Origin: Byssovorax sp.
GTDB lineage: Bacteria; Myxococcota_A; Polyangia; Polyangiales; Polyangiaceae
Length of the DNA stretch: 64,000 nt
NCBI GenBank assembly: GCA_025362495.1
Contig: JANYGI010000218.1
Span: 1-64,000 of the forward strand
Direction: 5' to 3'
Shown here: piece by piece, positions 1 to 64,000 of the stretch
Layout: the number at the start of each line of letters is the position of its first letter
Numbering within the stretch: the first letter of the stretch is position 1
Translations under genes and position numbers: made by a program
Notes under the pieces: generated by a model
Database searches by the model: none
What the model saw: only the letters and a program-made list of their open reading frames with translations
What the model was told of the DNA's origin: nothing

Positions 1-3951
<3,951 letters not shown>

Positions 3952-3988
3952 GGTCGACAGTTCCTGAGGCAAAAAGAAAGAGCCACGC

Positions 3989-4690
3989 TCACAGGGCGCA
4001 GGCAGTGAACCCAGCCTTCGTGCAGTCCCCGGCCTTCGTGCAGACACAGAGCTTGTTCACGCATTCACCGAAGCCACCGCACGAGGCATCGGTGGTGCAG
4101 CCTCCGCCGCCGGTCGAAAGGCAGTACATCTTGCCGTTTTCATCAGTGCCAGTGCACGTTGCCCCGCCACTGCACGCGGCGCCGTTGACCGTGCACGTCT
4201 CGCCGCAAATGTGTTGGCCGGAGAGCAAGAGGCAGTCCTGGTTGGAGCCAGGCGCGCCGCAGTCGGCTGCCGTGCTGCACTGAGGCGCAATGCACGCTCC
4301 GTGCGCCATGTCGCACGTGTAGTTGTACGGATACTTATCGCTGGGGCAATCAGGTCCAGTGCCCGTCGAGCCCATAGGTGGGCAGCAGTCGCTCGATAGA
4401 CCGCACGGCTTCGTACAGTACCCGTACACCGGCCCTCCGGTGCTCGTCGTCGCGGCGCTCGACGTGGCCGCGATCGAGCCTCCTGTGCCCGCGGCGCTGG
4501 TCGACGAAGCGCCGCCTCCGCTCGTGGTCGTCGTCGTCGCGACGCCGGTCGTCGTGCTCGCGTTGGTGGTCGTCGCGCCGCCCGCGCCGGAGGTAGTCGA
4601 CGTCGTCGCAACGCCCCCGCTGCTGCAGGCGGCGACGCCCGCCGCGAGCGCCGCCAGCCCGAGAACCACCGCCGCTTGAGTAGATCGCAT
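3989..4690 (-). CDS. Cys-rich secreted lipoprotein, function unknown
   Basis: 233 residues from the ATG at 4690. Upstream in-frame starts would only add a non-signal extension. The N-terminus is a clear lipoprotein signal: MRST, a hydrophobic run and a lipobox ending GVAAC. A low-complexity Thr/Ser/Ala/Gly linker of about 60 residues follows, then a Cys-rich domain (about residues 95-233) with spaced motifs such as CGLSSDCCPP, CGGFGEC and CVCTKAGDC. Disulfide-rich domains after such linkers are common in myxobacterial envelope proteins. It lies 37 nt downstream of the TSP3 gene start, on the same strand. No catalytic motif was recognised and no enzymatic role is proposed. Confidence 0.85.
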   Translation of the reverse strand: MRSTQAAVVLGLAALAAGVAACSSGGVATTSTTSGAGGATTTNASTTTGVATTTTTSGGGASSTSAAGTGGSIAATSSAATTSTGGPVYGYCTKPCGLSSDCCPPMGSTGTGPDCPSDKYPYNYTCDMAHGACIAPQCSTAADCGAPGSNQDCLLLSGQHICGETCTVNGAACSGGATCTGTDENGKMYCLSTGGGGCTTDASCGGFGECVNKLCVCTKAGDCTKAGFTACAL

Positions 4691-4819
4691 GGTGGCGTCG
4701 ATGTTACCAGGGTGGGTGCGGGCGGTGGGGATCTTCCTGCGGGAGCGCCATCCCTCGACGGGGCTCGCCGTCCGCGGGGAGGCCGGCGCGACGCCGCGCA
4801 TCACGCCGAGTTAGGAGGC

Positions 4820-6592
4820 TCAGGGCTGGAACTTCGCGAGCGCCATATCGAAGGTGGTCGTCGACATACCCGTGAGCACACCAGCTCCAAAATCGATGTT
4901 GCCTGAATCGAAGCCGGTGAGGACAACGCTCATCGTGGCTTTGTCGTAACGCACAGCGGAGGCTGCTTGCGCGCCTGTGGCGCCGAAAGATTTGCTCCAG
5001 ACGTGTGCCAGGTTGGCATCGAACTTTGCGAGGAACATGTCAGTGCCGCCGCCGAACGGAAGCGCACCGCCGCCGAGATCGCCCGACGCAACGAGAGCCC
5101 CCGTCAAATAGATAGCGTCGGCCGCGTCCACGGTCAGGCTGATACCACTGATCACCGGGAAAATCTTGGCGTTAACGACGCCTCCGATGTTGGTATACTT
5201 GAGCAGAAACGCGTGGCGAGCACCGCCGACAGGAGCGCTCACCACGCCCCCGCCGAAATTTGTATCTCCGCTCACGTATCCTGTTACAACGACGTTGCTC
5301 GCGCTGTCCACTGCGACGTCGGCGGCAATATCGTAGTCGATCGCGGTGCCAAAGGCCTCGCCCCAGCTCGCGTTCCCATTGGTGTCGAGCTTGGCCACGA
5401 ACGCGTCCCAGTCGCCGCCACCGCCGCTCGTCGTCAACTTCCCGGGAAAGGCGGTGAAGAAGATGTTTCCCTGGAACTGCCCCGCGATGAAGACGTTGCC
5501 GGTGCTATCGAGCGCGAGGCGCTGAAGCGTCGAATCGACGTTCGTGGTGCCGCTCTGCTCCTTGAATTGCTTCGCCCAGACGACCGCGCCGGTCGCGCCC
5601 GCCAGCTTCGTGACGAACACATCTGCACCCAGCGTCGTCGGCAAGCTGGTGGCGTCGAAGGTTACCTTGCCATGGAGTGTGCCGCCGACCACCACGTCGC
5701 CATTCGGATCGATGGCGAGCGCGGTCGCCTCGTTGTAACCCGAGATGCCGCCCGAAGAGCCGAAGCGTCTGGACCACAACGGCGCCCCGGCGGCGTCAAA
5801 TTTCGCCACGAAGATGTCGACGTCCGAGCTGGCGGTGAGCACTCCACCGCCAAAATCTGCCGTTCCGCCGAACCCACCGCCGAGGTACACGTTGCCCATG
5901 GCATCGACTGCTACGGCGTTGCCGAGATCGTTGTCCGTCGGATCTCCGAAGCTCTTCGCCCACACAACGTCGCCTGCAGGATCGAACTTCGCCAGGAAAA
6001 TGTCCCTGGCGCCAGCGGTGTTGAGGGTGATGCTGGTGTTATCGGCCTTCTTCAGCAACTTCATGGTGCCATCGAAGGTTCCCGTGACGAAGATGTTTCC
6101 CGTCATGTCGACGGCAATTGCCTTCGGGAGTTCGTTGTTGGGGTCACCCGCGAGAAAGCTCCACACAGCGTCGCTGCATGCAACTCCGTCGCAGTCTTCG
6201 TCTCCGGGCTTCTTGCAGTCCTCAGGCACCGAGTTCGGCGTCACATTGGGCACGCAGGCCATGTACCCCGTGCCATCCGGCAAGCACATCTGCATACCCG
6301 CTGAGCAAGCGCCGGGGAGACCGCTCGCACAGGCAGTTTGCGTCTGAGGTTGGCACATAACGGAGCTGCCGCCCGTGCCGGCTGTGCTGGTCGTGCTGCT
6401 GGCGCTTGTCACGCCTTCAGTTCCGGCCGATCCCCCTGTTCCGCTGGTCCCACCGTTCCCGGAGCTCGTCGACGTGCCGGTAGCCGATCCCTCGCGGAAC
6501 TCATCGAGTCCGAGCAAGGCCGCGCAACCGGTGCCGAGCATGGTGAAACCGAGGAGCGCGGGAGCAGCATAACCAAGGCGCCTGGTCGTCAT
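4820..6592 (-). CDS. SBBP-type beta-propeller repeat lipoprotein with MopE-like Cys segment
   Basis: 590 residues from ATG 6592 (a second ATG at 6601 is equally possible; neither has a good ribosome site). The signal is MTTRRLGY, a hydrophobic stretch and lipobox GTGC. A Ser/Thr/Gly linker follows, then a Cys segment containing PEDCKKPGDEDCDG, as in myxobacterial MopE-like proteins. The rest is about nine repeats of the SBBP type, for example AVAVDAMGNVYLGGGF and AFLLKYTNIGGVV, each roughly 45-60 residues with DxxGNxxxxG cores, predicted to fold as a beta-propeller on the cell surface. No enzyme motif was seen. The gene stands 129 nt upstream of the Cys-rich lipoprotein gene, on the same strand. 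Confidence 0.85.
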   Translation of the reverse strand: MTTRRLGYAAPALLGFTMLGTGCAALLGLDEFREGSATGTSTSSGNGGTSGTGGSAGTEGVTSASSTTSTAGTGGSSVMCQPQTQTACASGLPGACSAGMQMCLPDGTGYMACVPNVTPNSVPEDCKKPGDEDCDGVACSDAVWSFLAGDPNNELPKAIAVDMTGNIFVTGTFDGTMKLLKKADNTSITLNTAGARDIFLAKFDPAGDVVWAKSFGDPTDNDLGNAVAVDAMGNVYLGGGFGGTADFGGGVLTASSDVDIFVAKFDAAGAPLWSRRFGSSGGISGYNEATALAIDPNGDVVVGGTLHGKVTFDATSLPTTLGADVFVTKLAGATGAVVWAKQFKEQSGTTNVDSTLQRLALDSTGNVFIAGQFQGNIFFTAFPGKLTTSGGGGDWDAFVAKLDTNGNASWGEAFGTAIDYDIAADVAVDSASNVVVTGYVSGDTNFGGGVVSAPVGGARHAFLLKYTNIGGVVNAKIFPVISGISLTVDAADAIYLTGALVASGDLGGGALPFGGGTDMFLAKFDANLAHVWSKSFGATGAQAASAVRYDKATMSVVLTGFDSGNIDFGAGVLTGMSTTTFDMALAKFQP

Positions 6593-6892
6593 CGTGAACA
6601 TCGACGCGAGCCTATCATCGAGCGGTACATGGTCGGCACCGATTTTTGACCGACCCATTGAACGCGCGGGCGACGACAGCCCGGCGGCGTCCGAGCGCTC
6701 CGATCTCGCGCCCGTGCCCACCTTCCTCGACGATCGCCAAGCGCCGCCGCCGCTCGTCGTTCTCAGTCAGCTCCCGGTAAGCCTTGGCCATCCGCCCGAT
6801 GCCTCATTCGCGACGATGCTCGGCAGACATTGGACCGCGCGTACGCGTCGCACGACTCCATGAGTCGATGGGCTGTCAGCCAGAATAGCAAC

Positions 6893-7084
6893 TCACCCTT
6901 TCGCGTAGCGGATCTCGGCGCGCGTGAGACCGGCTTCCTGGATAGCTTGCTCTATCGAGAAAGGACCGCCATCGAGCCGCGGCAAGATATCCAGGCCACG
7001 ATCGAATCGCGATGTTCCAGCCGGTATCCGCGAGGATGTTGCGTCTATCAAGGCTCGGATTTGGCTCGATCTCCCAGGAGAACG
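6893..7084 (-). pseudogene. Possible C-terminal remnant of an unknown gene
   Basis: A 63-codon minus-strand frame with no ATG, bounded upstream by a TGA at 7085-7087. It ends with a natural-looking C-terminus: residues read RGLDILPRLDGGPFSIEQAI and then QEAGLTRAEIRYAKG before the stop. Third-position GC is only moderate, and the frame partly overlaps the plus-strand remnant. It may be the tail of a deleted gene or chance. No family was recognised. Confidence 0.2.
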
Positions 7085-7581
7085 TCACACCGGTACCCGT
7101 GAAGGAGGCAGGGAGCTGGTCCAGGGTCCCGTGCTGCGGGAGGTTGTCCAGCTCGAGGCCTCGCTCGTCAAGGCCCGCAGCTCGCTCGACGTCCGGCGCA
7201 ACGCTTTCGATAAGGCCCACGGCCTCTGCGCCGCCCACGTAGAGACTCACAGTGCCAAGCCCGAAGACGTCCACGGGTTCGGCTTCGCCGTGCTCATCAA
7301 GGCGGCTCAAGTGTTCGCGCCGCAAGTGAACATCGAGGCCAAGTACGACAACGCCAGAGATGTCCTTTGCATCCAGGTTGTCTACACCTCCGGCCAGCAC
7401 CAGAGCGCAATCGAAGTGAGCCCTGGTCCGGTGTCGTCTGGCGGCTACAGCTGCCTCGACGGCACTGGCGTCACCCAGGCACTCTCGGCCTACGCGCCCG
7501 GCGCCTACTGGATTCGCGCCGCCCGTGCGCTCCAAGAACCGCAGCGACCGGTTCGGCCCCATCGCCGTCGTCGTGAAGTAG
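7080..7581 (+). pseudogene. Frameshifted gene remnant, unknown family
   Basis: The plus-strand reading between roughly 7080 and 7530 has codons strongly biased to G/C in the third position and a protein-like composition, for example EVVQLEASLVKARSSLDVRR, GFGFAVLIKAAQVFAPQVNI and SGGYSCLDGTGVTQALSAYA. At about 7515-7530 the sense switches by one base: the original frame becomes Arg/Pro-rich, while the adjacent frame reads VRSKNRSDRFGPIAVVVK and stops at TAG 7579-7581. The simplest reading is a single frameshift near the 3' end. No start codon with a ribosome site was found, so the 5' end is also unclear. The product looks like a small secreted or structural domain but was not identified. Confidence 0.4.
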
Positions 7582-7825
7582 CCCCGCTCTCCTGAGCGTG
7601 GGATCCCGATCCGGGATCCCCCACCTGAGATTCGGATTCGCGGATCGAACATCCTATCACCACCATCGCCAGCCGGAAGACGATCACCCTCGCGAAGCCG
7701 TGTCCAGTCTCCTTCGACCCAGCGGGCGCGAGGTGCGCACGCCGACGAGCCGCCGCGGCCTCGTTTCTGGTATCGTCGCCGTTCGGCCAAGGCCGCCCCC
7801 GCGGCCCGCCAAGGACAGGCAAATC

Positions 7826-10800
7826 GTGCGCACTCCCTCCATCGATCGAGCCTCTTCCACTCGCCGCGCCGCGTGGCTGCTCGCGGGCGCGGCCGCGCTC
7901 TCCGCCGCTCCGGCCGCGTGCTCGCACGACGCCCCGGGGACGACCGCCGAGAAAGACGCGCCGCCCGCGACGCCGGAGATCGACGCCGCGTCCAGCGCGA
8001 AGCTCGCCGCGATCCGCGCGCGCTTCCCCGCCGCGCTCGCCGCGAACGAGGGCGTCCGCGCGCGCGACGACGCGGCCGGCGACGCGATCCAGATCGATCT
8101 CCCGGCCTCCACAAAGCGCGCCGCGACGCTCGATCTCCCGCGCCGCGCCGACGGCGCGATCCACCTGACCGACACCGCGTCGCACCTGCAAATCGCCATC
8201 TCGCTCGAGGGCGCGGCGCCCGCGCGCGCCGCGATCGACGGCGGCGTCGTCCTGTACGCGGGCGCCGCGCCCGGCGACGGCGACGTCATCCACGTGCCGA
8301 GCGCCGCCGGCACCGAAGACTTGATCCACTTCGATCGCGCCCCCGCTAAAGAGCAGCTCCGCTACCGCGTCGACGTCGGCCAGGCCGCCGGGCTCCGCCT
8401 CTTCGCCGGCACGCTCGAGCTCCTCGACGCCGCGGGGACTCCCCTCCTCCGCGTCGCCCCGCCGTACGTGCTCGACGCCCGGGGCCAGCGCCACGAGGCC
8501 GAGCTCGCGCTCGACGGCTGCGCGGCCGACACCAGCGCGCGCGCCCCGTTCGGTCGCCCCGTCACCAGCCCCGGTGCCGCGTTCTGCACGGTCAGCGTCG
8601 ACTGGCACGCAGCGCACGTCGCCTATCCCGCGCTCGTCGATCCGTACTGGGGCACCACGTTCAACACCCTGGTCACGCCGCGCCTCCGCCACACGACAAC
8701 CCTGCTCAACCCGTCTGACGTGAAGAGCCTCGCGCTCGTCGCGGGCGGGTTTGCGGCGGTCGGCGGCGCCGCGCTGAAGTCGGCCGAGATCTACGATCCG
8801 CTCAGCCGCCGCTTCACCCCGACGGGGCTCCTCGCCGTCGCGCGCGGCTCCCACACTGCCACGCTCCTCTCGAAGGTGGCCCCGCCGACCCAGCTCGGCT
8901 CGGCCGATCCGGTCCTCGTCGCCGGCGGCGCCGACAGCGCCGGAACGCCGCTCGCCACGCTCGAAATCTACGATCCCGCGACTGGCCTCTTCCAGACCGA
9001 TCCCGCGCCGATGGCCTTCCCGCGCTTCGGCCACTCGGCCACGCTATTCGCCGATCGCACGGTGCTCCTCGCCGGCGGCACCACGCTGCCGCTCAATCAG
9101 CCCACGCCCACCGCGGCGATCTACACCTTCACCAGCCTCGTCGGCGGCGTTCTCACCGGCACGGTCACCTCGACGGCGACGCCGATGAAGAACTCGCGCA
9201 CCGGCCTCGCGTCGGCCCGCCTCGGCACGGGCAAGGTGCTGCTCACGGGCGGCTTCGTCCTCGCCGGCGGATCGCTGCAAGCCCTTCAATCCGCGGAGAT
9301 CTACGATCCCGCGACCGACGCGTTCCTCGATATCACGCCGGCCAACAACGGCATCGCGCTGATGGCGATCCAGCGCGGCGGGCACACCGCCACGCCGATC
9401 GGTAGCGGGCTCACGCTGATCGCGGGCGGCACCACCAACACCGTCGCTGGCACGTTCCCCACGGCGATCGACATCTACTCCGACGGCTCGGTCGGCGGCG
9501 TCACCGGCTTCCTCAACCCGGGCAGCCTCGGCAACCTCACGACGGGGCGCGCCTCGCACACGGCGACGCTGCTCGCCAACGGCAACGTGCTCATCGCCGG
9601 CGGCTTCAACAGCGGCAGCTCCATCTCGGCGGCCGAGGTCTTCGTTACCAAGACGAAGACCTTCAGCCCGCTCGGCACCCCCGTGCCGATGGGCGCGCGC
9701 GGCGATCATGCGTCGCTGCTCGTCAACGCGGGCGACTCGACCGCCGCCGGCCACACGGTCCTCGTTACCGGCGGTACCACATCGTCCACGAACGGAGCCA
9801 CGGCGCTCGCGTCCGCGGAGATCCTCCACAACGACAACGGCGAGCCCTGCACGCTCCCCGACGAGTGCGCCTCCGGCTTCTGCGCCGACGGCGTCTGCTG
9901 CACCACGGCTTGCACCGGCGAGTGCAACGCATGCAGCACCGCGACCCAGGAGGCCGACGGGAAGAACTTCAACGGCACCTGCGGGTTCGCGAGCAAGGGC
10001 TCCGACCCCCAGGTCCAGTGCATCAACGAGCTCGAGATACACACCCAGTGCAACGGCAAGGGCGTCCCCGAGCAGGCCGGCACCACCAAGGACTGCAAGC
10101 CCGGCACCTGCGACGCCCAGAACCAGTTCTGCGTCACGACCTGCAAATCGACGGCGGAGTGCTCGGTCACCGGCTTCTGCGATCTCACGGATCCGAACGC
10201 GGGCGTGTGCTCGCCGAGGCGCGTCGACAGCACGATCTGCGCGGCCGACGAGGAGTGCTTCAACGGCCATTGCGTCGATGGCCTCTGCTGCGACCTCGCC
10301 TGCGACGGCCAGTGTCAGGCCTGCGACGTCCCTGGTTTCCCGGGGAAATGCACGGCGTTCGGCACCGAGTCGACGCACGAGCAGCCCCACCCGAACGACC
10401 TCAACCCGAAGACGGCGACCAAGCCGCGCGCCGCGTGCGACGGCGTCGTCGGCGGCAAGGCGACGTCGTGCACCGGCTACTGCGTCGGCGCGATGGACCC
10501 CCTTCACTGCCAGGATCCCGGCGCGAGCGTCACGCTCCAGGGCCCGACCTGCGCCGACGTGGCCGGCGCCGCGTCGAAGCTCACCTCGTATCCGTGCGAC
10601 GGCAAAGGCACCAACACCGAGGTCGCGAGCGACTGCGGCGGCTTCCTCTGCGCCGACGCCACCACCTGCAAGACGGCCTGCGCCGCCGACACCGAGTGCC
10701 TCCCCGACTTCGTGTGCACCGACAAGGTCTGTCAGGCGCTGACTGGCCCCCTCTGCGACGGTGGCAACATCCTCCGTCGCCCCGCGGCCCAGGGCGGCAA

Positions 10801-11053
10801 CACCCCTTGCGCCGATCACTACACCTGCCCTGCCCTCGCCACGGCCTGCCGCACCGACTGCGATTCGGTCAACGACTGTGTCGACGGCCTGGTCTGCAAC
10901 GGTGACCGCAAGTGCGTCACTCGCCCCGCGGCGGCGGTGATCACCGCCTGCAACGTGGGTCAGCCCGGCGACGCCCCGCCGAGCCCACTCCCGTGGACGG
11001 CCGCTCTCGGCACTCTCGCTGCCCTCGCGATTTTCCGCCGCCACACCCGCTGA
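7826..11053 (+). CDS. Kelch-like repeat / Cys-rich lipoprotein with MYXO-CTERM-like tail
   Basis: 1075 residues from GTG 7826, preceded by AAGGA 10 nt upstream. The signal peptide has a Cys at the lipobox position (SAAPAACSHD). Residues about 300-660 carry repeated LxAGG...SAEIYDP...R..HTATLL units, the Kelch / galactose-oxidase propeller pattern. A Cys-rich region follows with repeated units like CADGVCCTTACTGECNACS and CVDGLCCDLACDGQCQACD, a myxobacterial secreted-protein domain of unknown role. The last about 35 residues are a Cys, a Pro-rich linker, a hydrophobic run (TAALGTLAALAIF) and RRHTR, resembling the MYXO-CTERM sorting tail. A protein with both a lipobox and such a tail is odd. 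It is probably surface displayed; no catalytic residues were identified. Confidence 0.85.
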   Translation: MRTPSIDRASSTRRAAWLLAGAAALSAAPAACSHDAPGTTAEKDAPPATPEIDAASSAKLAAIRARFPAALAANEGVRARDDAAGDAIQIDLPASTKRAATLDLPRRADGAIHLTDTASHLQIAISLEGAAPARAAIDGGVVLYAGAAPGDGDVIHVPSAAGTEDLIHFDRAPAKEQLRYRVDVGQAAGLRLFAGTLELLDAAGTPLLRVAPPYVLDARGQRHEAELALDGCAADTSARAPFGRPVTSPGAAFCTVSVDWHAAHVAYPALVDPYWGTTFNTLVTPRLRHTTTLLNPSDVKSLALVAGGFAAVGGAALKSAEIYDPLSRRFTPTGLLAVARGSHTATLLSKVAPPTQLGSADPVLVAGGADSAGTPLATLEIYDPATGLFQTDPAPMAFPRFGHSATLFADRTVLLAGGTTLPLNQPTPTAAIYTFTSLVGGVLTGTVTSTATPMKNSRTGLASARLGTGKVLLTGGFVLAGGSLQALQSAEIYDPATDAFLDITPANNGIALMAIQRGGHTATPIGSGLTLIAGGTTNTVAGTFPTAIDIYSDGSVGGVTGFLNPGSLGNLTTGRASHTATLLANGNVLIAGGFNSGSSISAAEVFVTKTKTFSPLGTPVPMGARGDHASLLVNAGDSTAAGHTVLVTGGTTSSTNGATALASAEILHNDNGEPCTLPDECASGFCADGVCCTTACTGECNACSTATQEADGKNFNGTCGFASKGSDPQVQCINELEIHTQCNGKGVPEQAGTTKDCKPGTCDAQNQFCVTTCKSTAECSVTGFCDLTDPNAGVCSPRRVDSTICAADEECFNGHCVDGLCCDLACDGQCQACDVPGFPGKCTAFGTESTHEQPHPNDLNPKTATKPRAACDGVVGGKATSCTGYCVGAMDPLHCQDPGASVTLQGPTCADVAGAASKLTSYPCDGKGTNTEVASDCGGFLCADATTCKTACAADTECLPDFVCTDKVCQALTGPLCDGGNILRRPAAQGGNTPCADHYTCPALATACRTDCDSVNDCVDGLVCNGDRKCVTRPAAAVITACNVGQPGDAPPSPLPWTAALGTLAALAIFRRHTR

Positions 11054-11138
11054 AAGCAATTCGCACGACCCAGGTGGGTGTGAACGCGCCCCTTGGGTGA
11101 GACCACGCGCGCCGCCCACCGGCGCGTCGCCTCCTCGC

Positions 11139-11624
11139 ATGCACGACGATCTCCTCGATCTCCTCCTCGCGCTCGACGGCGTCCGCCAGAGCCCGCGCTA
11201 CCACCCCGAGGGCGACGCCCTCTACCACTCGCTCCAGGCCTTCGATCTCGCCCGCCGCGCCACCGACGATCGGGCGCTCTGGGCCGCGGCGTTGCTGCAC
11301 GACGTCGGCAAAGCGGTAAGCTCGCCCGACCACGACGCGATCGGGGCAGAAATCCTCGACGGCCTCGTCGCCCCTCGCGTCGTCTGGCTCGTGCGCCACC
11401 ACCTCGATCTCCTCGAAGCCCCCGGCGTCACCAAGCGTCGCCTCCGCGGCAGCTCCGCCCTCGTCGATCTCCAGCGCCTCCGCCGCTGGGACGTGGGCGG
11501 CCGCTCGCCGTCCGCCGTGGTCCTCGACGCCGCCGACGCGCTCGTCGTCCTGTTCGACGGCGCCGATCTCTTCTCCCTCTCGCCCGACGGCCAGGCCGCC
11601 CCCGATCATGAGGAAATCGTTTGA
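11139..11624 (+). CDS. HD-domain phosphohydrolase
   Basis: 161 residues, ATG 11139 (MHDDLLDLLLALDGV). The HD superfamily motifs are in order: YHSLQAFDLARR supplies the first His, ALLHDVGKA the HD pair, and DHDAIGAEIL plus VRHHLDLL the following His/Asp ligands. The length matches small stand-alone HD hydrolases that act on nucleotides or remove phosphates from RNA ends. The 3' end overlaps the next gene by 17 nt and a nucleotidyltransferase follows, so the three genes look translationally coupled. An HD plus nucleotidyltransferase pairing recalls CCA-adding enzymes, where both domains occur in one protein, but the substrate here is unknown. Confidence 0.8.
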   Translation: MHDDLLDLLLALDGVRQSPRYHPEGDALYHSLQAFDLARRATDDRALWAAALLHDVGKAVSSPDHDAIGAEILDGLVAPRVVWLVRHHLDLLEAPGVTKRRLRGSSALVDLQRLRRWDVGGRSPSAVVLDAADALVVLFDGADLFSLSPDGQAAPDHEEIV

Positions 11625-11988
11625 GCACCAACGATTCGAGCGCCCGCGAAGGGAGATGCCCCGCGTCCGCCTGAGCGCCGATCCCGAGCGCCTCCGCGGA
11701 GCCCGCCCGCTCTGGGACGACGGTCCCGACGACGACCCGCGGGGCGCCCGCGCCGAGCTCCGCGACGCCGTGCGCGACGCGGTCACGAACCAGCTCACCG
11801 ACAAGCAGCGCGAGGTCGTCGAGGCCTATTTCTTCGAGGGCCTCTCCCAGGGCGACATCGCCCGTCGACTCGGCATCTCGCAGCAGGTGGTGCAGAAGCG
11901 GCTCCACGGCGCGCCCCGCGGCGGCAAGCTCGTGGGCGGCGCGATTCACCGCCTCCGCGTGGCCCTCGCCGAGCGGGTGATGCCATGA
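11608..11988 (+). CDS. Small sigma-70 region 4-like helix-turn-helix protein
   Basis: 126 residues. After about 45 charged residues comes a region 4-type HTH: LTDKQREVVEAYFFEGLSQ, then GDIARRLGISQQVVQKRLHG, as in ECF sigma factors and RNA-polymerase-binding regulators. There is no region 2, so it cannot be a complete sigma factor; it is probably a DNA-binding regulator. The start at 11608 overlaps the HD gene and lacks a good ribosome site. An alternative ATG at 11656 has a purine-rich GAAGGGAG directly before it. The stop overlaps the start of the nucleotidyltransferase (ATGA), indicating coupling. Confidence 0.65.
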   Translation: MRKSFEHQRFERPRREMPRVRLSADPERLRGARPLWDDGPDDDPRGARAELRDAVRDAVTNQLTDKQREVVEAYFFEGLSQGDIARRLGISQQVVQKRLHGAPRGGKLVGGAIHRLRVALAERVMP

Positions 11989-12827
11989 GCGCCGAGCGCT
12001 TCGGGGGCCTCCGCGCCCGCATTGCCATGGAGGCGGCCCGCCTCATGTACGAGGAGGGCGTGAAGCAGTACTTCACGGCCAAGCACCTCGCCTGCAAACG
12101 CATGCTGGGCAAGGTCGCCGGCAAGCGCGCCCGCTACCGCCCCGCCGATCTCCCTTCCAACGGCGAGATCCGCGACGCCCTGCTCTCGCTCGCGCAGCTC
12201 GCCGAGGGCGATCTCCGCACGCGCCGCCTCTTCGCCATGCGGATCACCGCGCTCGAATCCATGCGCGCCCTTGCCCCGTTCGAGCCGCGCCTGATCGGGT
12301 CCGTCAGCACCGGCCACATCCGCCGCGGCAGCGACATCGATCTCCAGGTCTTCACGCCCGATCCCGACGCCCTCGAGAATCACCTCGACGCCCTCGGATG
12401 GGCCTTTGAACGCGAGCCCGTCACCATCCAGAAATTCGGCGAGATCCGCGAGTATCTCCACTTCCACGTGGTCGACGTCTTCGCCGTCGAGCTCACCGTC
12501 TACGAGCCGCGCGAGCTGCGCTTTCGCCCGCGCAGCAGCACCGATGGTAAACCCATCGTCCGCATGGGCGAAAAGGCCCTCGAAGCGCTCCTGTTGAAAG
12601 AGCACAACGAGGACTGGTCACGCTACCTCGCGACCGGCGAGATCGAGGGGATGGAAGAGCTGCTGAGCGAAGCTGACGACGACGAGTCGGCGCCCCGCCC
12701 AGGGCCCTGGGATGGCCTGATCGCGAGCGGCCCCGACAACGATGATCCGATAGCGGGAGAGCCGGGCGAAGAGAACGATCCAGAGGAGAGCTACGAGGCT
12801 TTGCCGGGATTCGAATCGTTTGGCTGA
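11985..12827 (+). CDS. Pol-beta-type nucleotidyltransferase
   Basis: 280 residues, starting in the ATGA overlap with the HTH gene. The core (about residues 95-165) has the nucleotidyltransferase signature GSVSTGHIRRGSDIDL, with both metal-binding Asp residues, and a later acidic beta-strand (HVVDVFAVELTVYEP) that can supply the third carboxylate. The N-terminal 90 residues are helical and basic (KQYFTAKHLACKRMLGK). The C-terminus from about 215 is acidic and probably disordered. Family members adenylylate or otherwise transfer NMP to RNA, antibiotics or proteins; nothing here fixes the substrate. The coupled HD and HTH genes suggest a small RNA- or nucleotide-processing unit. Confidence 0.75.
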   Translation: MSAERFGGLRARIAMEAARLMYEEGVKQYFTAKHLACKRMLGKVAGKRARYRPADLPSNGEIRDALLSLAQLAEGDLRTRRLFAMRITALESMRALAPFEPRLIGSVSTGHIRRGSDIDLQVFTPDPDALENHLDALGWAFEREPVTIQKFGEIREYLHFHVVDVFAVELTVYEPRELRFRPRSSTDGKPIVRMGEKALEALLLKEHNEDWSRYLATGEIEGMEELLSEADDDESAPRPGPWDGLIASGPDNDDPIAGEPGEENDPEESYEALPGFESFG

Positions 12828-12852
12828 GGACGAGAGAAGAGAGGAAGAGGAG

Positions 12853-12969
12853 AATTCAACGCAAAGGCGCGGGGCACGCAAAGACGCAAAAAGATGAAGA
12901 AGAGAAAGATATTTATTCTCTCTCCTCTCGTTTTTTGCGCCTCTGCGTTTTTGCGTTTTGCGTTAAATT
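12853..12969. repeat. Large imperfect inverted repeat of ACGCAAA-type units
   Basis: The left arm, about 12853-12892, contains AATTCAACGCAAAGGCGC and ACGCAAAGACGCAAAAA. The right arm, about 12931-12969, reads TTTTTTGCGCCTCTGCG and ends TTTTGCGTTAAATT, roughly the reverse complement of the left. The centre is AT-rich, with an inner GAAGAGAAAG / CTCTCTCC pairing. It sits between two convergent genes, so as RNA it could act as a bidirectional terminator. The unit resembles the dispersed AACGCAAAGGCGCAAAG-like repeats seen between genes in other bacteria (recall). It is far lower in GC than its surroundings. Confidence 0.75.
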
Positions 12970-12988
12970 CCGGATCTCCAGCTCTATG

Positions 12989-13927
12989 TCACTGCCCCGC
13001 AGGGTGCCAGATCGTCTTCATCTCCACGAAGCGCTCGATCCACCGCGGCGACTCCGTGGCAGCCGCGTCGAACCACTCCGCCTCGTTCAGGCTCCGCACG
13101 CGCACGCGCTTCACGCTGCCCGCGCCCTGCTCTTCCGCAGCCTTGGAGATCGCCGCGTCGACGCCGTGAAGGTCCAGGGCAGCAATCTCCATGTGCTTGG
13201 CCAGGTGCGGCAGCACCTCGCCGACAGGGCCCGTGAGGATGTTGACGACCCCGCCGGGCAGATCGCTCGTCGCGAGGGCCTCGCTGAACGTCACCGAGGT
13301 GCGCGGATCCGCCTCGCTGGCGAGCACGACGACGGTGTTGCCCGAGGCGATGATCGGCAGGATGCACCCCGCGAGCCCGAGCAGCGCCGGGCGGGCCGGG
13401 GCGACCACCGCGACGACACCCATCGACTCCGGAGAGGTGAAGTTAAAGTGCGGCCCCGCGACCGGGTTGAGGCTGGAGAACAGGCTTTGATACTTGTCCG
13501 TCCAGCCGGAGTAGGCGATCACGCGATCGATCGTCGCCGCGACCTCCACGGCCGCTTGCTTCGGATCGAGGCCGCCGCGGACCAGCGATTTCGTCAGCTC
13601 GTCCGCGCGCGCGTCGAGCATCTCGGCGAGGCGATAGAGGATCTGACCGCGGTTGTAGCCGGTGCGAGCCGACCAGCCGTCCCACGCGGCGCGCGCGGCG
13701 ACGACGGCGTCGCGGCCGTCCTTGCGCGAGGCCCGGGGGATGTTCTCTTTCGACGCGCTGCCCGGAGCTTCGGCCACCTGGGTAGTCCTCCCGGACTCGG
13801 AGCGAATGAACGCCCCGCCCACGTACATCTTGTACGCTTTACGCACGGTCAATCGCACGGACTCGGTATCTGCCACTGCCGTCTTCCCGCTGTCTTCGGC
13901 CTTCGGGCCGCCGTTCTTCGCCGCCAT
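12989..13927 (-). CDS. Truncated, non-catalytic aldehyde dehydrogenase family protein (ALDH16 C-module-like)
   Basis: 312 residues. It has ALDH fold segments: YVGGAFIRSESGRT at the start, AYSGWTDKYQSLFSSLNPVA, ESMGVVAVVAPARPALLGLA and DLPGGVVNILTGPVGEVLPH. It stops before the catalytic Cys module, and no ELGGK-type Glu or catalytic Cys is seen. It is far shorter than the usual 480-500 residues yet uninterrupted, and ends with a conserved-looking tail (FVEMKTIWHPAGQ). It starts one base after the stop of the full ALDH gene, so the two are translated together. Two-module ALDH16 proteins carry a second, degenerate ALDH domain; this gene looks like that module as a separate polypeptide, probably a structural partner. 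Confidence 0.8.
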   Translation of the reverse strand: MAAKNGGPKAEDSGKTAVADTESVRLTVRKAYKMYVGGAFIRSESGRTTQVAEAPGSASKENIPRASRKDGRDAVVAARAAWDGWSARTGYNRGQILYRLAEMLDARADELTKSLVRGGLDPKQAAVEVAATIDRVIAYSGWTDKYQSLFSSLNPVAGPHFNFTSPESMGVVAVVAPARPALLGLAGCILPIIASGNTVVVLASEADPRTSVTFSEALATSDLPGGVVNILTGPVGEVLPHLAKHMEIAALDLHGVDAAISKAAEEQGAGSVKRVRVRSLNEAEWFDAAATESPRWIERFVEMKTIWHPAGQ

Positions 13928-13928
13928 C

Positions 13929-15467
13929 TCAGTCCACCTCGAGGTAGGCGAGGAGTCCTTGGCGCCCGCCCTCGCGACCGAATCCGCTCTCTTTGTAGCC
14001 GCCGAACGGCGAGCTCGGATCGAACTTGTTGAACGTGTTCGCCCAGATCACGCCGGCGCGGAGGCGCTGCGCGACCCAGAAGCTCTTGGCGCCCTTCTCC
14101 GTCCAGATGCCCGCCGAGAGGCCGTACATGGTGTTGTTGGCCTTCTCGACGGCCTCTTCCGGCGTGCGGAACGTCAGCACCGAGAGCACCGGCCCGAAGA
14201 TCTCTTCGCGGGCGATGCGGTGCGACTGCGAGACGCCGGTGAACAGCGTCGGAGCGAACCAGTAGCCGCGATCGGGGATCACGCATGGAGCGCTGAAGCG
14301 AGTGGCGCCCTCGGCCTCGCCCGCCGCCACGAGGCCGCGGATTTTGTCGAGCTGCATCCGCGAGTTGATCGCCCCGATGTCGGTGTTCTTGTCGAGCGGA
14401 TCGCCGAGGCGGATCGTCGCCATGCGGTCCTTCAGCTTGCGGATCAGCACCTCGTGGATGCCCTCCTCCACCAGCAAGCGCGAGCCCGCGCAGCACACGT
14501 GGCCTTGATTGAAGAAGATCCCGCCGATGATGCCCTCCACGGCCTGATCGAGCGCCGCGTCGGCAAACACGATGTTGGCCGCTTTGCCGCCGAGCTCCAG
14601 CGTGAGCTTCTTTTGCGTGCCGGCGAGGGCGCGCTGGATCTTCTTGCCCACGTCGGTCGATCCGGTGAACGCGACCTTGTCGACGCCGGGGTGGCCGACC
14701 AGCGCCGCGCCCGTCGCGCCCGCCCCGGTGACGATGTTGACGACGCCGGGCGGGAGATCCGCCTCCTCGATGATCTGCGCGAGCATCAGCGCCGTGAGGG
14801 GCGTCGTCTCGGCCGGCTTGAGCACGCAGGTGTTGCCCGCCGCGAGCGCGGGGGCGAGCTTCCACGCGGCCATCAGCAGCGGGAAGTTCCACGGGATGAC
14901 CTGCCCCGCGACCCCGAGCGCGCGGGCGTTGCGCCCCGGGAACGCGTGCTCGAGCTTGTCGGCCCAGCCCGCGTAGTAGAAGAAGTGCGCGGCCGCGAGC
15001 GGGACGTCGACGTCGCGCGACTCCTTGATCGGCTTGCCGCCATCCATCGTCTCGACGATGGCGAGCTCGCGGGCCTTCTCCTGCAGCGCGCGCGCGATGC
15101 GGAAGAGGTATTTGCCGCGGTCGAGCGGGCGGAGCTTAGACCAGTATTTCTCGTAGCCGGTTCGCGCCGCCTGCACCGCAAGATCGACGTCCTTCGCGCT
15201 GGCATCGGCGATCTCGGCGAGCTTCTCCTCGGTCGAGGGGCTGATGGTGTCGAAGTACTTCTTCGATTCCGGAGCCTTCCATTTGCCGCCGATGAAGAGG
15301 TCGTACTTCGCCTGGAGCTTGATGTGATCTCTGGCCTCGGGCGCGGGCGCGTAGGTCCACACGTCGCCGAAGGCCATTCCGATCGCCTTCGATTCAGGGC
15401 GTTTCGCGTCGGGCTTCGCGGCCGCCGTGGTCGCGGGCGCGGTCGAGGCAGCTTCTTTGGTGCTCAT
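13929..15467 (-). CDS. NAD(P)-dependent aldehyde dehydrogenase (ALDH16 N-module-like)
   Basis: 512 residues, full ALDH length, with an Ala/Lys-rich leader of about 30 residues. Key sites are present: IPWNFPLLMAAWKLAPALAA (Asn of the oxyanion hole), AFTGSTDVGKKI (cofactor-loop motif), ELGGKAANIVF (general base Glu about 291) and FFNQGHVCCAGSR (catalytic Cys about 325). It oxidises an aldehyde to an acid or acyl product. It starts 7 nt after the deoC stop and is followed after 1 nt by the truncated ALDH. The deoC neighbour suggests it removes acetaldehyde or another aldehyde from deoxynucleoside or deoxyribose breakdown (inference). Confidence 0.88.
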   Translation of the reverse strand: MSTKEAASTAPATTAAAKPDAKRPESKAIGMAFGDVWTYAPAPEARDHIKLQAKYDLFIGGKWKAPESKKYFDTISPSTEEKLAEIADASAKDVDLAVQAARTGYEKYWSKLRPLDRGKYLFRIARALQEKARELAIVETMDGGKPIKESRDVDVPLAAAHFFYYAGWADKLEHAFPGRNARALGVAGQVIPWNFPLLMAAWKLAPALAAGNTCVLKPAETTPLTALMLAQIIEEADLPPGVVNIVTGAGATGAALVGHPGVDKVAFTGSTDVGKKIQRALAGTQKKLTLELGGKAANIVFADAALDQAVEGIIGGIFFNQGHVCCAGSRLLVEEGIHEVLIRKLKDRMATIRLGDPLDKNTDIGAINSRMQLDKIRGLVAAGEAEGATRFSAPCVIPDRGYWFAPTLFTGVSQSHRIAREEIFGPVLSVLTFRTPEEAVEKANNTMYGLSAGIWTEKGAKSFWVAQRLRAGVIWANTFNKFDPSSPFGGYKESGFGREGGRQGLLAYLEVD

Positions 15468-15474
15468 CCGATCC

Positions 15475-16449
15475 TCAATCCTTGCTGAAGTAGTCGCCGC
15501 CCTGGTACGCGCCGGTGCGCTCTTTTTCGAGCTGCATGAGCACGTCGTTGAGCAGCGTGGAGGCGCCGAAGCGGAACATCTCGTTATCGAGCCAGGCGTC
15601 GCCCAGCGTCTCTTTGACCATCACGAGGTAGTGCAGCGCCTGCTTCGATGTGCGGATCCCGCCGGCCGGCTTCATGCCGATGCGCTTGCCCGTCGCGTAG
15701 TAGTAGTCGCGGATGGCCTCGAGCATCACCAGCGTCACCGGGAGCGTCGCGGCGGGGATGATCTTGCCCGTCGACGTCTTGATGAAGTCGCCGCCGGCGA
15801 GCATCGCGATCTGGCTGGCCTTGCGGACGACGTCGTAGCTGCCGAGCTCGCCCGTCTCGAGGATCACCTTCAGATGAGCCTCGCCGCAGGCCTCTTTCGT
15901 CGCGGCGATCTCGTCGAACACCGCGTTGTACTGGCCCGAGAGCATGGCCCCGCGATCGATCACCATGTCGATCTCGTCGGCGCCGAGCTCCACCGCCTGG
16001 CGCACGTCGGCGAGCTTCACCACGAGCGGCGAGAGGCCGCTCGGGAACGCCGTCGACACGCTCGCGACCTTCACCGTCGAGCCCTCGAGCGCCTTCTTCG
16101 CGACGGGCACGAGCTTGGGGTAGACGCACACCGCGGCGCACGAGGGGACCGTCGGATCCGTGCTCGGAAACCGGGCTTTGTGCGACATCTGCCGCACCTT
16201 GCCGGCCGAGTCTTTCCCCTCGAGCGTGGTGAGATCCATCATCGAGATCGCGAGCTTCAGCCCTTTGACCTTGGTCTCTTTCTTGATGCTCCGCTTCGTG
16301 AACGAGGCGGCGCGCTCTTCCACCATCACCTTGTCGACGCTGGGCGCCTCGAAGCTCGGGTAGTGCGCGCCGCGCGCCGCGACGGGGCCTCCGTGGGTTC
16401 CGCCGTTCCCGCTTCCGTTACCGTTTCCGTTCGTGTTTCCGTGGGCCAT
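15475..16449 (-). CDS. deoC: Deoxyribose-phosphate aldolase
   Basis: 324 residues from ATG 16449, preceded by GGAGAAGG at good spacing. It cleaves 2-deoxyribose-5-phosphate to glyceraldehyde-3-phosphate and acetaldehyde in the cytoplasm. DERA motifs are present: ISMMDLTTLEGKDSAGKV, SCAAVCVYPKLVPVA, GADEIDMVIDRGAML, HLKVILETGEL and the Schiff-base lysine segment GGDFIKTSTGKIIPAA, then GMKPAGGIRT. The N-terminus has an unusual Asn/Gly-rich leader (NTNGNGNGSGNGG). It is the first gene of a compact three-gene operon with two ALDH genes and is divergent from a peroxiredoxin gene. Confidence 0.93.
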   Translation of the reverse strand: MAHGNTNGNGNGSGNGGTHGGPVAARGAHYPSFEAPSVDKVMVEERAASFTKRSIKKETKVKGLKLAISMMDLTTLEGKDSAGKVRQMSHKARFPSTDPTVPSCAAVCVYPKLVPVAKKALEGSTVKVASVSTAFPSGLSPLVVKLADVRQAVELGADEIDMVIDRGAMLSGQYNAVFDEIAATKEACGEAHLKVILETGELGSYDVVRKASQIAMLAGGDFIKTSTGKIIPAATLPVTLVMLEAIRDYYYATGKRIGMKPAGGIRTSKQALHYLVMVKETLGDAWLDNEMFRFGASTLLNDVLMQLEKERTGAYQGGDYFSKD

Positions 16450-16527
16450 TCGCGCCTTCTCCAGGGGGCGGCACGCTACCAGAACCCGCCGGGCGATCCC
16501 ACCGCCCCGTGCTACGTTGCCGCCGCG
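16450..16527. promoter_or_regulatory. Divergent promoter region between deoC operon and peroxiredoxin
   Basis: The 78-bp gap separates the divergent starts of deoC (16449) and the peroxiredoxin (16528), so both promoters must lie here or inside the neighbouring 5' ends. The deoC ribosome site GGAGAAGG is at its left edge. No clear -35/-10 or operator palindrome was seen. Confidence 0.45.
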
Positions 16528-17064
16528 ATGCGCACTGCCCTTCACACCCTCGTCTTCGCCTCCACCCTCTCGCTCGTCGCCTGCGGCGCGGCGCAGCGCC
16601 CCGACGGAGGCAGCGGCCTCCTGCCCGTGGGCTCGCCCGCGCCCGAGCTCTCGGCCACCGATCAAGCGGGCAAACCCCACTCGCTCACCGAAGAGCGCGG
16701 TCACCCGGTCATCATTTATTTCTACCCGAAGGATGGCACTCCCGGCTGCACCAAGGAGGCCTGTGCCTTCCGCGACACCTGGAAGAGCTTCGCCGACGCC
16801 GGCGTCCAGGTCTTCGGCGTCTCGGCCGACGATCAGAAATCGCACGAGCAGTTCGCCAAGGAAGAGAAGCTCCCGTTCCCGATCCTGGCCGATCCCGAGC
16901 ACAAATGGATCTCGGCGTTCGGCGTGGGGACGCGCCTCGGAATGGCCTCGCGCGTGAGCTTCCTCCTCGATAAAGACGGCAAGGTCGCCAAGGTCTACCC
17001 CGACGTCGATCCGGCGTTCCACGCGCCCGAGGTCCTGAAGGACGCCGCCGCGCTCCCGAAGTGA
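16528..17064 (+). CDS. Lipoprotein peroxiredoxin, PrxQ/Bcp type
   Basis: 178 residues from ATG 16528. Signal peptide with lipobox LVACGAA, so the enzyme is probably membrane-anchored outside the cytoplasm, unlike classical cytoplasmic Bcp. The AhpC/TSA-fold active site is FYPKDGTPGCTKEACAFRD: peroxidatic Cys74 and resolving Cys79 five residues later, the PrxQ arrangement. Further family motifs are PVGSPAPELSATDQAG near the start and ADPEHKWISAFGV. It reduces hydroperoxides with thiol donors. Its position opposite the aldehyde-handling operon fits a shared stress theme, but that is inference. Confidence 0.9.
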   Translation: MRTALHTLVFASTLSLVACGAAQRPDGGSGLLPVGSPAPELSATDQAGKPHSLTEERGHPVIIYFYPKDGTPGCTKEACAFRDTWKSFADAGVQVFGVSADDQKSHEQFAKEEKLPFPILADPEHKWISAFGVGTRLGMASRVSFLLDKDGKVAKVYPDVDPAFHAPEVLKDAAALPK

Positions 17065-17115
17065 TCTTCGCGCCGGCGATTCCAGGCGCGCGCGAACCCT
17101 GGTAGATCCAGGGCC

Positions 17116-18003
17116 GTGCTCAGCCTCTCCGGTCCGCAAAGCGTCAATGGCCTCAAGCTCTGGGTTCATCGCTTCCGCGATCCCGAGGCGAGTCCCTCTG
17201 GCCTGACTGTCCTGCTTGTCCACGGCTTCCTCGACTCCGGGGCCACGTGGGACCTCGTCGCTCCGGCGCTAGCCCGCGCCGGACACGACGTGATCGCCCC
17301 GGATCTCCGAGGATTCGGGCAGAGCGAGTGGATCGGCGCCGGCGGCTACTACCACTTTCCCGACTACGTCGCCGACCTCTCCGAGCTCATCGACAGCGTC
17401 GCTCCGCGCCGCCTCGCGCTGGTCGGCCACTCGATGGGTGGCACCGTCGCGGGGCTGCTCGCGGGCGCGCGCCCGGACCGCTTCGAGCGCCTGGCGCTGC
17501 TCGAAGGCATGGGTCCCGTCGCCGGCGAGCCCGAGCTCGCGGTCGACCGCATGAAGGCCTGGCTGCGCAACCTCCGCGAGACCAGGCGCACGAGCCGCCC
17601 GCTCTCCACGATGCAAGAGGTGATCGAGCGCCTCGCCCTCCACCACCCACGCGTCCCGCGCGCGGTGATCGAGAGTCGGGCCGAGCTGCTCACCCGGATC
17701 GACAACCAGGGACAGCTCATCTGGGCCTACGATCCGCTCCACCGCACCACCGCGCCGACTCCCTTCAACATCGAGAATTTCCGCTGTTTTCTCCGGCGAG
17801 TAGAGTGTCCGACGCTGGTCGTCAGCGGTGGTCCGCTGGGCTGGCACCCGCCCGACGAGGCCGAGCGCGCCACCTGCCTCCGCTCCGTTCGCCACATCGA
17901 GCTTCCGAGCGCGGGCCACATGATGCACTGGACCGCTCCCGACGCCCTCGCGACGAGCCTCCTCGACTTCTTCGCCGAGCCCGCGCCTCCGCGCCTGGAG
18001 TGA
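17116..18003 (+). CDS. Alpha/beta hydrolase fold enzyme
   Basis: 295 residues from GTG 17116. Canonical features: VLLVHGFLDSGATWD (oxyanion HG motif), DLRGFGQSE, nucleophile elbow GHSMGG (Ser106) and a late catalytic His in LPSAGHMMHW. A cap region lies between about residues 130 and 225. The order and length match esterase/epoxide-hydrolase-like enzymes; the substrate is unknown. There is no signal peptide, so it is cytoplasmic. Its 3' end faces the truncated GH31 gene on the other strand. Confidence 0.87.
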   Translation: MLSLSGPQSVNGLKLWVHRFRDPEASPSGLTVLLVHGFLDSGATWDLVAPALARAGHDVIAPDLRGFGQSEWIGAGGYYHFPDYVADLSELIDSVAPRRLALVGHSMGGTVAGLLAGARPDRFERLALLEGMGPVAGEPELAVDRMKAWLRNLRETRRTSRPLSTMQEVIERLALHHPRVPRAVIESRAELLTRIDNQGQLIWAYDPLHRTTAPTPFNIENFRCFLRRVECPTLVVSGGPLGWHPPDEAERATCLRSVRHIELPSAGHMMHWTAPDALATSLLDFFAEPAPPRLE

Positions 18004-18847
18004 GCGCGGCTTCAAGGCCTCTGCGAGCCACCGGCGTCAAGGTGGCCAGTTGATGGTCCGCCTCGTCGTTCGCGACGGCGAACACGCCGGGGAACCACGA
18101 GTCGATGAGCATGCCCCAGCCGCGCGTCCCGATGAGGAGCGGAATCGGGACGTGAACCTTGTTGTAATGACTCTCGAGCTCGCCGTCGGTCTCGAGCTGC
18201 ATCCGGCGGATCTTCCCGCGCTGGTTCACGTCGTCGAACGACTCGCCCGGCCCGTAGAAGCCCCCGGCGGCGTCGACGCGGGGGCGCAGGCGGAAATACG
18301 CGACGGGCGCGCCGCCGGACGCCGGCACGATCTGGAGACGAAAGCGACCCTCCGCCTGCGCCGCGACTGCCAGCGTCGCCTGGTTTCCACCGGGGTAGCG
18401 CAGCGTGATGGCGAGGGAGCTCGCGCTCTTCGACGTCACCTCGATCGACGTGACCGCGAGGAACTCGAGGCCTCCGGGCGGCGGCTGGAGCGCGTTCGGG
18501 ATCGCCAGCGCGGTGGGATCGTAGTTGGCCGCGTCGTCGAGCGCCGTCACCGTGCCGAGCTCGAGCCCATAGAGCGGAAAGTGCAGGAGAGTCTCGTCGC
18601 CCTTCAGCAGCGCGAGATCGCCGGCGTCGGGATCGACGCGCACGCGAAAGCCCCCCGCCGCGAGCATCACCGTGGGGCGGGGCGTCGGCGCCGGCGGCGC
18701 GGTTTCGCTGCTGCACGCCGCGAGGGCCGCCGTGGAGAGCGCGAGGACCGGGAGCGGAAAGCGGCAGTGGAGGCGTGATTTCAAGGCGGAGACGAGGCTA
18801 CCAAGGCCCGACCGCGCAGCACAAGCGCGCACCCGATTTCGGCCCAC
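17822..18847 (-). pseudogene. Truncated GH31 (alpha-glucosidase-like) lipoprotein gene
   Basis: From 18847 the minus-strand frame encodes a possible lipoprotein signal (LALSTAALAACSSE; a TTG at 18784 is another start), then a GH31 N-terminal beta-sandwich: FRVRVDPDAGDLALLKGDE, GGFYGPGESFDDVNQRGK and NKVHVPIPLLIGTRGWGMLI. Recognisable protein ends near 18040 (EADHQLATLTPV). Beyond it the frame enters the antisense of the alpha/beta hydrolase and becomes Arg/Ser-rich. GH31 enzymes need a following (beta/alpha)8 domain with a catalytic Asp, entirely absent here. It is therefore a remnant of a secreted glycosidase, probably cut by a deletion whose junction lies at about 18004-18040. Confidence 0.65.
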
Positions 18848-18910
18848 AGCGGCGCGGCGACCGGTTCGCCGTTGACCGCGAGGAGGCCGTTTTGTAACGT
18901 GTTTTCAAAG

Positions 18911-20947
18911 ATGATAGGCAGGCTTGTCGGCGGCAAATACAGCCTCGAGCGCGAGATAGGCCGCGGTGGCATGGGGTCGATCTGGGTCGCCCTCGACACC
19001 CAGCTCCGCCGCCGCGTGGCCCTCAAGCTGATGCGCCCGGAGATGACGTCGGCGAGCTCGCGCGGCCGCTTCGAGCGCGAGGCCATGGCTGTCGCCCGCA
19101 TCCAGAACCCGCACGTCATCCAGATCTACGACTACGGCATCGACGAAGAAGCCCAGTACATCGTGATGGAGCTCCTCGAGGGCGAGGACATGGAAGCCCG
19201 CATCGTGCGGAACCCGCGCCTCTCGATCGCCGCTGTGGCCACGTTCGTCACCCAGACGGCGAAGGCGCTCGGCGCGGCGCACGCAGCGGGCATCGTCCAC
19301 CGCGATCTCAAGCCGGCCAACATCTTCCTCGCGCGCGGCGAGGCCGAGGAGATGGTCAAGATCCTCGATTTCGGCGTCGCCGCGATGAGCTCGCTCGGCG
19401 ACGATCTCCACACGACGCGCACGGGCACCGTGCTCGGCACGCCCCACTACATGAGCCCCGAGCAGGCCCGCAGCGCGCGATCGCTCGACCACCGCAGCGA
19501 TCTCTGGTCGCTCGGCGTCGTGGCCTACCGCGCGCTCACCGGCCAGCACCCGTTCACGGGGGAGTCGCTCGGCGACCTCATCGTGAAGATCTGCACCGAT
19601 CCCTTCGCGCCGGCCTCGGAGCTCGTGCCCGAGCTCGGGGCCGAGGTCGATCACTTCTTCGAGCGCGCCCTGGCGAAGGATCCCGCGCAGCGCTTCCAGT
19701 CGGCGCGCGATCTCATGCGCACGTTCGCGGGCCTCGTCGGCGACGGCCGCGAGGGGCGCGCCGCCAAGATCCTGGTCATCGACGACGAGCCCGATCTCGC
19801 GCTGCTGATCAAGCAGCGCTTCCGCCAGCAGATCCGCAAATCGGTGTACGAGTTCGTCTTCGCGCAGGACGGCGCCGCGGCGCTCGAGCAGCTGCATTTG
19901 CACCCGGACATCGATCTCGCGCTCTCGGACATCAACATGCCGGGGATGGACGGCCTCACGTTCCTCGAGCGCGCCTCCGAGCTCCGCCCGCTGCTCGAGG
20001 TGGTGATGGTCTCGGCCTACGGCGACATGACCAACATCCGCTCGGCGATGAACCGCGGCGCGTTCGATTTCCTCGTCAAGCCGATCGACTTCAAGGACTT
20101 CGAGGTGACGATCACCAAGACGCTCAAGCACGTCACCGACGCGCAGCACACCGCGCGATCCCTGGAAGAGAACGCTATTTTGCGGATGTTCGTCAGCGGC
20201 GTGGTCCTCGATCGGCTCCCGCGCCGCGCCATGGCCGGCGACGTGACGGCGAGCGAGAGCGTCGACGTATCGGTGGTATTCATCGACATCTGTGGCCTCG
20301 ATCGGCTGCTCGCGTCGGGCCCGCCCGAGGCGGCGATGCGCACGCTCAACGCCAACTTCGAGATCATCGTGCCCGAGGTCGCGGCGCGGAACGGCATCGT
20401 CGACAAGTTCCTCGGCGACGCCGTCCTCGCGGTGTTCCGCGGCGACCAGCACGCCGAGCGCGCCCTCGACGCCAGCCTCTCGGTGCGCAGCCAGCTCGCG
20501 CGGATGGCCGAGCGCGCCGGCGAAGACTCGCCCTACGCCTGCGGCGTGAGCATCGGCATCGACAGCGGCCGCGTCGCGCTGGGGAGCCTGGGCTCGCGCG
20601 CGCTGTCGCGCCTCGATTTGACGGTGATCGGCGCCGCGGTCAGCGCGGCGGCGCGCCTCGAAGCCATCGCCGAGCGCGGCCAGATCCTGATCTCGGAGCG
20701 CGTGTTCGGCGCTGTGCATGGCGCGTTCGAGTGCGAGCCGCAGAAGCCGGTGACGCTGCCCGGGCACGACGGGCCGGCGGCCGTGTTCAACATCGTCGGG
20801 CGCATCCAGGCCTCGGAGCCGAGCCAGATCTCCGAGGCCCGCACCGTGCAAATGGATGAGAGCTCGGTGCGATTCGCGGCGCCGGGCGACGCCGATCGGA
20901 TCCACGAGATCCAGGCGGCGCTCGACGGGGGATCGAGCAACCGTTAG
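18911..20947 (+). CDS. Ser/Thr kinase - receiver - class III nucleotide cyclase fusion protein
   Basis: 678 residues from ATG 18911 (an upstream TTG at 18872 is possible). Domains in order: Hanks kinase about 10-275 (GRGGMGSIW, VALKLM, HRDLKPAN, DFGVAAM, GTPHYMSPEQ, all catalytic residues present); CheY-like receiver about 285-410 (VIDDEPD, phospho-acceptor Asp in SDINMPGMDG, Lys in VKPIDF); class III cyclase about 450-610. The cyclase keeps both metal Asp residues (FIDICG and KFLGDAVLAVF), the Lys, and Arg in AAARLE. Thr occupies the adenine-specificity position, as in many bacterial type IIIb enzymes, but the transition-state Asn is Ser (GAAVSAAARLE). No transmembrane segment. A soluble protein joining three signalling chemistries. 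Confidence 0.9.
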   Translation: MIGRLVGGKYSLEREIGRGGMGSIWVALDTQLRRRVALKLMRPEMTSASSRGRFEREAMAVARIQNPHVIQIYDYGIDEEAQYIVMELLEGEDMEARIVRNPRLSIAAVATFVTQTAKALGAAHAAGIVHRDLKPANIFLARGEAEEMVKILDFGVAAMSSLGDDLHTTRTGTVLGTPHYMSPEQARSARSLDHRSDLWSLGVVAYRALTGQHPFTGESLGDLIVKICTDPFAPASELVPELGAEVDHFFERALAKDPAQRFQSARDLMRTFAGLVGDGREGRAAKILVIDDEPDLALLIKQRFRQQIRKSVYEFVFAQDGAAALEQLHLHPDIDLALSDINMPGMDGLTFLERASELRPLLEVVMVSAYGDMTNIRSAMNRGAFDFLVKPIDFKDFEVTITKTLKHVTDAQHTARSLEENAILRMFVSGVVLDRLPRRAMAGDVTASESVDVSVVFIDICGLDRLLASGPPEAAMRTLNANFEIIVPEVAARNGIVDKFLGDAVLAVFRGDQHAERALDASLSVRSQLARMAERAGEDSPYACGVSIGIDSGRVALGSLGSRALSRLDLTVIGAAVSAAARLEAIAERGQILISERVFGAVHGAFECEPQKPVTLPGHDGPAAVFNIVGRIQASEPSQISEARTVQMDESSVRFAAPGDADRIHEIQAALDGGSSNR

Positions 20948-20971
20948 CGCCGTCGCGGGGCAGGCCGGCCG

Positions 20972-22261
<1,290 letters not shown>

Positions 22262-22276
22262 GCGACCCTCGGCGCG

Positions 22277-23284
22277 ATGCTGGAGGCACGACGGCTCGCG
22301 GGGATGCTGCTGTTCGCCGTCGCGCTGGCGACGGAGCCCGCGCTCGCGGACGATCCTTCGCCGGCCCTCGTCGAGGCGCGTGAGGCCTTCACCCGCGGCG
22401 CCGATCTCGCGAAAGACGCGCAGTGGAGCGCGGCGCTGGCCTCGTTCGAGCGCTCGGCCAAGCTCCGTCCACACGCGTGGACGACGTACAACATCGGCGT
22501 CTGCGAGCGCGCGCTCGGCCGCTACACGCGGGCGCAGCGCACCTTCGCGCGAGCCCTCGATGAGAACCGACCGGGATCGGATCTGCCGGAGACCACCGTC
22601 GACGACGTGCGCCGCTTTCAGGCCGAGATCGACGGCCTCGTCGCGCGCCTCGACGTCACGCTCGATCCCGCCGACGCCGCGATCGCCGTCGACGGCGCGC
22701 CGCTGGAGCGCCGCCTCGCGGCCCCCGACGCGCGACCGGTGCTGGTCGCCGGCACGCTGCCCGCGGGCCCGGGAAAGGCCCCGCCCGCCGCGCGATTCCA
22801 GCTCGTGCTCGATCCTGGATCGCACGTGCTGATGGTCACCCGCGACGGCTTCGCGACTGCGGCGCAGACCGAGGTCGCGCGCCCGGGCGAGCGCCGCACC
22901 CTGGAAATCAAGGTCGATCGCATGCCCGCGACCGTCGCTGTCGCCGCGAGCGAGCGCGACGCCGTCGTGACGATCGATGGGCTCGACGTGGGGACCACGC
23001 CGGTCACGCTGCAGCGCCCCGCGGGCGTGCACCACGTGATCGTGCGCAAGCCGGGGTTCGATCCGTACGAGATCGACGCCACGGTGAAGGCCGGCCAGCG
23101 CCTCGAGATCGCGGCCACGCTCAAGCTCCACAAGCCGAGCGTGCTCACCCGCTGGTGGTTCTGGACCGCCGCCGGCGCCGTCGTCGCGGGGACGGTGCTC
23201 ACCACCTACGCGTTGACGCGCCCCGATCCGACCCGCCCGCCCGTCGACGGCGGCGGCCTCGGCTGGGCGGTGCGCGTGCCCTGA
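22277..23284 (+). CDS. TPR / PEGA-domain membrane protein
   Basis: 335 residues. N-terminal signal peptide (GMLLFAVALATEPALADDP), TPR-like helices at about 30-100 (ALASFERSAKLRPHAWTTYN, then GVCERALGRYTRAQRTFARA), two PEGA-like beta modules (LDPGSHVLMVTRDGF, then VTIDGLDVGTTPVTLQRPA), and a C-terminal transmembrane helix (WWFWTAAGAVVAGTVLTTYA). Such proteins regularly accompany myxobacterial Ser/Thr kinases and are thought to be envelope scaffolds. It converges on the ZAS-kinase gene 9 nt downstream. Confidence 0.8.
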   Translation: MLEARRLAGMLLFAVALATEPALADDPSPALVEAREAFTRGADLAKDAQWSAALASFERSAKLRPHAWTTYNIGVCERALGRYTRAQRTFARALDENRPGSDLPETTVDDVRRFQAEIDGLVARLDVTLDPADAAIAVDGAPLERRLAAPDARPVLVAGTLPAGPGKAPPAARFQLVLDPGSHVLMVTRDGFATAAQTEVARPGERRTLEIKVDRMPATVAVAASERDAVVTIDGLDVGTTPVTLQRPAGVHHVIVRKPGFDPYEIDATVKAGQRLEIAATLKLHKPSVLTRWWFWTAAGAVVAGTVLTTYALTRPDPTRPPVDGGGLGWAVRVP

Positions 23285-23293
23285 TCGATCGCC

Positions 23294-24352
23294 TCAGCGC
23301 GCTCGCGCGAGCTCGTCCAGGATCTCGTGGACGTCGCCGAGATCGGGCCTCCCCGCGCGATCGTGCGCGAGCATCCGATCGATGAGCTCGGTGAGCACGC
23401 GCGGCGCCTCCGGCGCGAGCTCCGCCGTCGGCCTCAGCGCGTCGCGGCCCGCGCTGCGGACGAGCTGCGCGTACGACGTCCCCTCGAGCGGCCGGCGGCC
23501 CGTCAAGCACTCGTACGCGAGCGCGCCGATGGCCCACACGTCGGCGCGGCTGTCGATGTCGCCCTCGCCATAGAGCTGCTCGGGGGCCATGTAGTGCGGC
23601 GTCCCGACGATGGCGCCGGTCCGCGTCAGCACCTCGACGTCGTGACCGACGAGCTTGGCGAGGCCGAAGTCGAGGAGGAGCACCACCGGCTCGGAGGCCT
23701 CGGTCTCGCGCGCGAGGAAGACGTTCTGAGGCTTCAAATCGCGGTGAAGCACGGAGCGGGCGTGGGCGGCGCGCACCGCGGCCACGAGCGGCAAGAGGAC
23801 CTTGATCGCCGCGGCGACGCCGAGCTTCTTCTCGCGCGCGAGGAGCCGATCGAGCGACTCCCCCGAGAGCAGATCCATCACCAGGATCGGGGGCGCGCCG
23901 CCGATCCAGAGCACCTCTTTCACCTCGACGATGCTGGGGTGCCCGATCAGCGAGGCGACCAGCGCCTCGCGGCGGGCGCGGCGGGTCAGCTCGGGCGTGT
24001 CGACCTTGAGCATCTTCAGCGCGACGAGCCGCCCGCCGTCGAGGGTCGACGCCGCCCAGACCACGCCCATGCCGCCCTCGCCGATGATCCGATCGAGCCG
24101 GTAACGGCCCGCGATCACGTCGCCCGCCGCGGGGCGTGCCGCGCTCGCCAGCGCGGGGCCAGGCGGGAGATCGCTCGGCGACGTCTCCCCGTACGGCGAG
24201 ACGTCGCCCTCGCTGTCGTCGGTGACGCGAGCGTACGCGGCGACGAGGGCGCGGCAGGTCTCGCAGCCGTCGAGGTGAGCTTCCACGAGATCGTCGCGCA
24301 GCGGGCCGCCCGCGAAGACGTCGAACAGCCGCGACGCGTCGAGGCACTCCAT
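23294..24352 (-). CDS. Ser/Thr kinase with N-terminal zinc-finger anti-sigma-like domain
   Basis: 352 residues. The first 40 form a ZAS-type zinc-binding fold: H26-x3-C30-x2-C33 (AHLDGCETCRALV). The kinase domain covers about 80-345 with GEGGMGVVW, VALKMLKVD, HRDLKPQNVF, DFGLAKLV, GTPHYMAPEQ and a C-terminal lobe ending at the stop. There is no transmembrane segment, so both parts are cytoplasmic. The start lies 37 bp from the divergent start of a sigma factor gene. The natural inference is that the ZAS part binds that sigma factor, with kinase activity controlling release; a function for the pair is not proven. Confidence 0.87.
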   Translation of the reverse strand: MECLDASRLFDVFAGGPLRDDLVEAHLDGCETCRALVAAYARVTDDSEGDVSPYGETSPSDLPPGPALASAARPAAGDVIAGRYRLDRIIGEGGMGVVWAASTLDGGRLVALKMLKVDTPELTRRARREALVASLIGHPSIVEVKEVLWIGGAPPILVMDLLSGESLDRLLAREKKLGVAAAIKVLLPLVAAVRAAHARSVLHRDLKPQNVFLARETEASEPVVLLLDFGLAKLVGHDVEVLTRTGAIVGTPHYMAPEQLYGEGDIDSRADVWAIGALAYECLTGRRPLEGTSYAQLVRSAGRDALRPTAELAPEAPRVLTELIDRMLAHDRAGRPDLGDVHEILDELARAR

Positions 24353-24389
24353 CAGCGCAGCATAGATCAGGATCCGGTAGCATCCGCAC

Positions 24390-25190
24390 GTGCTCCGCGA
24401 GACCTCCGCCGCGACGTTCGAGGCCGCGCTCCGCCAGGGCCGTGAAGCCTGGCCGACGATCCAGGTCGATCTCGAGCGCTTCCGGCGCCACCTCGACGCG
24501 CACCGCGCCGAGGCCGGCGACGCGGGCCTGCACCACGCCGACGTCTACCTGGCGATCGGGTGCGCCGCGGGCGATGCGGCGTCCCTCGCGGCCTTCGAAC
24601 AGCACCACGGCCCCGAGGTCGGCCGATCCCTCGCGCGCCTCCGCCTGCACGGGCCCGCCGCCGCCGAGATCCACCAGCGCCTCCGGCACAAGCTCTTCGT
24701 GGCCGAGCCCGGCGCCGAGCCTCGCATCGTCGGCTACTCGGGCCGCGGGCCGCTCCGCGCCTGGCTGCGCGCCCTCGTGGCCCACGAAGCCCTGAGCGAG
24801 CTCCGGCGCGGGCGCCGCGAGGATCACCTCTCCGACTCGGCCCTGAGCGATCGCGCCGCGGGCGACGATCCCGAGCTCGCGCAGATCCGCGCGCGCTACG
24901 CCGCGCCGTTTCGCGAGGCGTTCCAGGCCTCGCTCGCCGCGCTCTCGCCGCGCGATCGCAACCTCGTTCGCCTCGTGTACACCGACGGCCTCACGGTCGA
25001 GCAGGTCGCGATCACCTACGGCGTCCACCGGGTGAGCGTCTCGCGGTGGCTCGGCCAGCTCCGCGGCGATCTCCTCGAAGGCACCCGCGCCCGCCTGCGC
25101 GAGTGCCTGCACCTCGACGACTCCGAGCTCCGCAGCCTGACCCGCCTCTGCCTGAGCCAGATCGACGTGAGCCTCGACCGCATCCTCTAG
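24390..25190 (+). CDS. Sigma-70 family (ECF-like) RNA polymerase sigma factor
   Basis: 266 residues from GTG 24390. Region 2-like helices lie at about 50-145 (LRHKLFVAEP, GPLRAWLRALVAHEALSELR); region 4 is clear near 190-235 (LSPRDRNLVRLVYTDGLTVE then QVAITYGVHRVSVSRWLGQL). It is longer than a typical ECF factor and its region 2 is divergent. The divergent neighbour is a kinase bearing a ZAS domain, the usual anti-sigma fold, which supports a dedicated regulatory pair. Any autoregulated promoter would lie in the 37-bp gap or within the coding ends. Confidence 0.82.
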   Translation: MLRETSAATFEAALRQGREAWPTIQVDLERFRRHLDAHRAEAGDAGLHHADVYLAIGCAAGDAASLAAFEQHHGPEVGRSLARLRLHGPAAAEIHQRLRHKLFVAEPGAEPRIVGYSGRGPLRAWLRALVAHEALSELRRGRREDHLSDSALSDRAAGDDPELAQIRARYAAPFREAFQASLAALSPRDRNLVRLVYTDGLTVEQVAITYGVHRVSVSRWLGQLRGDLLEGTRARLRECLHLDDSELRSLTRLCLSQIDVSLDRIL

Positions 25191-25208
25191 CGACGCAGAA
25201 ACGCTTCA

Positions 25209-25239
25209 AAACAAGGCATTCTAGCCTCGTTTCATTTTT
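25209..25239 (+). terminator. Rho-independent terminator after sigma gene
   Basis: Stem AAACAAGGC (25209-25217), loop ATTCTA, stem GCCTCGTTT (25224-25232) with one G-T pairing, followed by CATTTTTCT. It lies 18 nt after the sigma factor stop and is unusually AT-rich for this DNA. Confidence 0.65.
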
Positions 25240-25376
25240 CTGTGCTACGGGCCGCCGCGGCGAGCGTCCTCCACCCGAGCCGCGGGGGCGACGGGATGGA
25301 TCGCCCCGGCTCGACACCAGGTCAGGGCGCGCCGTCGCGCGCCGGGGCCTTCATTTACCTCGAAGGAGACGGTTCC

Positions 25377-25946
25377 ATGTTCAAGCGCGTGATGGGTCTG
25401 GTCGTGGCTGTTGGCGTGATGGGGATGACGACGCTGGTGGGCTGTGGGGGCGGCGAGGGTTCGAGCGGCGCCGGCGGATCTGGCAGCGGCAGCAACACCA
25501 CGAGCGGTAACAACACCACGAGCGGCAACAACACCACGAGCGGCTCGAACAGCTTCTCGTGCTGCCTCAACGACCAGCACTTCACCTGTCCTTCGCAGGC
25601 CGCCGTCGACAAGTGCGTCGATTTCAACGGGCCGGATCCCTCGGGCTGCCAGGCTGACGCGAAGTCGTGCGGCAACCCCACCTCGGCCTCGGGCAACCCG
25701 ACGTCGGCCTCGGGCAACCCCACCTCGGCCTCGGGCAACCCCGCGACGACGTCGGGCGGCGGCGGCGACGACTTCGGCAAGCAGTGCCAGAACAACTCGG
25801 ACTGCGCGCACAACTCCTGCCTCGTCGCCACCGGCGCCGACTTCGGCTACTGCACGAGCACCTGCATGGACTTCACCGAGTGCCCCAACTTCTGGAGCTG
25901 TGACCAGGTCGGGAACGCCACCGGCAAGTACTGCATCCAGAACTGA
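25377..25946 (+). CDS. Small repeat-linker Cys-rich lipoprotein
   Basis: 189 residues from ATG 25377, with AAGGAG about 8 nt upstream. Signal peptide and lipobox TLVGCGGG. Two low-complexity repeats follow: three copies of GNNTTS and about four of SGNPTSA. Two small Cys-rich domains surround the second repeat: FSCCLNDQHFTCPSQAAVDK with CVDF, and CQNNSDCAHNSC...CTSTCMDFTECPNFWSC. The latter resembles the Cys-rich units of the large lipoprotein at 7826-11053. Envelope protein of unknown role. Confidence 0.85.
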   Translation: MFKRVMGLVVAVGVMGMTTLVGCGGGEGSSGAGGSGSGSNTTSGNNTTSGNNTTSGSNSFSCCLNDQHFTCPSQAAVDKCVDFNGPDPSGCQADAKSCGNPTSASGNPTSASGNPTSASGNPATTSGGGGDDFGKQCQNNSDCAHNSCLVATGADFGYCTSTCMDFTECPNFWSCDQVGNATGKYCIQN

Positions 25947-26031
25947 TCTCCGCCCGACCGCGCGCGGCCGAGGGTACTCTTCGCGCCGCGCGGCGGGCCA
26001 CGGTACCGGCTCCGGCCGTATCCAGGAAACC

Positions 26032-27603
26032 ATGGCTGCCTCGTCTTCGATCCACGCGAATTGCCCTGCCTTCGAGGGGGCGTCGCGTCGCCGCGCCGGA
26101 GCGCTGGTGATCGCGGGCGCGCTCGCCGCGACGGTGAGCGGGTGCGACGCCGCGTTGCCGCCCCTCCCCGAGATAGTCGTCGTCGTCGACACCGATCTGC
26201 CCGTCGCGCTCGCGGCGTCGCAGCTCCGCGTCGATCTCTACACCGAGCAGGGCATCTGGTTCGAATCGAGCGATATTTCGCGGCCGGATCCGCGGGACTG
26301 GCCGGTGAGCTTCGGTGTCTACTCCGAGGATCCGACGCGCTCGCGGCGAACGTGGGTGCGCCTCCGCGCGTACCTCGACGGGAAGACTCGCACGTATCAC
26401 GGGGAGAACCCGCATCGCTGGGGGACGGCGAGCGACGGTCCCGGTCCCGATCCCGGTCCAGATCCCACGGCCACGGGCCTGCGTCTCGTCGTCGATGGGC
26501 ACGACGTGACGCCGACGAGCGAGCCAGAGCCCCTAATCACGGTCGATCGCCTGGCGCTGATCGAGCTGGTTCCCGGCGAGAAACAGCGGGTCTCTCTCGT
26601 CCTGCGCGGCGCGTGCGAGGGCACGTCGGCCGTGTTCGGCGCCGATCCGCAAAGGCTCGTGCTCGGCGAGGCGCAGAGCTGCGTCGACGCCGACAAGACG
26701 CTCGCGCCGGTGACGCTGCTCGCGCCGGACCTCGAAGGCACCCTCGCGGCGCCGTCGCTGCAAGGCACCTGGCTCGCGGAGCCGGCCTGTCCGCGGCGCG
26801 ACGACGCCGGAGAGCGGGTGTGCGTCCCCGGAGGCGCGACCGTGCTTGGCACGACGGATCTGCTCTCCAGCGTGGAGATCCCGTCATCACCGGTCCGGGT
26901 CTTCGGGCTACGGCGTTACTTTCTCGATCGAGACGAAGTGACCGTCGCCCGGCTCCGTCAGGCCCTCTCCGCCGGCTTCCAGCCCACCAAGATGCCGCTC
27001 GCCAACCCGGGCGCGCTCGGCACCAAGGCGCCTGCCACCTGCACCTGGTCGACGATTCCCCTCGATCGCGAGGCCTATCCGCTCAACTGCGTCTCCTTCG
27101 CGACGGCGCGCGAGCTCTGCCGGTTCGGCGGCGGCGATCTCCCGACGGAGGCGCAGTGGGAGCACGCGGCCACGGTCGCCGGTCACCGCACCAAGGTCGA
27201 TTATCCCTGGGGCGACGACGAGCCGGACTGCGACCGAGCCGCCTTTGGCCGGGTCGTCGTCGGCGGCTCGAAGGGCAAGTGTCTCGACAAGGGCCCTCTC
27301 CCGCCGCCGGCCGCCGACAGCGCCAACGATCTCTCGCCGCTGGGGATCCGGGCCCTCGGCGGCGGCCTCTCCGAGTGGGTCCTCGACACGCCTGCTCCCT
27401 ACACCGACGCTTGCTGGCTCGACGCGGCGCTCGTCGATCCGCGCTGCGGCGATCCGGACCTGCCCGCGCCGCAGCGAGCGATCCGCGGCGGCAATTACAT
27501 CCTCCCCGAGATGGTGCACAGCACGATTCGCTTCCTCGATAAAGACACAGGGGTCTTCGCCCCGACGGGCTTCCGCTGCGCCTACCCGGAGGTCGGCCCG
27601 TGA
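26032..27603 (+). CDS. Lipoprotein with SUMF1/FGE-like C-terminal domain
   Basis: 523 residues from ATG 26032 (AGGA upstream). Lipobox region ATVSGCDAA. A beta-rich N-terminal domain begins PEIVVVVDTDLPV. Residues about 250-520 show the formylglycine-generating-enzyme-like sulfatase-modifying fold: CVPGGATVLG, YFLDRDEVTVARLRQ, NCVSFATARELCRF, GGDLPTEAQWEHAA, DYPWGDDEPDC, GGLSEWVLDT, RAIRGGNYI and TGFRCAYP. Catalytic FGE enzymes use a Cys pair near the C-terminus; I do not see that spacing, so this is probably a non-enzymatic or differently acting family member. The stop overlaps the next gene (GTGA). Confidence 0.82.
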   Translation: MAASSSIHANCPAFEGASRRRAGALVIAGALAATVSGCDAALPPLPEIVVVVDTDLPVALAASQLRVDLYTEQGIWFESSDISRPDPRDWPVSFGVYSEDPTRSRRTWVRLRAYLDGKTRTYHGENPHRWGTASDGPGPDPGPDPTATGLRLVVDGHDVTPTSEPEPLITVDRLALIELVPGEKQRVSLVLRGACEGTSAVFGADPQRLVLGEAQSCVDADKTLAPVTLLAPDLEGTLAAPSLQGTWLAEPACPRRDDAGERVCVPGGATVLGTTDLLSSVEIPSSPVRVFGLRRYFLDRDEVTVARLRQALSAGFQPTKMPLANPGALGTKAPATCTWSTIPLDREAYPLNCVSFATARELCRFGGGDLPTEAQWEHAATVAGHRTKVDYPWGDDEPDCDRAAFGRVVVGGSKGKCLDKGPLPPPAADSANDLSPLGIRALGGGLSEWVLDTPAPYTDACWLDAALVDPRCGDPDLPAPQRAIRGGNYILPEMVHSTIRFLDKDTGVFAPTGFRCAYPEVGP

Positions 27604-28952
27604 AGGCGATGCGGTTCATCGCACTGGCCATGATCACGGCGGCCGCCGGCTGCAGCGTGGAGCCGTTGCCGCCGCTCGGGCAAGTGCGCTTCTTCATCGA
27701 CACCGACGCGACGTTGCCGCCCGCGCCCGGCGCATTGCCGGGCGAGCAACCGGCGCTGTTCGATCGCCTGCGAATCGAGATCTTCGAGCCGGGCGCGAGC
27801 GCGCCTTGCGCGGAGTGCACGCGCGAGCTCGGCCTCGACCACGCCACGGTCTTCGAGGGACGCGCGAGCATCGGTATCCCGTCGCGGCCCGGGAAGGCAG
27901 GGTATCGCGCGCGGGTGCGCCTCTACCGGAGCGCCGGCCGCGACACCGTCGAGCCCCGCGCCACCTCGACGCTCGAGGCCGTGGTGCTCTTGCCCGTCGT
28001 CCAGGAAGAAGGCATCATCGACGCCCACGTGGTGCTGGCGACTGCCGATCTCGGCACGCCCCGCGGCACGCTCGATACGCCTGTTGCAGCCCTGGCCGGC
28101 CCGGCCGAAGGGGGCCTCGCCGGCACGTGGGCAGCCCCCTACGATCGAGGGTGCGTCGGCGCTCCGCTGGCGGGCGAGGTCTGCGTTCACGGCGGCGCGT
28201 ACTGGATGGGCGACGTCGCGCTCGGGAGCACGTATGGCAACGTCTCGTCCGAGCGGCTGGTGGCCGTCGCGCCCTATTATCTCGACGCGACCGAGGTCAC
28301 CGTGGCCGAGCTGCGCGCCTCGGGTATCAAGACGACCGGCGCTCTCATCCCCCACTCGGCGGCCGACCCTCATTGCACCTACAGCACGAAACCAGGCGAT
28401 CTGGAGGACCACGCCGTCAGCTGCGTCACGCGTCACGGCGCGCTGAAGTACTGCGCGACCCGGGGCGCGCGGCTGCCGACCGAGGCAGAGTGGGAGTTCG
28501 CGGCGAGCGCCCGGCGGAGCGCGCACACGGTCTGGGGCGATGATCCGCCGCGCTGCGAAGACGCGGTGTACGCCCGCTCCGACGATCCCGCGGCGGGAGC
28601 GGCGTCGCTGGAGTGCGCCGCGCTCGGCGCCGGCGACGCGCCCGTGGGGAGCGGCGCGCTCGATCACCTGGTGTTGAGCGGCGGCACCCTCGACGATCTC
28701 GCCGGAAACCTCACCGAATGGGTCGGCGACGACTGGGCCGAACAGACCGATCCCTGCTGGAACGCGCCCATCCTGGTCAATCCATTCTGCCCGCCGGTGA
28801 CGCCGCCCAAGGCCTACACGGTGCGGGGATCGAGCTGGCTACAAGGCGCCTCGTCGCTGCGGGCGGCGCTGCGCGCCCGGGTCGACGCCACCGGAGATCC
28901 GGTATCGAAGGCGATCGGATTTCGCTGCGCGCGCCCCGCCGACATGCCGTGA
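27600..28952 (+). CDS. Second SUMF1/FGE-like lipoprotein, paralogue of the preceding gene
   Basis: 450 residues from GTG 27600, overlapping the previous stop as GTGA, with GGAGG upstream. Lipobox AAAGCSVEP. The N-terminal half begins GQVRFFIDTDATLP, parallel to VVVVDTDLP in the upstream protein, so the pair arose by duplication. The C-terminal fold carries CVHGGAYWMGDV, YYLDATEVTVAELRA, SCVTRHGALKYC, ARLPTEAEWEFAASA, DDLAGNLTEWVGDDW and IGFRCARP. As in its partner, no FGE Cys pair was found. Both probably sit on the same envelope surface and may form a heteromer (inference). Confidence 0.82.
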   Translation: MKAMRFIALAMITAAAGCSVEPLPPLGQVRFFIDTDATLPPAPGALPGEQPALFDRLRIEIFEPGASAPCAECTRELGLDHATVFEGRASIGIPSRPGKAGYRARVRLYRSAGRDTVEPRATSTLEAVVLLPVVQEEGIIDAHVVLATADLGTPRGTLDTPVAALAGPAEGGLAGTWAAPYDRGCVGAPLAGEVCVHGGAYWMGDVALGSTYGNVSSERLVAVAPYYLDATEVTVAELRASGIKTTGALIPHSAADPHCTYSTKPGDLEDHAVSCVTRHGALKYCATRGARLPTEAEWEFAASARRSAHTVWGDDPPRCEDAVYARSDDPAAGAASLECAALGAGDAPVGSGALDHLVLSGGTLDDLAGNLTEWVGDDWAEQTDPCWNAPILVNPFCPPVTPPKAYTVRGSSWLQGASSLRAALRARVDATGDPVSKAIGFRCARPADMP

Positions 28953-28973
28953 GCCGCGGGCCGCCGGGCTGAC

Positions 28974-29750
28974 TCAGGGCTTCGACTTATCGCCAATCAG
29001 CGCGCCGAAAAGCGCGCCCAGGGCTCCGCCGCGGAGATCGCCCACGAGGGCTGCGGCCTTTGCGGCGATCTCGCCTTCCACGACCTTCACCGTCGACTCG
29101 ACCTTCGTCACCACCGAGCTGGCCTCGTCGAGCGCGTGCATCGCCAGGCCCTCACCCCAGCGAATGCCGGTCTCCACCGCGTCGGCGCCGGCCCGGAGCG
29201 CCGCGCCGACCGCCACCGAGGCCGCCGCCGCGCTCGTCTCCAGCCTGGCCAAGGGGGCCAGGGGATCGGGCGGCGCGATATCCACCGTCGCGCCGCCGAC
29301 GAGCACTGTCGCGAGGCCATCGGCGATGATCGCGCCGCAGATCGTCGCGTCAGTCTGACGCGCGAGGCGCATGCCGTTGGCGAACACCGACGCGCTGCCC
29401 TTGCGGATGGGGTTGTCGTGGTGGTTCGCGCAGTCCACGCTGTGCACGCTCGTCAACGCAGCCGGGAACGAGGGCCCGCCGAGGAACGTATCGGGCGAGC
29501 CCTGACCGATGGCCCCATTGACCACGAGCGGAAAGACAGCGCTCGTGGCGATCGTCACGTGGCCTGTCTCTCGCGCCGTGGACACGCCGGCGCCGATCGT
29601 CGCCGCGAGGGCGCCGGCCGTGTTCGCCACGGCCGCGAGGGCCCCGAGGGCCACGCCGAGCAGCGCCTCGCTTTCCTTCTCGGCCACCTGCGCCGCGTGC
29701 GAGATGCGATCGCCGACGCGCGCCGCGGCGAGAGCGAGCGAGCCGCTCAC
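28974..29750 (-). CDS. prePAAR / PAAR-domain T6SS spike-tip protein with Gly-rich tail
   Basis: 258 residues from GTG 29750, overlapping the chaperone stop (GTGA). Near the N-terminus is AARVGDRISH, a match to the prePAAR motif AARxxDxxxH. A hydrophobic Ala/Gly segment (about 30-55) follows, then a PAAR core at about 78-155 (GQGSPDTFLGG, VDCANHHDNPIRKGSASVFA, DGLATVLVGG). The last 100 residues are Ala-rich helices ending GGALGALFGALIGDKSKP, a Gly-zipper-like segment. prePAAR effectors with membrane segments need an Eag chaperone, and one is encoded immediately upstream. There is no large toxin domain and no obvious immunity gene. It caps a VgrG spike, probably the one at 30218-33850. Confidence 0.85.
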   Translation of the reverse strand: MSGSLALAAARVGDRISHAAQVAEKESEALLGVALGALAAVANTAGALAATIGAGVSTARETGHVTIATSAVFPLVVNGAIGQGSPDTFLGGPSFPAALTSVHSVDCANHHDNPIRKGSASVFANGMRLARQTDATICGAIIADGLATVLVGGATVDIAPPDPLAPLARLETSAAAASVAVGAALRAGADAVETGIRWGEGLAMHALDEASSVVTKVESTVKVVEGEIAAKAAALVGDLRGGALGALFGALIGDKSKP

Positions 29751-30214
29751 CGTGCGACCTCTTCCGCGTCATCACCCGCTGACGCGAAAGGAAACCGCAC
29801 CGTGCCGAGGATGCGGTCGAAGAGCGGATCGGTCTGCGCCGCGTCGGCCTTCGGCGTCGTCGCGGTGAAGCAGTAGACCGAGCGCCTTCGCCCCTCGGCG
29901 ACCGCGAGGCGCTGCAGCAGCGGGCCCGCCGCGGCCTTCGATCCGAAGCGCAGCACGATGGCCGGCAGGCCGCCAAGCGTCGTGTCTTCGCGCCGCACCA
30001 GCTCGAAGCCGTCGAGTCGCTTCGCCAGCTCGGCGAGCTGCCGATCGGCGTAGTCGCCCAGCGTCTCCCGCTCGCCGAGGACGTCGCGCGTCATCACCAG
30101 GTTGGCGGAGGTGGCCTGTCCGTCCTTCGGCGGCGAGGCATAGGCCACCAGGGTCTTGTCCTCCCAGTGACGGGGGACATCGAAGCTCACGTCGTTCTGC
30201 TCGTGACGGGCCAT
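29747..30214 (-). CDS. DUF1795/DcrB-family (Eag-type) T6SS chaperone
   Basis: 155 residues, ATG 30214, three bases after the VgrG stop. Family features include the opening NDVSFDVPRHWEDKTLVAYA, the segment LVMTRDVLGERETLGDYADR, and a C-terminal strand pattern (YCFTATTPKADAAQTDPLF, ILGTVRFPF). Eag proteins of this fold bind the hydrophobic helices of prePAAR effectors and load them on VgrG. The gene order VgrG-Eag-prePAAR, with overlapping or touching ends, agrees with that role. Cytoplasmic; no signal peptide. Confidence 0.82.
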   Translation of the reverse strand: MARHEQNDVSFDVPRHWEDKTLVAYASPPKDGQATSANLVMTRDVLGERETLGDYADRQLAELAKRLDGFELVRREDTTLGGLPAIVLRFGSKAAAGPLLQRLAVAEGRRRSVYCFTATTPKADAAQTDPLFDRILGTVRFPFASAGDDAEEVAR

Positions 30215-30217
30215 GGC

Positions 30218-33200
30218 TCAGAGCACCGCCTTCTTGAGAAACTCACCGCCGGCTTCGCTGTCCCAGGGCCGCTCGTAGAGCACGTATCCGTGGTCGCGGA
30301 GCGCGCCCGCAAAGGCATCTCCCGACGAGAGGCCGTTCATCTGGTGGTCGACCACCCTGGCCGAGATGTCCGCCGGCGAGAGCGGCGTCGACGCCTGGGT
30401 GCGCATCACCATCAGCTGCCCTTCGCTGGGGCTCTGGAGGAACGTCGCGCCGGTGTTGCCGTTGACGGCGTTGGCGATCCCCTCGCCCCCGAAGCCGCCG
30501 GCCCGGGTGACGATCGCGCTCTGCGGCGAAGGTAGCGCAGGAGGCGTGGGCGCTCCGCCGCCGAACGCGCCCGAAAGCGCCGTGGAGCGTGCCTGTCGAC
30601 CGGCGGTGTCCGCGAGCGAGTGCACCGGCGATTTGAAGCCCGGGAGCGCGTTCCCCTGCCCCTTTGCGGTGTTGCCCGCATTGACGATCTTGTCGAGCGG
30701 ATTGCCCGTCTTCAGGGCCTGCGGCGCGGGATCGCCGGGGGGCGGGATCATCTTGGGCGAGGAGAGCTCCTTCACGGCGTCCTTGGTCTGCTGAACGGCG
30801 TCCTTGGCCTCGGCCTGCAGGCTCTTGCCGGCGTCCTTGGCCTCCTTCAGCGCGTCCTTGGCCTCCTGCTTGATCTCCTTGGCCTCGGACTTGAATTCGC
30901 TCTTGGTGGAGCTCCAGGCGTCCTTGGCCTCCTTCACGGTGTCCTTGACGTCCTGCTTGACCTCCTTCACGGCCTCCTTGACCTCGGTCTTGGCGGACTT
31001 GTAGGCGTCTTTGACCTCTTGCTTGGTCTCGTTGAAGGCCGTCTTCACGTCCTGCACCGCGCCCTTGATCTCGGCCTTGACCTCCTTCGGGAAGTTCTTG
31101 ATCTCGCCGAGGAGCTTCCGGGTATCGGCCTTGACGGTCTCGATCTCGTTCTTGACGGCAGCGACGGTGTCCTTGATCTGCTGTTTGGTCTGCTCGATCG
31201 CGTCCTTGATCTGGCCGACGGTCTGCTTGACCTGGTCCTTGACGCTCTGGATCGTGGCCTTGACGGCGTCGATCTCCGACTGGACCTTGTCGCGCACGGC
31301 GATGGCCATCTTGCGGAGATCGTCGAAGATGGCCTTGGCCTGGGCCTTCGCATCGGCGATGCGCTGCTTGATGCCGTCAATCACGGCGCGCGCCTGGGCC
31401 CGGATCTCCTCGATCCGCGCCTTGATCTTGTCGACGACGGCGCGGGCCTGGGCCTTGATCTCCTCGACCTTGTCCTTGACCGCCTGGATCTTGGCCTCGA
31501 CGGCGGCGCGGATCTGCTCGACTTTGGCCTTGAGCTCGGCGATGCGCGCGGCGGCCTCGGCCTTCACGGCCTCGAGCTTGGAGCGAAGAGAGTTGATGAG
31601 CGCGTAGGCCTCGGCGCGGGCGGCCTCGACGCGGGGGACGAGGTTCTCTTTCAGCGCCTCGAGCTTGCCCTTCACGGCGTCTTCCACCATCGCGATGCGG
31701 TCCTTGACCGCGCCCTCGATCTGCTCGACGCCCTGCTCGATCTTCTCGCGCGCGGTCTTGAGCTGCTCCTCGATGTACGCGGGCAGGACGATGGCGTCGG
31801 GCGCCTCGCCCGGGAGCTCGACCGGCGTCGACAGGAGCTGCGTTAGCTTCTCTTCTTCGGGCGTGAAAGGCAGGCTGAACGAGGTGATCCCGGTCTTGGC
31901 CTGCGCGAGATCGAGCACGCCGGGCGGCGAGGCCGAGGTCGAGTTCAGGTAGACGTTGGGCATGCCGTCGACGTGGACCTCGTTGCCCGAGAGGCTCATC
32001 AGCTCGCCGGCCGAGAGGCGAACTGAAGCCTTTCCATCGAAATAAATGTTCGGCCCGTCGAGCACGATCGAGGCCTCGCCCGTGGTGAGCACGATGCGCT
32101 TGTCGCTGGTGATCGCCACGCCGGTGCCGCTCGTGCCGATCTCGAGGTGGTACGCCTCGCCGACCGAGACCGTCTCGCTCGCGGCGACGGTGGAGCTGCG
32201 ATTGCCGCCGATCGAGAGCGTCTGATCCCGGGTGATGGTGCGCGACTCCGAGGCGCCTATCGCCGTCTCGATCGAGCCGCCGATCGTCACCGACTCGTCG
32301 TTGCGCACCAGGCGCTCGTGGTCGCGCTCGGCGCGCATGTAGACGCGCTCCTTGCCCTTGTCGTCGTCGAAGGTGATCTCGTTCCAGCCGCCGCCGCCGG
32401 GGGTGCTCGCGCTCTTCCAGGTGCTCTGCGCCTTCTGCTCCGGCAGCGAGGTCGGCGTGCGCGAGGCGCTGTTGTGGACGCGGCCCACGACGACGGGCTG
32501 ATCGGGATCGCCCTCAAAAAAGCCGACGAGGACCTCGTCGCCGACGCGCGGGAGGGCCTGCACGCCGAAGCCGCGGCCGGCCCACGCCTGGCTGACGCGG
32601 AGGAAGCACGAGCTCTGCTCGTCGCGCTTGCCCTCGCGGTCCCAGTGGAACTGCACCCGCACGCGGCCGTGCTCGTCGGTGTGGATCTCGCTGCCGGCCG
32701 GGCCGACGACGAGGGCGCTCTGCAGGCCGGGAATCGAGGGCTTCGGCGTCTTCAGGGCCGGTCGGTACGGCTCGTCGGCGAAGACGGCCTGACCGGTGAT
32801 CGTCCACTCGCCATCGCGTGTGCCCTCGATCGACTGGCGCACCGTGAGCAAGCGGCGCTTGTCGAGATCCATGCGCGGATGGCCGGTGATCGCGAACACG
32901 ATGCCGGGCGCGAGATCGAGCACGGTGGCCTTGTACGAGACCGCGCGGCGAGCGCGCCGGATCGACGCCAGCTTGCGCGCCGCGAGGGCCTTGCTCTCTT
33001 TCTCGTCGATGCGCGCCGAGGCGATCTCGGCCTCGACGAGGAAGGCGCCGGGCACGTAGTCGTAGACCTCGAGTTTGTCCTCGAGCGCGGAGAGCGTGCG
33101 CGCCTCGGCGATCAGCTCGAGATCGGGGCGCGATCGAAAGTCGTAGTCGCGGAGCGTGAGCCTCCCGGCGCGGACCTCCTGCGCGAGCTTGACCTGCGAG

Positions 33201-33850
33201 ATGATCTCTTTGCCAGGAGGTGGGTTGTTGCCGTTGAAGAACAGGATTGGACCGCCTGCGCGCGCGTCGTGCCGATCGAGATCGGTGCTAAAAACGAGCC
33301 TGGTTTCCGGCTCTTCCTTGCTGGTCTGCGAGAGATCGGGATCGCGGAACACGTAGGTGACGCCGGCCTCTTCGAGGATGCGGCTCAGGAACGCAAAGTC
33401 GGTCTCGGCGTACTGCACGCGGTACTCGAAGCGCGGGAACGACGACGCGTCGAGCTCGAGCACCGGCGTGATGTTCCACTCGGCCAGCACGACACCGGCG
33501 ATCTCCGGGAGCGTGAGGTGCTGGAAGACGCGGTTGTTCTTGCGCCGCGTCGCGCGCCAGAGGGCGGGCACGATCCGCAGGTAGTACGTGGACAGCCCGG
33601 CGGTCTCGGCCTCGACTTGCTCCATGTGCGCGATCACGCCCGTCCAGGCGCGCGCGGCGCCCTCGAGCGACGCGCCTAGCCGGAACGACGCGCCCAGACC
33701 GACGAAGGCGTCGAGGTCGAGATCGTCGTCCGGGGAAGCGGCGATGACGCCGATCTCGAAGAGGCCCGAGACGGGGTGCTCCACCGAGAAGCTGCGGACC
33801 GAGAGGGAGGTTTCTTTCGAGGCGAAGGAGAGCTCTAGGTTCTGGGCCAC
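30218..33850 (-). CDS. Extended VgrG with amphipathic-helix domain and unknown C-terminal domain
   Basis: 1210 residues from GTG 33850. The VgrG core occupies about 1-645: gp27-like N-terminus (VFQHLTLPEIAGVVLAEWNI, YRVQYAETDFAFLSRILEE), gp5 OB fold (GSEIHTDEHGRVRVQFHWDR, LPRVGDEVLVGFFEGDPDQP) and beta-prism repeats. Residues 691-1030 form an almost unbroken charged helical region with 18-residue repeats such as EEIRAQARAVIDGIKQRI, then KEVKQDVKDTVKEAKDA-like 11-mers. Residues 1031-1210 are a Pro/Gly-rich linker and a small domain ending YERPWDSEAGGEFLKKAVL, not recognised. An evolved VgrG with an unusual extension, first gene of a VgrG-Eag-prePAAR operon. Confidence 0.9.
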   Translation of the reverse strand: MAQNLELSFASKETSLSVRSFSVEHPVSGLFEIGVIAASPDDDLDLDAFVGLGASFRLGASLEGAARAWTGVIAHMEQVEAETAGLSTYYLRIVPALWRATRRKNNRVFQHLTLPEIAGVVLAEWNITPVLELDASSFPRFEYRVQYAETDFAFLSRILEEAGVTYVFRDPDLSQTSKEEPETRLVFSTDLDRHDARAGGPILFFNGNNPPPGKEIISQVKLAQEVRAGRLTLRDYDFRSRPDLELIAEARTLSALEDKLEVYDYVPGAFLVEAEIASARIDEKESKALAARKLASIRRARRAVSYKATVLDLAPGIVFAITGHPRMDLDKRRLLTVRQSIEGTRDGEWTITGQAVFADEPYRPALKTPKPSIPGLQSALVVGPAGSEIHTDEHGRVRVQFHWDREGKRDEQSSCFLRVSQAWAGRGFGVQALPRVGDEVLVGFFEGDPDQPVVVGRVHNSASRTPTSLPEQKAQSTWKSASTPGGGGWNEITFDDDKGKERVYMRAERDHERLVRNDESVTIGGSIETAIGASESRTITRDQTLSIGGNRSSTVAASETVSVGEAYHLEIGTSGTGVAITSDKRIVLTTGEASIVLDGPNIYFDGKASVRLSAGELMSLSGNEVHVDGMPNVYLNSTSASPPGVLDLAQAKTGITSFSLPFTPEEEKLTQLLSTPVELPGEAPDAIVLPAYIEEQLKTAREKIEQGVEQIEGAVKDRIAMVEDAVKGKLEALKENLVPRVEAARAEAYALINSLRSKLEAVKAEAAARIAELKAKVEQIRAAVEAKIQAVKDKVEEIKAQARAVVDKIKARIEEIRAQARAVIDGIKQRIADAKAQAKAIFDDLRKMAIAVRDKVQSEIDAVKATIQSVKDQVKQTVGQIKDAIEQTKQQIKDTVAAVKNEIETVKADTRKLLGEIKNFPKEVKAEIKGAVQDVKTAFNETKQEVKDAYKSAKTEVKEAVKEVKQDVKDTVKEAKDAWSSTKSEFKSEAKEIKQEAKDALKEAKDAGKSLQAEAKDAVQQTKDAVKELSSPKMIPPPGDPAPQALKTGNPLDKIVNAGNTAKGQGNALPGFKSPVHSLADTAGRQARSTALSGAFGGGAPTPPALPSPQSAIVTRAGGFGGEGIANAVNGNTGATFLQSPSEGQLMVMRTQASTPLSPADISARVVDHQMNGLSSGDAFAGALRDHGYVLYERPWDSEAGGEFLKKAVL
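30761..31780 (-). repeat. Coding repeat: 340-residue LEA/apolipoprotein-like amphipathic helix
   Basis: Encodes VgrG residues 691-1030. Lys, Glu, Asp, Ala and Val dominate; only two prolines occur (about 739 and 921). At least three consecutive units of about 18 residues are evident (EEIKAQARAVVDKIKARI, EEIRAQARAVIDGIKQRI, ADAKAQAKAIFDDL), then shorter EVKDAYKSAKT-like units. At DNA level it shows as repeated CTTGG-CCT and TCCTTG tracts on the plus strand. Several open plus-strand frames here are artefacts of the repeat. Confidence 0.8.
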
Positions 33851-33932
33851 GATCGCGAACTTTACGGGACGTGCTCGGCGCTGACCAGCACAGAAGCGGA
33901 GACCACGCGCCGTGTGCTAGCGTCGCGCGTTC
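33851..33932. promoter_or_regulatory. Divergent promoter region of the two T6SS spike modules
   Basis: The 82-bp gap separates the VgrG start (33850, minus) from the DUF2169 start (33933, plus). It must contain or border both promoters of the island. The gap is G/C-rich with short palindromic pieces (GCGCCGTGTGCTAGCG), but I see no clear sigma-54 or sigma-70 promoter or terminator. Confidence 0.4.
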
Positions 33933-36431
33933 ATGGAGATCGTCGCTCTCTCCCCCGTGCATGCCACCACGCTCACCTGGCGACGCGACGCCAAGACCTG
34001 GGCGCTGACGGTCGTCGTCAAGGCGACGTTCGACCTCACGCCCGCCGAGATGCGTCTCTCGCAGACGCAGGATCCGCTGCTCGATCAGGATCGTCGCTGG
34101 GAAGAAGAGCCGGGGCGCAGCCTTCATTCACCGTCGGATCTCGTGCCGTTCAAGGCGCGCGCCGACGTGATGCTCGTGGGCCACGCGTATGCGCCGAACG
34201 GGAAATCGGTGCGCTCGCTCCTCGCGCGCCTCGTCGTCGGCGGCGTCGACAAATCGATCGCGGTGCTCGGCGATCGCGCCGCACAGGGCCGCGAGCCCGC
34301 GCCGTTCACGATCATGGCCCTGCGCTACGAGCGCGCCGCGGGTGGGCTCGGGCAACACAACCCCTCGGGGATCGCCGCGAGCGAGACGCGTTTACCCAAC
34401 CTCGAGCCGGCGATCCGCGCCGGCCGCGACAGCGCGCGTCAGGCCGACGAGGGCGCGCCGATCGCGGGCTTCGGGCCGATCGCGCCCGACTGGCCGCAAC
34501 GACGCGGTCGCCTCCAGGGCGGCGCGTCGACGTGGACGCCGAACGATCCGCTCGACGACAGCGATCCTCTGTTCTTCAACGCCGCTCCAGCGGATCAGCA
34601 GCTCGCGGCGCTCCGCGACGATCAGCCGCTCTTGCTCGAGAACCTCCACCCCGATCACGCGCGCCTCTCGACGCGTCTCCCGGGCCTGCGGCCTCAGGCC
34701 TTCGTCGAACGCCCGCACGCCGCGCCGCACGAGCTCGAGATGCGCGCCGACGCGCTGTGGATCGACACCGATCGCGGGCGCTGCACGGTGACGTGGCGAG
34801 GGCATTTTCCGCTCGCGCAGCGCGACGAGCCGGGCCGCGTTTTCGTGGCGATGACCGGCGCGCGCCAGCAGCTCACGTGGGACGACATCAAGGGCCTCGA
34901 GCGCGCGATCGGCGCGGATCAAACCCCGCCCGCGCCGCGCAAGATCCCGAACCTCGAGGCCTTCGATCCCGACGACGACGACGGCGACGACACGATGACG
35001 ATCGCGCGCAAGCTGCCGATGCCGGCGCTGCCGCCGCGGCGGGTGCCCGCGCCGAAGCCGACGCTGGTCGGGACGCCGCCGCCGCCCGCGCCGATCGCCG
35101 CCGCGCTGCCGCCGACGACGCCGCCTCCGGCGATGCCCACGAGCCCGCCCGCCGCGCCGCCGCCGCTGCCGCCTCCCCTCTCGCCCGAGCGCCTGCGCAC
35201 GCTGCTCGCGTCTCGCGAGCTCGCCCCCGGGTACGATCTCGCCGAGCCCACCAGCACCGACTTCTACACCGTCGGCGAGCACACGCCGATCCTCGACGCG
35301 TCGCCCGCGTGGCTCGCGCTCCACAGCGTGCCGACGCCCGCGGTGCCCAGCGTCACGCCGACGGCGATCGTCCCCGCGCCGACGCCGACGCCGAGCGCGC
35401 CGCCCGTCGTCGCGGCGCCGCCGATCATCGTGGCCCCGCCGCCGCAGATGGCGCCTCTCGCGGCGACGGTACCCTCCGCGGTCGCCACGCTCACCGGCGA
35501 CGCGCGGAGCCCGTGGGCCGCCGCCGGCGCCACGCCGCGACCGACAGCACCGCTCGCCCCGGCGCCGGCGTCGCCGCCGAGCAAGCCTGTCGCGCCGAGC
35601 AAGGCACCGTCGCGGACTGCCACGCTCACGGGCACCTCGAAGCCGCCCGCCGACGTGCTCGATCTGCTGTGGTTCGATCCCGACGCGCTGCCGCGGATCC
35701 GCGCCCGCTTCAGCGCCCTGATCGACGAGCTGGAGTTCGAGGCCCTCGATCCGCGCCACGATCTACCCGTCGACGATCCCAAGGCCTCGCGCGATCGTCA
35801 TCATGCCTTCGGCGTGATGACCCAGGCGCCGATGACCGACGCCGCCGGCATTTCGCGGGCGATGCTCGACGCCATCAGCGACAAGGGCCGCTTCACGCCC
35901 CCGGTCGTGGTGCTGAGCGGCGAGCTGCGGTTCCCCTTCGACGAGGTCGAGCATTTGAAGGCAGCCGCGGCTGCCGCAAAACCCCTGGCGAAGGATGACA
36001 AGCGGCTGAGCGATCTGATCGAGACGGTGAACGAGCTCGCCGGAACCCCGCTGCTCCAGGGCTCCCCCGGCGCGATTGACAGCCTGCTCAAGGATCTGTC
36101 GAGCGCGGTGTCGCAGAGCAAGAGGCCTCTGCCGGTGAAGTTCCTCGACGCCCACCTCGAGCGCGTGCTGCTGGAGCAGAGGCGCTATCAGAAGCGGACG
36201 GTGTTCGGCGCCCCGATGCTGCGCGGGCTGTTCACGCCGGCGGGATCGAGCGCGGCGCTGCCGGCGTACCTGCCCGAGTCGGTGGCCGACAAGCTGCCTC
36301 TCGTGGTGCAGATGAAGGTGCGGCTCATCGCCGAGGCGAGCTCGAGCCAGGATCAGTACGAGAGCCACCCGCAGGCGCTGCGGGTGGTGGCGCTCGGAAG
36401 GGCGATGGCGGTGGACGGCTGGCGGCGGTGA
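33933..36431 (+). CDS. DUF2169-domain T6SS adaptor with Pro-rich linker and extra C-terminal domain
   Basis: 832 residues. The N-terminal about 330 match DUF2169: WALTVVVKATFDLTP, SDLVPFKARADVMLVGHAYA, LGQHNPSGIA and PIAGFGPIAPDWPQR. Members sit beside VgrG/PAAR effector genes and help load effectors. Residues about 370-590 are a Pro/Ala linker (PPAAPPPLPPPLSP). The C-terminal about 220 residues form a separate helical domain (VLDLLWFDPDALPRIRARF, RRYQKRTVFGAPMLRGLF) that I do not recognise. First gene of the plus-strand module; VgrG follows after 31 nt. It probably binds the cargo or spike of this module. Confidence 0.8.
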   Translation: MEIVALSPVHATTLTWRRDAKTWALTVVVKATFDLTPAEMRLSQTQDPLLDQDRRWEEEPGRSLHSPSDLVPFKARADVMLVGHAYAPNGKSVRSLLARLVVGGVDKSIAVLGDRAAQGREPAPFTIMALRYERAAGGLGQHNPSGIAASETRLPNLEPAIRAGRDSARQADEGAPIAGFGPIAPDWPQRRGRLQGGASTWTPNDPLDDSDPLFFNAAPADQQLAALRDDQPLLLENLHPDHARLSTRLPGLRPQAFVERPHAAPHELEMRADALWIDTDRGRCTVTWRGHFPLAQRDEPGRVFVAMTGARQQLTWDDIKGLERAIGADQTPPAPRKIPNLEAFDPDDDDGDDTMTIARKLPMPALPPRRVPAPKPTLVGTPPPPAPIAAALPPTTPPPAMPTSPPAAPPPLPPPLSPERLRTLLASRELAPGYDLAEPTSTDFYTVGEHTPILDASPAWLALHSVPTPAVPSVTPTAIVPAPTPTPSAPPVVAAPPIIVAPPPQMAPLAATVPSAVATLTGDARSPWAAAGATPRPTAPLAPAPASPPSKPVAPSKAPSRTATLTGTSKPPADVLDLLWFDPDALPRIRARFSALIDELEFEALDPRHDLPVDDPKASRDRHHAFGVMTQAPMTDAAGISRAMLDAISDKGRFTPPVVVLSGELRFPFDEVEHLKAAAAAAKPLAKDDKRLSDLIETVNELAGTPLLQGSPGAIDSLLKDLSSAVSQSKRPLPVKFLDAHLERVLLEQRRYQKRTVFGAPMLRGLFTPAGSSAALPAYLPESVADKLPLVVQMKVRLIAEASSSQDQYESHPQALRVVALGRAMAVDGWRR

Positions 36432-36462
36432 GCGACGGGGCGTTCGGAGGATTGGCACTCAC

Positions 36463-39006
36463 ATGATGCAGGTCGATTTCGAGTCCGAGACAACGGGGCA
36501 GCGCGCGTGTCGCACGCTATCCGGCACAGAAAAGCTCGGCGAGCCCTCCAGCTTCGATGTCGAGATCGTCATCACGGATCAGATCGATCCCGCCGCGCTC
36601 CTTGGTTCGGCGGGCGCGGTTCACTTCGTCAATGCGCATGGCGAGCGGCGGGCTCACGGACTCGTCACGCAGGTCACACAGGTCGCCACGGCACGCCGAG
36701 GGCCGGGGCGAATCTATCGGATCACATTGAAGTCCGCCGTTCACCTGCTGTCGCTGCGTCGTCGCTCGCGCGTCTTCCAGCACCTGACGGTGGCGGCGAT
36801 CGTCAAGCGCGTCGTCGAAGACGGGGGCTATCCCGCGGATCGCATCGCCATCCGCGCGGCGGGCGATCATCCCGAGCGCGCCTACGTCGTGCAATACGAC
36901 GAGACGGACCTCGACTTCGTGAGGCGTCTCTGCGAGGAAGACGGGCTCTTCTATCGGTTCCAGGCTGACGGAGACGCCGACACGTTCATTCTCGAGGACG
37001 CCGAATCATCCCCTCCTGCGGCACTCGAGAGCGGGTTACCCTTGGCGGACGCCGCGCACCTGACCGCCCCACGGCCGACGGCGTTCGCGTGCGAAATCAC
37101 GCGCGAGCGTCGACCAGGCAAGGCGACGCTGCGCGACTACGATCCTCAGAATCCCGCTCTCGTGCTCGAGAACGTGGCCGCCGGCGGCGGCGACGCGGAG
37201 TCCGCGATGGAAGTCTACGCGGCGCCGGGGCGCTTCAAGACGCCGCGAGAGGGCGAAGCGCGCGCCCGAGTGCACCTGGAGAGCCTCCGGGCCGAGGCGA
37301 ACTTGGTGCGCTTCTCTACGACCGGAGTGGCGCTGGCGCCCGGACTGTCAGTCACGCTCGAGCCCACCGCCGACGTCGCCGGGACCGCGCGGCCGGAAGG
37401 TACTCATCTCATTGTCGCCGTCGAGCACGCGTGGCGGAGCGAGGAGCCTCGCGCGCCACGGATCACCGCCATCGCCGCAGAGGTGCCCTATCGCCTGGAG
37501 CGGCGCACGCCCCGCCCGCGGATACACGGGGTGCATCCCGCCGTCGTGACCGGAGCGACGGGCGAGGAGATTCACACGGACGACGCCGCACACGTCAGGG
37601 TCCGCTTCTTCTGGGATCGCGAAGGTCCGGGCGACGATAAAAGCAGCCTCCCGGTGCGGGTCCTCCAGAACAACCTACCAGGATCGATGCTCATTCCCCG
37701 CGTCGGCTGGGAGGTCGTCGTGGCCTTCGAAGACGGCGACCCCGATCGGCCTTACGTGCTAGGACGAACCTACAACGCCAAGGAGCCTCCGCCTTACTCG
37801 CTGCCTGCCAACAAGACGATCACCAGCCTGGCGACGATCAGCTCGCCGGGCGGCGCGCGGTCTAACTCGGTTCACTTCGACGACGCCAAGGGCCGACAGC
37901 ATCTCGCCTGGGCGGCAGGGTTCGGCAAGACGACCACAGTCGCTAACAACATGCTCACGCAGACCGTCGGGTTCGAGCAGACCAAGGTCGGGGGCGCCCA
38001 GATCTGGAAAATCGGCGGCGATGAGAGCATCTCGGTAACCAACGCTTCGATTCACGATCTCGGGTCCCAGAGCGCGCACGTCGGCGGCACGCAGGACATT
38101 GGCGTCAAGGGCAACAGCTATGTCAAGGTCGGCTCGGAGAAGGTGGCGATCGGTGGGGCGTTGATCGAAGTGGTCGGCTCGCCGGGCCAGGTCACCGGCG
38201 CGCTCGAGAAAGAAGGTGCCCTGTTCGTCGCTGGCGAGCTGCTCGGGGACAAGGTGCCGCTGCTCTACAACATTTACAAGGCCGCCGAGGACGTGCACGA
38301 CGTCTATACGCACTCCGGCGGCAACAAGGCCACGGCCGGGAAGGCGGCGCTCCAGCACCTGCTCTCGCTCGCCGAATCGCACGTTCCTGGCCTCGACGCC
38401 GGCATCGCCGCCGCCGGCGCGTCGAAGAAGGCGCCGTGGGACGATGACGACGTGCAGAAGGCCCGCGAGGCAGCTGCTGCTGGCGCAGGCGCCAGCGGCG
38501 CGGCGGCGCAGGGCGCGGGGAGCGGCGGTGGCGCCGGAAATCGGGAGACCGTGGTGCACGGCGCGATGATGGAGACAATCGACGGCGTGCTCTCCGTGGC
38601 GGCAGCGATTGGCGTGAAGAGCACGACGGCGGGCGGCGCGGTGCTCATCGTCGGCGGGAGCAACATCACGCGTGCGACCAAGGTCAGTCATCTTTACATG
38701 GGCGTGGCCAGCGAGAGCGCAGCATCTATCGCGGTCGAAGCGGGGATCATCGGGCGCAACGTGACGGGGGCGATGACGACCGAAATTGGCGGGGCGCTGG
38801 GGATCACGGCCGGAGCAGCCTACGAGCTCAAGGCGGGCTTGCTGGCGCTGAAGATCGGAGGGGCCCTGTCGGTGACCGGTGGAACGGTGACGTTCCTGTG
38901 CGGTGGGTCGGAGCTCGTAGCTTCGCCGGGCGGGGTGCTGATCAAATCTGCGTCGGTGACCGTGACGAAGATCGTGAAGACGTCCGGCAAGCTGGCGGTG
39001 AGCTGA
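36463..39006 (+). CDS. VgrG spike protein with insertion in the beta-prism region
   Basis: 847 residues; GGAGG upstream, with ATG at 36463 or 36466. VgrG core: VFQHLTVAAIVKRVVEDGGY, YVVQYDETDLDFVRRLCEED, GEEIHTDDAAHVRVRFFWDR and IPRVGWEVVVAFEDGDPDRP. The C-terminal part has Val/Gly/Thr beta-repeats (GGSNITRATKVSHLYMG, GIIGRNVTGAMTTEIGG). Between about 580 and 690 is a helical/Gly-Ala insertion (LLGDKVPLLYNIYKAAEDVH, GAGASGAAAQGAGSGGGAG) with no recognised fold. It ends 5 nt before the Rhs gene, so it is the likely carrier of the Rhs effector. Confidence 0.9.
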   Translation: MMQVDFESETTGQRACRTLSGTEKLGEPSSFDVEIVITDQIDPAALLGSAGAVHFVNAHGERRAHGLVTQVTQVATARRGPGRIYRITLKSAVHLLSLRRRSRVFQHLTVAAIVKRVVEDGGYPADRIAIRAAGDHPERAYVVQYDETDLDFVRRLCEEDGLFYRFQADGDADTFILEDAESSPPAALESGLPLADAAHLTAPRPTAFACEITRERRPGKATLRDYDPQNPALVLENVAAGGGDAESAMEVYAAPGRFKTPREGEARARVHLESLRAEANLVRFSTTGVALAPGLSVTLEPTADVAGTARPEGTHLIVAVEHAWRSEEPRAPRITAIAAEVPYRLERRTPRPRIHGVHPAVVTGATGEEIHTDDAAHVRVRFFWDREGPGDDKSSLPVRVLQNNLPGSMLIPRVGWEVVVAFEDGDPDRPYVLGRTYNAKEPPPYSLPANKTITSLATISSPGGARSNSVHFDDAKGRQHLAWAAGFGKTTTVANNMLTQTVGFEQTKVGGAQIWKIGGDESISVTNASIHDLGSQSAHVGGTQDIGVKGNSYVKVGSEKVAIGGALIEVVGSPGQVTGALEKEGALFVAGELLGDKVPLLYNIYKAAEDVHDVYTHSGGNKATAGKAALQHLLSLAESHVPGLDAGIAAAGASKKAPWDDDDVQKAREAAAAGAGASGAAAQGAGSGGGAGNRETVVHGAMMETIDGVLSVAAAIGVKSTTAGGAVLIVGGSNITRATKVSHLYMGVASESAASIAVEAGIIGRNVTGAMTTEIGGALGITAGAAYELKAGLLALKIGGALSVTGGTVTFLCGGSELVASPGGVLIKSASVTVTKIVKTSGKLAVS

Positions 39007-39011
39007 ATCCA

Positions 39012-42000
39012 ATGTCGAGTAGCGGTGGCAAAGAAATAGCGACCACGAAGAGCAACCACGGGGCGCTCGGAACACCCGCGGTGAATAACAATCCCCCTAC
39101 GCCGCCGGCAGGCCCCGCGCCGGTGCCGTACCTGTACGCCTCGCAATCGTCCTCTGCGAAATTCACCGTCGGCGACGTCGAGGTCGCCGCCAGTCCCGTG
39201 CTCGTCAAAGGCAGCACGATGACGATGGTCGATCCTGGCAATCAGCCCGCGAAGATCACCGTCGGCGATATCGTGACGAGCACAGTTTGCGGCGTCTCGG
39301 TGATGCAGGAGGGTACTGGTGGCACCACCGCGGGAGGCAAACCAATCTGCGTCACCACCAACCTTCTCACCATGAACCAGATGACGAAGGAGGGGGCTGT
39401 CTCTCAGGTCAACACCCCTCTCCTGGGTGGCGCTGACTTCGTCACGGCCTACAATGCAGGCGCCGGCGGCGCAGCGGGCGGGAAACAGCAAAACACCGCC
39501 GTTCCGCCCGCTCAGGCCAACGAGCCCGGCGGCGCGTCGGCTCCGCCCGCCCCTGCCGCAAGCACGGAGGGCGAGCCTGTCGATGTCGCGACCGGCGCCG
39601 TCGTCGACAGCGCGGTCGACTTCGCGCTTCCCGGCCTGATTCCACTCGTCTGGAGTCGGCAGTACTCCTCCCTGCGCAACCAGCTCTCGGGCGCGCTCGG
39701 CAAAGGCGGCTGGGTTCACGCGTTCGAACAATGGGTGAGCCGGGAAGAAAAATGCCTGTCGCTCCGGGAGGAGGACGGGCGCGACGTCTGGTTTACCATA
39801 CCCGCTCCCGGAGCGATCACGTTTCACCGTCGCGAGCGGCTCGAGCTGACCGTCGACAAACAAGGAGGCTATCAAGTCTACAGCACAGCGACGCGGCTCA
39901 GGCGGCGGTTCTCGACGCTCGCGTCGGACGGCCACGCGGTGCTGCGGCGAATCGAGGATGCTTGGGGCAACGCGATCCAGCTGGAATACGAGGGCAACCG
40001 GCTCGCGCGGCTACTCGACACAGCAGGACGCGAGGTGATCCTTCGCTGGGGAAAGCACGGCTGGGTGGAGCGGGTCGAGATCTGCGCCGCGGGACATCTT
40101 CGGCAATGGGTCGATCTCGCCTATCACCCCGAAGGCGAGCTCGCACGGGTGACCGACGCGCTGGGCTTCGCCCAAGCTTACACCTACGACGGTTACCACC
40201 GACTGCTCGAAACCACGTTCAAGAATGGCTCTCGTTTCTGGCACCGTTACGATCCCGACAGCGGATGGTGCGTGAAGACGTGGGGCGAAAATGGCCTCCA
40301 CAACGTCGAGTTGCATCCTGACTTTCGCAAACGAACCACGCTGATCAGCGGGACAGAAGAGCCCAAGATCTACACCTGGAACGACCAAGGCGTCGTTGTC
40401 CGGCAGGCGACGCACGACGGCGCCTTCGTCCGCGAGAAGACCTTCGACGACGATCTCAACCTGATCGCCGAGACCAACGCGGCCGGCGAGACGACGCGCC
40501 TCGAGTACGACGCTCGAGGAAACAAGGTCAGGGCGATCGACGCGGCGGCGAACGAGACATTGTGGGAGTACGTCGACGATCGCCCCGTGCAGCGAATCGC
40601 CCCCGGCGGGCTCGTCACGACCTACACGCACGGCGCGCGCGGCGAGCTCACGGGCGTCACGTATCCTTCCGGGCAAAGCTATTCGTTGTCTTATGATGGG
40701 CGGGGACGTCTCCGTGGCCTGTACGGGCCTGACGGGCAGATTGTCGGCTATGCTCATGATGAACAGCATAACCTCGTCCTCGAGACCAATGCGCTCGGCG
40801 CGTGCACGACTTTTTCCTATGACTTGCTTGGCCGCCCGATGGTCCAAACGGACGCCATCGGTCGCGTGACGCGGATCGAGCACGACCATCTGGGTCAGCC
40901 TACCACCATTACTCGCCCCGATGGAACGCGCGTTCACGCGGAGTACGACGCAATGGGCGCGGTCTCGCGAGTCATCGACGCTTTCGGCCGAGAAACGATC
41001 CTGGAGTACGGCGGCACCGGCGTATTGAAACGCCTGGTGCGGAGCGACGGACACGCGTTTCGCTTCGAGCACGACACCAGCGAGCGGCTGCGCAAGATCA
41101 TCAACCCCCGCTTCGAAGAGTACGAGCTCGGATACGATCGCGCGGGCCGCGTCGTCCGGGAAAAGACCTTTGACGGGCGAGAGCTAAGGTATCGTTACGA
41201 CAAAGCAGAAAGACTATGCCGCATCGACTATCCAGATGACACGTACCGGGTGTTTCAGTACAATCCGATAGGCGACGTAATTGCGGAGCAGTCGCCGCAC
41301 GGTGGCATCACCTACAAGCGCAACGAGCGCGGCTGGCTGCTCGAAGCGATTCTCGACGAGTTTCATGGCAAGGTAGTCAATCGCTTTGAGCGCGACGCGC
41401 TCGGGCGAGTGATCGCCGAGCACCAGGGCGAGAGGACCGTTCGCCATGAGCTCGATGCGCGCGGGAGGCGGAGCGCGCGCACGCTGCACGAGGGGGCGAC
41501 GACACGCTACGCCTACGATGTATTCGGCGCTGCGAGCCACGTGGAGCACGAGGGACACCGCATCACACTCTCACGCGACCAGCTCGGGCGAGAGACGAAG
41601 CGCCACGCCGGCAGGGCCGGAGTGGAGAGCTCGTCCAGCTACGACGCGATGGATCGATTGACGGAGCAGCGGGTGAGCATGCCAGGCACCGCGAGTGATG
41701 GACTGCGCGCCACACTCATGGAGCGGCTGTACGCGTACGATGCGCTCGGTCGCGTGCAGCAAGTCGACGACGGGCACTGGGGCGCCACCGTGTACGAGTA
41801 CGACCGGATAGGCCAGCTCGTCGAGGCACGAAGGGGCAACCTGCGCGAAGCGTTCGAGTACGACCTTACCGGATCCCTTCAAAATGTGCTCGCGAGCCAT
41901 GATGAGATCGGTCACGTCGAGCCGTGGAGGATCGGGACTGGCAATCTTCTTCAGGAGGCCAACGGGACACGCTATGAGAACGACAAGCGCGGCCGACGGG

Positions 42001-43175
42001 TGAAGAAGATCGCGCGCGGGCAAGGCGGGGACGCGGAGGAGACACGCTATCTGTGGGACTGCCGTGATCGGCTGCGAGAGGTGCGCCTGCCCGGCGGCGG
42101 TCGGCTCCTGTTCACCTACGACGCGTTCTCGCGACGCGTGCGCAAAGAGGTCATCCCCGCAGCTCGGCTGGAGCCCGCACGGCTGGTCGCCGTGGCGACC
42201 AGCACGGCCGATACTGCCACGGAGGCCGCATTGCCTTCGCGGCGCGTGGTGGAGTTCGTCTGGGATGGCAACGCGCTCGCCGCCGCCGTGGAAGACGGGC
42301 GAGAGTGCGTGTTCGTGCACGAGCCGGGGACGCTCGCGCCCATGCTCCAGGCGGAGGGAGGTGAGGTGTTCACCGTCGTGAATGACCATCTCGGGATGCC
42401 GAAGGCGCTCTTGAGCGGGAGCGGGCAGGTAGCCTGGACCGCAGCGCACTCCGCGTGGGGTCGTGTCGTCGGGACCTTTCGCGAGCCCGGCGCGTCAAGC
42501 GTGAGCGGCGTGGAGAGCCCGTTTCGATTACTGGGGCAATACGAGGACAAAGAGACGGGGCTTTACTACACGCGGTTCCGGTACTTCGACACCGAGGTCG
42601 GGAGGTGGTGTAGTCCGGATCCACTAGGAATTCGCGGGGGAGCAAACCTACTCGGGTTCAATGGCAGTCCGGCGACTCACGTGGATCCACTGGGGCTATG
42701 CGCCCAGACTGGCAGGTTTCCGCCGGGATCGAAGGTCATCGGAGGGCGTCCCCCCAGCACCGTGCTCTATGAAACGCCAGAGGGGACAGTAAAAATGCGT
42801 TTCCGCGCCGAGGACGCAATAATGTGCGGCGAAGTGAAGACCCCGGTCGGCACCTCCACGGACACTGGCGTATCTGAACGAGAAGACGGACTTCCGTTCG
42901 TGGAGATCGGCCGTCACCGCACCATCGCAGTAGCAGCCTACGGGGACACGATCGACCCGTCCAACGGTGGGGTTCCAAGCGCGCCTGGCTATTTGGACTA
43001 CGACAATGATACAGTAAAAAATGACCAGGGAACGACAAATCGGGACCGCTTCCCCCCCGAGTTTGACGTTCAGGCAAAGACTTTGACACTGAAAGATCGC
43101 GGGACCGCCGTCTACACGGACAAGGCCACCGCCGACAGGCTCGAGCAAGAGAGGCAGAACAGATGTCGACCCTAG
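39012..43175 (+). CDS. T6SS Rhs effector: PAAR-like N-domain, Rhs shell, variable C-terminal toxin
   Basis: 1387 residues from ATG 39012. N-terminal about 15-130 is PAAR-like/DUF4150 (PVLVKGSTMTMVDPGNQPAK, MNQMTKEGAVS). About 190-1180 are Rhs/YD repeats (YTYDGYHRLLETTF, LEYDARGNKVRAIDAA). The shell ends at 1185-1229 with YYTRFRYFDTEVGRW, SPDPLG and VDPLGL, the conserved autoprocessing region. The tip (1230-1387; DNA 42699-43175) is the toxin: IGRHRTIAVAAYGDTIDPSN and GYLDYDND recall a ParB/Srx-like nuclease fold, but only weakly. GC falls to about 50-57 % there, unlike the roughly 70 % of nearby genes. The stop overlaps the putative immunity gene by 13 nt. Confidence 0.92.
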   Translation: MSSSGGKEIATTKSNHGALGTPAVNNNPPTPPAGPAPVPYLYASQSSSAKFTVGDVEVAASPVLVKGSTMTMVDPGNQPAKITVGDIVTSTVCGVSVMQEGTGGTTAGGKPICVTTNLLTMNQMTKEGAVSQVNTPLLGGADFVTAYNAGAGGAAGGKQQNTAVPPAQANEPGGASAPPAPAASTEGEPVDVATGAVVDSAVDFALPGLIPLVWSRQYSSLRNQLSGALGKGGWVHAFEQWVSREEKCLSLREEDGRDVWFTIPAPGAITFHRRERLELTVDKQGGYQVYSTATRLRRRFSTLASDGHAVLRRIEDAWGNAIQLEYEGNRLARLLDTAGREVILRWGKHGWVERVEICAAGHLRQWVDLAYHPEGELARVTDALGFAQAYTYDGYHRLLETTFKNGSRFWHRYDPDSGWCVKTWGENGLHNVELHPDFRKRTTLISGTEEPKIYTWNDQGVVVRQATHDGAFVREKTFDDDLNLIAETNAAGETTRLEYDARGNKVRAIDAAANETLWEYVDDRPVQRIAPGGLVTTYTHGARGELTGVTYPSGQSYSLSYDGRGRLRGLYGPDGQIVGYAHDEQHNLVLETNALGACTTFSYDLLGRPMVQTDAIGRVTRIEHDHLGQPTTITRPDGTRVHAEYDAMGAVSRVIDAFGRETILEYGGTGVLKRLVRSDGHAFRFEHDTSERLRKIINPRFEEYELGYDRAGRVVREKTFDGRELRYRYDKAERLCRIDYPDDTYRVFQYNPIGDVIAEQSPHGGITYKRNERGWLLEAILDEFHGKVVNRFERDALGRVIAEHQGERTVRHELDARGRRSARTLHEGATTRYAYDVFGAASHVEHEGHRITLSRDQLGRETKRHAGRAGVESSSSYDAMDRLTEQRVSMPGTASDGLRATLMERLYAYDALGRVQQVDDGHWGATVYEYDRIGQLVEARRGNLREAFEYDLTGSLQNVLASHDEIGHVEPWRIGTGNLLQEANGTRYENDKRGRRVKKIARGQGGDAEETRYLWDCRDRLREVRLPGGGRLLFTYDAFSRRVRKEVIPAARLEPARLVAVATSTADTATEAALPSRRVVEFVWDGNALAAAVEDGRECVFVHEPGTLAPMLQAEGGEVFTVVNDHLGMPKALLSGSGQVAWTAAHSAWGRVVGTFREPGASSVSGVESPFRLLGQYEDKETGLYYTRFRYFDTEVGRWCSPDPLGIRGGANLLGFNGSPATHVDPLGLCAQTGRFPPGSKVIGGRPPSTVLYETPEGTVKMRFRAEDAIMCGEVKTPVGTSTDTGVSEREDGLPFVEIGRHRTIAVAAYGDTIDPSNGGVPSAPGYLDYDNDTVKNDQGTTNRDRFPPEFDVQAKTLTLKDRGTAVYTDKATADRLEQERQNRCRP

Positions 43176-43825
43176 ACGAGCTGATGTCCCTCTACGAAGA
43201 CGCGAAGCGCGCCGGCACGCACCACATGGCGCAAGTCTACCGCGTAAAATGTGGCCTGATGACCGGAGACTTCAACGCGCCTCCCTTTGCAGACGAAACC
43301 CCCCTCGGCATCAACCCAAGACTTGAAAACCCACCCGTCGGGACGGTGGCGTTCCTCGCTTCGATCAACCAGATGAGCGGCAGCCCGTTCCTGCGGCGCG
43401 AAAGGGTCGGAGGATGGGACAGAACTCCGTGCGCACACAGCGACTCCATCTTTCTTTTGCGCGTCGGATTGAATCATGTCGGAACCACTCCCAGATATGG
43501 TGATTACGACTGCGGTGCGTTGCCTTGGGCCATCGAGGAGCGCGAGTGGGTGATCAGTCAAGGTGGGCAGACAGCGCTTGTGCGCGAGGATGGGTCGGAG
43601 TATGGGAGCGTCATCGTTCCCGTCGAGCATCCGCGCTTCACTGGAGTTCCCGACCCGCGTTACGACGAGAGAGCCGTCGCCTTTGGCAATACCTGGAAGT
43701 TTCTCCAAAGACTCCAGGAAGGCGATGCGCCCTATGAGCTGCGCGAAGGGGATGTCCTTCTGACCTGCTACTACGCACTCGTCTATGGCTTGGCCACCTA
43801 CCCCGGGGCGACTCCACGTCGATGA
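43163..43825 (+). CDS. Putative immunity protein to the Rhs toxin tip
   Basis: 220 residues, ATG 43163, overlapping the Rhs stop by 13 nt. Immunity genes are expected directly after the toxin tip. It is a soluble, probably mixed alpha/beta protein: YRVKCGLMTGDFNAPPFADE, FLLRVGLNHVGTTPRYGD, REWVISQGGQTALVREDG and FGNTWKFLQRLQEGDAPYEL. No family recognised. Codon use is less G/C-biased than neighbours, matching the toxin tip. The assignment rests on position; a neutralising function is inferred. Confidence 0.7.
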   Translation: MSTLDELMSLYEDAKRAGTHHMAQVYRVKCGLMTGDFNAPPFADETPLGINPRLENPPVGTVAFLASINQMSGSPFLRRERVGGWDRTPCAHSDSIFLLRVGLNHVGTTPRYGDYDCGALPWAIEEREWVISQGGQTALVREDGSEYGSVIVPVEHPRFTGVPDPRYDERAVAFGNTWKFLQRLQEGDAPYELREGDVLLTCYYALVYGLATYPGATPRR

Positions 43826-43922
43826 ACGCTGGATCTGAGCTGAGTGGACTCCGCTGAGCCCACGAACGGATTGGACATTTGCAGATGACAAGACATGTTT
43901 TCCCCGCTATCTTGGCTTCCCG

Positions 43923-44981
43923 GTGCCCACTCCGCTCCTCACGCTCGGCATGATCTCCCCCCTTGCGCGCACCGCGCCGGAGCACGCCTTCTTCCTCCGC
44001 GCAGGCGTCCTCCCATGCACTCCGGGTGCCTTCCGCGACGGCGAAGGCAACACGATCCACGCTGCTTACTGCCCGTGGCTGGGCGCTTCGCTCCCTCCCG
44101 ACGGCCGCCTCATCGCTCTCGCGTCCTCAGCGCTCCGCGAAGCCCTTGCCCCGCTCCTCGCACGTTCTCACGAAACGCCGGCCTTCGCCGCGCAAAAACT
44201 GGCACTCTTCGTGTGTACGGCCGCCCCCTGGGAGGGCCTCGGCGACGCCGATCGCACTGCCCTCGAAGCTCACCTCGCCGCCGAGCTTTCCACCCGGGCC
44301 GCTACGCGCTGCACTGGGGCTGCAGGCTTCTTTCACGCGCTCGTCGAGGCCGAAGCGCTCCTCGCCAGAGGTGATCACCACGCCGCCGTCATCATCGCAG
44401 CCGACACGATGATCTCCGCACCAGCGCTCGCCGTACTCGCCGAGGAAGCCCATCATCCCTGGGCCAGCTCCCCTCCTCGCGCGTCCGAGGGCGCTGTCGC
44501 GATCGTCCTCGGCACCGACGACACCGCTCGCAGGTACGCGCTCTCGCCCCTCGCCAGGATCGCGCACGCTGCCGCGCGGCAGGGCAAAGCGAACGACGAC
44601 AACGACGAGATGGTCGACGGCGCGGCGTTGACCGCCCTGGTGCGCGGCGTCCCTTCGAGCGTTGGCCCCATCGCCGCCGCCTACGGCCAGCAAGGCGTCG
44701 ATCCGCTGCGCTCCCGCGAGTGGCACGTCGCCACGGCCCGGAACGTGAGCCGCTTTCGTGGCGAAGCCCTGTTCGAATCAATCGAGACCTGGATTGGTCG
44801 CCTCGGTGCCGCCGCGGGCGCCATGAACCTCGCCTGGGGCGTCGCGTCGCGCAAGCACCGCACCTGGGAGCGGACGAGCGCCGGAGATGGATGCTTCGCC
44901 GCATGGGCGATCTCCACCGATGGTCTCCGCGGTCTCGCGATCGTCGACGACGCTGGAAAGCCGGCCGTGGCAGCGCGATGA
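43923..44981 (+). CDS. Thiolase/ketosynthase-fold protein of T6SS spike cluster
   Basis: 352 residues from GTG 43923. The opening LLTLGMISPLARTAPEHAFF, the segment RGDHHAAVIIAADTMISAPA and EGAVAIVLGTDD follow the ketoacyl-synthase/thiolase core pattern. Related proteins (VTPVGLTAxxTAAAxRAG openings) are regular companions of VgrG, DUF2169 and HEAT genes in other Proteobacteria (recall). Catalytic His residues are not evident and the Cys (RCTGAAG) is uncertain, so an enzyme role is doubtful; it may be a structural or loading factor. It shares ATGA with the next gene. A 97-bp gap separates it from the immunity gene, so a promoter could be there. Confidence 0.65.
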   Translation: MPTPLLTLGMISPLARTAPEHAFFLRAGVLPCTPGAFRDGEGNTIHAAYCPWLGASLPPDGRLIALASSALREALAPLLARSHETPAFAAQKLALFVCTAAPWEGLGDADRTALEAHLAAELSTRAATRCTGAAGFFHALVEAEALLARGDHHAAVIIAADTMISAPALAVLAEEAHHPWASSPPRASEGAVAIVLGTDDTARRYALSPLARIAHAAARQGKANDDNDEMVDGAALTALVRGVPSSVGPIAAAYGQQGVDPLRSREWHVATARNVSRFRGEALFESIETWIGRLGAAAGAMNLAWGVASRKHRTWERTSAGDGCFAAWAISTDGLRGLAIVDDAGKPAVAAR

Positions 44982-46414
44982 CGTCACCCGATCGCCTCCG
45001 TCAGATCACCTTTCTGCCGGAGCCCAAGACACCTCCTGGCATAGCCACGGCGCAGCGGGGGCGCCCTGCGCTGATGCCTTTGCCGGGCGGAGATCTCGGT
45101 GCCGTGCGGGAGCTCAACGAGGCGACGCCGTCGTCGCGAACCCTCACAAAGCAAGGGAGCGTCGAGATCTCTAATGTGCCAGGAGTGGTATCAATCGACC
45201 TCGTGCGCGCGGCGCCAGCTTCAATTGCGGATTTCTACATATCCATCGTCTCCGCCTGCTCGGATCGGATTGCTATGCTCGCCCGCCACCGAGACGACCG
45301 TCCGCTTCAGGTTCGCCCCCGCGCCGAGGAGCGCCTCTTGGCGCAAATCGACGCCATCCTGGCGTGCGGCCCCGGCGCGATCCGCGATCTCGAGGTCTAC
45401 TGGCATGCTCGACGCGACGACGAGGAGCCGTATCGCATCTGGCCCATCGTCTCAACGCTCGCCGCCCTCGACGGGTCGAAGCCGCTCCTCGCGATCGAGC
45501 GCATCATCGAGAGCTTGCCGCCCGACGCCTTGGAACGGGCCCTCTGCGCTGCGGATTGCATCGTGGTCTCGCCTCACCCGCACTGGATGCCGCTCGCACT
45601 CGATCTGCTCGCATCACCGCATCCGCTCGCTCGCGTGGCGGGCATCGAGGTGCTCTCTCGCCGACAGGCATTCTCGCTGGAGCAAGCCGACGAGCACCTG
45701 CAGGATCCTTCACCGCACGTGACGGCGGCGGCGATCCGCGCGCTGGCTCGCCACCCTGACGCCAGGCTCCCTTCTGCACGGGTCCTCACGTTCCTCGACA
45801 GCGCTATTCCGACGATCGCCACCGAGGCGGCGCGCGCGCTCACGCTCTGGGGCTCACGCGAGCCGTATCACGCTCTTCGCGCCGGCGCCCCGCTGAGCCG
45901 TGTGCTCACGCCTCTCGCCCAGATCGAGATCATCGCCCTCGCCGGCTCGCTCGACGACGTGCCGCTCGTGCAATCATTGCTGGGACGGGCACGCGTCTCG
46001 TCGGCGATCCTCCGCGCCATCGGGCGGCTCGGGAGCGCCGGAACGTGGTCATTTCTCGTTCACTACCTCGCCGACGCCGATCTCGCGCGGACCGCCCACG
46101 AGGCGCTGGAGACAGTGTTTGGCGATCTCGTGCCCGGTGGCAAAGAGGGCCGCGTCCCCGCCGCCTGGCGTGAAGCCATCGCGCAACGGGACCTGGATCC
46201 TGCCATGCGGTATCGCCGCGGACTCCCCTGGTCGTCGGCGACGGTAGCTGCCGAGTGCCAGGCCGGCATGCTCCCGCGCGCCGAGGTTGATCGCCGCATA
46301 GATGAGCTGCGCGCCCGCACCTCGCGGTTTCACGGACTCGACACCGGCGCGTTCTGGCCGGACCTCGCGCCGCGCCTCGGTGATCTGGCACGCGCGTACG
46401 CTGGGACCACATGA
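44978..46414 (+). CDS. HEAT-repeat protein of T6SS spike cluster (TIGR02270-like)
   Basis: 478 residues from ATG 44978, overlapping the previous stop. About residues 150-430 are helical HEAT-like repeats: VYWHARRDDEEPYRIWPIVS, HPLARVAGIEVLSRRQAFSL, SPHVTAAAIRALARHP and TIATEAARALTLWGSREPY. Such proteins occur beside ketosynthase-like and DUF2169 genes in VgrG clusters and are presumed scaffolds for effector loading. Cytoplasmic; no signal peptide. Stop and next start overlap (ATGA), supporting one transcript. Confidence 0.7.
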   Translation: MTSPDRLRQITFLPEPKTPPGIATAQRGRPALMPLPGGDLGAVRELNEATPSSRTLTKQGSVEISNVPGVVSIDLVRAAPASIADFYISIVSACSDRIAMLARHRDDRPLQVRPRAEERLLAQIDAILACGPGAIRDLEVYWHARRDDEEPYRIWPIVSTLAALDGSKPLLAIERIIESLPPDALERALCAADCIVVSPHPHWMPLALDLLASPHPLARVAGIEVLSRRQAFSLEQADEHLQDPSPHVTAAAIRALARHPDARLPSARVLTFLDSAIPTIATEAARALTLWGSREPYHALRAGAPLSRVLTPLAQIEIIALAGSLDDVPLVQSLLGRARVSSAILRAIGRLGSAGTWSFLVHYLADADLARTAHEALETVFGDLVPGGKEGRVPAAWREAIAQRDLDPAMRYRRGLPWSSATVAAECQAGMLPRAEVDRRIDELRARTSRFHGLDTGAFWPDLAPRLGDLARAYAGTT

Positions 46415-47403
46415 GCTTCGCCAACAACACACCTTACGCGGCGACGCCCGTCCCGACGATCGCACCCGACGGCCGCGACGTGGTCGTGGCGATAGTGAAG
46501 GCCACCTTCGTGCGTGGGAAAGACGGCCGCCCACGCCTCGCCGACCTGCAGACCCCGGTCGAGCTCGGCGGTACGGTGTACGACCCCGACGCCGTCGACA
46601 GCAGCATCCGCTACCCCTCCGACGTATGCACCGACAAGCGCGGCGCCGACGTGGTGGTGATTGGAGACGCCGTGTCGCGCAAGCCGGTGAAGAGCCTCGA
46701 CGTCGCGGTGAAGGTCCGGGATCTCACCGCGACGCTGCGCGTGCACGGCGAGCGGGTCTATTACCGCGGTCTCGGCGGCGTGGTCATCGGCCCGGCCCAG
46801 AGCTTCGAGCGCAAACCGATCGTGTACGAGCGGGCCTACGGCGGCACCACACCCGATTCGAGCCGGATCGAGCGGCGTAACCCCGTAGGAAGAGGGATAT
46901 CGAGGGACGCGGCCTCGCTCGTGGACACCCCGGCCCCGCAGATCGAGCACCCGGCGCATCCGATCACCCGAGGAGGGGAATCCCACGAGCCCGTGGGCTT
47001 CGGCGCGATCGCGCCGCACTGGCAGCCTCGCTCGGACTTCGCGGGCACGTTCGACGAGGTGTGGAAGGCAACGCGAATGCCCATCTTGCCGGTCGACTTC
47101 GATCTACGCTTCAACAACGTCGCCGCCCCGTCGCTGCAGCTCGCGGAGCGCCTGCGTGAAGGGGATCGTCTCGCGGTCCTCGGCATGAGCGAAGAGGAGC
47201 TGTTCCAGATCGATCTGCCTGCGATGCCGGTCGTGCTTCACGCCCGTTATCAGGACGGACATCGCGACTCGGCGCGGCCGGCAATCGATACGATGGTCGT
47301 CGAGCCGGGCCCAGGCGTCGTCCGGTTGACGCTGCGCCATGCTTTCCCGATGGGCCGAGGGAGGAAGCTTTTGCGCGAAATCCAGGTGGACCGCGATGAC
47401 TGA
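46411..47403 (+). CDS. DUF2169-domain T6SS adaptor (short form)
   Basis: 330 residues, single domain. The opening MSFANNTPYAATPVPTIAPD, then VVVAIVKATFVR, DVVVIGDAVSRKPVKSLDVA, RNPVGRGISRD and EPVGFGAIAPHWQPRS are the diagnostic DUF2169 blocks. Unlike the 832-residue member at 33933 it has no Pro-rich linker or extra domain. Two DUF2169 proteins in one island suggest each serves a different spike: the first with the Rhs VgrG, this one with the tandem VgrGs downstream. Overlaps its neighbours at both ends. Confidence 0.83.
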   Translation: MSFANNTPYAATPVPTIAPDGRDVVVAIVKATFVRGKDGRPRLADLQTPVELGGTVYDPDAVDSSIRYPSDVCTDKRGADVVVIGDAVSRKPVKSLDVAVKVRDLTATLRVHGERVYYRGLGGVVIGPAQSFERKPIVYERAYGGTTPDSSRIERRNPVGRGISRDAASLVDTPAPQIEHPAHPITRGGESHEPVGFGAIAPHWQPRSDFAGTFDEVWKATRMPILPVDFDLRFNNVAAPSLQLAERLREGDRLAVLGMSEEELFQIDLPAMPVVLHARYQDGHRDSARPAIDTMVVEPGPGVVRLTLRHAFPMGRGRKLLREIQVDRDD

Positions 47404-48712
47404 CGACATACGCTGCGACGCGGTGCCTCTCGCTCGCGTGGCATTTATTCATGCAGGGCTCGCGGACGGTCTGTCGCTGAACGAGCTTCTCGATCACCTC
47501 GATGTCGACGCTGCGACGTGGGGCCGTGCCCAGGCGTCGTTTGCGCGGCTCTTCGCGCGGCGAGCGCGCGAGGGAAACGATTTCGCGCTGCGCGTCGACG
47601 CGCTCTCCGACGTGGCGCGCTCGGCGTGGGAAAGGAAGCTCCCGCCGCTGGATCAGGAGCTGGCCGCGTTCTTCGATTTCGAGCGCCACTACGCGGCGAG
47701 CGTGGATGGGCTCGCGTTCCTGCGAGAGAGGAGAATGCGGCCGTCGGATCTCAACCGCCTGGAGCGCCTCTGGAACGAACGTTTCGCGGCCGATTCAGCG
47801 CTGCGCGAGCAGGCGCTCACGCGGATGGCCGAGGAGCCGGGCCCCTGCCCTGACGTGCAGCCCGAGCCCCCGCGCCTCGTTCAGGCGAGAGCAGCACGCC
47901 TGTCCAGGGATGCGACCGAGCAAGCGAAGCTCCCGTTGCCGTTTATCGACGGTGAGGCGAACCTCGCGCCACCTCCGCTGTCGACACCGCTGCCGGCACG
48001 GAAGAAGACCGGGCTCGACGGGACGCGCGATATCGGCGACCTCCGCTCGATCCTCGCCTCGTTGCCGTTCGCGCGCTCGGTGGCGCCGCAGCCGTCTGCG
48101 GCGCCACCGACTCGAGAGCCCATTGCAACCCCGGTGGAGGCGGCCGCCGTCATCGCTCCCGCGGTGGTCCAGCCGGTCGTCGCCGCGGTCGCGCCTTCGG
48201 TTCTCCCCGTCACGCCGCCGGCCTACATCGCACCTCAAGGGCCGGTGCGCGATTTGCGGGGAACGAGCATGGCTGTCGACGTCCCCGCCCGCGCGGCGCT
48301 CCCGTTCGCGCAGGGGAGCTCCACGCTCCGCTCCGCGGGCGACGCGCCGGCCCCGCCCGCCGAGCCACCTCGCCCCAGGGCGCACTCCGATCTGCGAGAG
48401 ACGTCGGCGGTGTTCTTTGCGCCTCGGAGCCAGGCAATGCCGTTCTCCACGACGGCGCCGGCCCCGCCCCGCGCCGACACCTCGACGCTGACCGTGGAGC
48501 AATATGCTTCGCTGTGCGTCGATCTCGCCGTGGATCCAGGGCGCGCTGCGGAGACGTTGCGGCGCTATCACCTCACGCCGGAGCAGAAGCAGGCGATCGA
48601 CGCCGAGTGGCAGGCGCGCTTCGCTCGTGACGCGACCTCCTGGCAAGCCTGGGACCGCGCATACAAGACGTATCACGCGTGGATCGTCGGACAGAGGGGC
48701 AAGGGGCCATGA
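47396..48712 (+). CDS. Helical-repeat/Pro-rich protein of T6SS spike cluster, unknown family
   Basis: 438 residues from ATG 47396, overlapping the DUF2169 gene by 8 nt and the next VgrG by ATGA. A Trp-containing helical unit appears about three times: NELLDHLDVDAATWGRAQAS, DLNRLERLWNERFAADSAL and TPEQKQAIDAEWQARFARD. Between the second and third copy lies about 230 residues of Pro/Ala/Val linker. The repeats resemble a small protein-binding module; placement between adaptor and VgrG genes suggests a bridging function. No known domain or catalytic motif was recognised. Confidence 0.6.
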   Translation: MTDDIRCDAVPLARVAFIHAGLADGLSLNELLDHLDVDAATWGRAQASFARLFARRAREGNDFALRVDALSDVARSAWERKLPPLDQELAAFFDFERHYAASVDGLAFLRERRMRPSDLNRLERLWNERFAADSALREQALTRMAEEPGPCPDVQPEPPRLVQARAARLSRDATEQAKLPLPFIDGEANLAPPPLSTPLPARKKTGLDGTRDIGDLRSILASLPFARSVAPQPSAAPPTREPIATPVEAAAVIAPAVVQPVVAAVAPSVLPVTPPAYIAPQGPVRDLRGTSMAVDVPARAALPFAQGSSTLRSAGDAPAPPAEPPRPRAHSDLRETSAVFFAPRSQAMPFSTTAPAPPRADTSTLTVEQYASLCVDLAVDPGRAAETLRRYHLTPEQKQAIDAEWQARFARDATSWQAWDRAYKTYHAWIVGQRGKGP

Positions 48713-50904
48713 TCGAGCAAATGATCCTCTCCTGTGACGCGCTCGGGCCCTGCCAGGTCGTGCGCGCGCTGGGCGAGGAGGCCATCAACGCGCTACCTCG
48801 CTTCACGGTGGAGGTGCTCCATCCCGACGCCAACGTCGACTTCGACGCCGTGACGCGAGCCCCCGCGAGCCTGCTCTTCGGCGACGATGACGGGGGCGCG
48901 CGCGACGTGCCGCTCCTCGTCACGGAGATTGCCTACGACGGCGCTCATCGCGACGGGCACCGATATCGTCTGTTGCTGTCGACGCCAGCCCACTTGCTGA
49001 CGTTGCGCTCGAACTATCGTATTTTCCAGGACAAGACGACGGAAGAGATCGTTACCGAGGTCCTCGCCGACGCGCGGATATCAGGAAAGACGGTCTTGTT
49101 CCGCCTGGGGGGGCGCTACCGGAAGCGGACATATTGCGTGCAGTACGGCGAGGTCGACTGGTCGTTCGTCGAGCGCCTGCTCGCCGACGACGGGATCAGC
49201 TACTGGCACGAGTCGAGCGACGGAGCGCCGACTCTCGTCTTCGGCGACGGGCCCAGCGCTCACGCTGCCATCGACGGTGACAAGACCGTACGATTCGAAG
49301 ATCCCGGCGGGATGTCGAGGACTCAAGCATCCCTGTTCGAGCTCGAGAAGACCATCGAGCTCACGCCGACACGCGTTCACCTCCGCGAATACGACATGCG
49401 TCGCCCGGATCATCTGATCGAGGGCGCCGCCGGCGAAGGCGCGCTCGAACACTTCGAGTACCCCGCCGCCGTACCGCACGCGGAGGCGGCCACCGCGCTC
49501 GCCGAGGTGCGCCTGGATCAGCTGCACCGCGGCTCGGTTCGGGCGCGCGGGCGAAGCGCCTGCGCGAGGCTTTCGCCGGGACGCGTGGTGAAGATCGAGG
49601 GTGCCCAAGACGACGGGATCGACGGTGACTACCTCATCACGGCCGTGCGCCACAGCATCGCGCAAGCGAGCAAGAACGACGCAGAAGGACGCCCCTACGT
49701 CAACGAATTCGAGCTCGTCCCACACACGGCTCGTGCCTATCGACCCGCCATACCGCGCACCGCGCCGAGAGTATCCGGGCTGGAGACGGCGATCGTTACC
49801 GGTCCGCCCGGCGAGGAAATTCACGTCGACGATCTCGGCTGCATCAAGGTCCGGTTCCCCTGGGATCGCTCTGGAATCGGGGACGATCGATCGTCACGAT
49901 GGATGCGCTGTCTGCAGATGCCCATGCACGGCTCGATGCTGTTGCCGCGCGTGGGGTGGGAGGTGCCGCTGGTCTATGTCGACGGCAATCCCGATCGGCC
50001 CTTCGTTCTCGGCAGGCTCTACAACGGAGCTTCACCCATGCCTTATACGTTGCCCGCAAAGAAGGCAACATCAACGCTCCAGTCCGCGACGTCGCCGTCG
50101 GACGGCTCGACCAACGAGATCCGCTTCGCCGACGATGCGGGGAGCATGGAGACCTACGTTCACGCAACGTTGAATCAGACCGTCACCGTCGGCGGCAGCG
50201 CGACGACGACCGTCGGAGTGACCGAGACTCACGACGTCAAGAAGAGCTCCGAGCTGCACGCAGCCACGCAGACGATCACCGTCGCCGGCAAGCAGACTAT
50301 CGTGGTGGGGGCTGACGCGGGGGTAAAGGTAAAGGGGGGTCGCACCGAGACGGTCGCCGCGATGGATCGCACCTCGGTGATCGCCACGCGGATCGTCGAT
50401 TGCAAGGGGAGCTATCATGAGCTCGTCGGTGGCCTGTACGCCCTCCAGTGCAACACCGCCAGCACCGCGGTGCAAGGTGCTTATTTGCAGATTGTGGGCG
50501 GCTCGGCGGCCTACATTTCCGGCCTCGGGGTGCACCAATCAGCTGCCGGCGGGCGCTCGGAGGCCGTCGGCGGCTCGAAATCGATCGTGGCGTCATCGCA
50601 GTTTGCGGAGAGCACCAAAGGTCTGAAGAAGATGAGCTCGGGAGCCGTGACGCTGGGCGGTGCAGGCGGCGTCTTCACGCACGCCGCGAGCGCCGCGATC
50701 TCGGTGGGCGGGAGCGCGACGATCACCGCCGGCGGAGCGCTGGTGTTTGACGCGAGATCGATCACCATCACCGCCGTCGCGGGCATCACAGCCAGTGGAG
50801 GATCGACACTGACGATGAAGGGCAAGCTCGGGATATCGGGCGGGAAGACGAAGATCCAGGCTGCCACGTTCGAGAAGGTCGCGGGCACCAAGGCGAGCTC
50901 GTAA
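48709..50904 (+). CDS. VgrG spike protein (third in island)
   Basis: 731 residues from ATG 48709. gp27-like region: FRLGGRYRKRTYCVQYGEVD and SFVERLLADDGISYW; gp5-like OB fold: GEEIHVDDLGCIKVRFPWDR and LPRVGWEVPLVYVDGNPDRP. From about 460 it continues as DUF2345-like Val/Thr/Gly beta repeats (NQTVTVGGSATTTVGVTE, SSELHAATQTITVAGKQTI) to the end. No fused effector domain. Directly followed, with no gap, by another VgrG. Confidence 0.9.
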   Translation: MIEQMILSCDALGPCQVVRALGEEAINALPRFTVEVLHPDANVDFDAVTRAPASLLFGDDDGGARDVPLLVTEIAYDGAHRDGHRYRLLLSTPAHLLTLRSNYRIFQDKTTEEIVTEVLADARISGKTVLFRLGGRYRKRTYCVQYGEVDWSFVERLLADDGISYWHESSDGAPTLVFGDGPSAHAAIDGDKTVRFEDPGGMSRTQASLFELEKTIELTPTRVHLREYDMRRPDHLIEGAAGEGALEHFEYPAAVPHAEAATALAEVRLDQLHRGSVRARGRSACARLSPGRVVKIEGAQDDGIDGDYLITAVRHSIAQASKNDAEGRPYVNEFELVPHTARAYRPAIPRTAPRVSGLETAIVTGPPGEEIHVDDLGCIKVRFPWDRSGIGDDRSSRWMRCLQMPMHGSMLLPRVGWEVPLVYVDGNPDRPFVLGRLYNGASPMPYTLPAKKATSTLQSATSPSDGSTNEIRFADDAGSMETYVHATLNQTVTVGGSATTTVGVTETHDVKKSSELHAATQTITVAGKQTIVVGADAGVKVKGGRTETVAAMDRTSVIATRIVDCKGSYHELVGGLYALQCNTASTAVQGAYLQIVGGSAAYISGLGVHQSAAGGRSEAVGGSKSIVASSQFAESTKGLKKMSSGAVTLGGAGGVFTHAASAAISVGGSATITAGGALVFDARSITITAVAGITASGGSTLTMKGKLGISGGKTKIQAATFEKVAGTKASS

Positions 50905-53091
50905 ATGACCCTCGATAGCCTCTTCGAGCTGGAGCTGCCGGCGGGACGATTCCTGGTTTCTGGCCTGCAAGGAAGCGAGCGCGTTCATGCGCCCTTCCGT
51001 CTGACGCTGACCGGCTGGTTCGAAGCTGGGGCGGGCACGCGCGCCGAGGTGAACGTCGAAGCCCTGCTGGGGAGCACTGCTCGACTCACCCTCCGGGGCG
51101 AGCACGGGGGGCGCACGATCGCCGGAGTCATCGATGGGATCGACTCGTTCGCGAGCGGGCACCGACTCCACCTCGTACCGCGTCTGGCGAAGCTGGGCCG
51201 GACGGTCGACCACCAGCTCTTTCGCCACGAGGACACGCTGGCGATAACGCGCAAAGTGCTGGGCGGGCACCGGGTGCCACTCGAGAGCCGCATCGCCCGC
51301 AAGCTCGTTGCCCGACCGCAGTGCGTGCAAGCCTTCGAGAGTGATCTCGACTTCGTGACCAGGCTCCTTGCGGAGGAAGGGATCGCCTATCATCTCGAGC
51401 ATGGCGACGCGGGCGATGTGGTGGTGTTGGGCGACAATCCCGGAGCCTATGCTGCGCTCCTGGGAGGAGAAGATCTCCCCTTTGGCTCGGGCGAGGCAGC
51501 GGGGCTCCGCCAGGGCGAGAGCGTGTTCGAGGTCAGGTTGAGCGCAGCCATGGTCACCGAGAGGGTGACACTCTCGGACTATGACCACGAGCGCCCGCTC
51601 GTCGACCAGCGCGTCGCAGCGGGCGACGGGTCGCTGGAACGCTACGAATACCCCGGCGGCTATCGCGATCCCGCAACGGGCAATGCGCTCGTCACCATTC
51701 GACGCGAAGAGGCCCAGCGCGACCAGCGGGTGCTCAGCGGGCGCAGCACCTCACGAAGGCTCGCACCGGGCGCGACCTTCCGTCTCTCGGGCGCTCCGCG
51801 CGACGACATGAATGGTCGATGGCTCGTGCTGGAGGTCGCGCACGAGGGTCGCGATCATGGCACCTCGCCCGGTCAGGCCACATTGAACCGGTACCAAGCG
51901 TCGTTCGTGGCGGTGCGCGCGGATCGCCCGCATCGGCCCGCGCGCTTGCCTCCGCCGGCGATGGGAGGGGTGCAATCAGCGACGATCACTGGACCTTCAG
52001 GTTCCGAGATCCACACCGAAGCCGGCGGTCGCGTGACCGCCCTGCTTCGGTGGGACCGTCGGCGGCCGAAGGATGACACCAGTTCTCACTGGCTCCGCCC
52101 GGTCCAGCCGGCGACCTCGGGAGGCGTGTACTTGCCGCGCGTGGGATGGGAGACGCTCCTCGGCTTCTCGGGCGCCTCGGCCGACGTTCCCTACGAGCTC
52201 GGCCGCCTGTACAACGGGCAAGCGACGCCGCCCGAGGGCCTGCCTGGCCAGAAGGTGCGCGGCGCGTTCGGCTCGCAGACGACGCCGGGCCGCGGCAGTG
52301 CGAACGTGTTTCGACTCGACGACGCGGCGGGCGCCGAGGGGATGCTGGTCAACGCATCGCACGATTACAACGAGCGCACCGAGAACGACAAGAAGACGAC
52401 CGTCGCCGCGAATGACGCTCACACCATCGGCTCGGACCACAAAGATCTCGTCGGCGTCGTGCAAGAGGTGAAGATCGACGGCGCGCAGTCGTACTCGATC
52501 GGCGCCGATCGCGATCTCTCGGTGGGAGGAAACCTGGTGATCGAGGCCGCATCCGAGGCGATCGGCGTGGGCGGGCTCCGCTCGTTCACCGTGGGTGGAG
52601 ACTTCAAGACGACCGTCGGTGGCGCGTTGACGCGGACGGTGCTCGGCGCAAAGGCGGAGATAGCCACGCTCAGCCACAACGTCCACGTGACCGGCGGATC
52701 GCGGGTCTCGATCGGGGGCACCCGCCTCGAGTCGGCGGAGGTCGCCGTGGGCGTGGGCGTGCTCGGAGCGTCGAACCTGAGCGTCGCCGGGGCGTACACC
52801 ATCGCTTCGGCGAAGTACTCCCTCAGCGCGGGCGCGCTGAAGGAAGACTATGCGTCCATGACCATCAGCGCCGGCGGCGCAATCGAGGACGCCTTTGCCG
52901 GTGCGGCCTCGCTCTCGGTGGGTGGCGGGCTCAGCCTCACGGGGAGCATCGTATCGTTCGTCGCGATGGAGAAGATATCCATCGACGCCGCGGGCGTCAG
53001 CGTGATAATCACCCCGGGATCCATCGAGATCTCGGCCGTGGTTGACAGCGCCGAGGATCTGGTCGTGAGCGGCATGGATGTGAGCGAGTGA
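50905..53091 (+). CDS. Divergent VgrG spike protein (fourth in island)
   Basis: 728 residues; the ATG immediately follows the upstream TAA. Less typical VgrG: ARPQCVQAFESDLDFVTRLL, AEEGIAYHLEHGD, SGSEIHTEAGGRVTALLRWD, LPRVGWETLLGF. The OB-fold strand normally reading RVRVxFxWDR is changed to RVTALLRWDRRRPKD. C-terminal beta repeats (VGGDFKTTVGGALTRTV, GGSRVSIGGTRLESAEVAV) run to the stop. A tandem of two different VgrGs suggests a possible heterotrimeric spike or two alternative spikes (inference). A 22-nt gap with GGAGG leads to the last gene of the module. Confidence 0.85.
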   Translation: MTLDSLFELELPAGRFLVSGLQGSERVHAPFRLTLTGWFEAGAGTRAEVNVEALLGSTARLTLRGEHGGRTIAGVIDGIDSFASGHRLHLVPRLAKLGRTVDHQLFRHEDTLAITRKVLGGHRVPLESRIARKLVARPQCVQAFESDLDFVTRLLAEEGIAYHLEHGDAGDVVVLGDNPGAYAALLGGEDLPFGSGEAAGLRQGESVFEVRLSAAMVTERVTLSDYDHERPLVDQRVAAGDGSLERYEYPGGYRDPATGNALVTIRREEAQRDQRVLSGRSTSRRLAPGATFRLSGAPRDDMNGRWLVLEVAHEGRDHGTSPGQATLNRYQASFVAVRADRPHRPARLPPPAMGGVQSATITGPSGSEIHTEAGGRVTALLRWDRRRPKDDTSSHWLRPVQPATSGGVYLPRVGWETLLGFSGASADVPYELGRLYNGQATPPEGLPGQKVRGAFGSQTTPGRGSANVFRLDDAAGAEGMLVNASHDYNERTENDKKTTVAANDAHTIGSDHKDLVGVVQEVKIDGAQSYSIGADRDLSVGGNLVIEAASEAIGVGGLRSFTVGGDFKTTVGGALTRTVLGAKAEIATLSHNVHVTGGSRVSIGGTRLESAEVAVGVGVLGASNLSVAGAYTIASAKYSLSAGALKEDYASMTISAGGAIEDAFAGAASLSVGGGLSLTGSIVSFVAMEKISIDAAGVSVIITPGSIEISAVVDSAEDLVVSGMDVSE

Positions 53092-53113
53092 CGTCAGCGC
53101 AGCGGAGGAAATC

Positions 53114-53593
53114 ATGACGACAGCGAAGGTGAGAGCGCTTGATCCAGGCGGCGCGAAGGTTCGAAGGACGACGCCGAAGCTCGGACCCGGCCTCCACGTC
53201 GCGCGAATCGAGGGGGCGGCGGAAGGAGGCATCACCGTGCGCCTGGCATCGGGGGAGCTCGCGAGCGCCGTTCCCGGCGAGAACGTCGAGCGAACCTTCG
53301 TGGAGGAGTGTACGCGCGACCGCCGCACGATTCTGGTGAGCGAACAGAACGGTACGATCGTGATCCTTGGCGCGCTCCAGACTGCGCGCGCGATCGAGCA
53401 CGACGCCGCGGGTCGAGCCCGGATCACCGCGCCGAGGATCGATCTCGTGGCGGAGGACGGCGTGCGAATCCAGGTCGGCAAAGCGTTGCTCGAGATGGAG
53501 GCGAACGGCGCCGTGCGAATCGCCGGTGATCGGCTGACGATGGACATGGCGACGGTGGTGCGCGTGCTCGCCGCCCTCGCTGAGCTGCCCTGA
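53114..53593 (+). CDS. Small VgrG-associated OB/beta-repeat protein (DUF6484- or DUF3540-like)
   Basis: 159 residues, GGAGG before ATG 53114. The first half (LHVARIEGAAEGGITVRLAS, RRTILVSEQNGTIVILGAL) resembles an OB-like barrel. The second half has a short beta-repeat tail (ITAPRIDLVAEDGVRIQVGK, EMEANGAVRIAGDRLTMDM) like the VgrG stalk. DUF6484/DUF3540-type proteins of this plan occur at the end of VgrG clusters. It probably caps or extends the fourth VgrG. Family assignment is tentative. Confidence 0.55.
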   Translation: MTTAKVRALDPGGAKVRRTTPKLGPGLHVARIEGAAEGGITVRLASGELASAVPGENVERTFVEECTRDRRTILVSEQNGTIVILGALQTARAIEHDAAGRARITAPRIDLVAEDGVRIQVGKALLEMEANGAVRIAGDRLTMDMATVVRVLAALAELP

Positions 53594-53615
53594 TTCGCTC
53601 GGAAAGGCGATTTCG

Positions 53616-54371
53616 ATGCAAACACTCGATCTCTCGGATCCGCAAACGCGCTTGATCGTCCTGACCGGCGCCGGCACCTCGGCGGAGAGCGGGATACCCA
53701 CCTACCGGGCCATGAACGGCCTCTGGCGCACCCACTCCATCCAGGAGGTCGCGACGGCGTATGGCTTCCTCAATGATCCCGCGCTCGGCTGGCGCTTCTA
53801 CAGCGAGCGCCGCGTCGATGCGCTCGCGGCGAGCCCCAACGCCGGGCACGTCGCGCTCGCGGACATCGAGGAGCGCCTCGGCGATCGTTTCCTCCTCGTC
53901 ACCCAGAACATCGACGGTCTCCACCAGCGCGCCGGGAGCCGCCGCGTGATCGAGCTGCACGGGAACCTGCTCCACTCGCGCTGCACGGTGTGCGATCGCC
54001 CGCCGTTTGCCGACGATCGGCTCTATCAGGAGCTGCCTTTACCGCTCTGCGAGGTCTGCACCGACAGGGCAGCTCCGGGGATGATCCGCCCGGCCGTCGT
54101 GTGGTTCGGCGAGGCGATCCAGGGCGCCGACATGGCCCGCGTGGAGAAGTTCATGGAGAGCGCCCCGCGCGGACACCTGGTGTTCCTGGCCGCCGGGACG
54201 TCGGGAGTCGTGACGCCCGCCTCGGCCTTCGTGGAGGACGCGAAGCGGCTCGCAGCCGCGACGTGGCTCGTCAACCTGGAGCCGCCGGAGAACGTGGGGT
54301 ATTTCCAGAACGTGCTGCTGGGCGCCTCGGGAGCGATCTTCCCCGCGCTGTTCGGCGTCACTCCCGGCTGA
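53616..54371 (+). CDS. cobB: NAD-dependent protein deacylase (sirtuin, CobB type)
   Basis: 251 residues. Complete Sir2 motifs: GAGTSAESGIPTYR (NAD binding), TQNIDGLHQRAG, catalytic His in ELHG, four zinc Cys (CTVCDRP and CEVCTDR), RPAVVWFGE and AAGTSGVVTPA. Tyr and Arg in WRFYSERRVDAL match the class III (CobB/SIRT5) acyl-pocket pair, implying activity on succinyl-lysine as well as acetyl-lysine. Cytoplasmic. It starts just after the T6SS module but has its own purine-rich site, and converges on the P450 gene 5 bp away; probably unrelated to T6SS. Confidence 0.93.
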   Translation: MQTLDLSDPQTRLIVLTGAGTSAESGIPTYRAMNGLWRTHSIQEVATAYGFLNDPALGWRFYSERRVDALAASPNAGHVALADIEERLGDRFLLVTQNIDGLHQRAGSRRVIELHGNLLHSRCTVCDRPPFADDRLYQELPLPLCEVCTDRAAPGMIRPAVVWFGEAIQGADMARVEKFMESAPRGHLVFLAAGTSGVVTPASAFVEDAKRLAAATWLVNLEPPENVGYFQNVLLGASGAIFPALFGVTPG

Positions 54372-54376
54372 CGCGA

Positions 54377-55822
54377 CTACGCGGCGCCCGTCTCCACCGC
54401 GGTCACCCGCATCGGCATACCGCCCTTCGGCCGCAGCGTCGCCGACGCCTCGGGCTCGATCACCGCCTGGCTCCGCAGCTCGAGGTCGACCCGTCGCAGG
54501 ATGGTCGCGAGCACGATCGGGCCTTCCATCAGCGCGAAGAGGTTGCCAATGCAGGTGCGCGGGCCGGCGCTGAAGGGCAGATACGCTTGCTTGTGCCGCT
54601 TCTCCTCGACCGCGGGCTCGAACCGGGAAGGATCGAAGCGCTCGGGATCCGGCCAGATCTCGGCGCGGTGGTGCAGCGCATAGGAGCTGATCAACACCAC
54701 CTGTCCGCGGGGGAGATCGTAGCCGCCGAGGGTCACGTCGGCGATGGCCTGGCGGCCGAAGAAGTAGATGGGCGGGTAGAGCCGCATCGACTCCTTGAAG
54801 ACACGGAGACAGTAGCCGAGGGCCGGCAAATCGCGGCTCTCCACGGCTGGACCCGGGATGGCGCGGGCCTCGGCGCGGGCGCGGGCGAGGGCCTCGGGGT
54901 GCCGGGCGAGCAGGTAGAGCGACCACGCCAGCGCCGTCGCCGTCGTCTCATGACCGGCGATGAAGAGAGTGACCACCTCGTCCCTCACCTGTTGATCACT
55001 CATGCGATTGCCGCTCTCGTCGCGGGCGTCGAGGAGCATGCTCAGGAGATCGGGGCGCGAGGTGCCCGAGGCGCGGCGATCGGCGATCATCCGGTCGACG
55101 CGGTTATGGATCACCGCGAGCGCGGCCTCGAACTGCTTCGTCTGCTCGCCGGGCCAGCGGATCGGCTCGACCATGGCCTCGAGCCGGGCCTCGCTCCGCG
55201 CGCGGTAGGGCTCGGGCAGCCGCTCGGCCACCGAGCTGAGCGCGCCGAGCGCGCGGAGCTGCACGGCGTACACCGGCGAGAGCGACGTCTCGCTGGCCCA
55301 GTGGAGCGCGACGGTGAGGGCGGCGCCGAGCTCGTCGGCCTCGTCGAGCGTGTCGATGTCGAAGAGGGTCTTGCCGGCGATCCGCATGGCGATGTGGGTG
55401 GTGATCCGCGCGGCGTCGATCTCGTCGCCCGGGCGCAGGCTCGCGATCGCGTGGCTCGCGCACTCGGCCATGTCCGCGGCGTAGCGCTCGATCCGCGCGT
55501 GGGTGAAGAGCGGCGCCATCAGCTTGCGCTGCTGCCGCCAGAACTCGCCCTCGCTCGTGAAGAGGCCCTGTCCCGCAAAGGGCTTGAGCGGGCCGCGCAG
55601 GCCAGGAGACTTGATGAACGAGCGGGCCTTCTCGACCAGCATCTCGTGGAGCACCTCGGGCCCGTTGGCGAAGACCAGCGGGATGCCGAGCACCTTCGCG
55701 AGGCCGATGTCGCCGCACTCGCGGTTCAGGCGGCGAAACAGGCCGAAGCGATCGTCGCGGATCTCGTTGAGGTGGCCAGTCCGCGTCGCGCCCGAGAGGG
55801 CAGGCATATCGAGCATGCGCAT
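54377..55822 (-). CDS. Cytochrome P450
   Basis: 481 residues from ATG 55822 (TAGGA upstream). Diagnostic motifs: I-helix AGHETTA, ExxR as KESMR, RFDPSRF region and heme ligand loop FSAGPRTCIGN with the axial Cys. FIAGHETTATALAWSLYLL and LYPPIYFFGRQAIADVTLGG are typical of soluble bacterial CYPs related to the fatty-acid/xenobiotic group. A monooxygenase needing separate redox partners; none is encoded nearby. Upstream, 10 nt away on the same strand, lies an ArsC/Spx-like gene, so the two are probably cotranscribed. Substrate unknown. Confidence 0.93.
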   Translation of the reverse strand: MRMLDMPALSGATRTGHLNEIRDDRFGLFRRLNRECGDIGLAKVLGIPLVFANGPEVLHEMLVEKARSFIKSPGLRGPLKPFAGQGLFTSEGEFWRQQRKLMAPLFTHARIERYAADMAECASHAIASLRPGDEIDAARITTHIAMRIAGKTLFDIDTLDEADELGAALTVALHWASETSLSPVYAVQLRALGALSSVAERLPEPYRARSEARLEAMVEPIRWPGEQTKQFEAALAVIHNRVDRMIADRRASGTSRPDLLSMLLDARDESGNRMSDQQVRDEVVTLFIAGHETTATALAWSLYLLARHPEALARARAEARAIPGPAVESRDLPALGYCLRVFKESMRLYPPIYFFGRQAIADVTLGGYDLPRGQVVLISSYALHHRAEIWPDPERFDPSRFEPAVEEKRHKQAYLPFSAGPRTCIGNLFALMEGPIVLATILRRVDLELRSQAVIEPEASATLRPKGGMPMRVTAVETGAA

Positions 55823-55832
55823 GGCTACGGTC

Positions 55833-56189
55833 CTATTTCTTCGCCGCGTCGGCGAAGGCTTTCCAGGTGGTCTCGGCAGCGCCGACGGCCGCGCGCGTTC
55901 CATCGCGCACGATCGGCGTTCGCAAGAGCGAGGGATCTTCGAGCAGGAGCACCGCGAGGCGCTCGTCGGTGGGCGCGGAGTGCTGGAGGCCGCGCTCCTT
56001 CACGCGCGGGCTCTCGCTGTCGTAGAGCGCGCGGTAGCCGCCCACGGCGCGCGCCACGCTGGCGAGCTCGCCCTTCGAGAGGCCCTTCTCGCGCAGCTCG
56101 ACGCTCTGCACCTTGACGCTGCGATCGGCGAAGAAACGCTGCGCTGCGCGGGTGTTCTTGCACTTGTTGGTGCCGAAGATCTGGATCAC
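55833..56189 (-). CDS. ArsC/Spx-family thioredoxin-fold protein
   Basis: 118 residues from GTG 56189 with GGAG about 8 nt upstream. The opening IQIFGTNKCKNTRAAQRFFA is the family active-site region (single Cys, C-x-N-x-R). LREKGLSKGELASVARAVGG and LLLEDPSLLRTPIVRDG are conserved ArsC/Spx blocks. There is no CxxC, so it resembles YffB-like or arsenate-reductase-like proteins rather than Spx proper. Enzymatic arsenate reduction is uncertain. Adjacent to the P450 in a probable two-gene unit. Confidence 0.78.
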   Translation of the reverse strand: MIQIFGTNKCKNTRAAQRFFADRSVKVQSVELREKGLSKGELASVARAVGGYRALYDSESPRVKERGLQHSAPTDERLAVLLLEDPSLLRTPIVRDGTRAAVGAAETTWKAFADAAKK

Positions 56190-56488
56190 GAGCCAGGCTC
56201 CAGGGGCCGGGCCGGGGCCGCGGCGAGGGGTACGAGATCCGACATGGCCGCGCAGCGTACCAGCCCACGGCGCCGCGCGGCAGCGGATCGCGCGGGACCG
56301 ACGATCGACGGCCGACGACGCGGCGGACGCGTGCGCCACTCTGCGCCGACCGCGGCGCCGGGAGCAGGCCAGTCGAGCGCGTTCGCGCCTGGTTTCTCGA
56401 TTGAATGTCGCGGCCTTGTTCTTGCCAATCGTCGGCGCGAAGACCGCGACGAGCCGGCTCGCGGCCGCGCCAAGGAAAGCACGCACCG

Positions 56489-57322
56489 ATGAAGGCTACC
56501 TGGAAGACCTGGGCATTCGCAATGATGGCAGCGGCGGGGATGCTCCCGCTCGGGTGCTCGGGATCGGTGGTCGAGATCGGCGCCCAGCCGCCCGGATGCC
56601 CCAAGGCGGCGCCGAAGGCCGGCACAACGTGCAGCGCCGCCGTCTCCGGATGCACCTACGCCGAGGGCCCGTGCACCGTGGAGCTGAGCTGCGAGGCCAA
56701 GGACGGCGCGTGGCAATCGCAGACCAAGAGCTGCTCCCCCACCGCCAAGGAGTGCTCGGCGGGCCAGGACGGCGACGTCTGCGCCGTGATCGGCGAGAGC
56801 TGCGGCGAGAGCCCCGGGCCGTGCCTCGGTGGCTTCTTCAACACCTGCGGAGACGATCACCACTGGCACACTTCATCCGGGACCGGCGGCGACGATTGCT
56901 GTCCTCTCAACGGCGCTTGCCCCGGATCGCCGCCGAGCGAGGGAGCGCCGTGCGATGCCTGCTTCGGACCGCCGTCATGCCACTACGACAACGCCTGCGG
57001 CGGGACGACGACGGCGACCTGCGGCGGCATGGACGCGGTATGGCACGTCCTCGTCAACGACTGCCCACCTCCCCCTCCGCCCGACTTCTGCACCAGCAAC
57101 ACGACGCCGGACACCTGCGCGACCGATCCGAGCTGTCGCTGGCTGACGCCCGGCTGCGGCGATAACCCGATCTGGGCGCCGGGGTGCTTCACCGCCACCG
57201 ACTGCGGGCCGGGAACCTGCGGGCCGTCGCAGGCCTGCCAGGCGTACTCGTACGATCCCTGCTTCCAGAAGAAGTGTGATGCGTGCAGCGCCACCGCGTC
57301 GCTCTGCGTGGGCTTCCTCTGA
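56489..57322 (+). CDS. Cys-rich lipoprotein, unknown function
   Basis: 277 residues from ATG 56489; AAGGAAAG upstream. Lipobox GMLPLGCSGS. The mature part has about 30 cysteines in small spaced motifs (GCPKAAPKAGTTC, GDVCAVIGESCGESPGPC, CATDPSCRWLTPGC, CFQKKCDACSATASLC). Likely a disulfide-stabilised envelope protein. The preceding 299 bp (56190-56488), shared with the divergent ArsC-like gene, is GC-rich and shows no gene or recognisable promoter. Confidence 0.83.
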   Translation: MKATWKTWAFAMMAAAGMLPLGCSGSVVEIGAQPPGCPKAAPKAGTTCSAAVSGCTYAEGPCTVELSCEAKDGAWQSQTKSCSPTAKECSAGQDGDVCAVIGESCGESPGPCLGGFFNTCGDDHHWHTSSGTGGDDCCPLNGACPGSPPSEGAPCDACFGPPSCHYDNACGGTTTATCGGMDAVWHVLVNDCPPPPPPDFCTSNTTPDTCATDPSCRWLTPGCGDNPIWAPGCFTATDCGPGTCGPSQACQAYSYDPCFQKKCDACSATASLCVGFL

Positions 57323-57344
57323 TCCGAGGGCGCCGAGCGCGGCG

Positions 57345-57998
57345 TTACTTCGCGAAGCGGCGGTAGATCTCGCCCGCTTCGATGTTGTCGACGCCGCGCT
57401 TGCCGCTCTTCCAGGCGGCCACCATCGCCGCGGCCACCGCCGTCGCCGGCGTGGGGCGATACTTCCCGAGCAACGGCCCCAGGGCTCGACCGACCGAGAG
57501 GCCGAGCTTTTCGAGGGGACGATCGTCGCCCCTGTCGCCGTCGAGGATCGAGGGGCGGAACCCGACGAGGCTGTCGAAGCGGACATCGATCAAGGCCTCT
57601 TCGATCTCACCCTTGACGGCCGAATAGAACATCCGGGATCGGGAGTCGGCCCCGGCCGAGCTGACGTGGAGAAAGGCCCGCGCGCCCCGGCTCTTGGCGA
57701 CCTTCGCGAAGGTGAGCACGGCATCGAAGTCGACGGCGCGAAAGGCCTCCTTCGAGCCGGCCTTCTTGATGGTGGTGCCCAGGCACGAGAACGCCGCGTC
57801 GGGCGCCGGGAGGCTGGAAAACGTGGATGGATCGGCGAAGTCGACGATGGCCTGGGTGAGCTTGAGGTGCCTTTGCGAGACCTCCCGCCGGCCGACCGAG
57901 ATGACCCGCCCGAAGGCGTCGTCCGCGAGGAGCTGCTTCAGGAGCTCGCCGCCGACGAGGCCGCTGCCGCCTGCGATCCAGACCGTCTTGGTGTTCAT
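57345..57998 (-). CDS. NAD(P)-binding Rossmann protein (HTATIP2/YbjT-like)
   Basis: 217 residues from ATG 57998. Opening nucleotide loop: MNTKTVWIAGGSGLVGGELL (GxxGxxG). VDFADPSTFSSLPAPDAAF, FSCLGTTIKKAGSKEAF, FLHVSSAGADSRSRMFYSAV, then KGEIEEAL and FRPSILDGDRGDDRP, match the extended SDR/HTATIP2 (TIP30) group: Tyr and Lys are placed as YSAVK. The cofactor is presumably NADP; the reaction is unknown. Distal gene of the kinase-TPR-lipoprotein operon, 22 nt downstream of the lipoprotein gene. Confidence 0.8.
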   Translation of the reverse strand: MNTKTVWIAGGSGLVGGELLKQLLADDAFGRVISVGRREVSQRHLKLTQAIVDFADPSTFSSLPAPDAAFSCLGTTIKKAGSKEAFRAVDFDAVLTFAKVAKSRGARAFLHVSSAGADSRSRMFYSAVKGEIEEALIDVRFDSLVGFRPSILDGDRGDDRPLEKLGLSVGRALGPLLGKYRPTPATAVAAAMVAAWKSGKRGVDNIEAGEIYRRFAK

Positions 57999-58020
57999 GG
58001 TGAGTGTCAGTCCGAGGTGG

Positions 58021-59118
58021 CTACTTGAGCTCGACGCCGCTGCCAGCGAACCCAGCGAAGAAGGCGACGGCGGTGTAACACGTGGCGTCGGCGGGGAGGT
58101 TGGTGGCAGAGCACCAGTCGCCGTTGAACTTGATCTTCCCCATGCCGTCGCGCTTGCACTTGGCGGGGTTGCCCCCGTCGCCATACGTACCTGCCGAGTT
58201 GGACAGGAGCACGCAGAGGCTGCGGTTGAGGCCGAACGAGGTGATGATGATGCTGTCGGCCTCTTCGAGATCGATGTACCCGTCGATCTTCCCGCCGATG
58301 TCGAAGGACTCGATGCCTTGATTGACGTCGGGCAAGCACCCGTTGCTCTTCTTCAGGCCAGAGGCGTTGTAGCTCCCGACGCAGTTCTGGTCGGCCGAGA
58401 TCTTGGTCTCGAGGACGCGGACCTTGTGGAGCGGCACCAGGATGAGGTTGGTGGCCTGGGCGTCGAGGTAGGCCGGGAGCAGGATGTTCTCGATGGTGGC
58501 GGGGTGAATCGACCCATCGGCGTCGAGCGTCATCGGCCCGCTCGACGGCGCGATCGGGAACGATTTGCCGCTGAGCGTGATGGTCTCGTTGACGTAGCTG
58601 TAGCCGTTGTGCGGATCCGCAGGGGGCTTGGCGGCGCCGACCTGGAACGTGCCTGCGGTCTTGTCGACGTTGACGATCCACGAGAACGTGCCCGACCCTT
58701 TGAGGTTGCACTTGGGCAGGTTCATCGAGATCGAGGCCAGGAACGCCGCCTGCTCGAGCGAGCCGGTGAACGCGACCGGCTGGTAGAAATCGAGCTGGCC
58801 GACGCGGATCGCGAAGCTCGATTTACCGGTGTTGTCGTACACGGCGAGGCAGTCGGACTTGACGACGTTGCACGTTGGATCGGTGGGCGTGCACGGGTAC
58901 GTCACCGGGCCCTGGCCGCCGGTCCCCGCGGCCGTGCTGGCGGCGCCGCTGCTCTGCGAGGCGCTGGCCGTCGCCGTGGCCCCGGAGCCGCCTTTGCCGC
59001 CCGTCCCGCCCGCGGGATCGAGCGTGGGATCGCCGATCCCGAGGACGAGCGAGCACGAGGCCGCGCCGCCGAGAGTGCCAATCACCGCGAGGGCGCGGAA
59101 CGAAGGAGAGGCTCGCAT
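58021..59118 (-). CDS. Lipoprotein with Gly/Ser/Thr linker, beta-rich mature domain
   Basis: 365 residues from ATG 59118, overlapping the TPR gene stop as TGATG. Lipobox GGAASCSLV, then a Gly/Ala/Ser/Thr linker to about residue 65, then a mature domain of about 300 residues with alternating hydrophobic strands (FAIRVGQLDFYQPVAFTGSL, TFSWIVNVDKTAGTFQVG) and six or more Cys. DLEEADSIIITSFGLNRSLC near the C-terminus looks like a beta-sandwich. No known family identified. Translational coupling links it to the kinase operon, suggesting it is a signal receptor or substrate at the cell surface (inference). Confidence 0.78.
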   Translation of the reverse strand: MRASPSFRALAVIGTLGGAASCSLVLGIGDPTLDPAGGTGGKGGSGATATASASQSSGAASTAAGTGGQGPVTYPCTPTDPTCNVVKSDCLAVYDNTGKSSFAIRVGQLDFYQPVAFTGSLEQAAFLASISMNLPKCNLKGSGTFSWIVNVDKTAGTFQVGAAKPPADPHNGYSYVNETITLSGKSFPIAPSSGPMTLDADGSIHPATIENILLPAYLDAQATNLILVPLHKVRVLETKISADQNCVGSYNASGLKKSNGCLPDVNQGIESFDIGGKIDGYIDLEEADSIIITSFGLNRSLCVLLSNSAGTYGDGGNPAKCKRDGMGKIKFNGDWCSATNLPADATCYTAVAFFAGFAGSGVELK

Positions 59119-60173
59119 CAGAAGGACCCCACGACGGAGCCGCCGGCGATCCCCGGGCCGAGCAGCGGGACGAGGTGCGCCGAGGCGGGGCGCGGAGCAC
59201 TGGAGGGCGCAGCGAGGAAGACGACGAGCCCCCCCACGAGGAGCGCGCCCCCGGCGACGAAGCCAATCGTGGAGACCGTGGCGGCGCTCCTGGCCTGGCT
59301 CACGAGATCGAGGCCGTCGGCGGTGCAGAGCGCGGCGGTGCGACATTGGCCCTTGGACGCGTCGAGGCGCGATTTTGCGGTGGATCCGAAGATCGATCCC
59401 ACGACGATCCCCACCACGCCGACGCCGCCGAGGACGCCGCCCGCGACGCGCTGGCCGGTGCCGGAGGAGCCCTGGACCTGATCGGGGACTGGCCCCGTCA
59501 CCGGCGCTGTCGGCCCGAGGAGAGGCGCGGTGTGCTCGCCTTCAGGGGTCTTGAAGGCCGCCGGATCGTCGGCGAGGGCCGGGACGCTGACGGTGGAGGT
59601 CGAGGCCGTGGCGCCGACGGTGAACGTGGATTTCCAGGCGACCTTGCCGGGCGCCACGGCCTCGATGCGGTGCTCGCCGGGATCGATCGGCACCGGCGTG
59701 CCCCAGAGTGCCTGTCCGATGTCGGTGCCGTCGCGGGTGACGTGGAGGCCGGCGGTCGTCGCGCCGTCGACGCGGACTGTCACTCTCGAGAGCTTGCGCT
59801 CGAGCACGCCGATGCGCGCCCGCGCGACCTGCTCGCGATCGGGCTGCCCCGCGGCCTTGGTCGACGAGGCCACGTCGACGAAGTTGGTCCAGGCGCTGGC
59901 CGTACGGCCGATGTGCTCGAAGCAATCGGCGAGGTTGAACTGGGTGCCGATGCGCGGATCGAGGCGCTGGCTCTCCTCGAACTTGGGGCACGCTTCGGCG
60001 AATTTACCCGCTTTTGCCAGGTCTTTTCCCTGATCGAAGAGGACCTGCGCGGCGGCTCGCGCCTCGGCCGAGTCGGCGGCGCGGGCCGGGCTCGTCCCTG
60101 TCGCGCCGACGAGCGAAAGCGCCAATGCCAACCCGGGAGCCCAGCCGCGCATCATCTGGTTTTTCTCGTTCAC
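59118..60173 (-). CDS. TPR/PEGA-like kinase-associated membrane protein
   Basis: 351 residues from GTG 60173 (GTGA overlap with the kinase stop; ATG at 60155 or 60152 possible). Signal peptide (GLALALSLVGATGTSPARAA), TPR-like helices (AAAQVLFDQGKDLAKAGKFA, SQRLDPRIGTQFNLADCFEH), a PEGA-like beta part (DPGEHRIEAVAPGKVAWKST), and two C-terminal hydrophobic helices separated by a Cys-containing loop (RVAGGVLGGVGVVGIVVG, CRTAALCTADG, FVAGGALLVGGLVVFLAA). Same plan as the 22277-23284 protein. Likely a periplasmic sensor or scaffold for the kinase. Confidence 0.8.
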   Translation of the reverse strand: MNEKNQMMRGWAPGLALALSLVGATGTSPARAADSAEARAAAQVLFDQGKDLAKAGKFAEACPKFEESQRLDPRIGTQFNLADCFEHIGRTASAWTNFVDVASSTKAAGQPDREQVARARIGVLERKLSRVTVRVDGATTAGLHVTRDGTDIGQALWGTPVPIDPGEHRIEAVAPGKVAWKSTFTVGATASTSTVSVPALADDPAAFKTPEGEHTAPLLGPTAPVTGPVPDQVQGSSGTGQRVAGGVLGGVGVVGIVVGSIFGSTAKSRLDASKGQCRTAALCTADGLDLVSQARSAATVSTIGFVAGGALLVGGLVVFLAAPSSAPRPASAHLVPLLGPGIAGGSVVGSF

Positions 60174-61621
60174 AGTCGGTCGTCGAAGAGATCGCCCGCG
60201 GGCTTCTTCTTCGCGGAGGGAGCGGGTGGCGGAGGCGGCGGAGGCTTGCCCGGGCGCCCCTTCGCGGCGGGCGCGGCCGACGCCGAGGCCAGCGCGCTCG
60301 CAACGGCGGCAGCGGTGGGCGTCGCGGGAACGACGACCGGGAGCGTGGCGGCGGACGCCGTCGGCTCCGGCGCGACGGCCACCGACGCCGAAGGCGCAGC
60401 GGCGACGCCGGTCGCACCGGAGCGCTCCGTGAGCTGCCCGATGCCCACGCCGACCGCGAGCACCGCGATGATTCCCCCGACGATCAAGGGCCATTTCGAC
60501 CGCGCGCGGGGGATGTCGATCGCGTCCGTACCGGTGTTGGCCCAGCCGACCATCGTCTTCGGCAGCGCCTTGTCAGTCGACGCGGGGTTGCCCGTGATCG
60601 AGATCGCCGGCTCGACCGTCGCCGCCGCCGCGGCGATCGCCGACGCCGGGAGGTGCTTGCCGAGCGAGCCTGTCGTCTCCAGGACGCGCTGCGCTCGCTC
60701 GGCCGAGCGGCGCCCGCTCTCGCCCGCGAAGGGCGCCAGGGCCAGCGCGAGATCCGCGACGTTGGGCCAGCGATCGTTGACGTCGCGCTGGAGGCAGCGG
60801 GTGACGATCGCCGCGAGCTCCGGCGGCGCGTCAGGCCGCAGCTCGACCAGGCTCGGCGGCTTGGCCATGAGGATCATCCCGCAAACCTGAGCGATCGAGT
60901 CGCCGTCGAAGGGCGGCTTGCCGGTGAGGAGCATGTAGAGCGTGGCCCCGAACGACCAGATGTCGGCGCGCGACTCGACGGATTTCGGCGCCGTCATCTG
61001 CTCGGGCGACATGTAGATCGGCGAGCCGAGCACGGTGTCCGTCGCCGTGAGCGCGGCCTGCGGCTCCGAGGTGGCGCCGCCTTCCATCATCTTCGAGATG
61101 CCGAAATCGAGGACCTTGATCGCCGCGGTGCCGTCGGCGCGCGTGGTCACGAAGAGGTTCCCGGGCTTCAAATCGCGGTGAACGATGCCGAGCGCGTGGG
61201 CCTCGGCGAGGACCTCGCAGACCTGGAGCATGAAGGTCACGGCCGAGGCGATAGGGAGCGGGCCCTTCTTGCGGACGACCTGCGCGAGATCGTTCCCGTC
61301 GAGGTGCTCCATGACCATGAAGGGAGCGCCGTTGTCGAGGGTGCTGACGTCGAGCACCTTGGCCACGTGCTCGCTGCGGATCTTCACCGCGGCGCGGGCC
61401 TCGCGATCGAAGCGGCCGAGGGCGTCGGCGTTGCCGAGCGCGCCGGGGAGGAGGAACTTGATCGCCACCTTCTCGTCGAGGCGGAGGTGGGTGGCGGCGA
61501 CGACGACGCCCATGCCTCCACGGCCGAGGACGCGCTCGATCCGGTACTTGCCCGCGATCACGTCGCCGGGGCCGACCATGCCCTCGTCTTCTTCGTCCTC
61601 GCTCAGCCCGGCGACGCGCAT
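60170..61621 (-). CDS. Transmembrane Ser/Thr protein kinase (Pkn family)
   Basis: 483 residues. Kinase about 26-300: GRGGMGVVVAATH, VAIKFLLP, HRDLKPGNLF, DFGISKM, GSPIYMSPEQ and RADIWSFGATLYM, all intact. A single transmembrane helix lies near 380-400 (WPLIVGGIIAVLAVGVGIG); the exterior is a short Ala/Pro-rich tail ending PAGDLFDDRL. It heads an overlapping operon with the TPR protein and lipoprotein. About 70 bp separates it from the upstream regulator gene. Confidence 0.92.
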   Translation of the reverse strand: MRVAGLSEDEEDEGMVGPGDVIAGKYRIERVLGRGGMGVVVAATHLRLDEKVAIKFLLPGALGNADALGRFDREARAAVKIRSEHVAKVLDVSTLDNGAPFMVMEHLDGNDLAQVVRKKGPLPIASAVTFMLQVCEVLAEAHALGIVHRDLKPGNLFVTTRADGTAAIKVLDFGISKMMEGGATSEPQAALTATDTVLGSPIYMSPEQMTAPKSVESRADIWSFGATLYMLLTGKPPFDGDSIAQVCGMILMAKPPSLVELRPDAPPELAAIVTRCLQRDVNDRWPNVADLALALAPFAGESGRRSAERAQRVLETTGSLGKHLPASAIAAAAATVEPAISITGNPASTDKALPKTMVGWANTGTDAIDIPRARSKWPLIVGGIIAVLAVGVGIGQLTERSGATGVAAAPSASVAVAPEPTASAATLPVVVPATPTAAAVASALASASAAPAAKGRPGKPPPPPPPAPSAKKKPAGDLFDDRL

Positions 61622-61693
61622 CTCAGAAGGTCCTCGGCGAACGATCGTGGTGGAGGCCGACCGAACCAGCGATATCAGGTCTGTTTGCGGGCG

Positions 61694-64000
61694 TCACTCT
61701 TCGCCCGATTCACCGGGAGGGTGCGTCTTCGACTTCATCAGCCCGAGCGTGCGCGCGTTCGAGGGCACGCGCTCGCAGAAGCTCGCGCGCCAGCCGGGAT
61801 CGGCGATGCGCGCGGCGCGGGCGATCAGGCGCTGGTGGGCGACGTCGATGGCGTCGACGGCGGCGGCCTCGTGCCCCACGGCCGCGAGCGACTCGGCGTA
61901 CACCAGGCGAAGGAGCGACTCGCCCTCTTCCATTCCGCCCGTCGCGAGCAGCAGATCGAGGCCTTCGCGCGCGGCGTCGAGGGCCTCTCGGGCGCTGCCG
62001 CGCGCGAGGAGGATCTGGCCGAGGACGGCGAGGGCGAAGGCTCGCAGCGGCGGGATGGTGGCGACGCGCTGCGCGGCCGCGCGGGCCTCGCGCTCGGCCG
62101 ACGCGAGGTCGCCGCTCCGGGCGAGGATCTCGGCGAGGTAGGCGCGAGCGCGGCCCTCTTGCCGGCGGTTCTCCTGCGCCGCGAAGGTCTCGACGGCCTC
62201 CTGCTCGATCGCGAGCGCGGCGGCGATTTTCCCCTGCCGAACGAGCGCGGGGCCGAGGTTCTGCCGCGCGAGCGCGCTGACGTTGTGGAGGCCCATGCGC
62301 TCGGCGTCGGCGAGCGCGGAGCGGAGCGCGACCTCGGCCTGGCGGGGATCGCCGAGCTGGAGCATGGCGTGCGCGGCGTTGACGCGGCCGAGGCAGGCGT
62401 TGCGACGATCGCCGGTGAAGGCAAAGCTCGGGATGCTCAGCTCGGTGAACTGGAGCGCCGCGGCCGGATCGCCGTAGCAGAGCGCGCGCGACGCGTGCAG
62501 CGCGTAGAGGCGCGCCGCGACGCCGTAGTCGCGCTCGGCGAGCGGGCCGGCCACGCGGTTGATCTCGTCGATGAGCGCTTCGGCGAGGGCGTGCTGGCCG
62601 TCGTGGAGGAGCGATCCGGCGAGGCGCGCGACGGCGCTCACGGCCGCGCCCATCGTCGGCCCGGGCGGGAGCGACGAGAGGTTTCCCTGCGACGATCGCG
62701 GCGACGACGAGACCGGAGCGGCGGCGGAGGAGGGCCCGAGCAGGCCGTACGACTGCACCTCGCGCGCGAGCTCGGCGAGCTCGGCGTGGCGGCCGAGGCG
62801 GAGGCGCATCGAGCCGGTCTCGGCCGCCGCGACGTACCAGAGCGGGCTCCCGAGCGCGAAGCGGCTCATGGCCTCGACGGCGGCTTGCTCGGCTTCTGCC
62901 GCGGATCCACGCCACTTGTGCGCCTCGGCCTGGAGCAACCGCAGCGCGCCGAGGACCTCGCCGCTGGCGTACGCAGCTCCCCGTTCCGCGCGAGCGATGG
63001 CTGCCACGAAATCGTTGCCTTCCAGCGCTTGCTCGGCGGCGCGACGGTAGCGATCGACGGCGCGCTCCGGCTCGCCCGCGCGCTCGAAGTGCTCGGCGAG
63101 GACCGTGGCGTCGCGCTCGCCGGCGCGCTCGAGCCACTCGGCGCCGAGGCGATGGCCGAGCCTGCGATCGCCCTCGGTGAGCATGGCGTAGGCCGTGTCG
63201 CGCACCAGCGAGTGGCGGAACACGTACTCTTCCTGGCCGGGAAACCGGCCGTCGCCGCGCCGGATCAGGAGCTCGCGATCGACGAGATCGCGGAGCCGCT
63301 CGCCGAGGCCGCGGGCCTCATCGTCGCCGAGGAGCGGCAGGAGCGCGTCGCGCCAGAAGACCTGGCCGAAGACGCTCGCGGCGCGGAGCACGCGGCGATG
63401 ATCGGGGTGGAGCGCCTCGAGCCGGGCCTGCACCATGGCCAGCACCGTCTCGGGGAGGTTCTCGGATTCGCCGCCTTCTGCCGCGCGGATCAGCTCTTCG
63501 AGGTAGAACGCGTTGCCCGCCGCGCGCTCGATGATCCGCGCCACGCTCTGATCGCTGACGCGGGCGCCGAGCACGTCGCGGACCAGCTTTTCGCTCGCGC
63601 GTTTGTTGAGCTCGCGCAGGTGGATCTCCTGCACGCCGCGCTCGGCCCACATGCGCGGGAAGAGATCGTGGACCTCGGGGCGCGCGAACGCGAGCACCAC
63701 GAGCGGCCGCCCTTCGAGCGTGCGCAGCGCGGCGTCGAGCAGCTTCACCGAGGGGAGATCGCCCCAGTGCAGGTCTTCGAGGACGATCACCAGCGGGTGC
63801 GCGGCGCACTCGGCGACGAGGAGATCTTCCCAGGCGCGGCGCATCTGATCGCCCATGAGCATCGGATCGGCGCGGGCGGCGCGGAGCTCGACGCTGTCCT
63901 TGTCGGAGAACGGCGCGCCGATGAGCTCGCCGAGGAACTGCGCGACGCGGACGACGTCGTTCTGCGGCACCGAGCGCGCGACGCGGGCACGGAGCTTCTG
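61694..64000 (-). CDS. AAA-type ATPase / TPR regulator, C-terminal part (probable PknK-like kinase), 5' end outside window
   Basis: The frame is open to the right edge, so the N-terminus is missing (768 codons plus stop visible). The visible start of the ATPase part has VIVLEDLHWGDLPSVKLLDA (Walker B with DLHW), then ERAAGNAFYLEELIRAAE (STAND/AAA sensor segment). After about residue 290 follow TPR-like repeats (AADPARAERAV-type ERAGEPERAVDRYRRAAEQA, EQAVEAMSRFALGSPLWYVA) to the C-terminus. This ATPase-TPR order is found in PknK-type kinases and MalT-like regulators; the kinase domain expected for PknK would be outside the window. Confidence 0.82.
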   Translation of the reverse strand, partial: QKLRARVARSVPQNDVVRVAQFLGELIGAPFSDKDSVELRAARADPMLMGDQMRRAWEDLLVAECAAHPLVIVLEDLHWGDLPSVKLLDAALRTLEGRPLVVLAFARPEVHDLFPRMWAERGVQEIHLRELNKRASEKLVRDVLGARVSDQSVARIIERAAGNAFYLEELIRAAEGGESENLPETVLAMVQARLEALHPDHRRVLRAASVFGQVFWRDALLPLLGDDEARGLGERLRDLVDRELLIRRGDGRFPGQEEYVFRHSLVRDTAYAMLTEGDRRLGHRLGAEWLERAGERDATVLAEHFERAGEPERAVDRYRRAAEQALEGNDFVAAIARAERGAAYASGEVLGALRLLQAEAHKWRGSAAEAEQAAVEAMSRFALGSPLWYVAAAETGSMRLRLGRHAELAELAREVQSYGLLGPSSAAAPVSSSPRSSQGNLSSLPPGPTMGAAVSAVARLAGSLLHDGQHALAEALIDEINRVAGPLAERDYGVAARLYALHASRALCYGDPAAALQFTELSIPSFAFTGDRRNACLGRVNAAHAMLQLGDPRQAEVALRSALADAERMGLHNVSALARQNLGPALVRQGKIAAALAIEQEAVETFAAQENRRQEGRARAYLAEILARSGDLASAEREARAAAQRVATIPPLRAFALAVLGQILLARGSAREALDAAREGLDLLLATGGMEEGESLLRLVYAESLAAVGHEAAAVDAIDVAHQRLIARAARIADPGWRASFCERVPSNARTLGLMKSKTHPPGESGEE

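What the first reader, a model, noticed from the sequence alone, without database searches (positions are those of the whole stretch)
23294..25190. Zinc-finger (ZAS) kinase divergent from an ECF-like sigma factor
The kinase begins with H-x3-C-x2-C, the anti-sigma zinc-finger pattern, and starts 37 bp from a sigma gene on the other strand. This suggests direct coupling of Ser/Thr phosphorylation to sigma release in a soluble partner-switch, unlike transmembrane anti-sigma factors.
Basis: partly seen in the sequence, partly recalled or inferred. Interest (0 to 1): 0.55.

Follow-up and report, generated by a model that had tools for sequence, protein, structure and literature searches.

The report
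Kinase fused to anti-sigma zinc domain
In myxobacteria, a large and apparently unstudied family of protein kinases carries at its front end a small zinc domain that most likely grips and silences the gene-switching (sigma) factor encoded next door, so one protein may be both the lock on the switch and the enzyme that opens it.

Summary
The 352-aa kinase (24352..23294, -) starts with C3..H26-x3-C30-x2-C33 and lies 37 bp from a divergent 266-aa sigma factor of NCBIfam Sig-70_gmx1. The pairing is a rule. In this genome a zinc-anti-sigma (ZAS) profile gives exactly five strong hits, one at each of the five gmx1 genes. Over 60 genomes of the family, gmx1 and ZAS counts track at r=0.95. 99 of 121 gmx1 loci have a ZAS gene and 92 of these are kinases. 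0 of 30 other kinase loci here have one. The profile's solved relatives are anti-sigma domains. Two charge-complementary covarying pairs link sigma region 4 with ZAS (D199-R34, R188-E24); they repeat in two samples, beat every within-genome swap, and have no equal between sigma and kinase. Best reading: ZAS holds the sigma inactive and the attached kinase controls release. The holding is well supported; release by phosphorylation is inferred. "Partner switch" is the wrong term, and "soluble" fits this member but few relatives. I found no description in the papers I could search.

The parts
24203..24352 (-). ZAS (zinc anti-sigma) domain, kinase residues 1-50, with C3, H26, C30, C33 and the covarying E24 and R34
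   Evidence: left-out profile E=5.8e-11; A4 profile 51.9 bits; A4 matches solved anti-sigma domains RslA, DdvA, ChrR, weakly RsiW; residues checked
24104..24220 (-). linker, residues about 45-83, Ser/Thr- and acid-rich (DDSEGDVSPYGETSPSD), possible autophosphorylation region (inferred)
   Evidence: linker S/T fraction 13.0% against 9.1% in the kinase domain over 80 ZAS kinases
23339..24103 (-). Hanks-type Ser/Thr kinase domain, residues 84-338, catalytic motifs intact; no sensor domain after it
   Evidence: PF00069 147.7 bits; K113 and H203 invariant, R204, D205, K207, N210, D228-F-G at 90% or more over 54 ZAS kinases
24353..24389 (.). 37-bp gap between the divergent start codons; no recognisable promoter motif
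24390..25190 (+). Sig-70_gmx1 sigma factor, 266 aa: N-terminal helices (2-42), region 2 (about 49-148), region 4 (about 161-240), C-terminal helices (244-265)
   Evidence: TIGR03001 200.6 bits; AlphaFold2 model pLDDT 91.6, pTM 0.70; region 2 and 4 matches with rmsd 2.0-2.6
24951..24986 (+). sigma region 4 segment R188-D199, whose ends covary in charge with ZAS E24 and R34
   Evidence: coordinates
20972..22261 (+). second kinase, 429 aa, one hydrophobic segment after the kinase domain, no ZAS; candidate membrane partner
   Evidence: orthologue in the Minicystis rosea cluster, 55% identical
22277..23284 (+). TPR + PEGA protein, 335 aa, conserved in the cluster
26128..27603 (+). FGE-sulfatase-domain protein 1 (start approximate), conserved in the cluster, possible output gene
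   Evidence: PF03781 63.0 bits
27600..28952 (+). FGE-sulfatase-domain protein 2, conserved in the cluster, possible output gene
   Evidence: PF03781 90.1 bits

Best explanation
This is an anti-sigma factor and its regulator kinase in one polypeptide. Step 1 (well supported): the N-terminal ZAS domain binds region 4 of the gmx1 sigma factor encoded next to it and keeps it from promoters. Step 2 (inferred): when the kinase is switched on, it phosphorylates its own ZAS domain or the Ser/Thr- and acid-rich linker, or the bound sigma factor, and the sigma factor is released. Step 3 (inferred): here the kinase has no sensor or membrane segment, so its input probably comes from another protein, the best candidate being the membrane kinase encoded at 20972-22261. 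Longer relatives have membrane segments and/or TPR repeats after the kinase. Likely targets are the gene pair itself and the linked FGE-domain genes (weak).
For: One-to-one pairing: five gmx1 genes and exactly five ZAS hits above 51 bits at the same five places, the next being 31 bits; 60-genome counts r=0.955, presence/absence 33/2/1/24, totals 127 and 128. Adjacency: 99 of 121 loci with ZAS, 92 on kinases; in a second, partly overlapping, named sample 65 of 80, 63 on kinases. Control 0 of 30 kinase loci. Gene layout as for sigma/anti-sigma pairs: 61 of 99 divergent, mostly within 220 bp, and 22 downstream on the same strand. Domain identity: the profile's six PDB matches are five anti-sigma chains (RslA E=1.3e-8, DdvA, two ChrR, RsiW at a weak 0.07) and one CHAT-domain chain whose matched stretch aligns like DdvA's. 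Natural swaps: in three loci the ZAS domain next to a gmx1 sigma is joined to hydrophobic segments instead of a kinase (L146, L150, L082), like a classical membrane anti-sigma factor. Contact: two complementary charge pairs, r=-0.56 and -0.50 among 4,488 sigma x ZAS column pairs (next -0.34); best sigma x kinase pair -0.40 of 16,236; both repeat in each sample (n=89, n=51); 0 of 5000 within-genome swaps reach either. Kinase active-site residues conserved. Precedent: phosphorylation by PknB of the separate ZAS factors RshA and RseA frees SigH and SigE (PMC8999054, passages read).
Against: No binding, zinc or phosphorylation data. Linked genes inherited together can coevolve without touching; the swap control does not remove shared descent of paralogue pairs. 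ZAS-kinase (r=0.21), sigma-ZAS (0.40) and sigma-kinase (0.40) distances all correlate, so the distance test alone does not single out ZAS. The top mutual-information pair only just passed (0.156; 95% of shuffle maxima 0.138, highest 0.160). 22 of 121 loci show no ZAS gene, 10 of them with 4 kb or more on both sides. The ZAS profile was trained on part of the genomes counted and its seeds were found by the Hx3Cx2C pattern, so invariance of H and C is partly built in. The predicted sigma-ZAS chain (pTM 0.70) could not be inspected for contacts, and its two sigma regions together matched no solved arrangement closely (rmsd about 12 to 22).
Confidence: 0.62

Rival explanations
1. ECF43-like direct activation: the kinase phosphorylates the sigma factor to make it active, and the ZAS domain is only a docking site that brings the substrate to the kinase.
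For: Kinase-next-to-sigma is the ECF43 layout, with phosphorylation of the sigma shown for EcfP/PknT and EcfK/PknS (PMC8999054 section 3.4 read in full; PMC13147305 passages). Sigma and kinase-domain distances correlate as strongly as sigma and ZAS. The window sigma has A92-E93 where most of the family has two acids in region 2.2.
Against: ECF43 sigmas need phosphate because they lack the acidic region 2.2 motif; in gmx1 the two aligned positions are acidic in 95 and 118 of 121. No charge outlier between sigma and kinase columns. ZAS domains of known structure are inhibitors.
Confidence: 0.17
2. Redox or zinc sensor: the zinc site of ZAS senses oxidants (as in ChrR or RshA) and releases sigma, while the kinase has a separate output or merely tunes the switch.
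For: Soluble ZAS proteins often sense oxidants (PMC8999054). The Cys/His ligand positions are kept in the ZAS kinases.
Against: The zinc site is also structural in RsiW and probably in many membrane anti-sigma factors (PMC7406223). Fusion to an intact kinase in 92 of 99 ZAS genes would be wasteful. No redox gene among the eight cluster proteins scanned.
Confidence: 0.1
3. The ZAS domain binds sigma constitutively to recruit the kinase to RNA polymerase or promoters, where it phosphorylates other proteins.
For: Compatible with all pairing and covariation data.
Against: Anti-sigma domains of known complexes cover the polymerase-binding and promoter-binding faces of sigma (PMC7406223, passages). 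No positive evidence found.
Confidence: 0.06
4. No functional link: neighbouring genes that travel together.
For: Closely linked genes can be co-inherited.
Against: Four different relative positions, the partner several kb away in some loci, yet matched numbers per genome; contact-like charge pairs.
Confidence: 0.05

Closest known systems
RslA / SigL of M. tuberculosis (3hug) and ChrR / sigma-E of R. sphaeroides (2q1z): class I zinc anti-sigma factors
   Same: ZAS domain with Hx3Cx2C; best sequence match of the ZAS profile is 3hug chain B (E=1.3e-8), the entry of RslA with SigL region 4, and the best match confined to the window's sigma region 4 is SigL from the same entry (Z 8.9, rmsd 2.0, 71 residues)
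   Different: The domain behind ZAS is a Ser/Thr kinase, not a membrane or cupin sensor
RshA/SigH and RseA/SigE with PknB, M. tuberculosis
   Same: A Ser/Thr kinase acts on a ZAS anti-sigma factor (PMC8999054 passages)
   Different: There the kinase is a separate protein with many substrates; here kinase and ZAS are one dedicated protein per sigma factor
ECF43: EcfP/PknT and EcfK/PknS
   Same: Hanks-type kinase gene next to the sigma gene
   Different: ECF43 has no anti-sigma domain and an inactive sigma without the acidic region 2.2 motif; gmx1 keeps the acids and has ZAS
The six phosphorylation-type ECF groups listed by Marcos-Torres et al. 2022 (ECF43, 59, 61, 62, 217, 283; PMC8999054 table read)
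   Same: Sigma and kinase co-encoded
   Different: None of the listed model proteins is myxobacterial and no ZAS domain is mentioned for them there; which ECF group gmx1 falls in was not tested
Sig-70_gmx1, RNA polymerase sigma-70 factor, Myxococcales family 1 (TIGR03001)
   Same: The window sigma is a member
   Different: The model names the sigma family only; no partner is stated in the short description that I saw

Membership tests
Sig-70_gmx1 (TIGR03001) | Score above the curated cut-off | tested here: met
   200.6 bits against 154.6
ECF sigma factor | Regions 2 and 4 present and ECF superfamily score | tested here: met
   TIGR02937 48.5 bits against 42.9; model regions 2 and 4 match solved ECF regions
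Class I zinc anti-sigma (ZAS) domain | Hx3Cx2C with an upstream Cys/His ligand | tested here: met
   C3, H26, C30, C33 in the sequence
Class I zinc anti-sigma (ZAS) domain | Pfam zf-HC2 score above the curated cut-off, window protein | tested here: not met
   17.9 bits (21.1 for the 50-aa piece) against 22.2; 64 of 70 relatives' ZAS pieces match zf-HC2 at E<=0.01, three of the four other ZAS kinases of this genome are over the cut-off
Class I zinc anti-sigma (ZAS) domain | Sequence kinship to solved anti-sigma domains | tested here: met
   family profile hits RslA, DdvA, ChrR (E 1e-8 to 0.0035) and a DdvA-like stretch in a CHAT chain; RsiW weak at 0.07
Class I zinc anti-sigma (ZAS) domain | Co-encoded with its sigma factor | tested here: met
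Class I zinc anti-sigma (ZAS) domain | Binds and inhibits the cognate sigma | tested here: inconclusive
   covariation supports contact; predicted chain not inspectable; no binding data
Class I zinc anti-sigma (ZAS) domain | Zinc bound | not testable with these tools
   needs purified protein
Hanks-type Ser/Thr kinase | Catalytic Lys, HRDxKPxN, DFG | tested here: met
ECF43 phospho-activated sigma system | Sigma lacks the acidic region 2.2 motif | tested here: not met
   acidic at 95 and 118 of 121 in the two aligned columns; the window has A92-E93, one acid lost
Partner-switching system | Anti-anti-sigma (STAS or PhyR-like) protein in the module | tested here: not met
   none among the eight cluster proteins scanned; rest of the genome not searched

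The most novel reading that the evidence does not exclude
A separate mode of sigma control, expanded in myxobacteria: dedicated one-protein locks in which an anti-sigma domain and the kinase that opens it are fused in cis, up to about a dozen orthogonal pairs per genome, with orthogonality written in part in a small charge code at the ZAS / region 4 interface; in the short soluble branch a second, membrane kinase triggers the fused kinase, giving a kinase cascade that ends directly on a sigma factor.
Probability: 0.4. Interest if true: 0.78.

Novelty: new variant of a known kind. Interest (0 to 1): 0.62.

Why it matters
Sorangium genomes are reported to hold hundreds of eukaryote-like kinases and about a hundred sigma factors but only a handful of recognised anti-sigma factors (508, 109 and 6 in So0157-2; PMC3696898 passages), and the targets of most of these kinases are, to my knowledge, unknown. 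If dozens of myxobacterial kinases are themselves anti-sigma factors, their targets become known at once from gene position, the missing anti-sigma factors are in part found, and a direct kinase-to-promoter route becomes testable in a few experiments. The matched pairs would also be useful orthogonal switches.

Tried and rejected
Promoter in the 37-bp gap: 56 divergent gaps compared, no convincing shared motif (best 6-mer TAGCAT/ATGCTA in 8 of 56 against 0.8 expected in mononucleotide shuffles, uncorrected for the many words tested); an ECF-like pattern matched only scattered loci and not the window.

Complex prediction: the pair lies on opposite strands, so a relative (L237) with both genes in one frame was folded as one chain. 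The structural comparisons recognise regions 2 and 4 separately; no Foldseek match reached E 0.001, and no anti-sigma chain was listed for the ZAS part, which says nothing against it. A first alignment with loose ZAS pieces put them onto region 4 and was dropped.

Mutual information by itself was too weak to carry the case. Distance correlation does not separate ZAS from kinase. The ECF group number of this sigma was not determined.

Literature: ten searches plus passages or sections of PMC8999054, PMC8103513, PMC13147305, PMC7406223, PMC3696898, PMC2887360, PMC11032199, PMC2877116 and PMC6213207 gave no description of a ZAS-kinase fusion. I did not have the ECF re-classification of 2021 (I tried one DOI from memory, not held) or the myxobacterial kinome paper of 2008, so they were not read. 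One search returned mostly unrelated drug papers because of a name clash.

Numbering: sigma positions printed are four too high; R188 and D199 as used here were checked on the window sequence.

Full report
OBSERVATION. The kinase (24352..23294, -) and the sigma factor (24390..25190, +) are divergent with 37 bases between start codons. The kinase N-terminus carries C3, H26, C30, C33; the kinase domain spans residues 84-338 of 352, so no sensor domain follows. The sigma factor is Sig-70_gmx1 (TIGR03001, 200.6 bits, cut-off 154.6). By Pfam's curated cut-off the window's own zinc motif just fails as zf-HC2, so the case rests on its relatives: a profile from 76 relatives, window left out, finds it at E=5.8e-11.

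THE PAIRING IS A RULE. This genome has five gmx1 genes over the cut-off. Searching the same genome with a 70-member ZAS profile gives exactly five hits above 51 bits (C55, C119, C126, C56, C64), the same five places, then a drop to 31 bits. I fetched 120 stretches around gmx1 matches of 34 genomes of the family (chosen from the list, best first, the weakest listed ones only in part) and, with the window, found a ZAS gene (E<=0.001) in 99 of 121; 92 of these are kinase ORFs by my search. Of the other seven, L160 reads as a divergent kinase, L146, L150 and L082 are ZAS plus hydrophobic segments, L077 is a 69-aa stand-alone ZAS, L074 ends soon after ZAS, and L119 is probably an unrelated anti-sigma factor (the readings of single sequences are by eye). 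Of 76 loci with at least 4 kb on both sides, 66 have a ZAS gene. A second sample of 80 named loci, partly overlapping the first (Sorangium, Nannocystis, Myxococcus, Archangium, Hyalangium, Polyangium, Minicystis and many MAGs), gives 65 of 80, 63 on kinases; some of the 15 misses lie at contig ends. Over 60 genomes, gmx1 counts (E<=1e-25) and ZAS counts (E<=1e-9) correlate at r=0.955 (0.94 after removing genome size); presence/absence is 33 both, 2 sigma only, 1 ZAS only, 24 neither. The ZAS profile was trained on sequences from part of these genomes. As a control, 0 of 30 top-scoring other kinase loci of this genome has ZAS at its N-terminus (30 loci given out of the more than 150 kinase matches). 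In the phylum sample 19 of 188 genomes have gmx1, and none of the 14 control genomes.

LAYOUT. Of the 99, 61 are divergent (most ZAS-to-sigma distances under 220 bp), 22 lie downstream on the same strand (15 within 100 bp, the textbook sigma/anti-sigma operon), 9 upstream on the same strand and 7 convergent. So the order of the genes varies but the partnership stays.

THE ZAS DOMAIN. The profile matches six distinct PDB sequences at E<=10: 3hug chain B (the entry of RslA with SigL), DdvA (8rlz), a CHAT-domain chain with a DdvA-like stretch (8rot), ChrR (2q1z, 2z2s) and, weakly, RsiW (5wuq). The Cys-to-His spacing is 25 in 64 of 79 relatives and a ChrR histidine aligns to the Cys. For the window's sigma, region 2 matches E. 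coli sigma-E region 2 (Z 9.2-9.4, rmsd 2.3-2.6) and region 4 matches SigL, the partner of RslA (Z 8.9, rmsd 2.0, 71 residues); such Z values are middling for helical domains.

DOES ZAS TOUCH SIGMA? 140 non-identical pairs from both samples were aligned (149 before removing duplicates; pairs with incomplete kinase or out-of-frame sigma were left out). Distances: sigma-ZAS r=0.395, sigma-kinase 0.399, ZAS-kinase 0.212, each beyond 999 shuffles. The sigma thus tracks ZAS as well as it tracks the kinase, and more than the two parts of one polypeptide track each other. Residue level: among 4,488 sigma x ZAS column pairs two stand out in charge, both attractive: sigma D199 with ZAS R34 (r=-0.56) and sigma R188 with ZAS E24 (-0.50); the next is -0.34. 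Among 16,236 sigma x kinase pairs the best is -0.40. Both sigma residues sit at the ends of one region 4 helix (187-198 in the model) and both ZAS residues next to the zinc knuckle. In the first sample (n=89) the table of sigma acid by ZAS base is 61/11/1/16, in the second (n=51) 31/7/4/9. In close-pair contrasts where the sigma acid differs, ZAS R34 differs the same way in 20, the opposite way in 0 and not at all in 10 of 30; where R34 differs, 23, 1 and 19 of 43. Swapping ZAS among pairs of the same genome (75 pairs, 17 genomes) never reached the observed charge correlations in 5000 trials or the distance correlation in 2000. The window pair has the canonical D-R and R-E residues. Joint descent of paralogous pairs remains a possible partial cause.

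THE KINASE. K113 and H203 are invariant and R204, D205, K207, P208, N210 and the DFG motif are kept at 90% or more in 54 ZAS kinases: as a family these are not dead kinases. Of 139 complete ZAS kinases, 89 have a hydrophobic segment after residue 320 and only 16 are shorter than 420 aa (a hydropathy rule, not a trained predictor); the other four of this genome are 910-979 aa with TPR repeats. So 'soluble' describes this member and its close relatives. Short members more often have a second, ZAS-less kinase in the stretch (9 of 16 against 24 of 123, p=0.003), and in Minicystis rosea (L115, G038, recognised by its 16,040,666-base chromosome shared with CP016211.1; Polyangiaceae) the whole set is kept: sigma 60%, ZAS kinase 64%, second kinase 55%, PEGA/TPR protein 64%, two FGE-domain proteins 55-56% identical. 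Homologues of one or both FGE proteins also occur in L072, L083, L088, L097, L134, L178 and L231.

MECHANISM. Shown by comparison: dedicated pairing, anti-sigma kinship, likely contact with region 4, intact kinase. Inferred: sequestration, and release on kinase activation. The linker is richer in Ser/Thr than the kinase domain (13.0% against 9.1%, 80 proteins) and the window and its two nearest relatives share an acidic DD[S/T] just behind ZAS, a plausible but untested phosphosite. The ECF43 route (phosphate replacing missing acids in region 2.2; PMC8999054 section 3.4) fits poorly because gmx1 keeps acids there in 95 and 118 of 121, although the window has lost one of the two (A92-E93).

NOVELTY. 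Known kinds meet here: class I ZAS anti-sigma, Hanks-type kinase, ECF-type sigma. Their fusion and its scale were not found in ten full-text searches (listed under Tried and rejected); two papers likely to bear on it could not be read. I therefore rate it a new variant of a known kind.

Noticed in passing
window 18872-20947 (+): One protein joins a Ser/Thr kinase, a response-regulator receiver and an adenylate/guanylate cyclase domain.
   Followed up: no
window 25377-25946 (+): Cys-rich probable lipoprotein with TSGNN and NPTSASG repeats directly behind the sigma gene; the stretch scanned (25386-25943) has no Pfam match.
   Followed up: no
window 26128-27603 and 27600-28952 (+): Two FGE-sulfatase-domain proteins that travel with the short ZAS kinases in several genomes.
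   Followed up: partly
L146, L150 (about 8.0 kb and 3.1 kb), L082 (6.0 kb): gmx1 sigma genes whose ZAS partner is joined to hydrophobic segments instead of a kinase: natural domain swaps.
   Followed up: partly
L077 7916-8074 (+): A 69-residue open frame with a stand-alone ZAS domain divergent from a gmx1 sigma gene; not checked for a frameshifted kinase behind it.
   Followed up: no
L070, L073, L081, L086, L098, L104, L131, L140, L172, L177: Ten gmx1 sigma genes with at least 4 kb on both sides and no recognisable ZAS partner; how they are controlled is open.
   Followed up: partly
PDB 8rot, 8rlz: The anti-sigma factor DdvA and a CHAT-domain chain carrying a DdvA-like zinc domain are among the closest solved relatives of this ZAS family: another case of ZAS joined to an unusual partner domain.
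   Followed up: no

What the first reader, a model, noticed from the sequence alone, without database searches (positions are those of the whole stretch)
30218..33850. VgrG carrying a 340-residue LEA/apolipoprotein-like helix and an unknown C-terminal domain
After a normal VgrG core, residues 691-1030 are an almost proline-free Lys/Glu/Ala amphipathic helix built of 18-residue then 11-residue-like repeats, followed by a 180-residue unclassified domain. Known evolved VgrGs carry enzymatic or actin-binding tails; a membrane-active or tether-like helix of this length is unusual. It could insert in membranes, bridge to the PAAR tip, or be the toxic part itself. Seen: sequence and gene order. Inferred: role.
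Basis: partly seen in the sequence, partly recalled or inferred. Interest (0 to 1): 0.75.

Follow-up and report, generated by a model that had tools for sequence, protein, structure and literature searches.

The report
Helix-tailed VgrG on an unarmed spike
A soil bacterium's molecular syringe has a tip protein with a 340-residue striped helix and a small conserved end domain; because the same end domain also ends related tips that carry their poison elsewhere, it is probably a docking part and the helix a stalk, though a membrane-active helix is not excluded.

Summary
A 1210-residue VgrG lies on the minus strand at 30218-33850. Residues 691-1030 are strictly periodic amphipathic helix (peak 99.75 degrees; 0 of 2000 shuffles as strong), then a linker and a conserved ~100-residue domain (CTD). 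The tail is conserved: 18 other genomes of one family (Minicystis, Polyangium, unnamed Polyangiaceae) carry it, one copy each, always followed by a DcrB/Eag-type chaperone gene, in 13 also by a PAAR gene. The CTD also ends seven sister VgrGs without the helix; these precede a related chaperone and prePAAR proteins with strong hydrophobic segments and long C-terminal extensions (Ntox46 in three of four scanned). So the CTD is most likely a docking module, not the toxin. In helix cassettes the PAAR partner lacks toxin and most hydrophobic segments, or is missing, and no immunity gene recurs. The distal, LEA-like 110 residues sit where relatives have Gly/Ala/Pro linkers, with Lys on one flank and Asp/Glu on the other, which fits a parallel homotrimer better than a membrane helix. 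Best reading: stalk plus dock on an unarmed spike (0.5). Main rival: the helix is a membrane-active payload that replaced the toxin (0.25).

The parts
30218..33850 (-). VgrG gene, 1210 aa, with helical tail and C-terminal domain
31931..33850 (-). VgrG core (residues 1-640)
   Evidence: TIGR03361 3e-130, Phage_GPD, Gp5_trimer_C
31091..31780 (-). Proximal amphipathic helix (residues 691-920), 18-residue register; its start aligns with the 190-205-residue helical region of the other members of the clade
30755..31090 (-). Distal LEA-like helix (residues 921-1032), 11-residue register, Lys on one flank and Asp/Glu on the other; lies where relatives have low-complexity linkers
30521..30754 (-). Low-complexity linker (residues 1033-1110)
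30221..30520 (-). Conserved C-terminal domain, CTD (residues 1111-1210)
   Evidence: conserved in 18 other genomes; homologous to the C-terminus of the armed sister VgrGs; AlphaFold2 model
29747..30214 (-). DcrB/DUF1795 (Eag-type) chaperone gene, 155 aa
   Evidence: PF08786 7e-21; tree
28974..29750 (-). PAAR gene, 258 aa, prePAAR-like start, no toxin domain found, weak hydrophobic segments
   Evidence: PF05488 5e-10
33933..36431 (+). DUF2169 gene, divergent neighbour; similar genes lie beside 8 other helix loci and 7 armed loci; may serve the next cassette instead
   Evidence: PF09937 2e-68

Best explanation
The protein is the spike (VgrG) of a conserved, single-copy, unarmed type VI cassette of Polyangiaceae: VgrG + DcrB/Eag-type chaperone + toxin-free PAAR. 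Its C-terminal ~100 residues are a docking domain that works with the dedicated chaperone and/or the PAAR tip. The helix between spike and dock is a stalk: since VgrG is a trimer, three tails would run side by side, the distal half pairing Lys flank with Asp/Glu flank in a straight parallel bundle (up to about 51 nm if 340 residues were one extended helix at 0.15 nm each). Shown here: architecture, conservation, homology of the CTD between armed and unarmed cassettes, lack of toxin and weak hydrophobic segments in the unarmed PAARs, periodicity and charge pattern. Inferred: docking, trimeric stalk, and that the cassette carries non-covalent cargo or serves a structural role.
For: CTD conserved in 18 other genomes, always beside the chaperone gene. 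CTD homologous to the C-terminus of seven armed sister VgrGs (hhalign 96%, E 2e-9; six of seven single sequences 3e-9 to 6e-8; 33 other own-genome VgrGs no better than 0.8) whose PAARs carry prePAAR_I and, in three of four scanned, Ntox46. Helix-class PAARs are short and less hydrophobic or absent in five genomes; no recurrent immunity gene. Distal helix replaced by linkers in relatives. Charge flanks 21:0 and 0:19, same polarity in Minicystis and Polyangium. Chaperone tree: helix class 97/85, with sisters 100/99; VgrG core tree: helix class 95/95.
Against: No interaction was tested; AlphaFold2 gave the helix only pLDDT about 50-63 with no packing. One chaperone relative (L204) sits beside a VgrG without the CTD. 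Repeats share descent, so the charge counts are not independent. Why a cell would keep a spike without a toxin is unexplained.
Confidence: 0.5

Rival explanations
1. The amphipathic helix is the payload: an apolipoprotein- or phasin-like segment that coats or disturbs the target membrane after injection and took over from the PAAR-borne toxin, which was then lost.
For: Helix present and PAAR toxin absent coincide in all helix cassettes seen, the reverse in the seven sisters. Proximal half has Lys/Arg on both flanks; three or four 18-mers reach a lipid-affinity factor near 1. In Polyangium the PAAR partner also has an apolipoprotein/phasin-like tail.
Against: Trees make this one evolutionary event, so the coincidence is weak. 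No 18-mer exceeds 1.16; hydrophobic face is mostly Val/Ile/Ala; distal half has charge on opposite flanks. No immunity gene recurs.
Confidence: 0.25
2. The helix is only a variable, solubilising linker (LEA-like, largely disordered in solution) without a specific role beyond keeping the CTD away from the spike.
For: Sequence identity is lower in the helix (44%) than in core (66%) and CTD (61%) between window and Minicystis; length varies from about 190 to 436 residues; AlphaFold2 pLDDT 50-63.
Against: Periodicity and charge polarity persist through that divergence; the start of the helix is conserved across the whole class.
Confidence: 0.13
3. The C-terminal domain is itself a toxin.
For: Several of the best viral fold matches are phage minor capsid proteins (TM about 0.5, best E 3.5e-3), a group in which some carry C-terminal toxins; a C-terminal position is typical of toxins.
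Against: Same domain in cassettes that already have a toxin on PAAR; conserved across genera instead of polymorphic; no recurrent immunity gene; no profile match; which part of the phage proteins matched is not known.
Confidence: 0.06

Closest known systems
VgrGs with non-toxic C-terminal extensions that recruit effectors (e.g. EAEC VgrG with DUF2345 and TTR domains, cited in PMC13373197)
   Same: VgrG core followed by an extension that is probably not a toxin
   Different: No DUF2345/TTR here by profile; the extension is a 340-residue helix plus a domain without a Pfam family
VgrG-Eag-prePAAR effector cassettes (PMC7773334)
   Same: VgrG, DUF1795/DcrB gene and PAAR gene side by side; the armed sisters have the prePAAR_I profile
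   Different: In the helix class the PAAR protein has no toxin found, weak hydrophobic segments and no prePAAR_I hit, or is missing
Apolipoprotein, phasin and LEA group 3 amphipathic helices
   Same: Long 11- and 18-residue periodic Ala/Lys/Glu helix
   Different: Fused to VgrG; Pfam Apolipoprotein score below cut-off; distal half has Lys and Asp/Glu on opposite flanks
DUF2169 (TvpA) spike accessory proteins (PMC13373197, PMC11883445)
   Same: A DUF2169 gene lies beside this and many related cassettes
   Different: Here it is divergent and may serve the neighbouring Rhs/Tox-PAAR-like cassette instead

Membership tests
VgrG / TssI | gp27/gp5-like core with OB domain and trimerisation domain | tested here: met
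   TIGR03361 435 bits against a cut-off of 186; Phage_GPD, Phage_base_V, Gp5_trimer_C
Evolved VgrG with toxic C-terminal domain | C-terminal extension with a recognisable toxin domain | tested here: inconclusive
   No Pfam, NCBIfam or PHROGs family for the CTD; toxicity not testable here
Evolved VgrG with toxic C-terminal domain | cognate immunity gene beside it | tested here: not met
   No small recurrent gene in the helix cassettes; the next genes differ between genera or are DUF2169
Eag-type (DUF1795/DcrB) chaperone, gene 29747-30214 | PF08786 above cut-off, gene beside VgrG/PAAR | tested here: met
   75 bits against 27.2; binding of a client not tested
prePAAR effector, gene 28974-29750 | PAAR domain | tested here: met
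   PF05488 39.9 bits against 27
prePAAR effector, gene 28974-29750 | strong N-terminal transmembrane segments and C-terminal toxin | tested here: not met
   Hydrophobicity maximum 1.8 over 5 windows against 2.2-3.0 over 24-42 in the sisters; C-terminal part 75 aa without a family. A prePAAR-like motif AARVGDRISH is present
Apolipoprotein A1/A4/E | Pfam PF01442 above its curated cut-off | tested here: not met
   55.4 bits against 90
Apolipoprotein-like membrane helix (works-like) | positive residues on both flanks of a lipid-binding hydrophobic face | tested here: inconclusive
   Proximal half partly, distal half no; lipid binding not tested
Parallel homotrimeric helix bundle (works-like) | complementary charge flanks and trimeric assembly | tested here: inconclusive
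   Charge flanks fit in the distal half; oligomerisation not tested
Phage minor capsid C-terminal domain | same fold as the C-terminal domain of these proteins | tested here: inconclusive
   Foldseek prob up to 1.00, TMq about 0.5, best E 3.5e-3; matched part of the phage proteins unknown

The most novel reading that the evidence does not exclude
A type VI spike that swapped a PAAR-borne toxin for a giant amphipathic helix on its VgrG trimer, which engages the target membrane (or, in Polyangium, pairs with a helix of opposite charge polarity on PAAR) and is handled by a former transmembrane-segment chaperone.
Probability: 0.2. Interest if true: 0.8.

Novelty: new variant of a known kind. Interest (0 to 1): 0.5.

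Why it matters
It defines a conserved spike class of Polyangiaceae with no recognisable toxin, and a C-terminal domain without detectable relatives in Pfam, PHROGs or the PDB that is shared by armed and unarmed cassettes. The paired cassettes give a natural test of what an Eag-type chaperone does when its transmembrane client is weak or gone, and whether a spike can act without a covalent toxin. My full-text searches found no paper that describes such a VgrG tail (open-licence library only).

Tried and rejected
CTD against plasmids and phages: no match. Phylum-wide profile search (379 genomes): hits only in the same family. The one scan of genome contigs found ten loci; named organisms are Minicystis and Polyangium, the rest metagenome assemblies; its patterns were strict, so distant relatives could be missed. 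PDB fold search with the CTD gave nothing convincing: Foldseek E at best 0.06, VIA Z at best 4.7, mostly carbohydrate kinases; this does not show a new fold. PDB sequence searches: helix hits only marginally TRIM3, apolipoprotein A-I and SHERP; CTD nothing significant. The CTD-as-toxin idea was set aside because of the armed sister cassettes. A VgrG-PAAR 'zipper' of opposite charge polarity is seen only at Polyangium loci, where PAAR has a long helix, so it is not the main explanation. An order-wide search with the C132 VgrG tail found only itself; the sisters were found through the chaperone.

Full report
What is there. The gene at 30218-33850 is on the minus strand and codes for a 1210-residue VgrG. 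Profiles place the core without doubt, and the coding frame is clear through the helix (GC3 0.96). Residues 691-1030 are Lys/Glu/Ala-rich with two prolines. Their hydrophobic periodicity peaks at 99.75 degrees per residue, about four times stronger than the best of 2000 shuffles. An 18-residue register runs to about residue 924 and an 11-residue one after it. The rest, 1031-1210, is a low-complexity linker and a conserved C-terminal domain (CTD) of about 100 residues.

The cassette. Directly downstream lie a DcrB (DUF1795, Eag-type) gene and a PAAR gene; these two overlap by four bases. The PAAR protein starts with a prePAAR-like motif but has no toxin domain that Pfam knows. Upstream, divergent, is a DUF2169 gene.

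Relatives. A search of 184 genomes of the order with residues 1031-1210 found matches in 20, the own included. One of these, G070, is weak with stops in the frame and was not pursued, which leaves 18 firm relatives, all in one family. In the GTDB scan the named ones are Minicystis rosea and Polyangium species; others are Polyangiaceae, Myxococcales or Deltaproteobacteria metagenome assemblies. Each of the 18 shows one such C-terminus with the DcrB gene directly after it; in three the contig ends before the VgrG core. The genomes carry between 9 and 71 VgrG hub matches, and all have the TssC sheath gene. A phylum-wide profile search found nothing outside the family.

Two subclasses. In the window, Minicystis and Polyangium the helix is about 340, 326 and 436 residues. 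In the other genera it is about 190-205 residues, followed by low-complexity linkers. The start of the helix aligns between the subclasses (hhalign probability 68%, E 5e-5; reversed control 1%), and a PK[DE] motif occurs near residue 921 of the window protein and near the end of the short version, though not in Minicystis. So the distal, LEA-like helix of the window sits where relatives have a flexible linker. Window and Minicystis are 44% identical over the helix, 66% in the core and 61% in the CTD, but the periodicity stays. The VgrG core tree recovers the two subclasses (100/98 and 100/99).

Armed sisters. A search with the DcrB protein led to further cassettes. In seven of them, one on contig C132 of the own genome, the VgrG has no amphipathic helix, the chaperone is a relative, and the PAAR protein has a prePAAR start, strong hydrophobic stretches and a long C-terminal extension. 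Of four scanned, all have the prePAAR_I profile and three have Ntox46. Their VgrG C-termini are homologous to the CTD: profile-profile probability 96%, E 2e-9; six of seven single sequences at 3e-9 to 6e-8, the seventh (L207) only 0.09; 33 other VgrG C-termini of the own genome scored no better than 0.8. These E-values are for small comparisons, not a database. The chaperone tree puts the helix cassettes in one clade (97/85) inside a clade with two sisters (100/99). The VgrG core tree agrees (helix class 95/95; sisters plus two others 98/96; all together 94/96).

What differs. PAAR proteins of helix cassettes have N-terminal hydrophobicity maxima of 0.6-2.0 and C-terminal parts of 68-185 aa; the sisters have 2.2-3.0 and, in the four where it could be measured, 328-358 aa. 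In the five genomes of genus g45 the cassette has no PAAR gene. No small gene that could be an immunity gene recurs downstream of helix cassettes. Because the CTD is shared with cassettes that carry their toxin elsewhere, it is most likely a docking part. That it docks on the chaperone or PAAR is inference from gene order and trees.

The helix. In the distal half all Lys/Arg counted lie on one flank of the hydrophobic stripe (21:0) and all Asp/Glu on the other (0:19); Minicystis (14:1 and 1:12) and Polyangium (17:0 and 1:15) have the same polarity. Parallel identical helices would bring opposite charges together, and VgrG proteins are trimers (established knowledge; not tested here). Lipid-binding class A helices have positive charge on both flanks (established knowledge); the proximal half comes nearer to that. 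The lipid-affinity factor is 0.05-1.16 for the 18-residue windows. AlphaFold2 makes the region helical at pLDDT about 50-63 without packing, from only eight sequences, which decides little. The repeats share descent, so the charged positions are not independent observations. In Polyangium the PAAR partner has its own long amphipathic tail with the opposite charge polarity, which would suit antiparallel pairing with the VgrG helix; the window's PAAR has no such tail.

The CTD model. AlphaFold2 gives a compact b-a-b-b-a-a-b domain (10-residue blocks at pLDDT 78-90 over residues 11-90 of the model). There is no convincing PDB match. Among viral models several of the best matches are phage minor capsid proteins at TM about 0.5, a lead only.

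Judgement. The best explanation is a stalk (helix) plus dock (CTD) on an unarmed spike, about 0.5. A membrane-active helix that replaced the toxin is the main rival, about 0.25: helix presence and toxin absence coincide, but the trees count this as one event. Known Eag chaperones protect transmembrane segments of PAAR effectors (PMC7773334), and known VgrG extensions recruit effectors (PMC13373197); no paper in the open-licence library describes this tail. It is a new variant of a known kind.

Noticed in passing
window 33933-43825 (+): A second T6SS cassette: DUF2169, VgrG (847 aa), Tox-PAAR-like/Rhs protein (1387 aa) and a 220-aa protein without a Pfam family that could be its immunity protein.
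   Followed up: no
window 48679-53091 (+): Two more VgrG genes in tandem; the own genome has 39 VgrG hub matches and Minicystis 71, a striking number.
   Followed up: partly
L021 4453-7155 and 7873-10734 (own genome, contig C132): Two recently duplicated VgrGs (branches 0.08 and 0.12): one ends in the CTD, the other in what looks like a lipase tail (by eye, not tested) with a 221-aa gene next to it.
   Followed up: partly
L063, L065, L066, L067 PAAR genes: Polyangium PAAR partners carry their own long amphipathic tail (weak apolipoprotein, phasin and perilipin hits) with charge polarity opposite to the VgrG helix.
   Followed up: partly
L204 1398-3527 (-): A PAAR protein with a C-terminal methyltransferase-like domain (Methyltransf_11 2e-14), an unusual candidate payload.
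   Followed up: no
CTD, residues 1106-1210 (model m8eb1b4ff1389): Moderate fold similarity (TM about 0.5) to several phage minor capsid proteins.
   Followed up: partly
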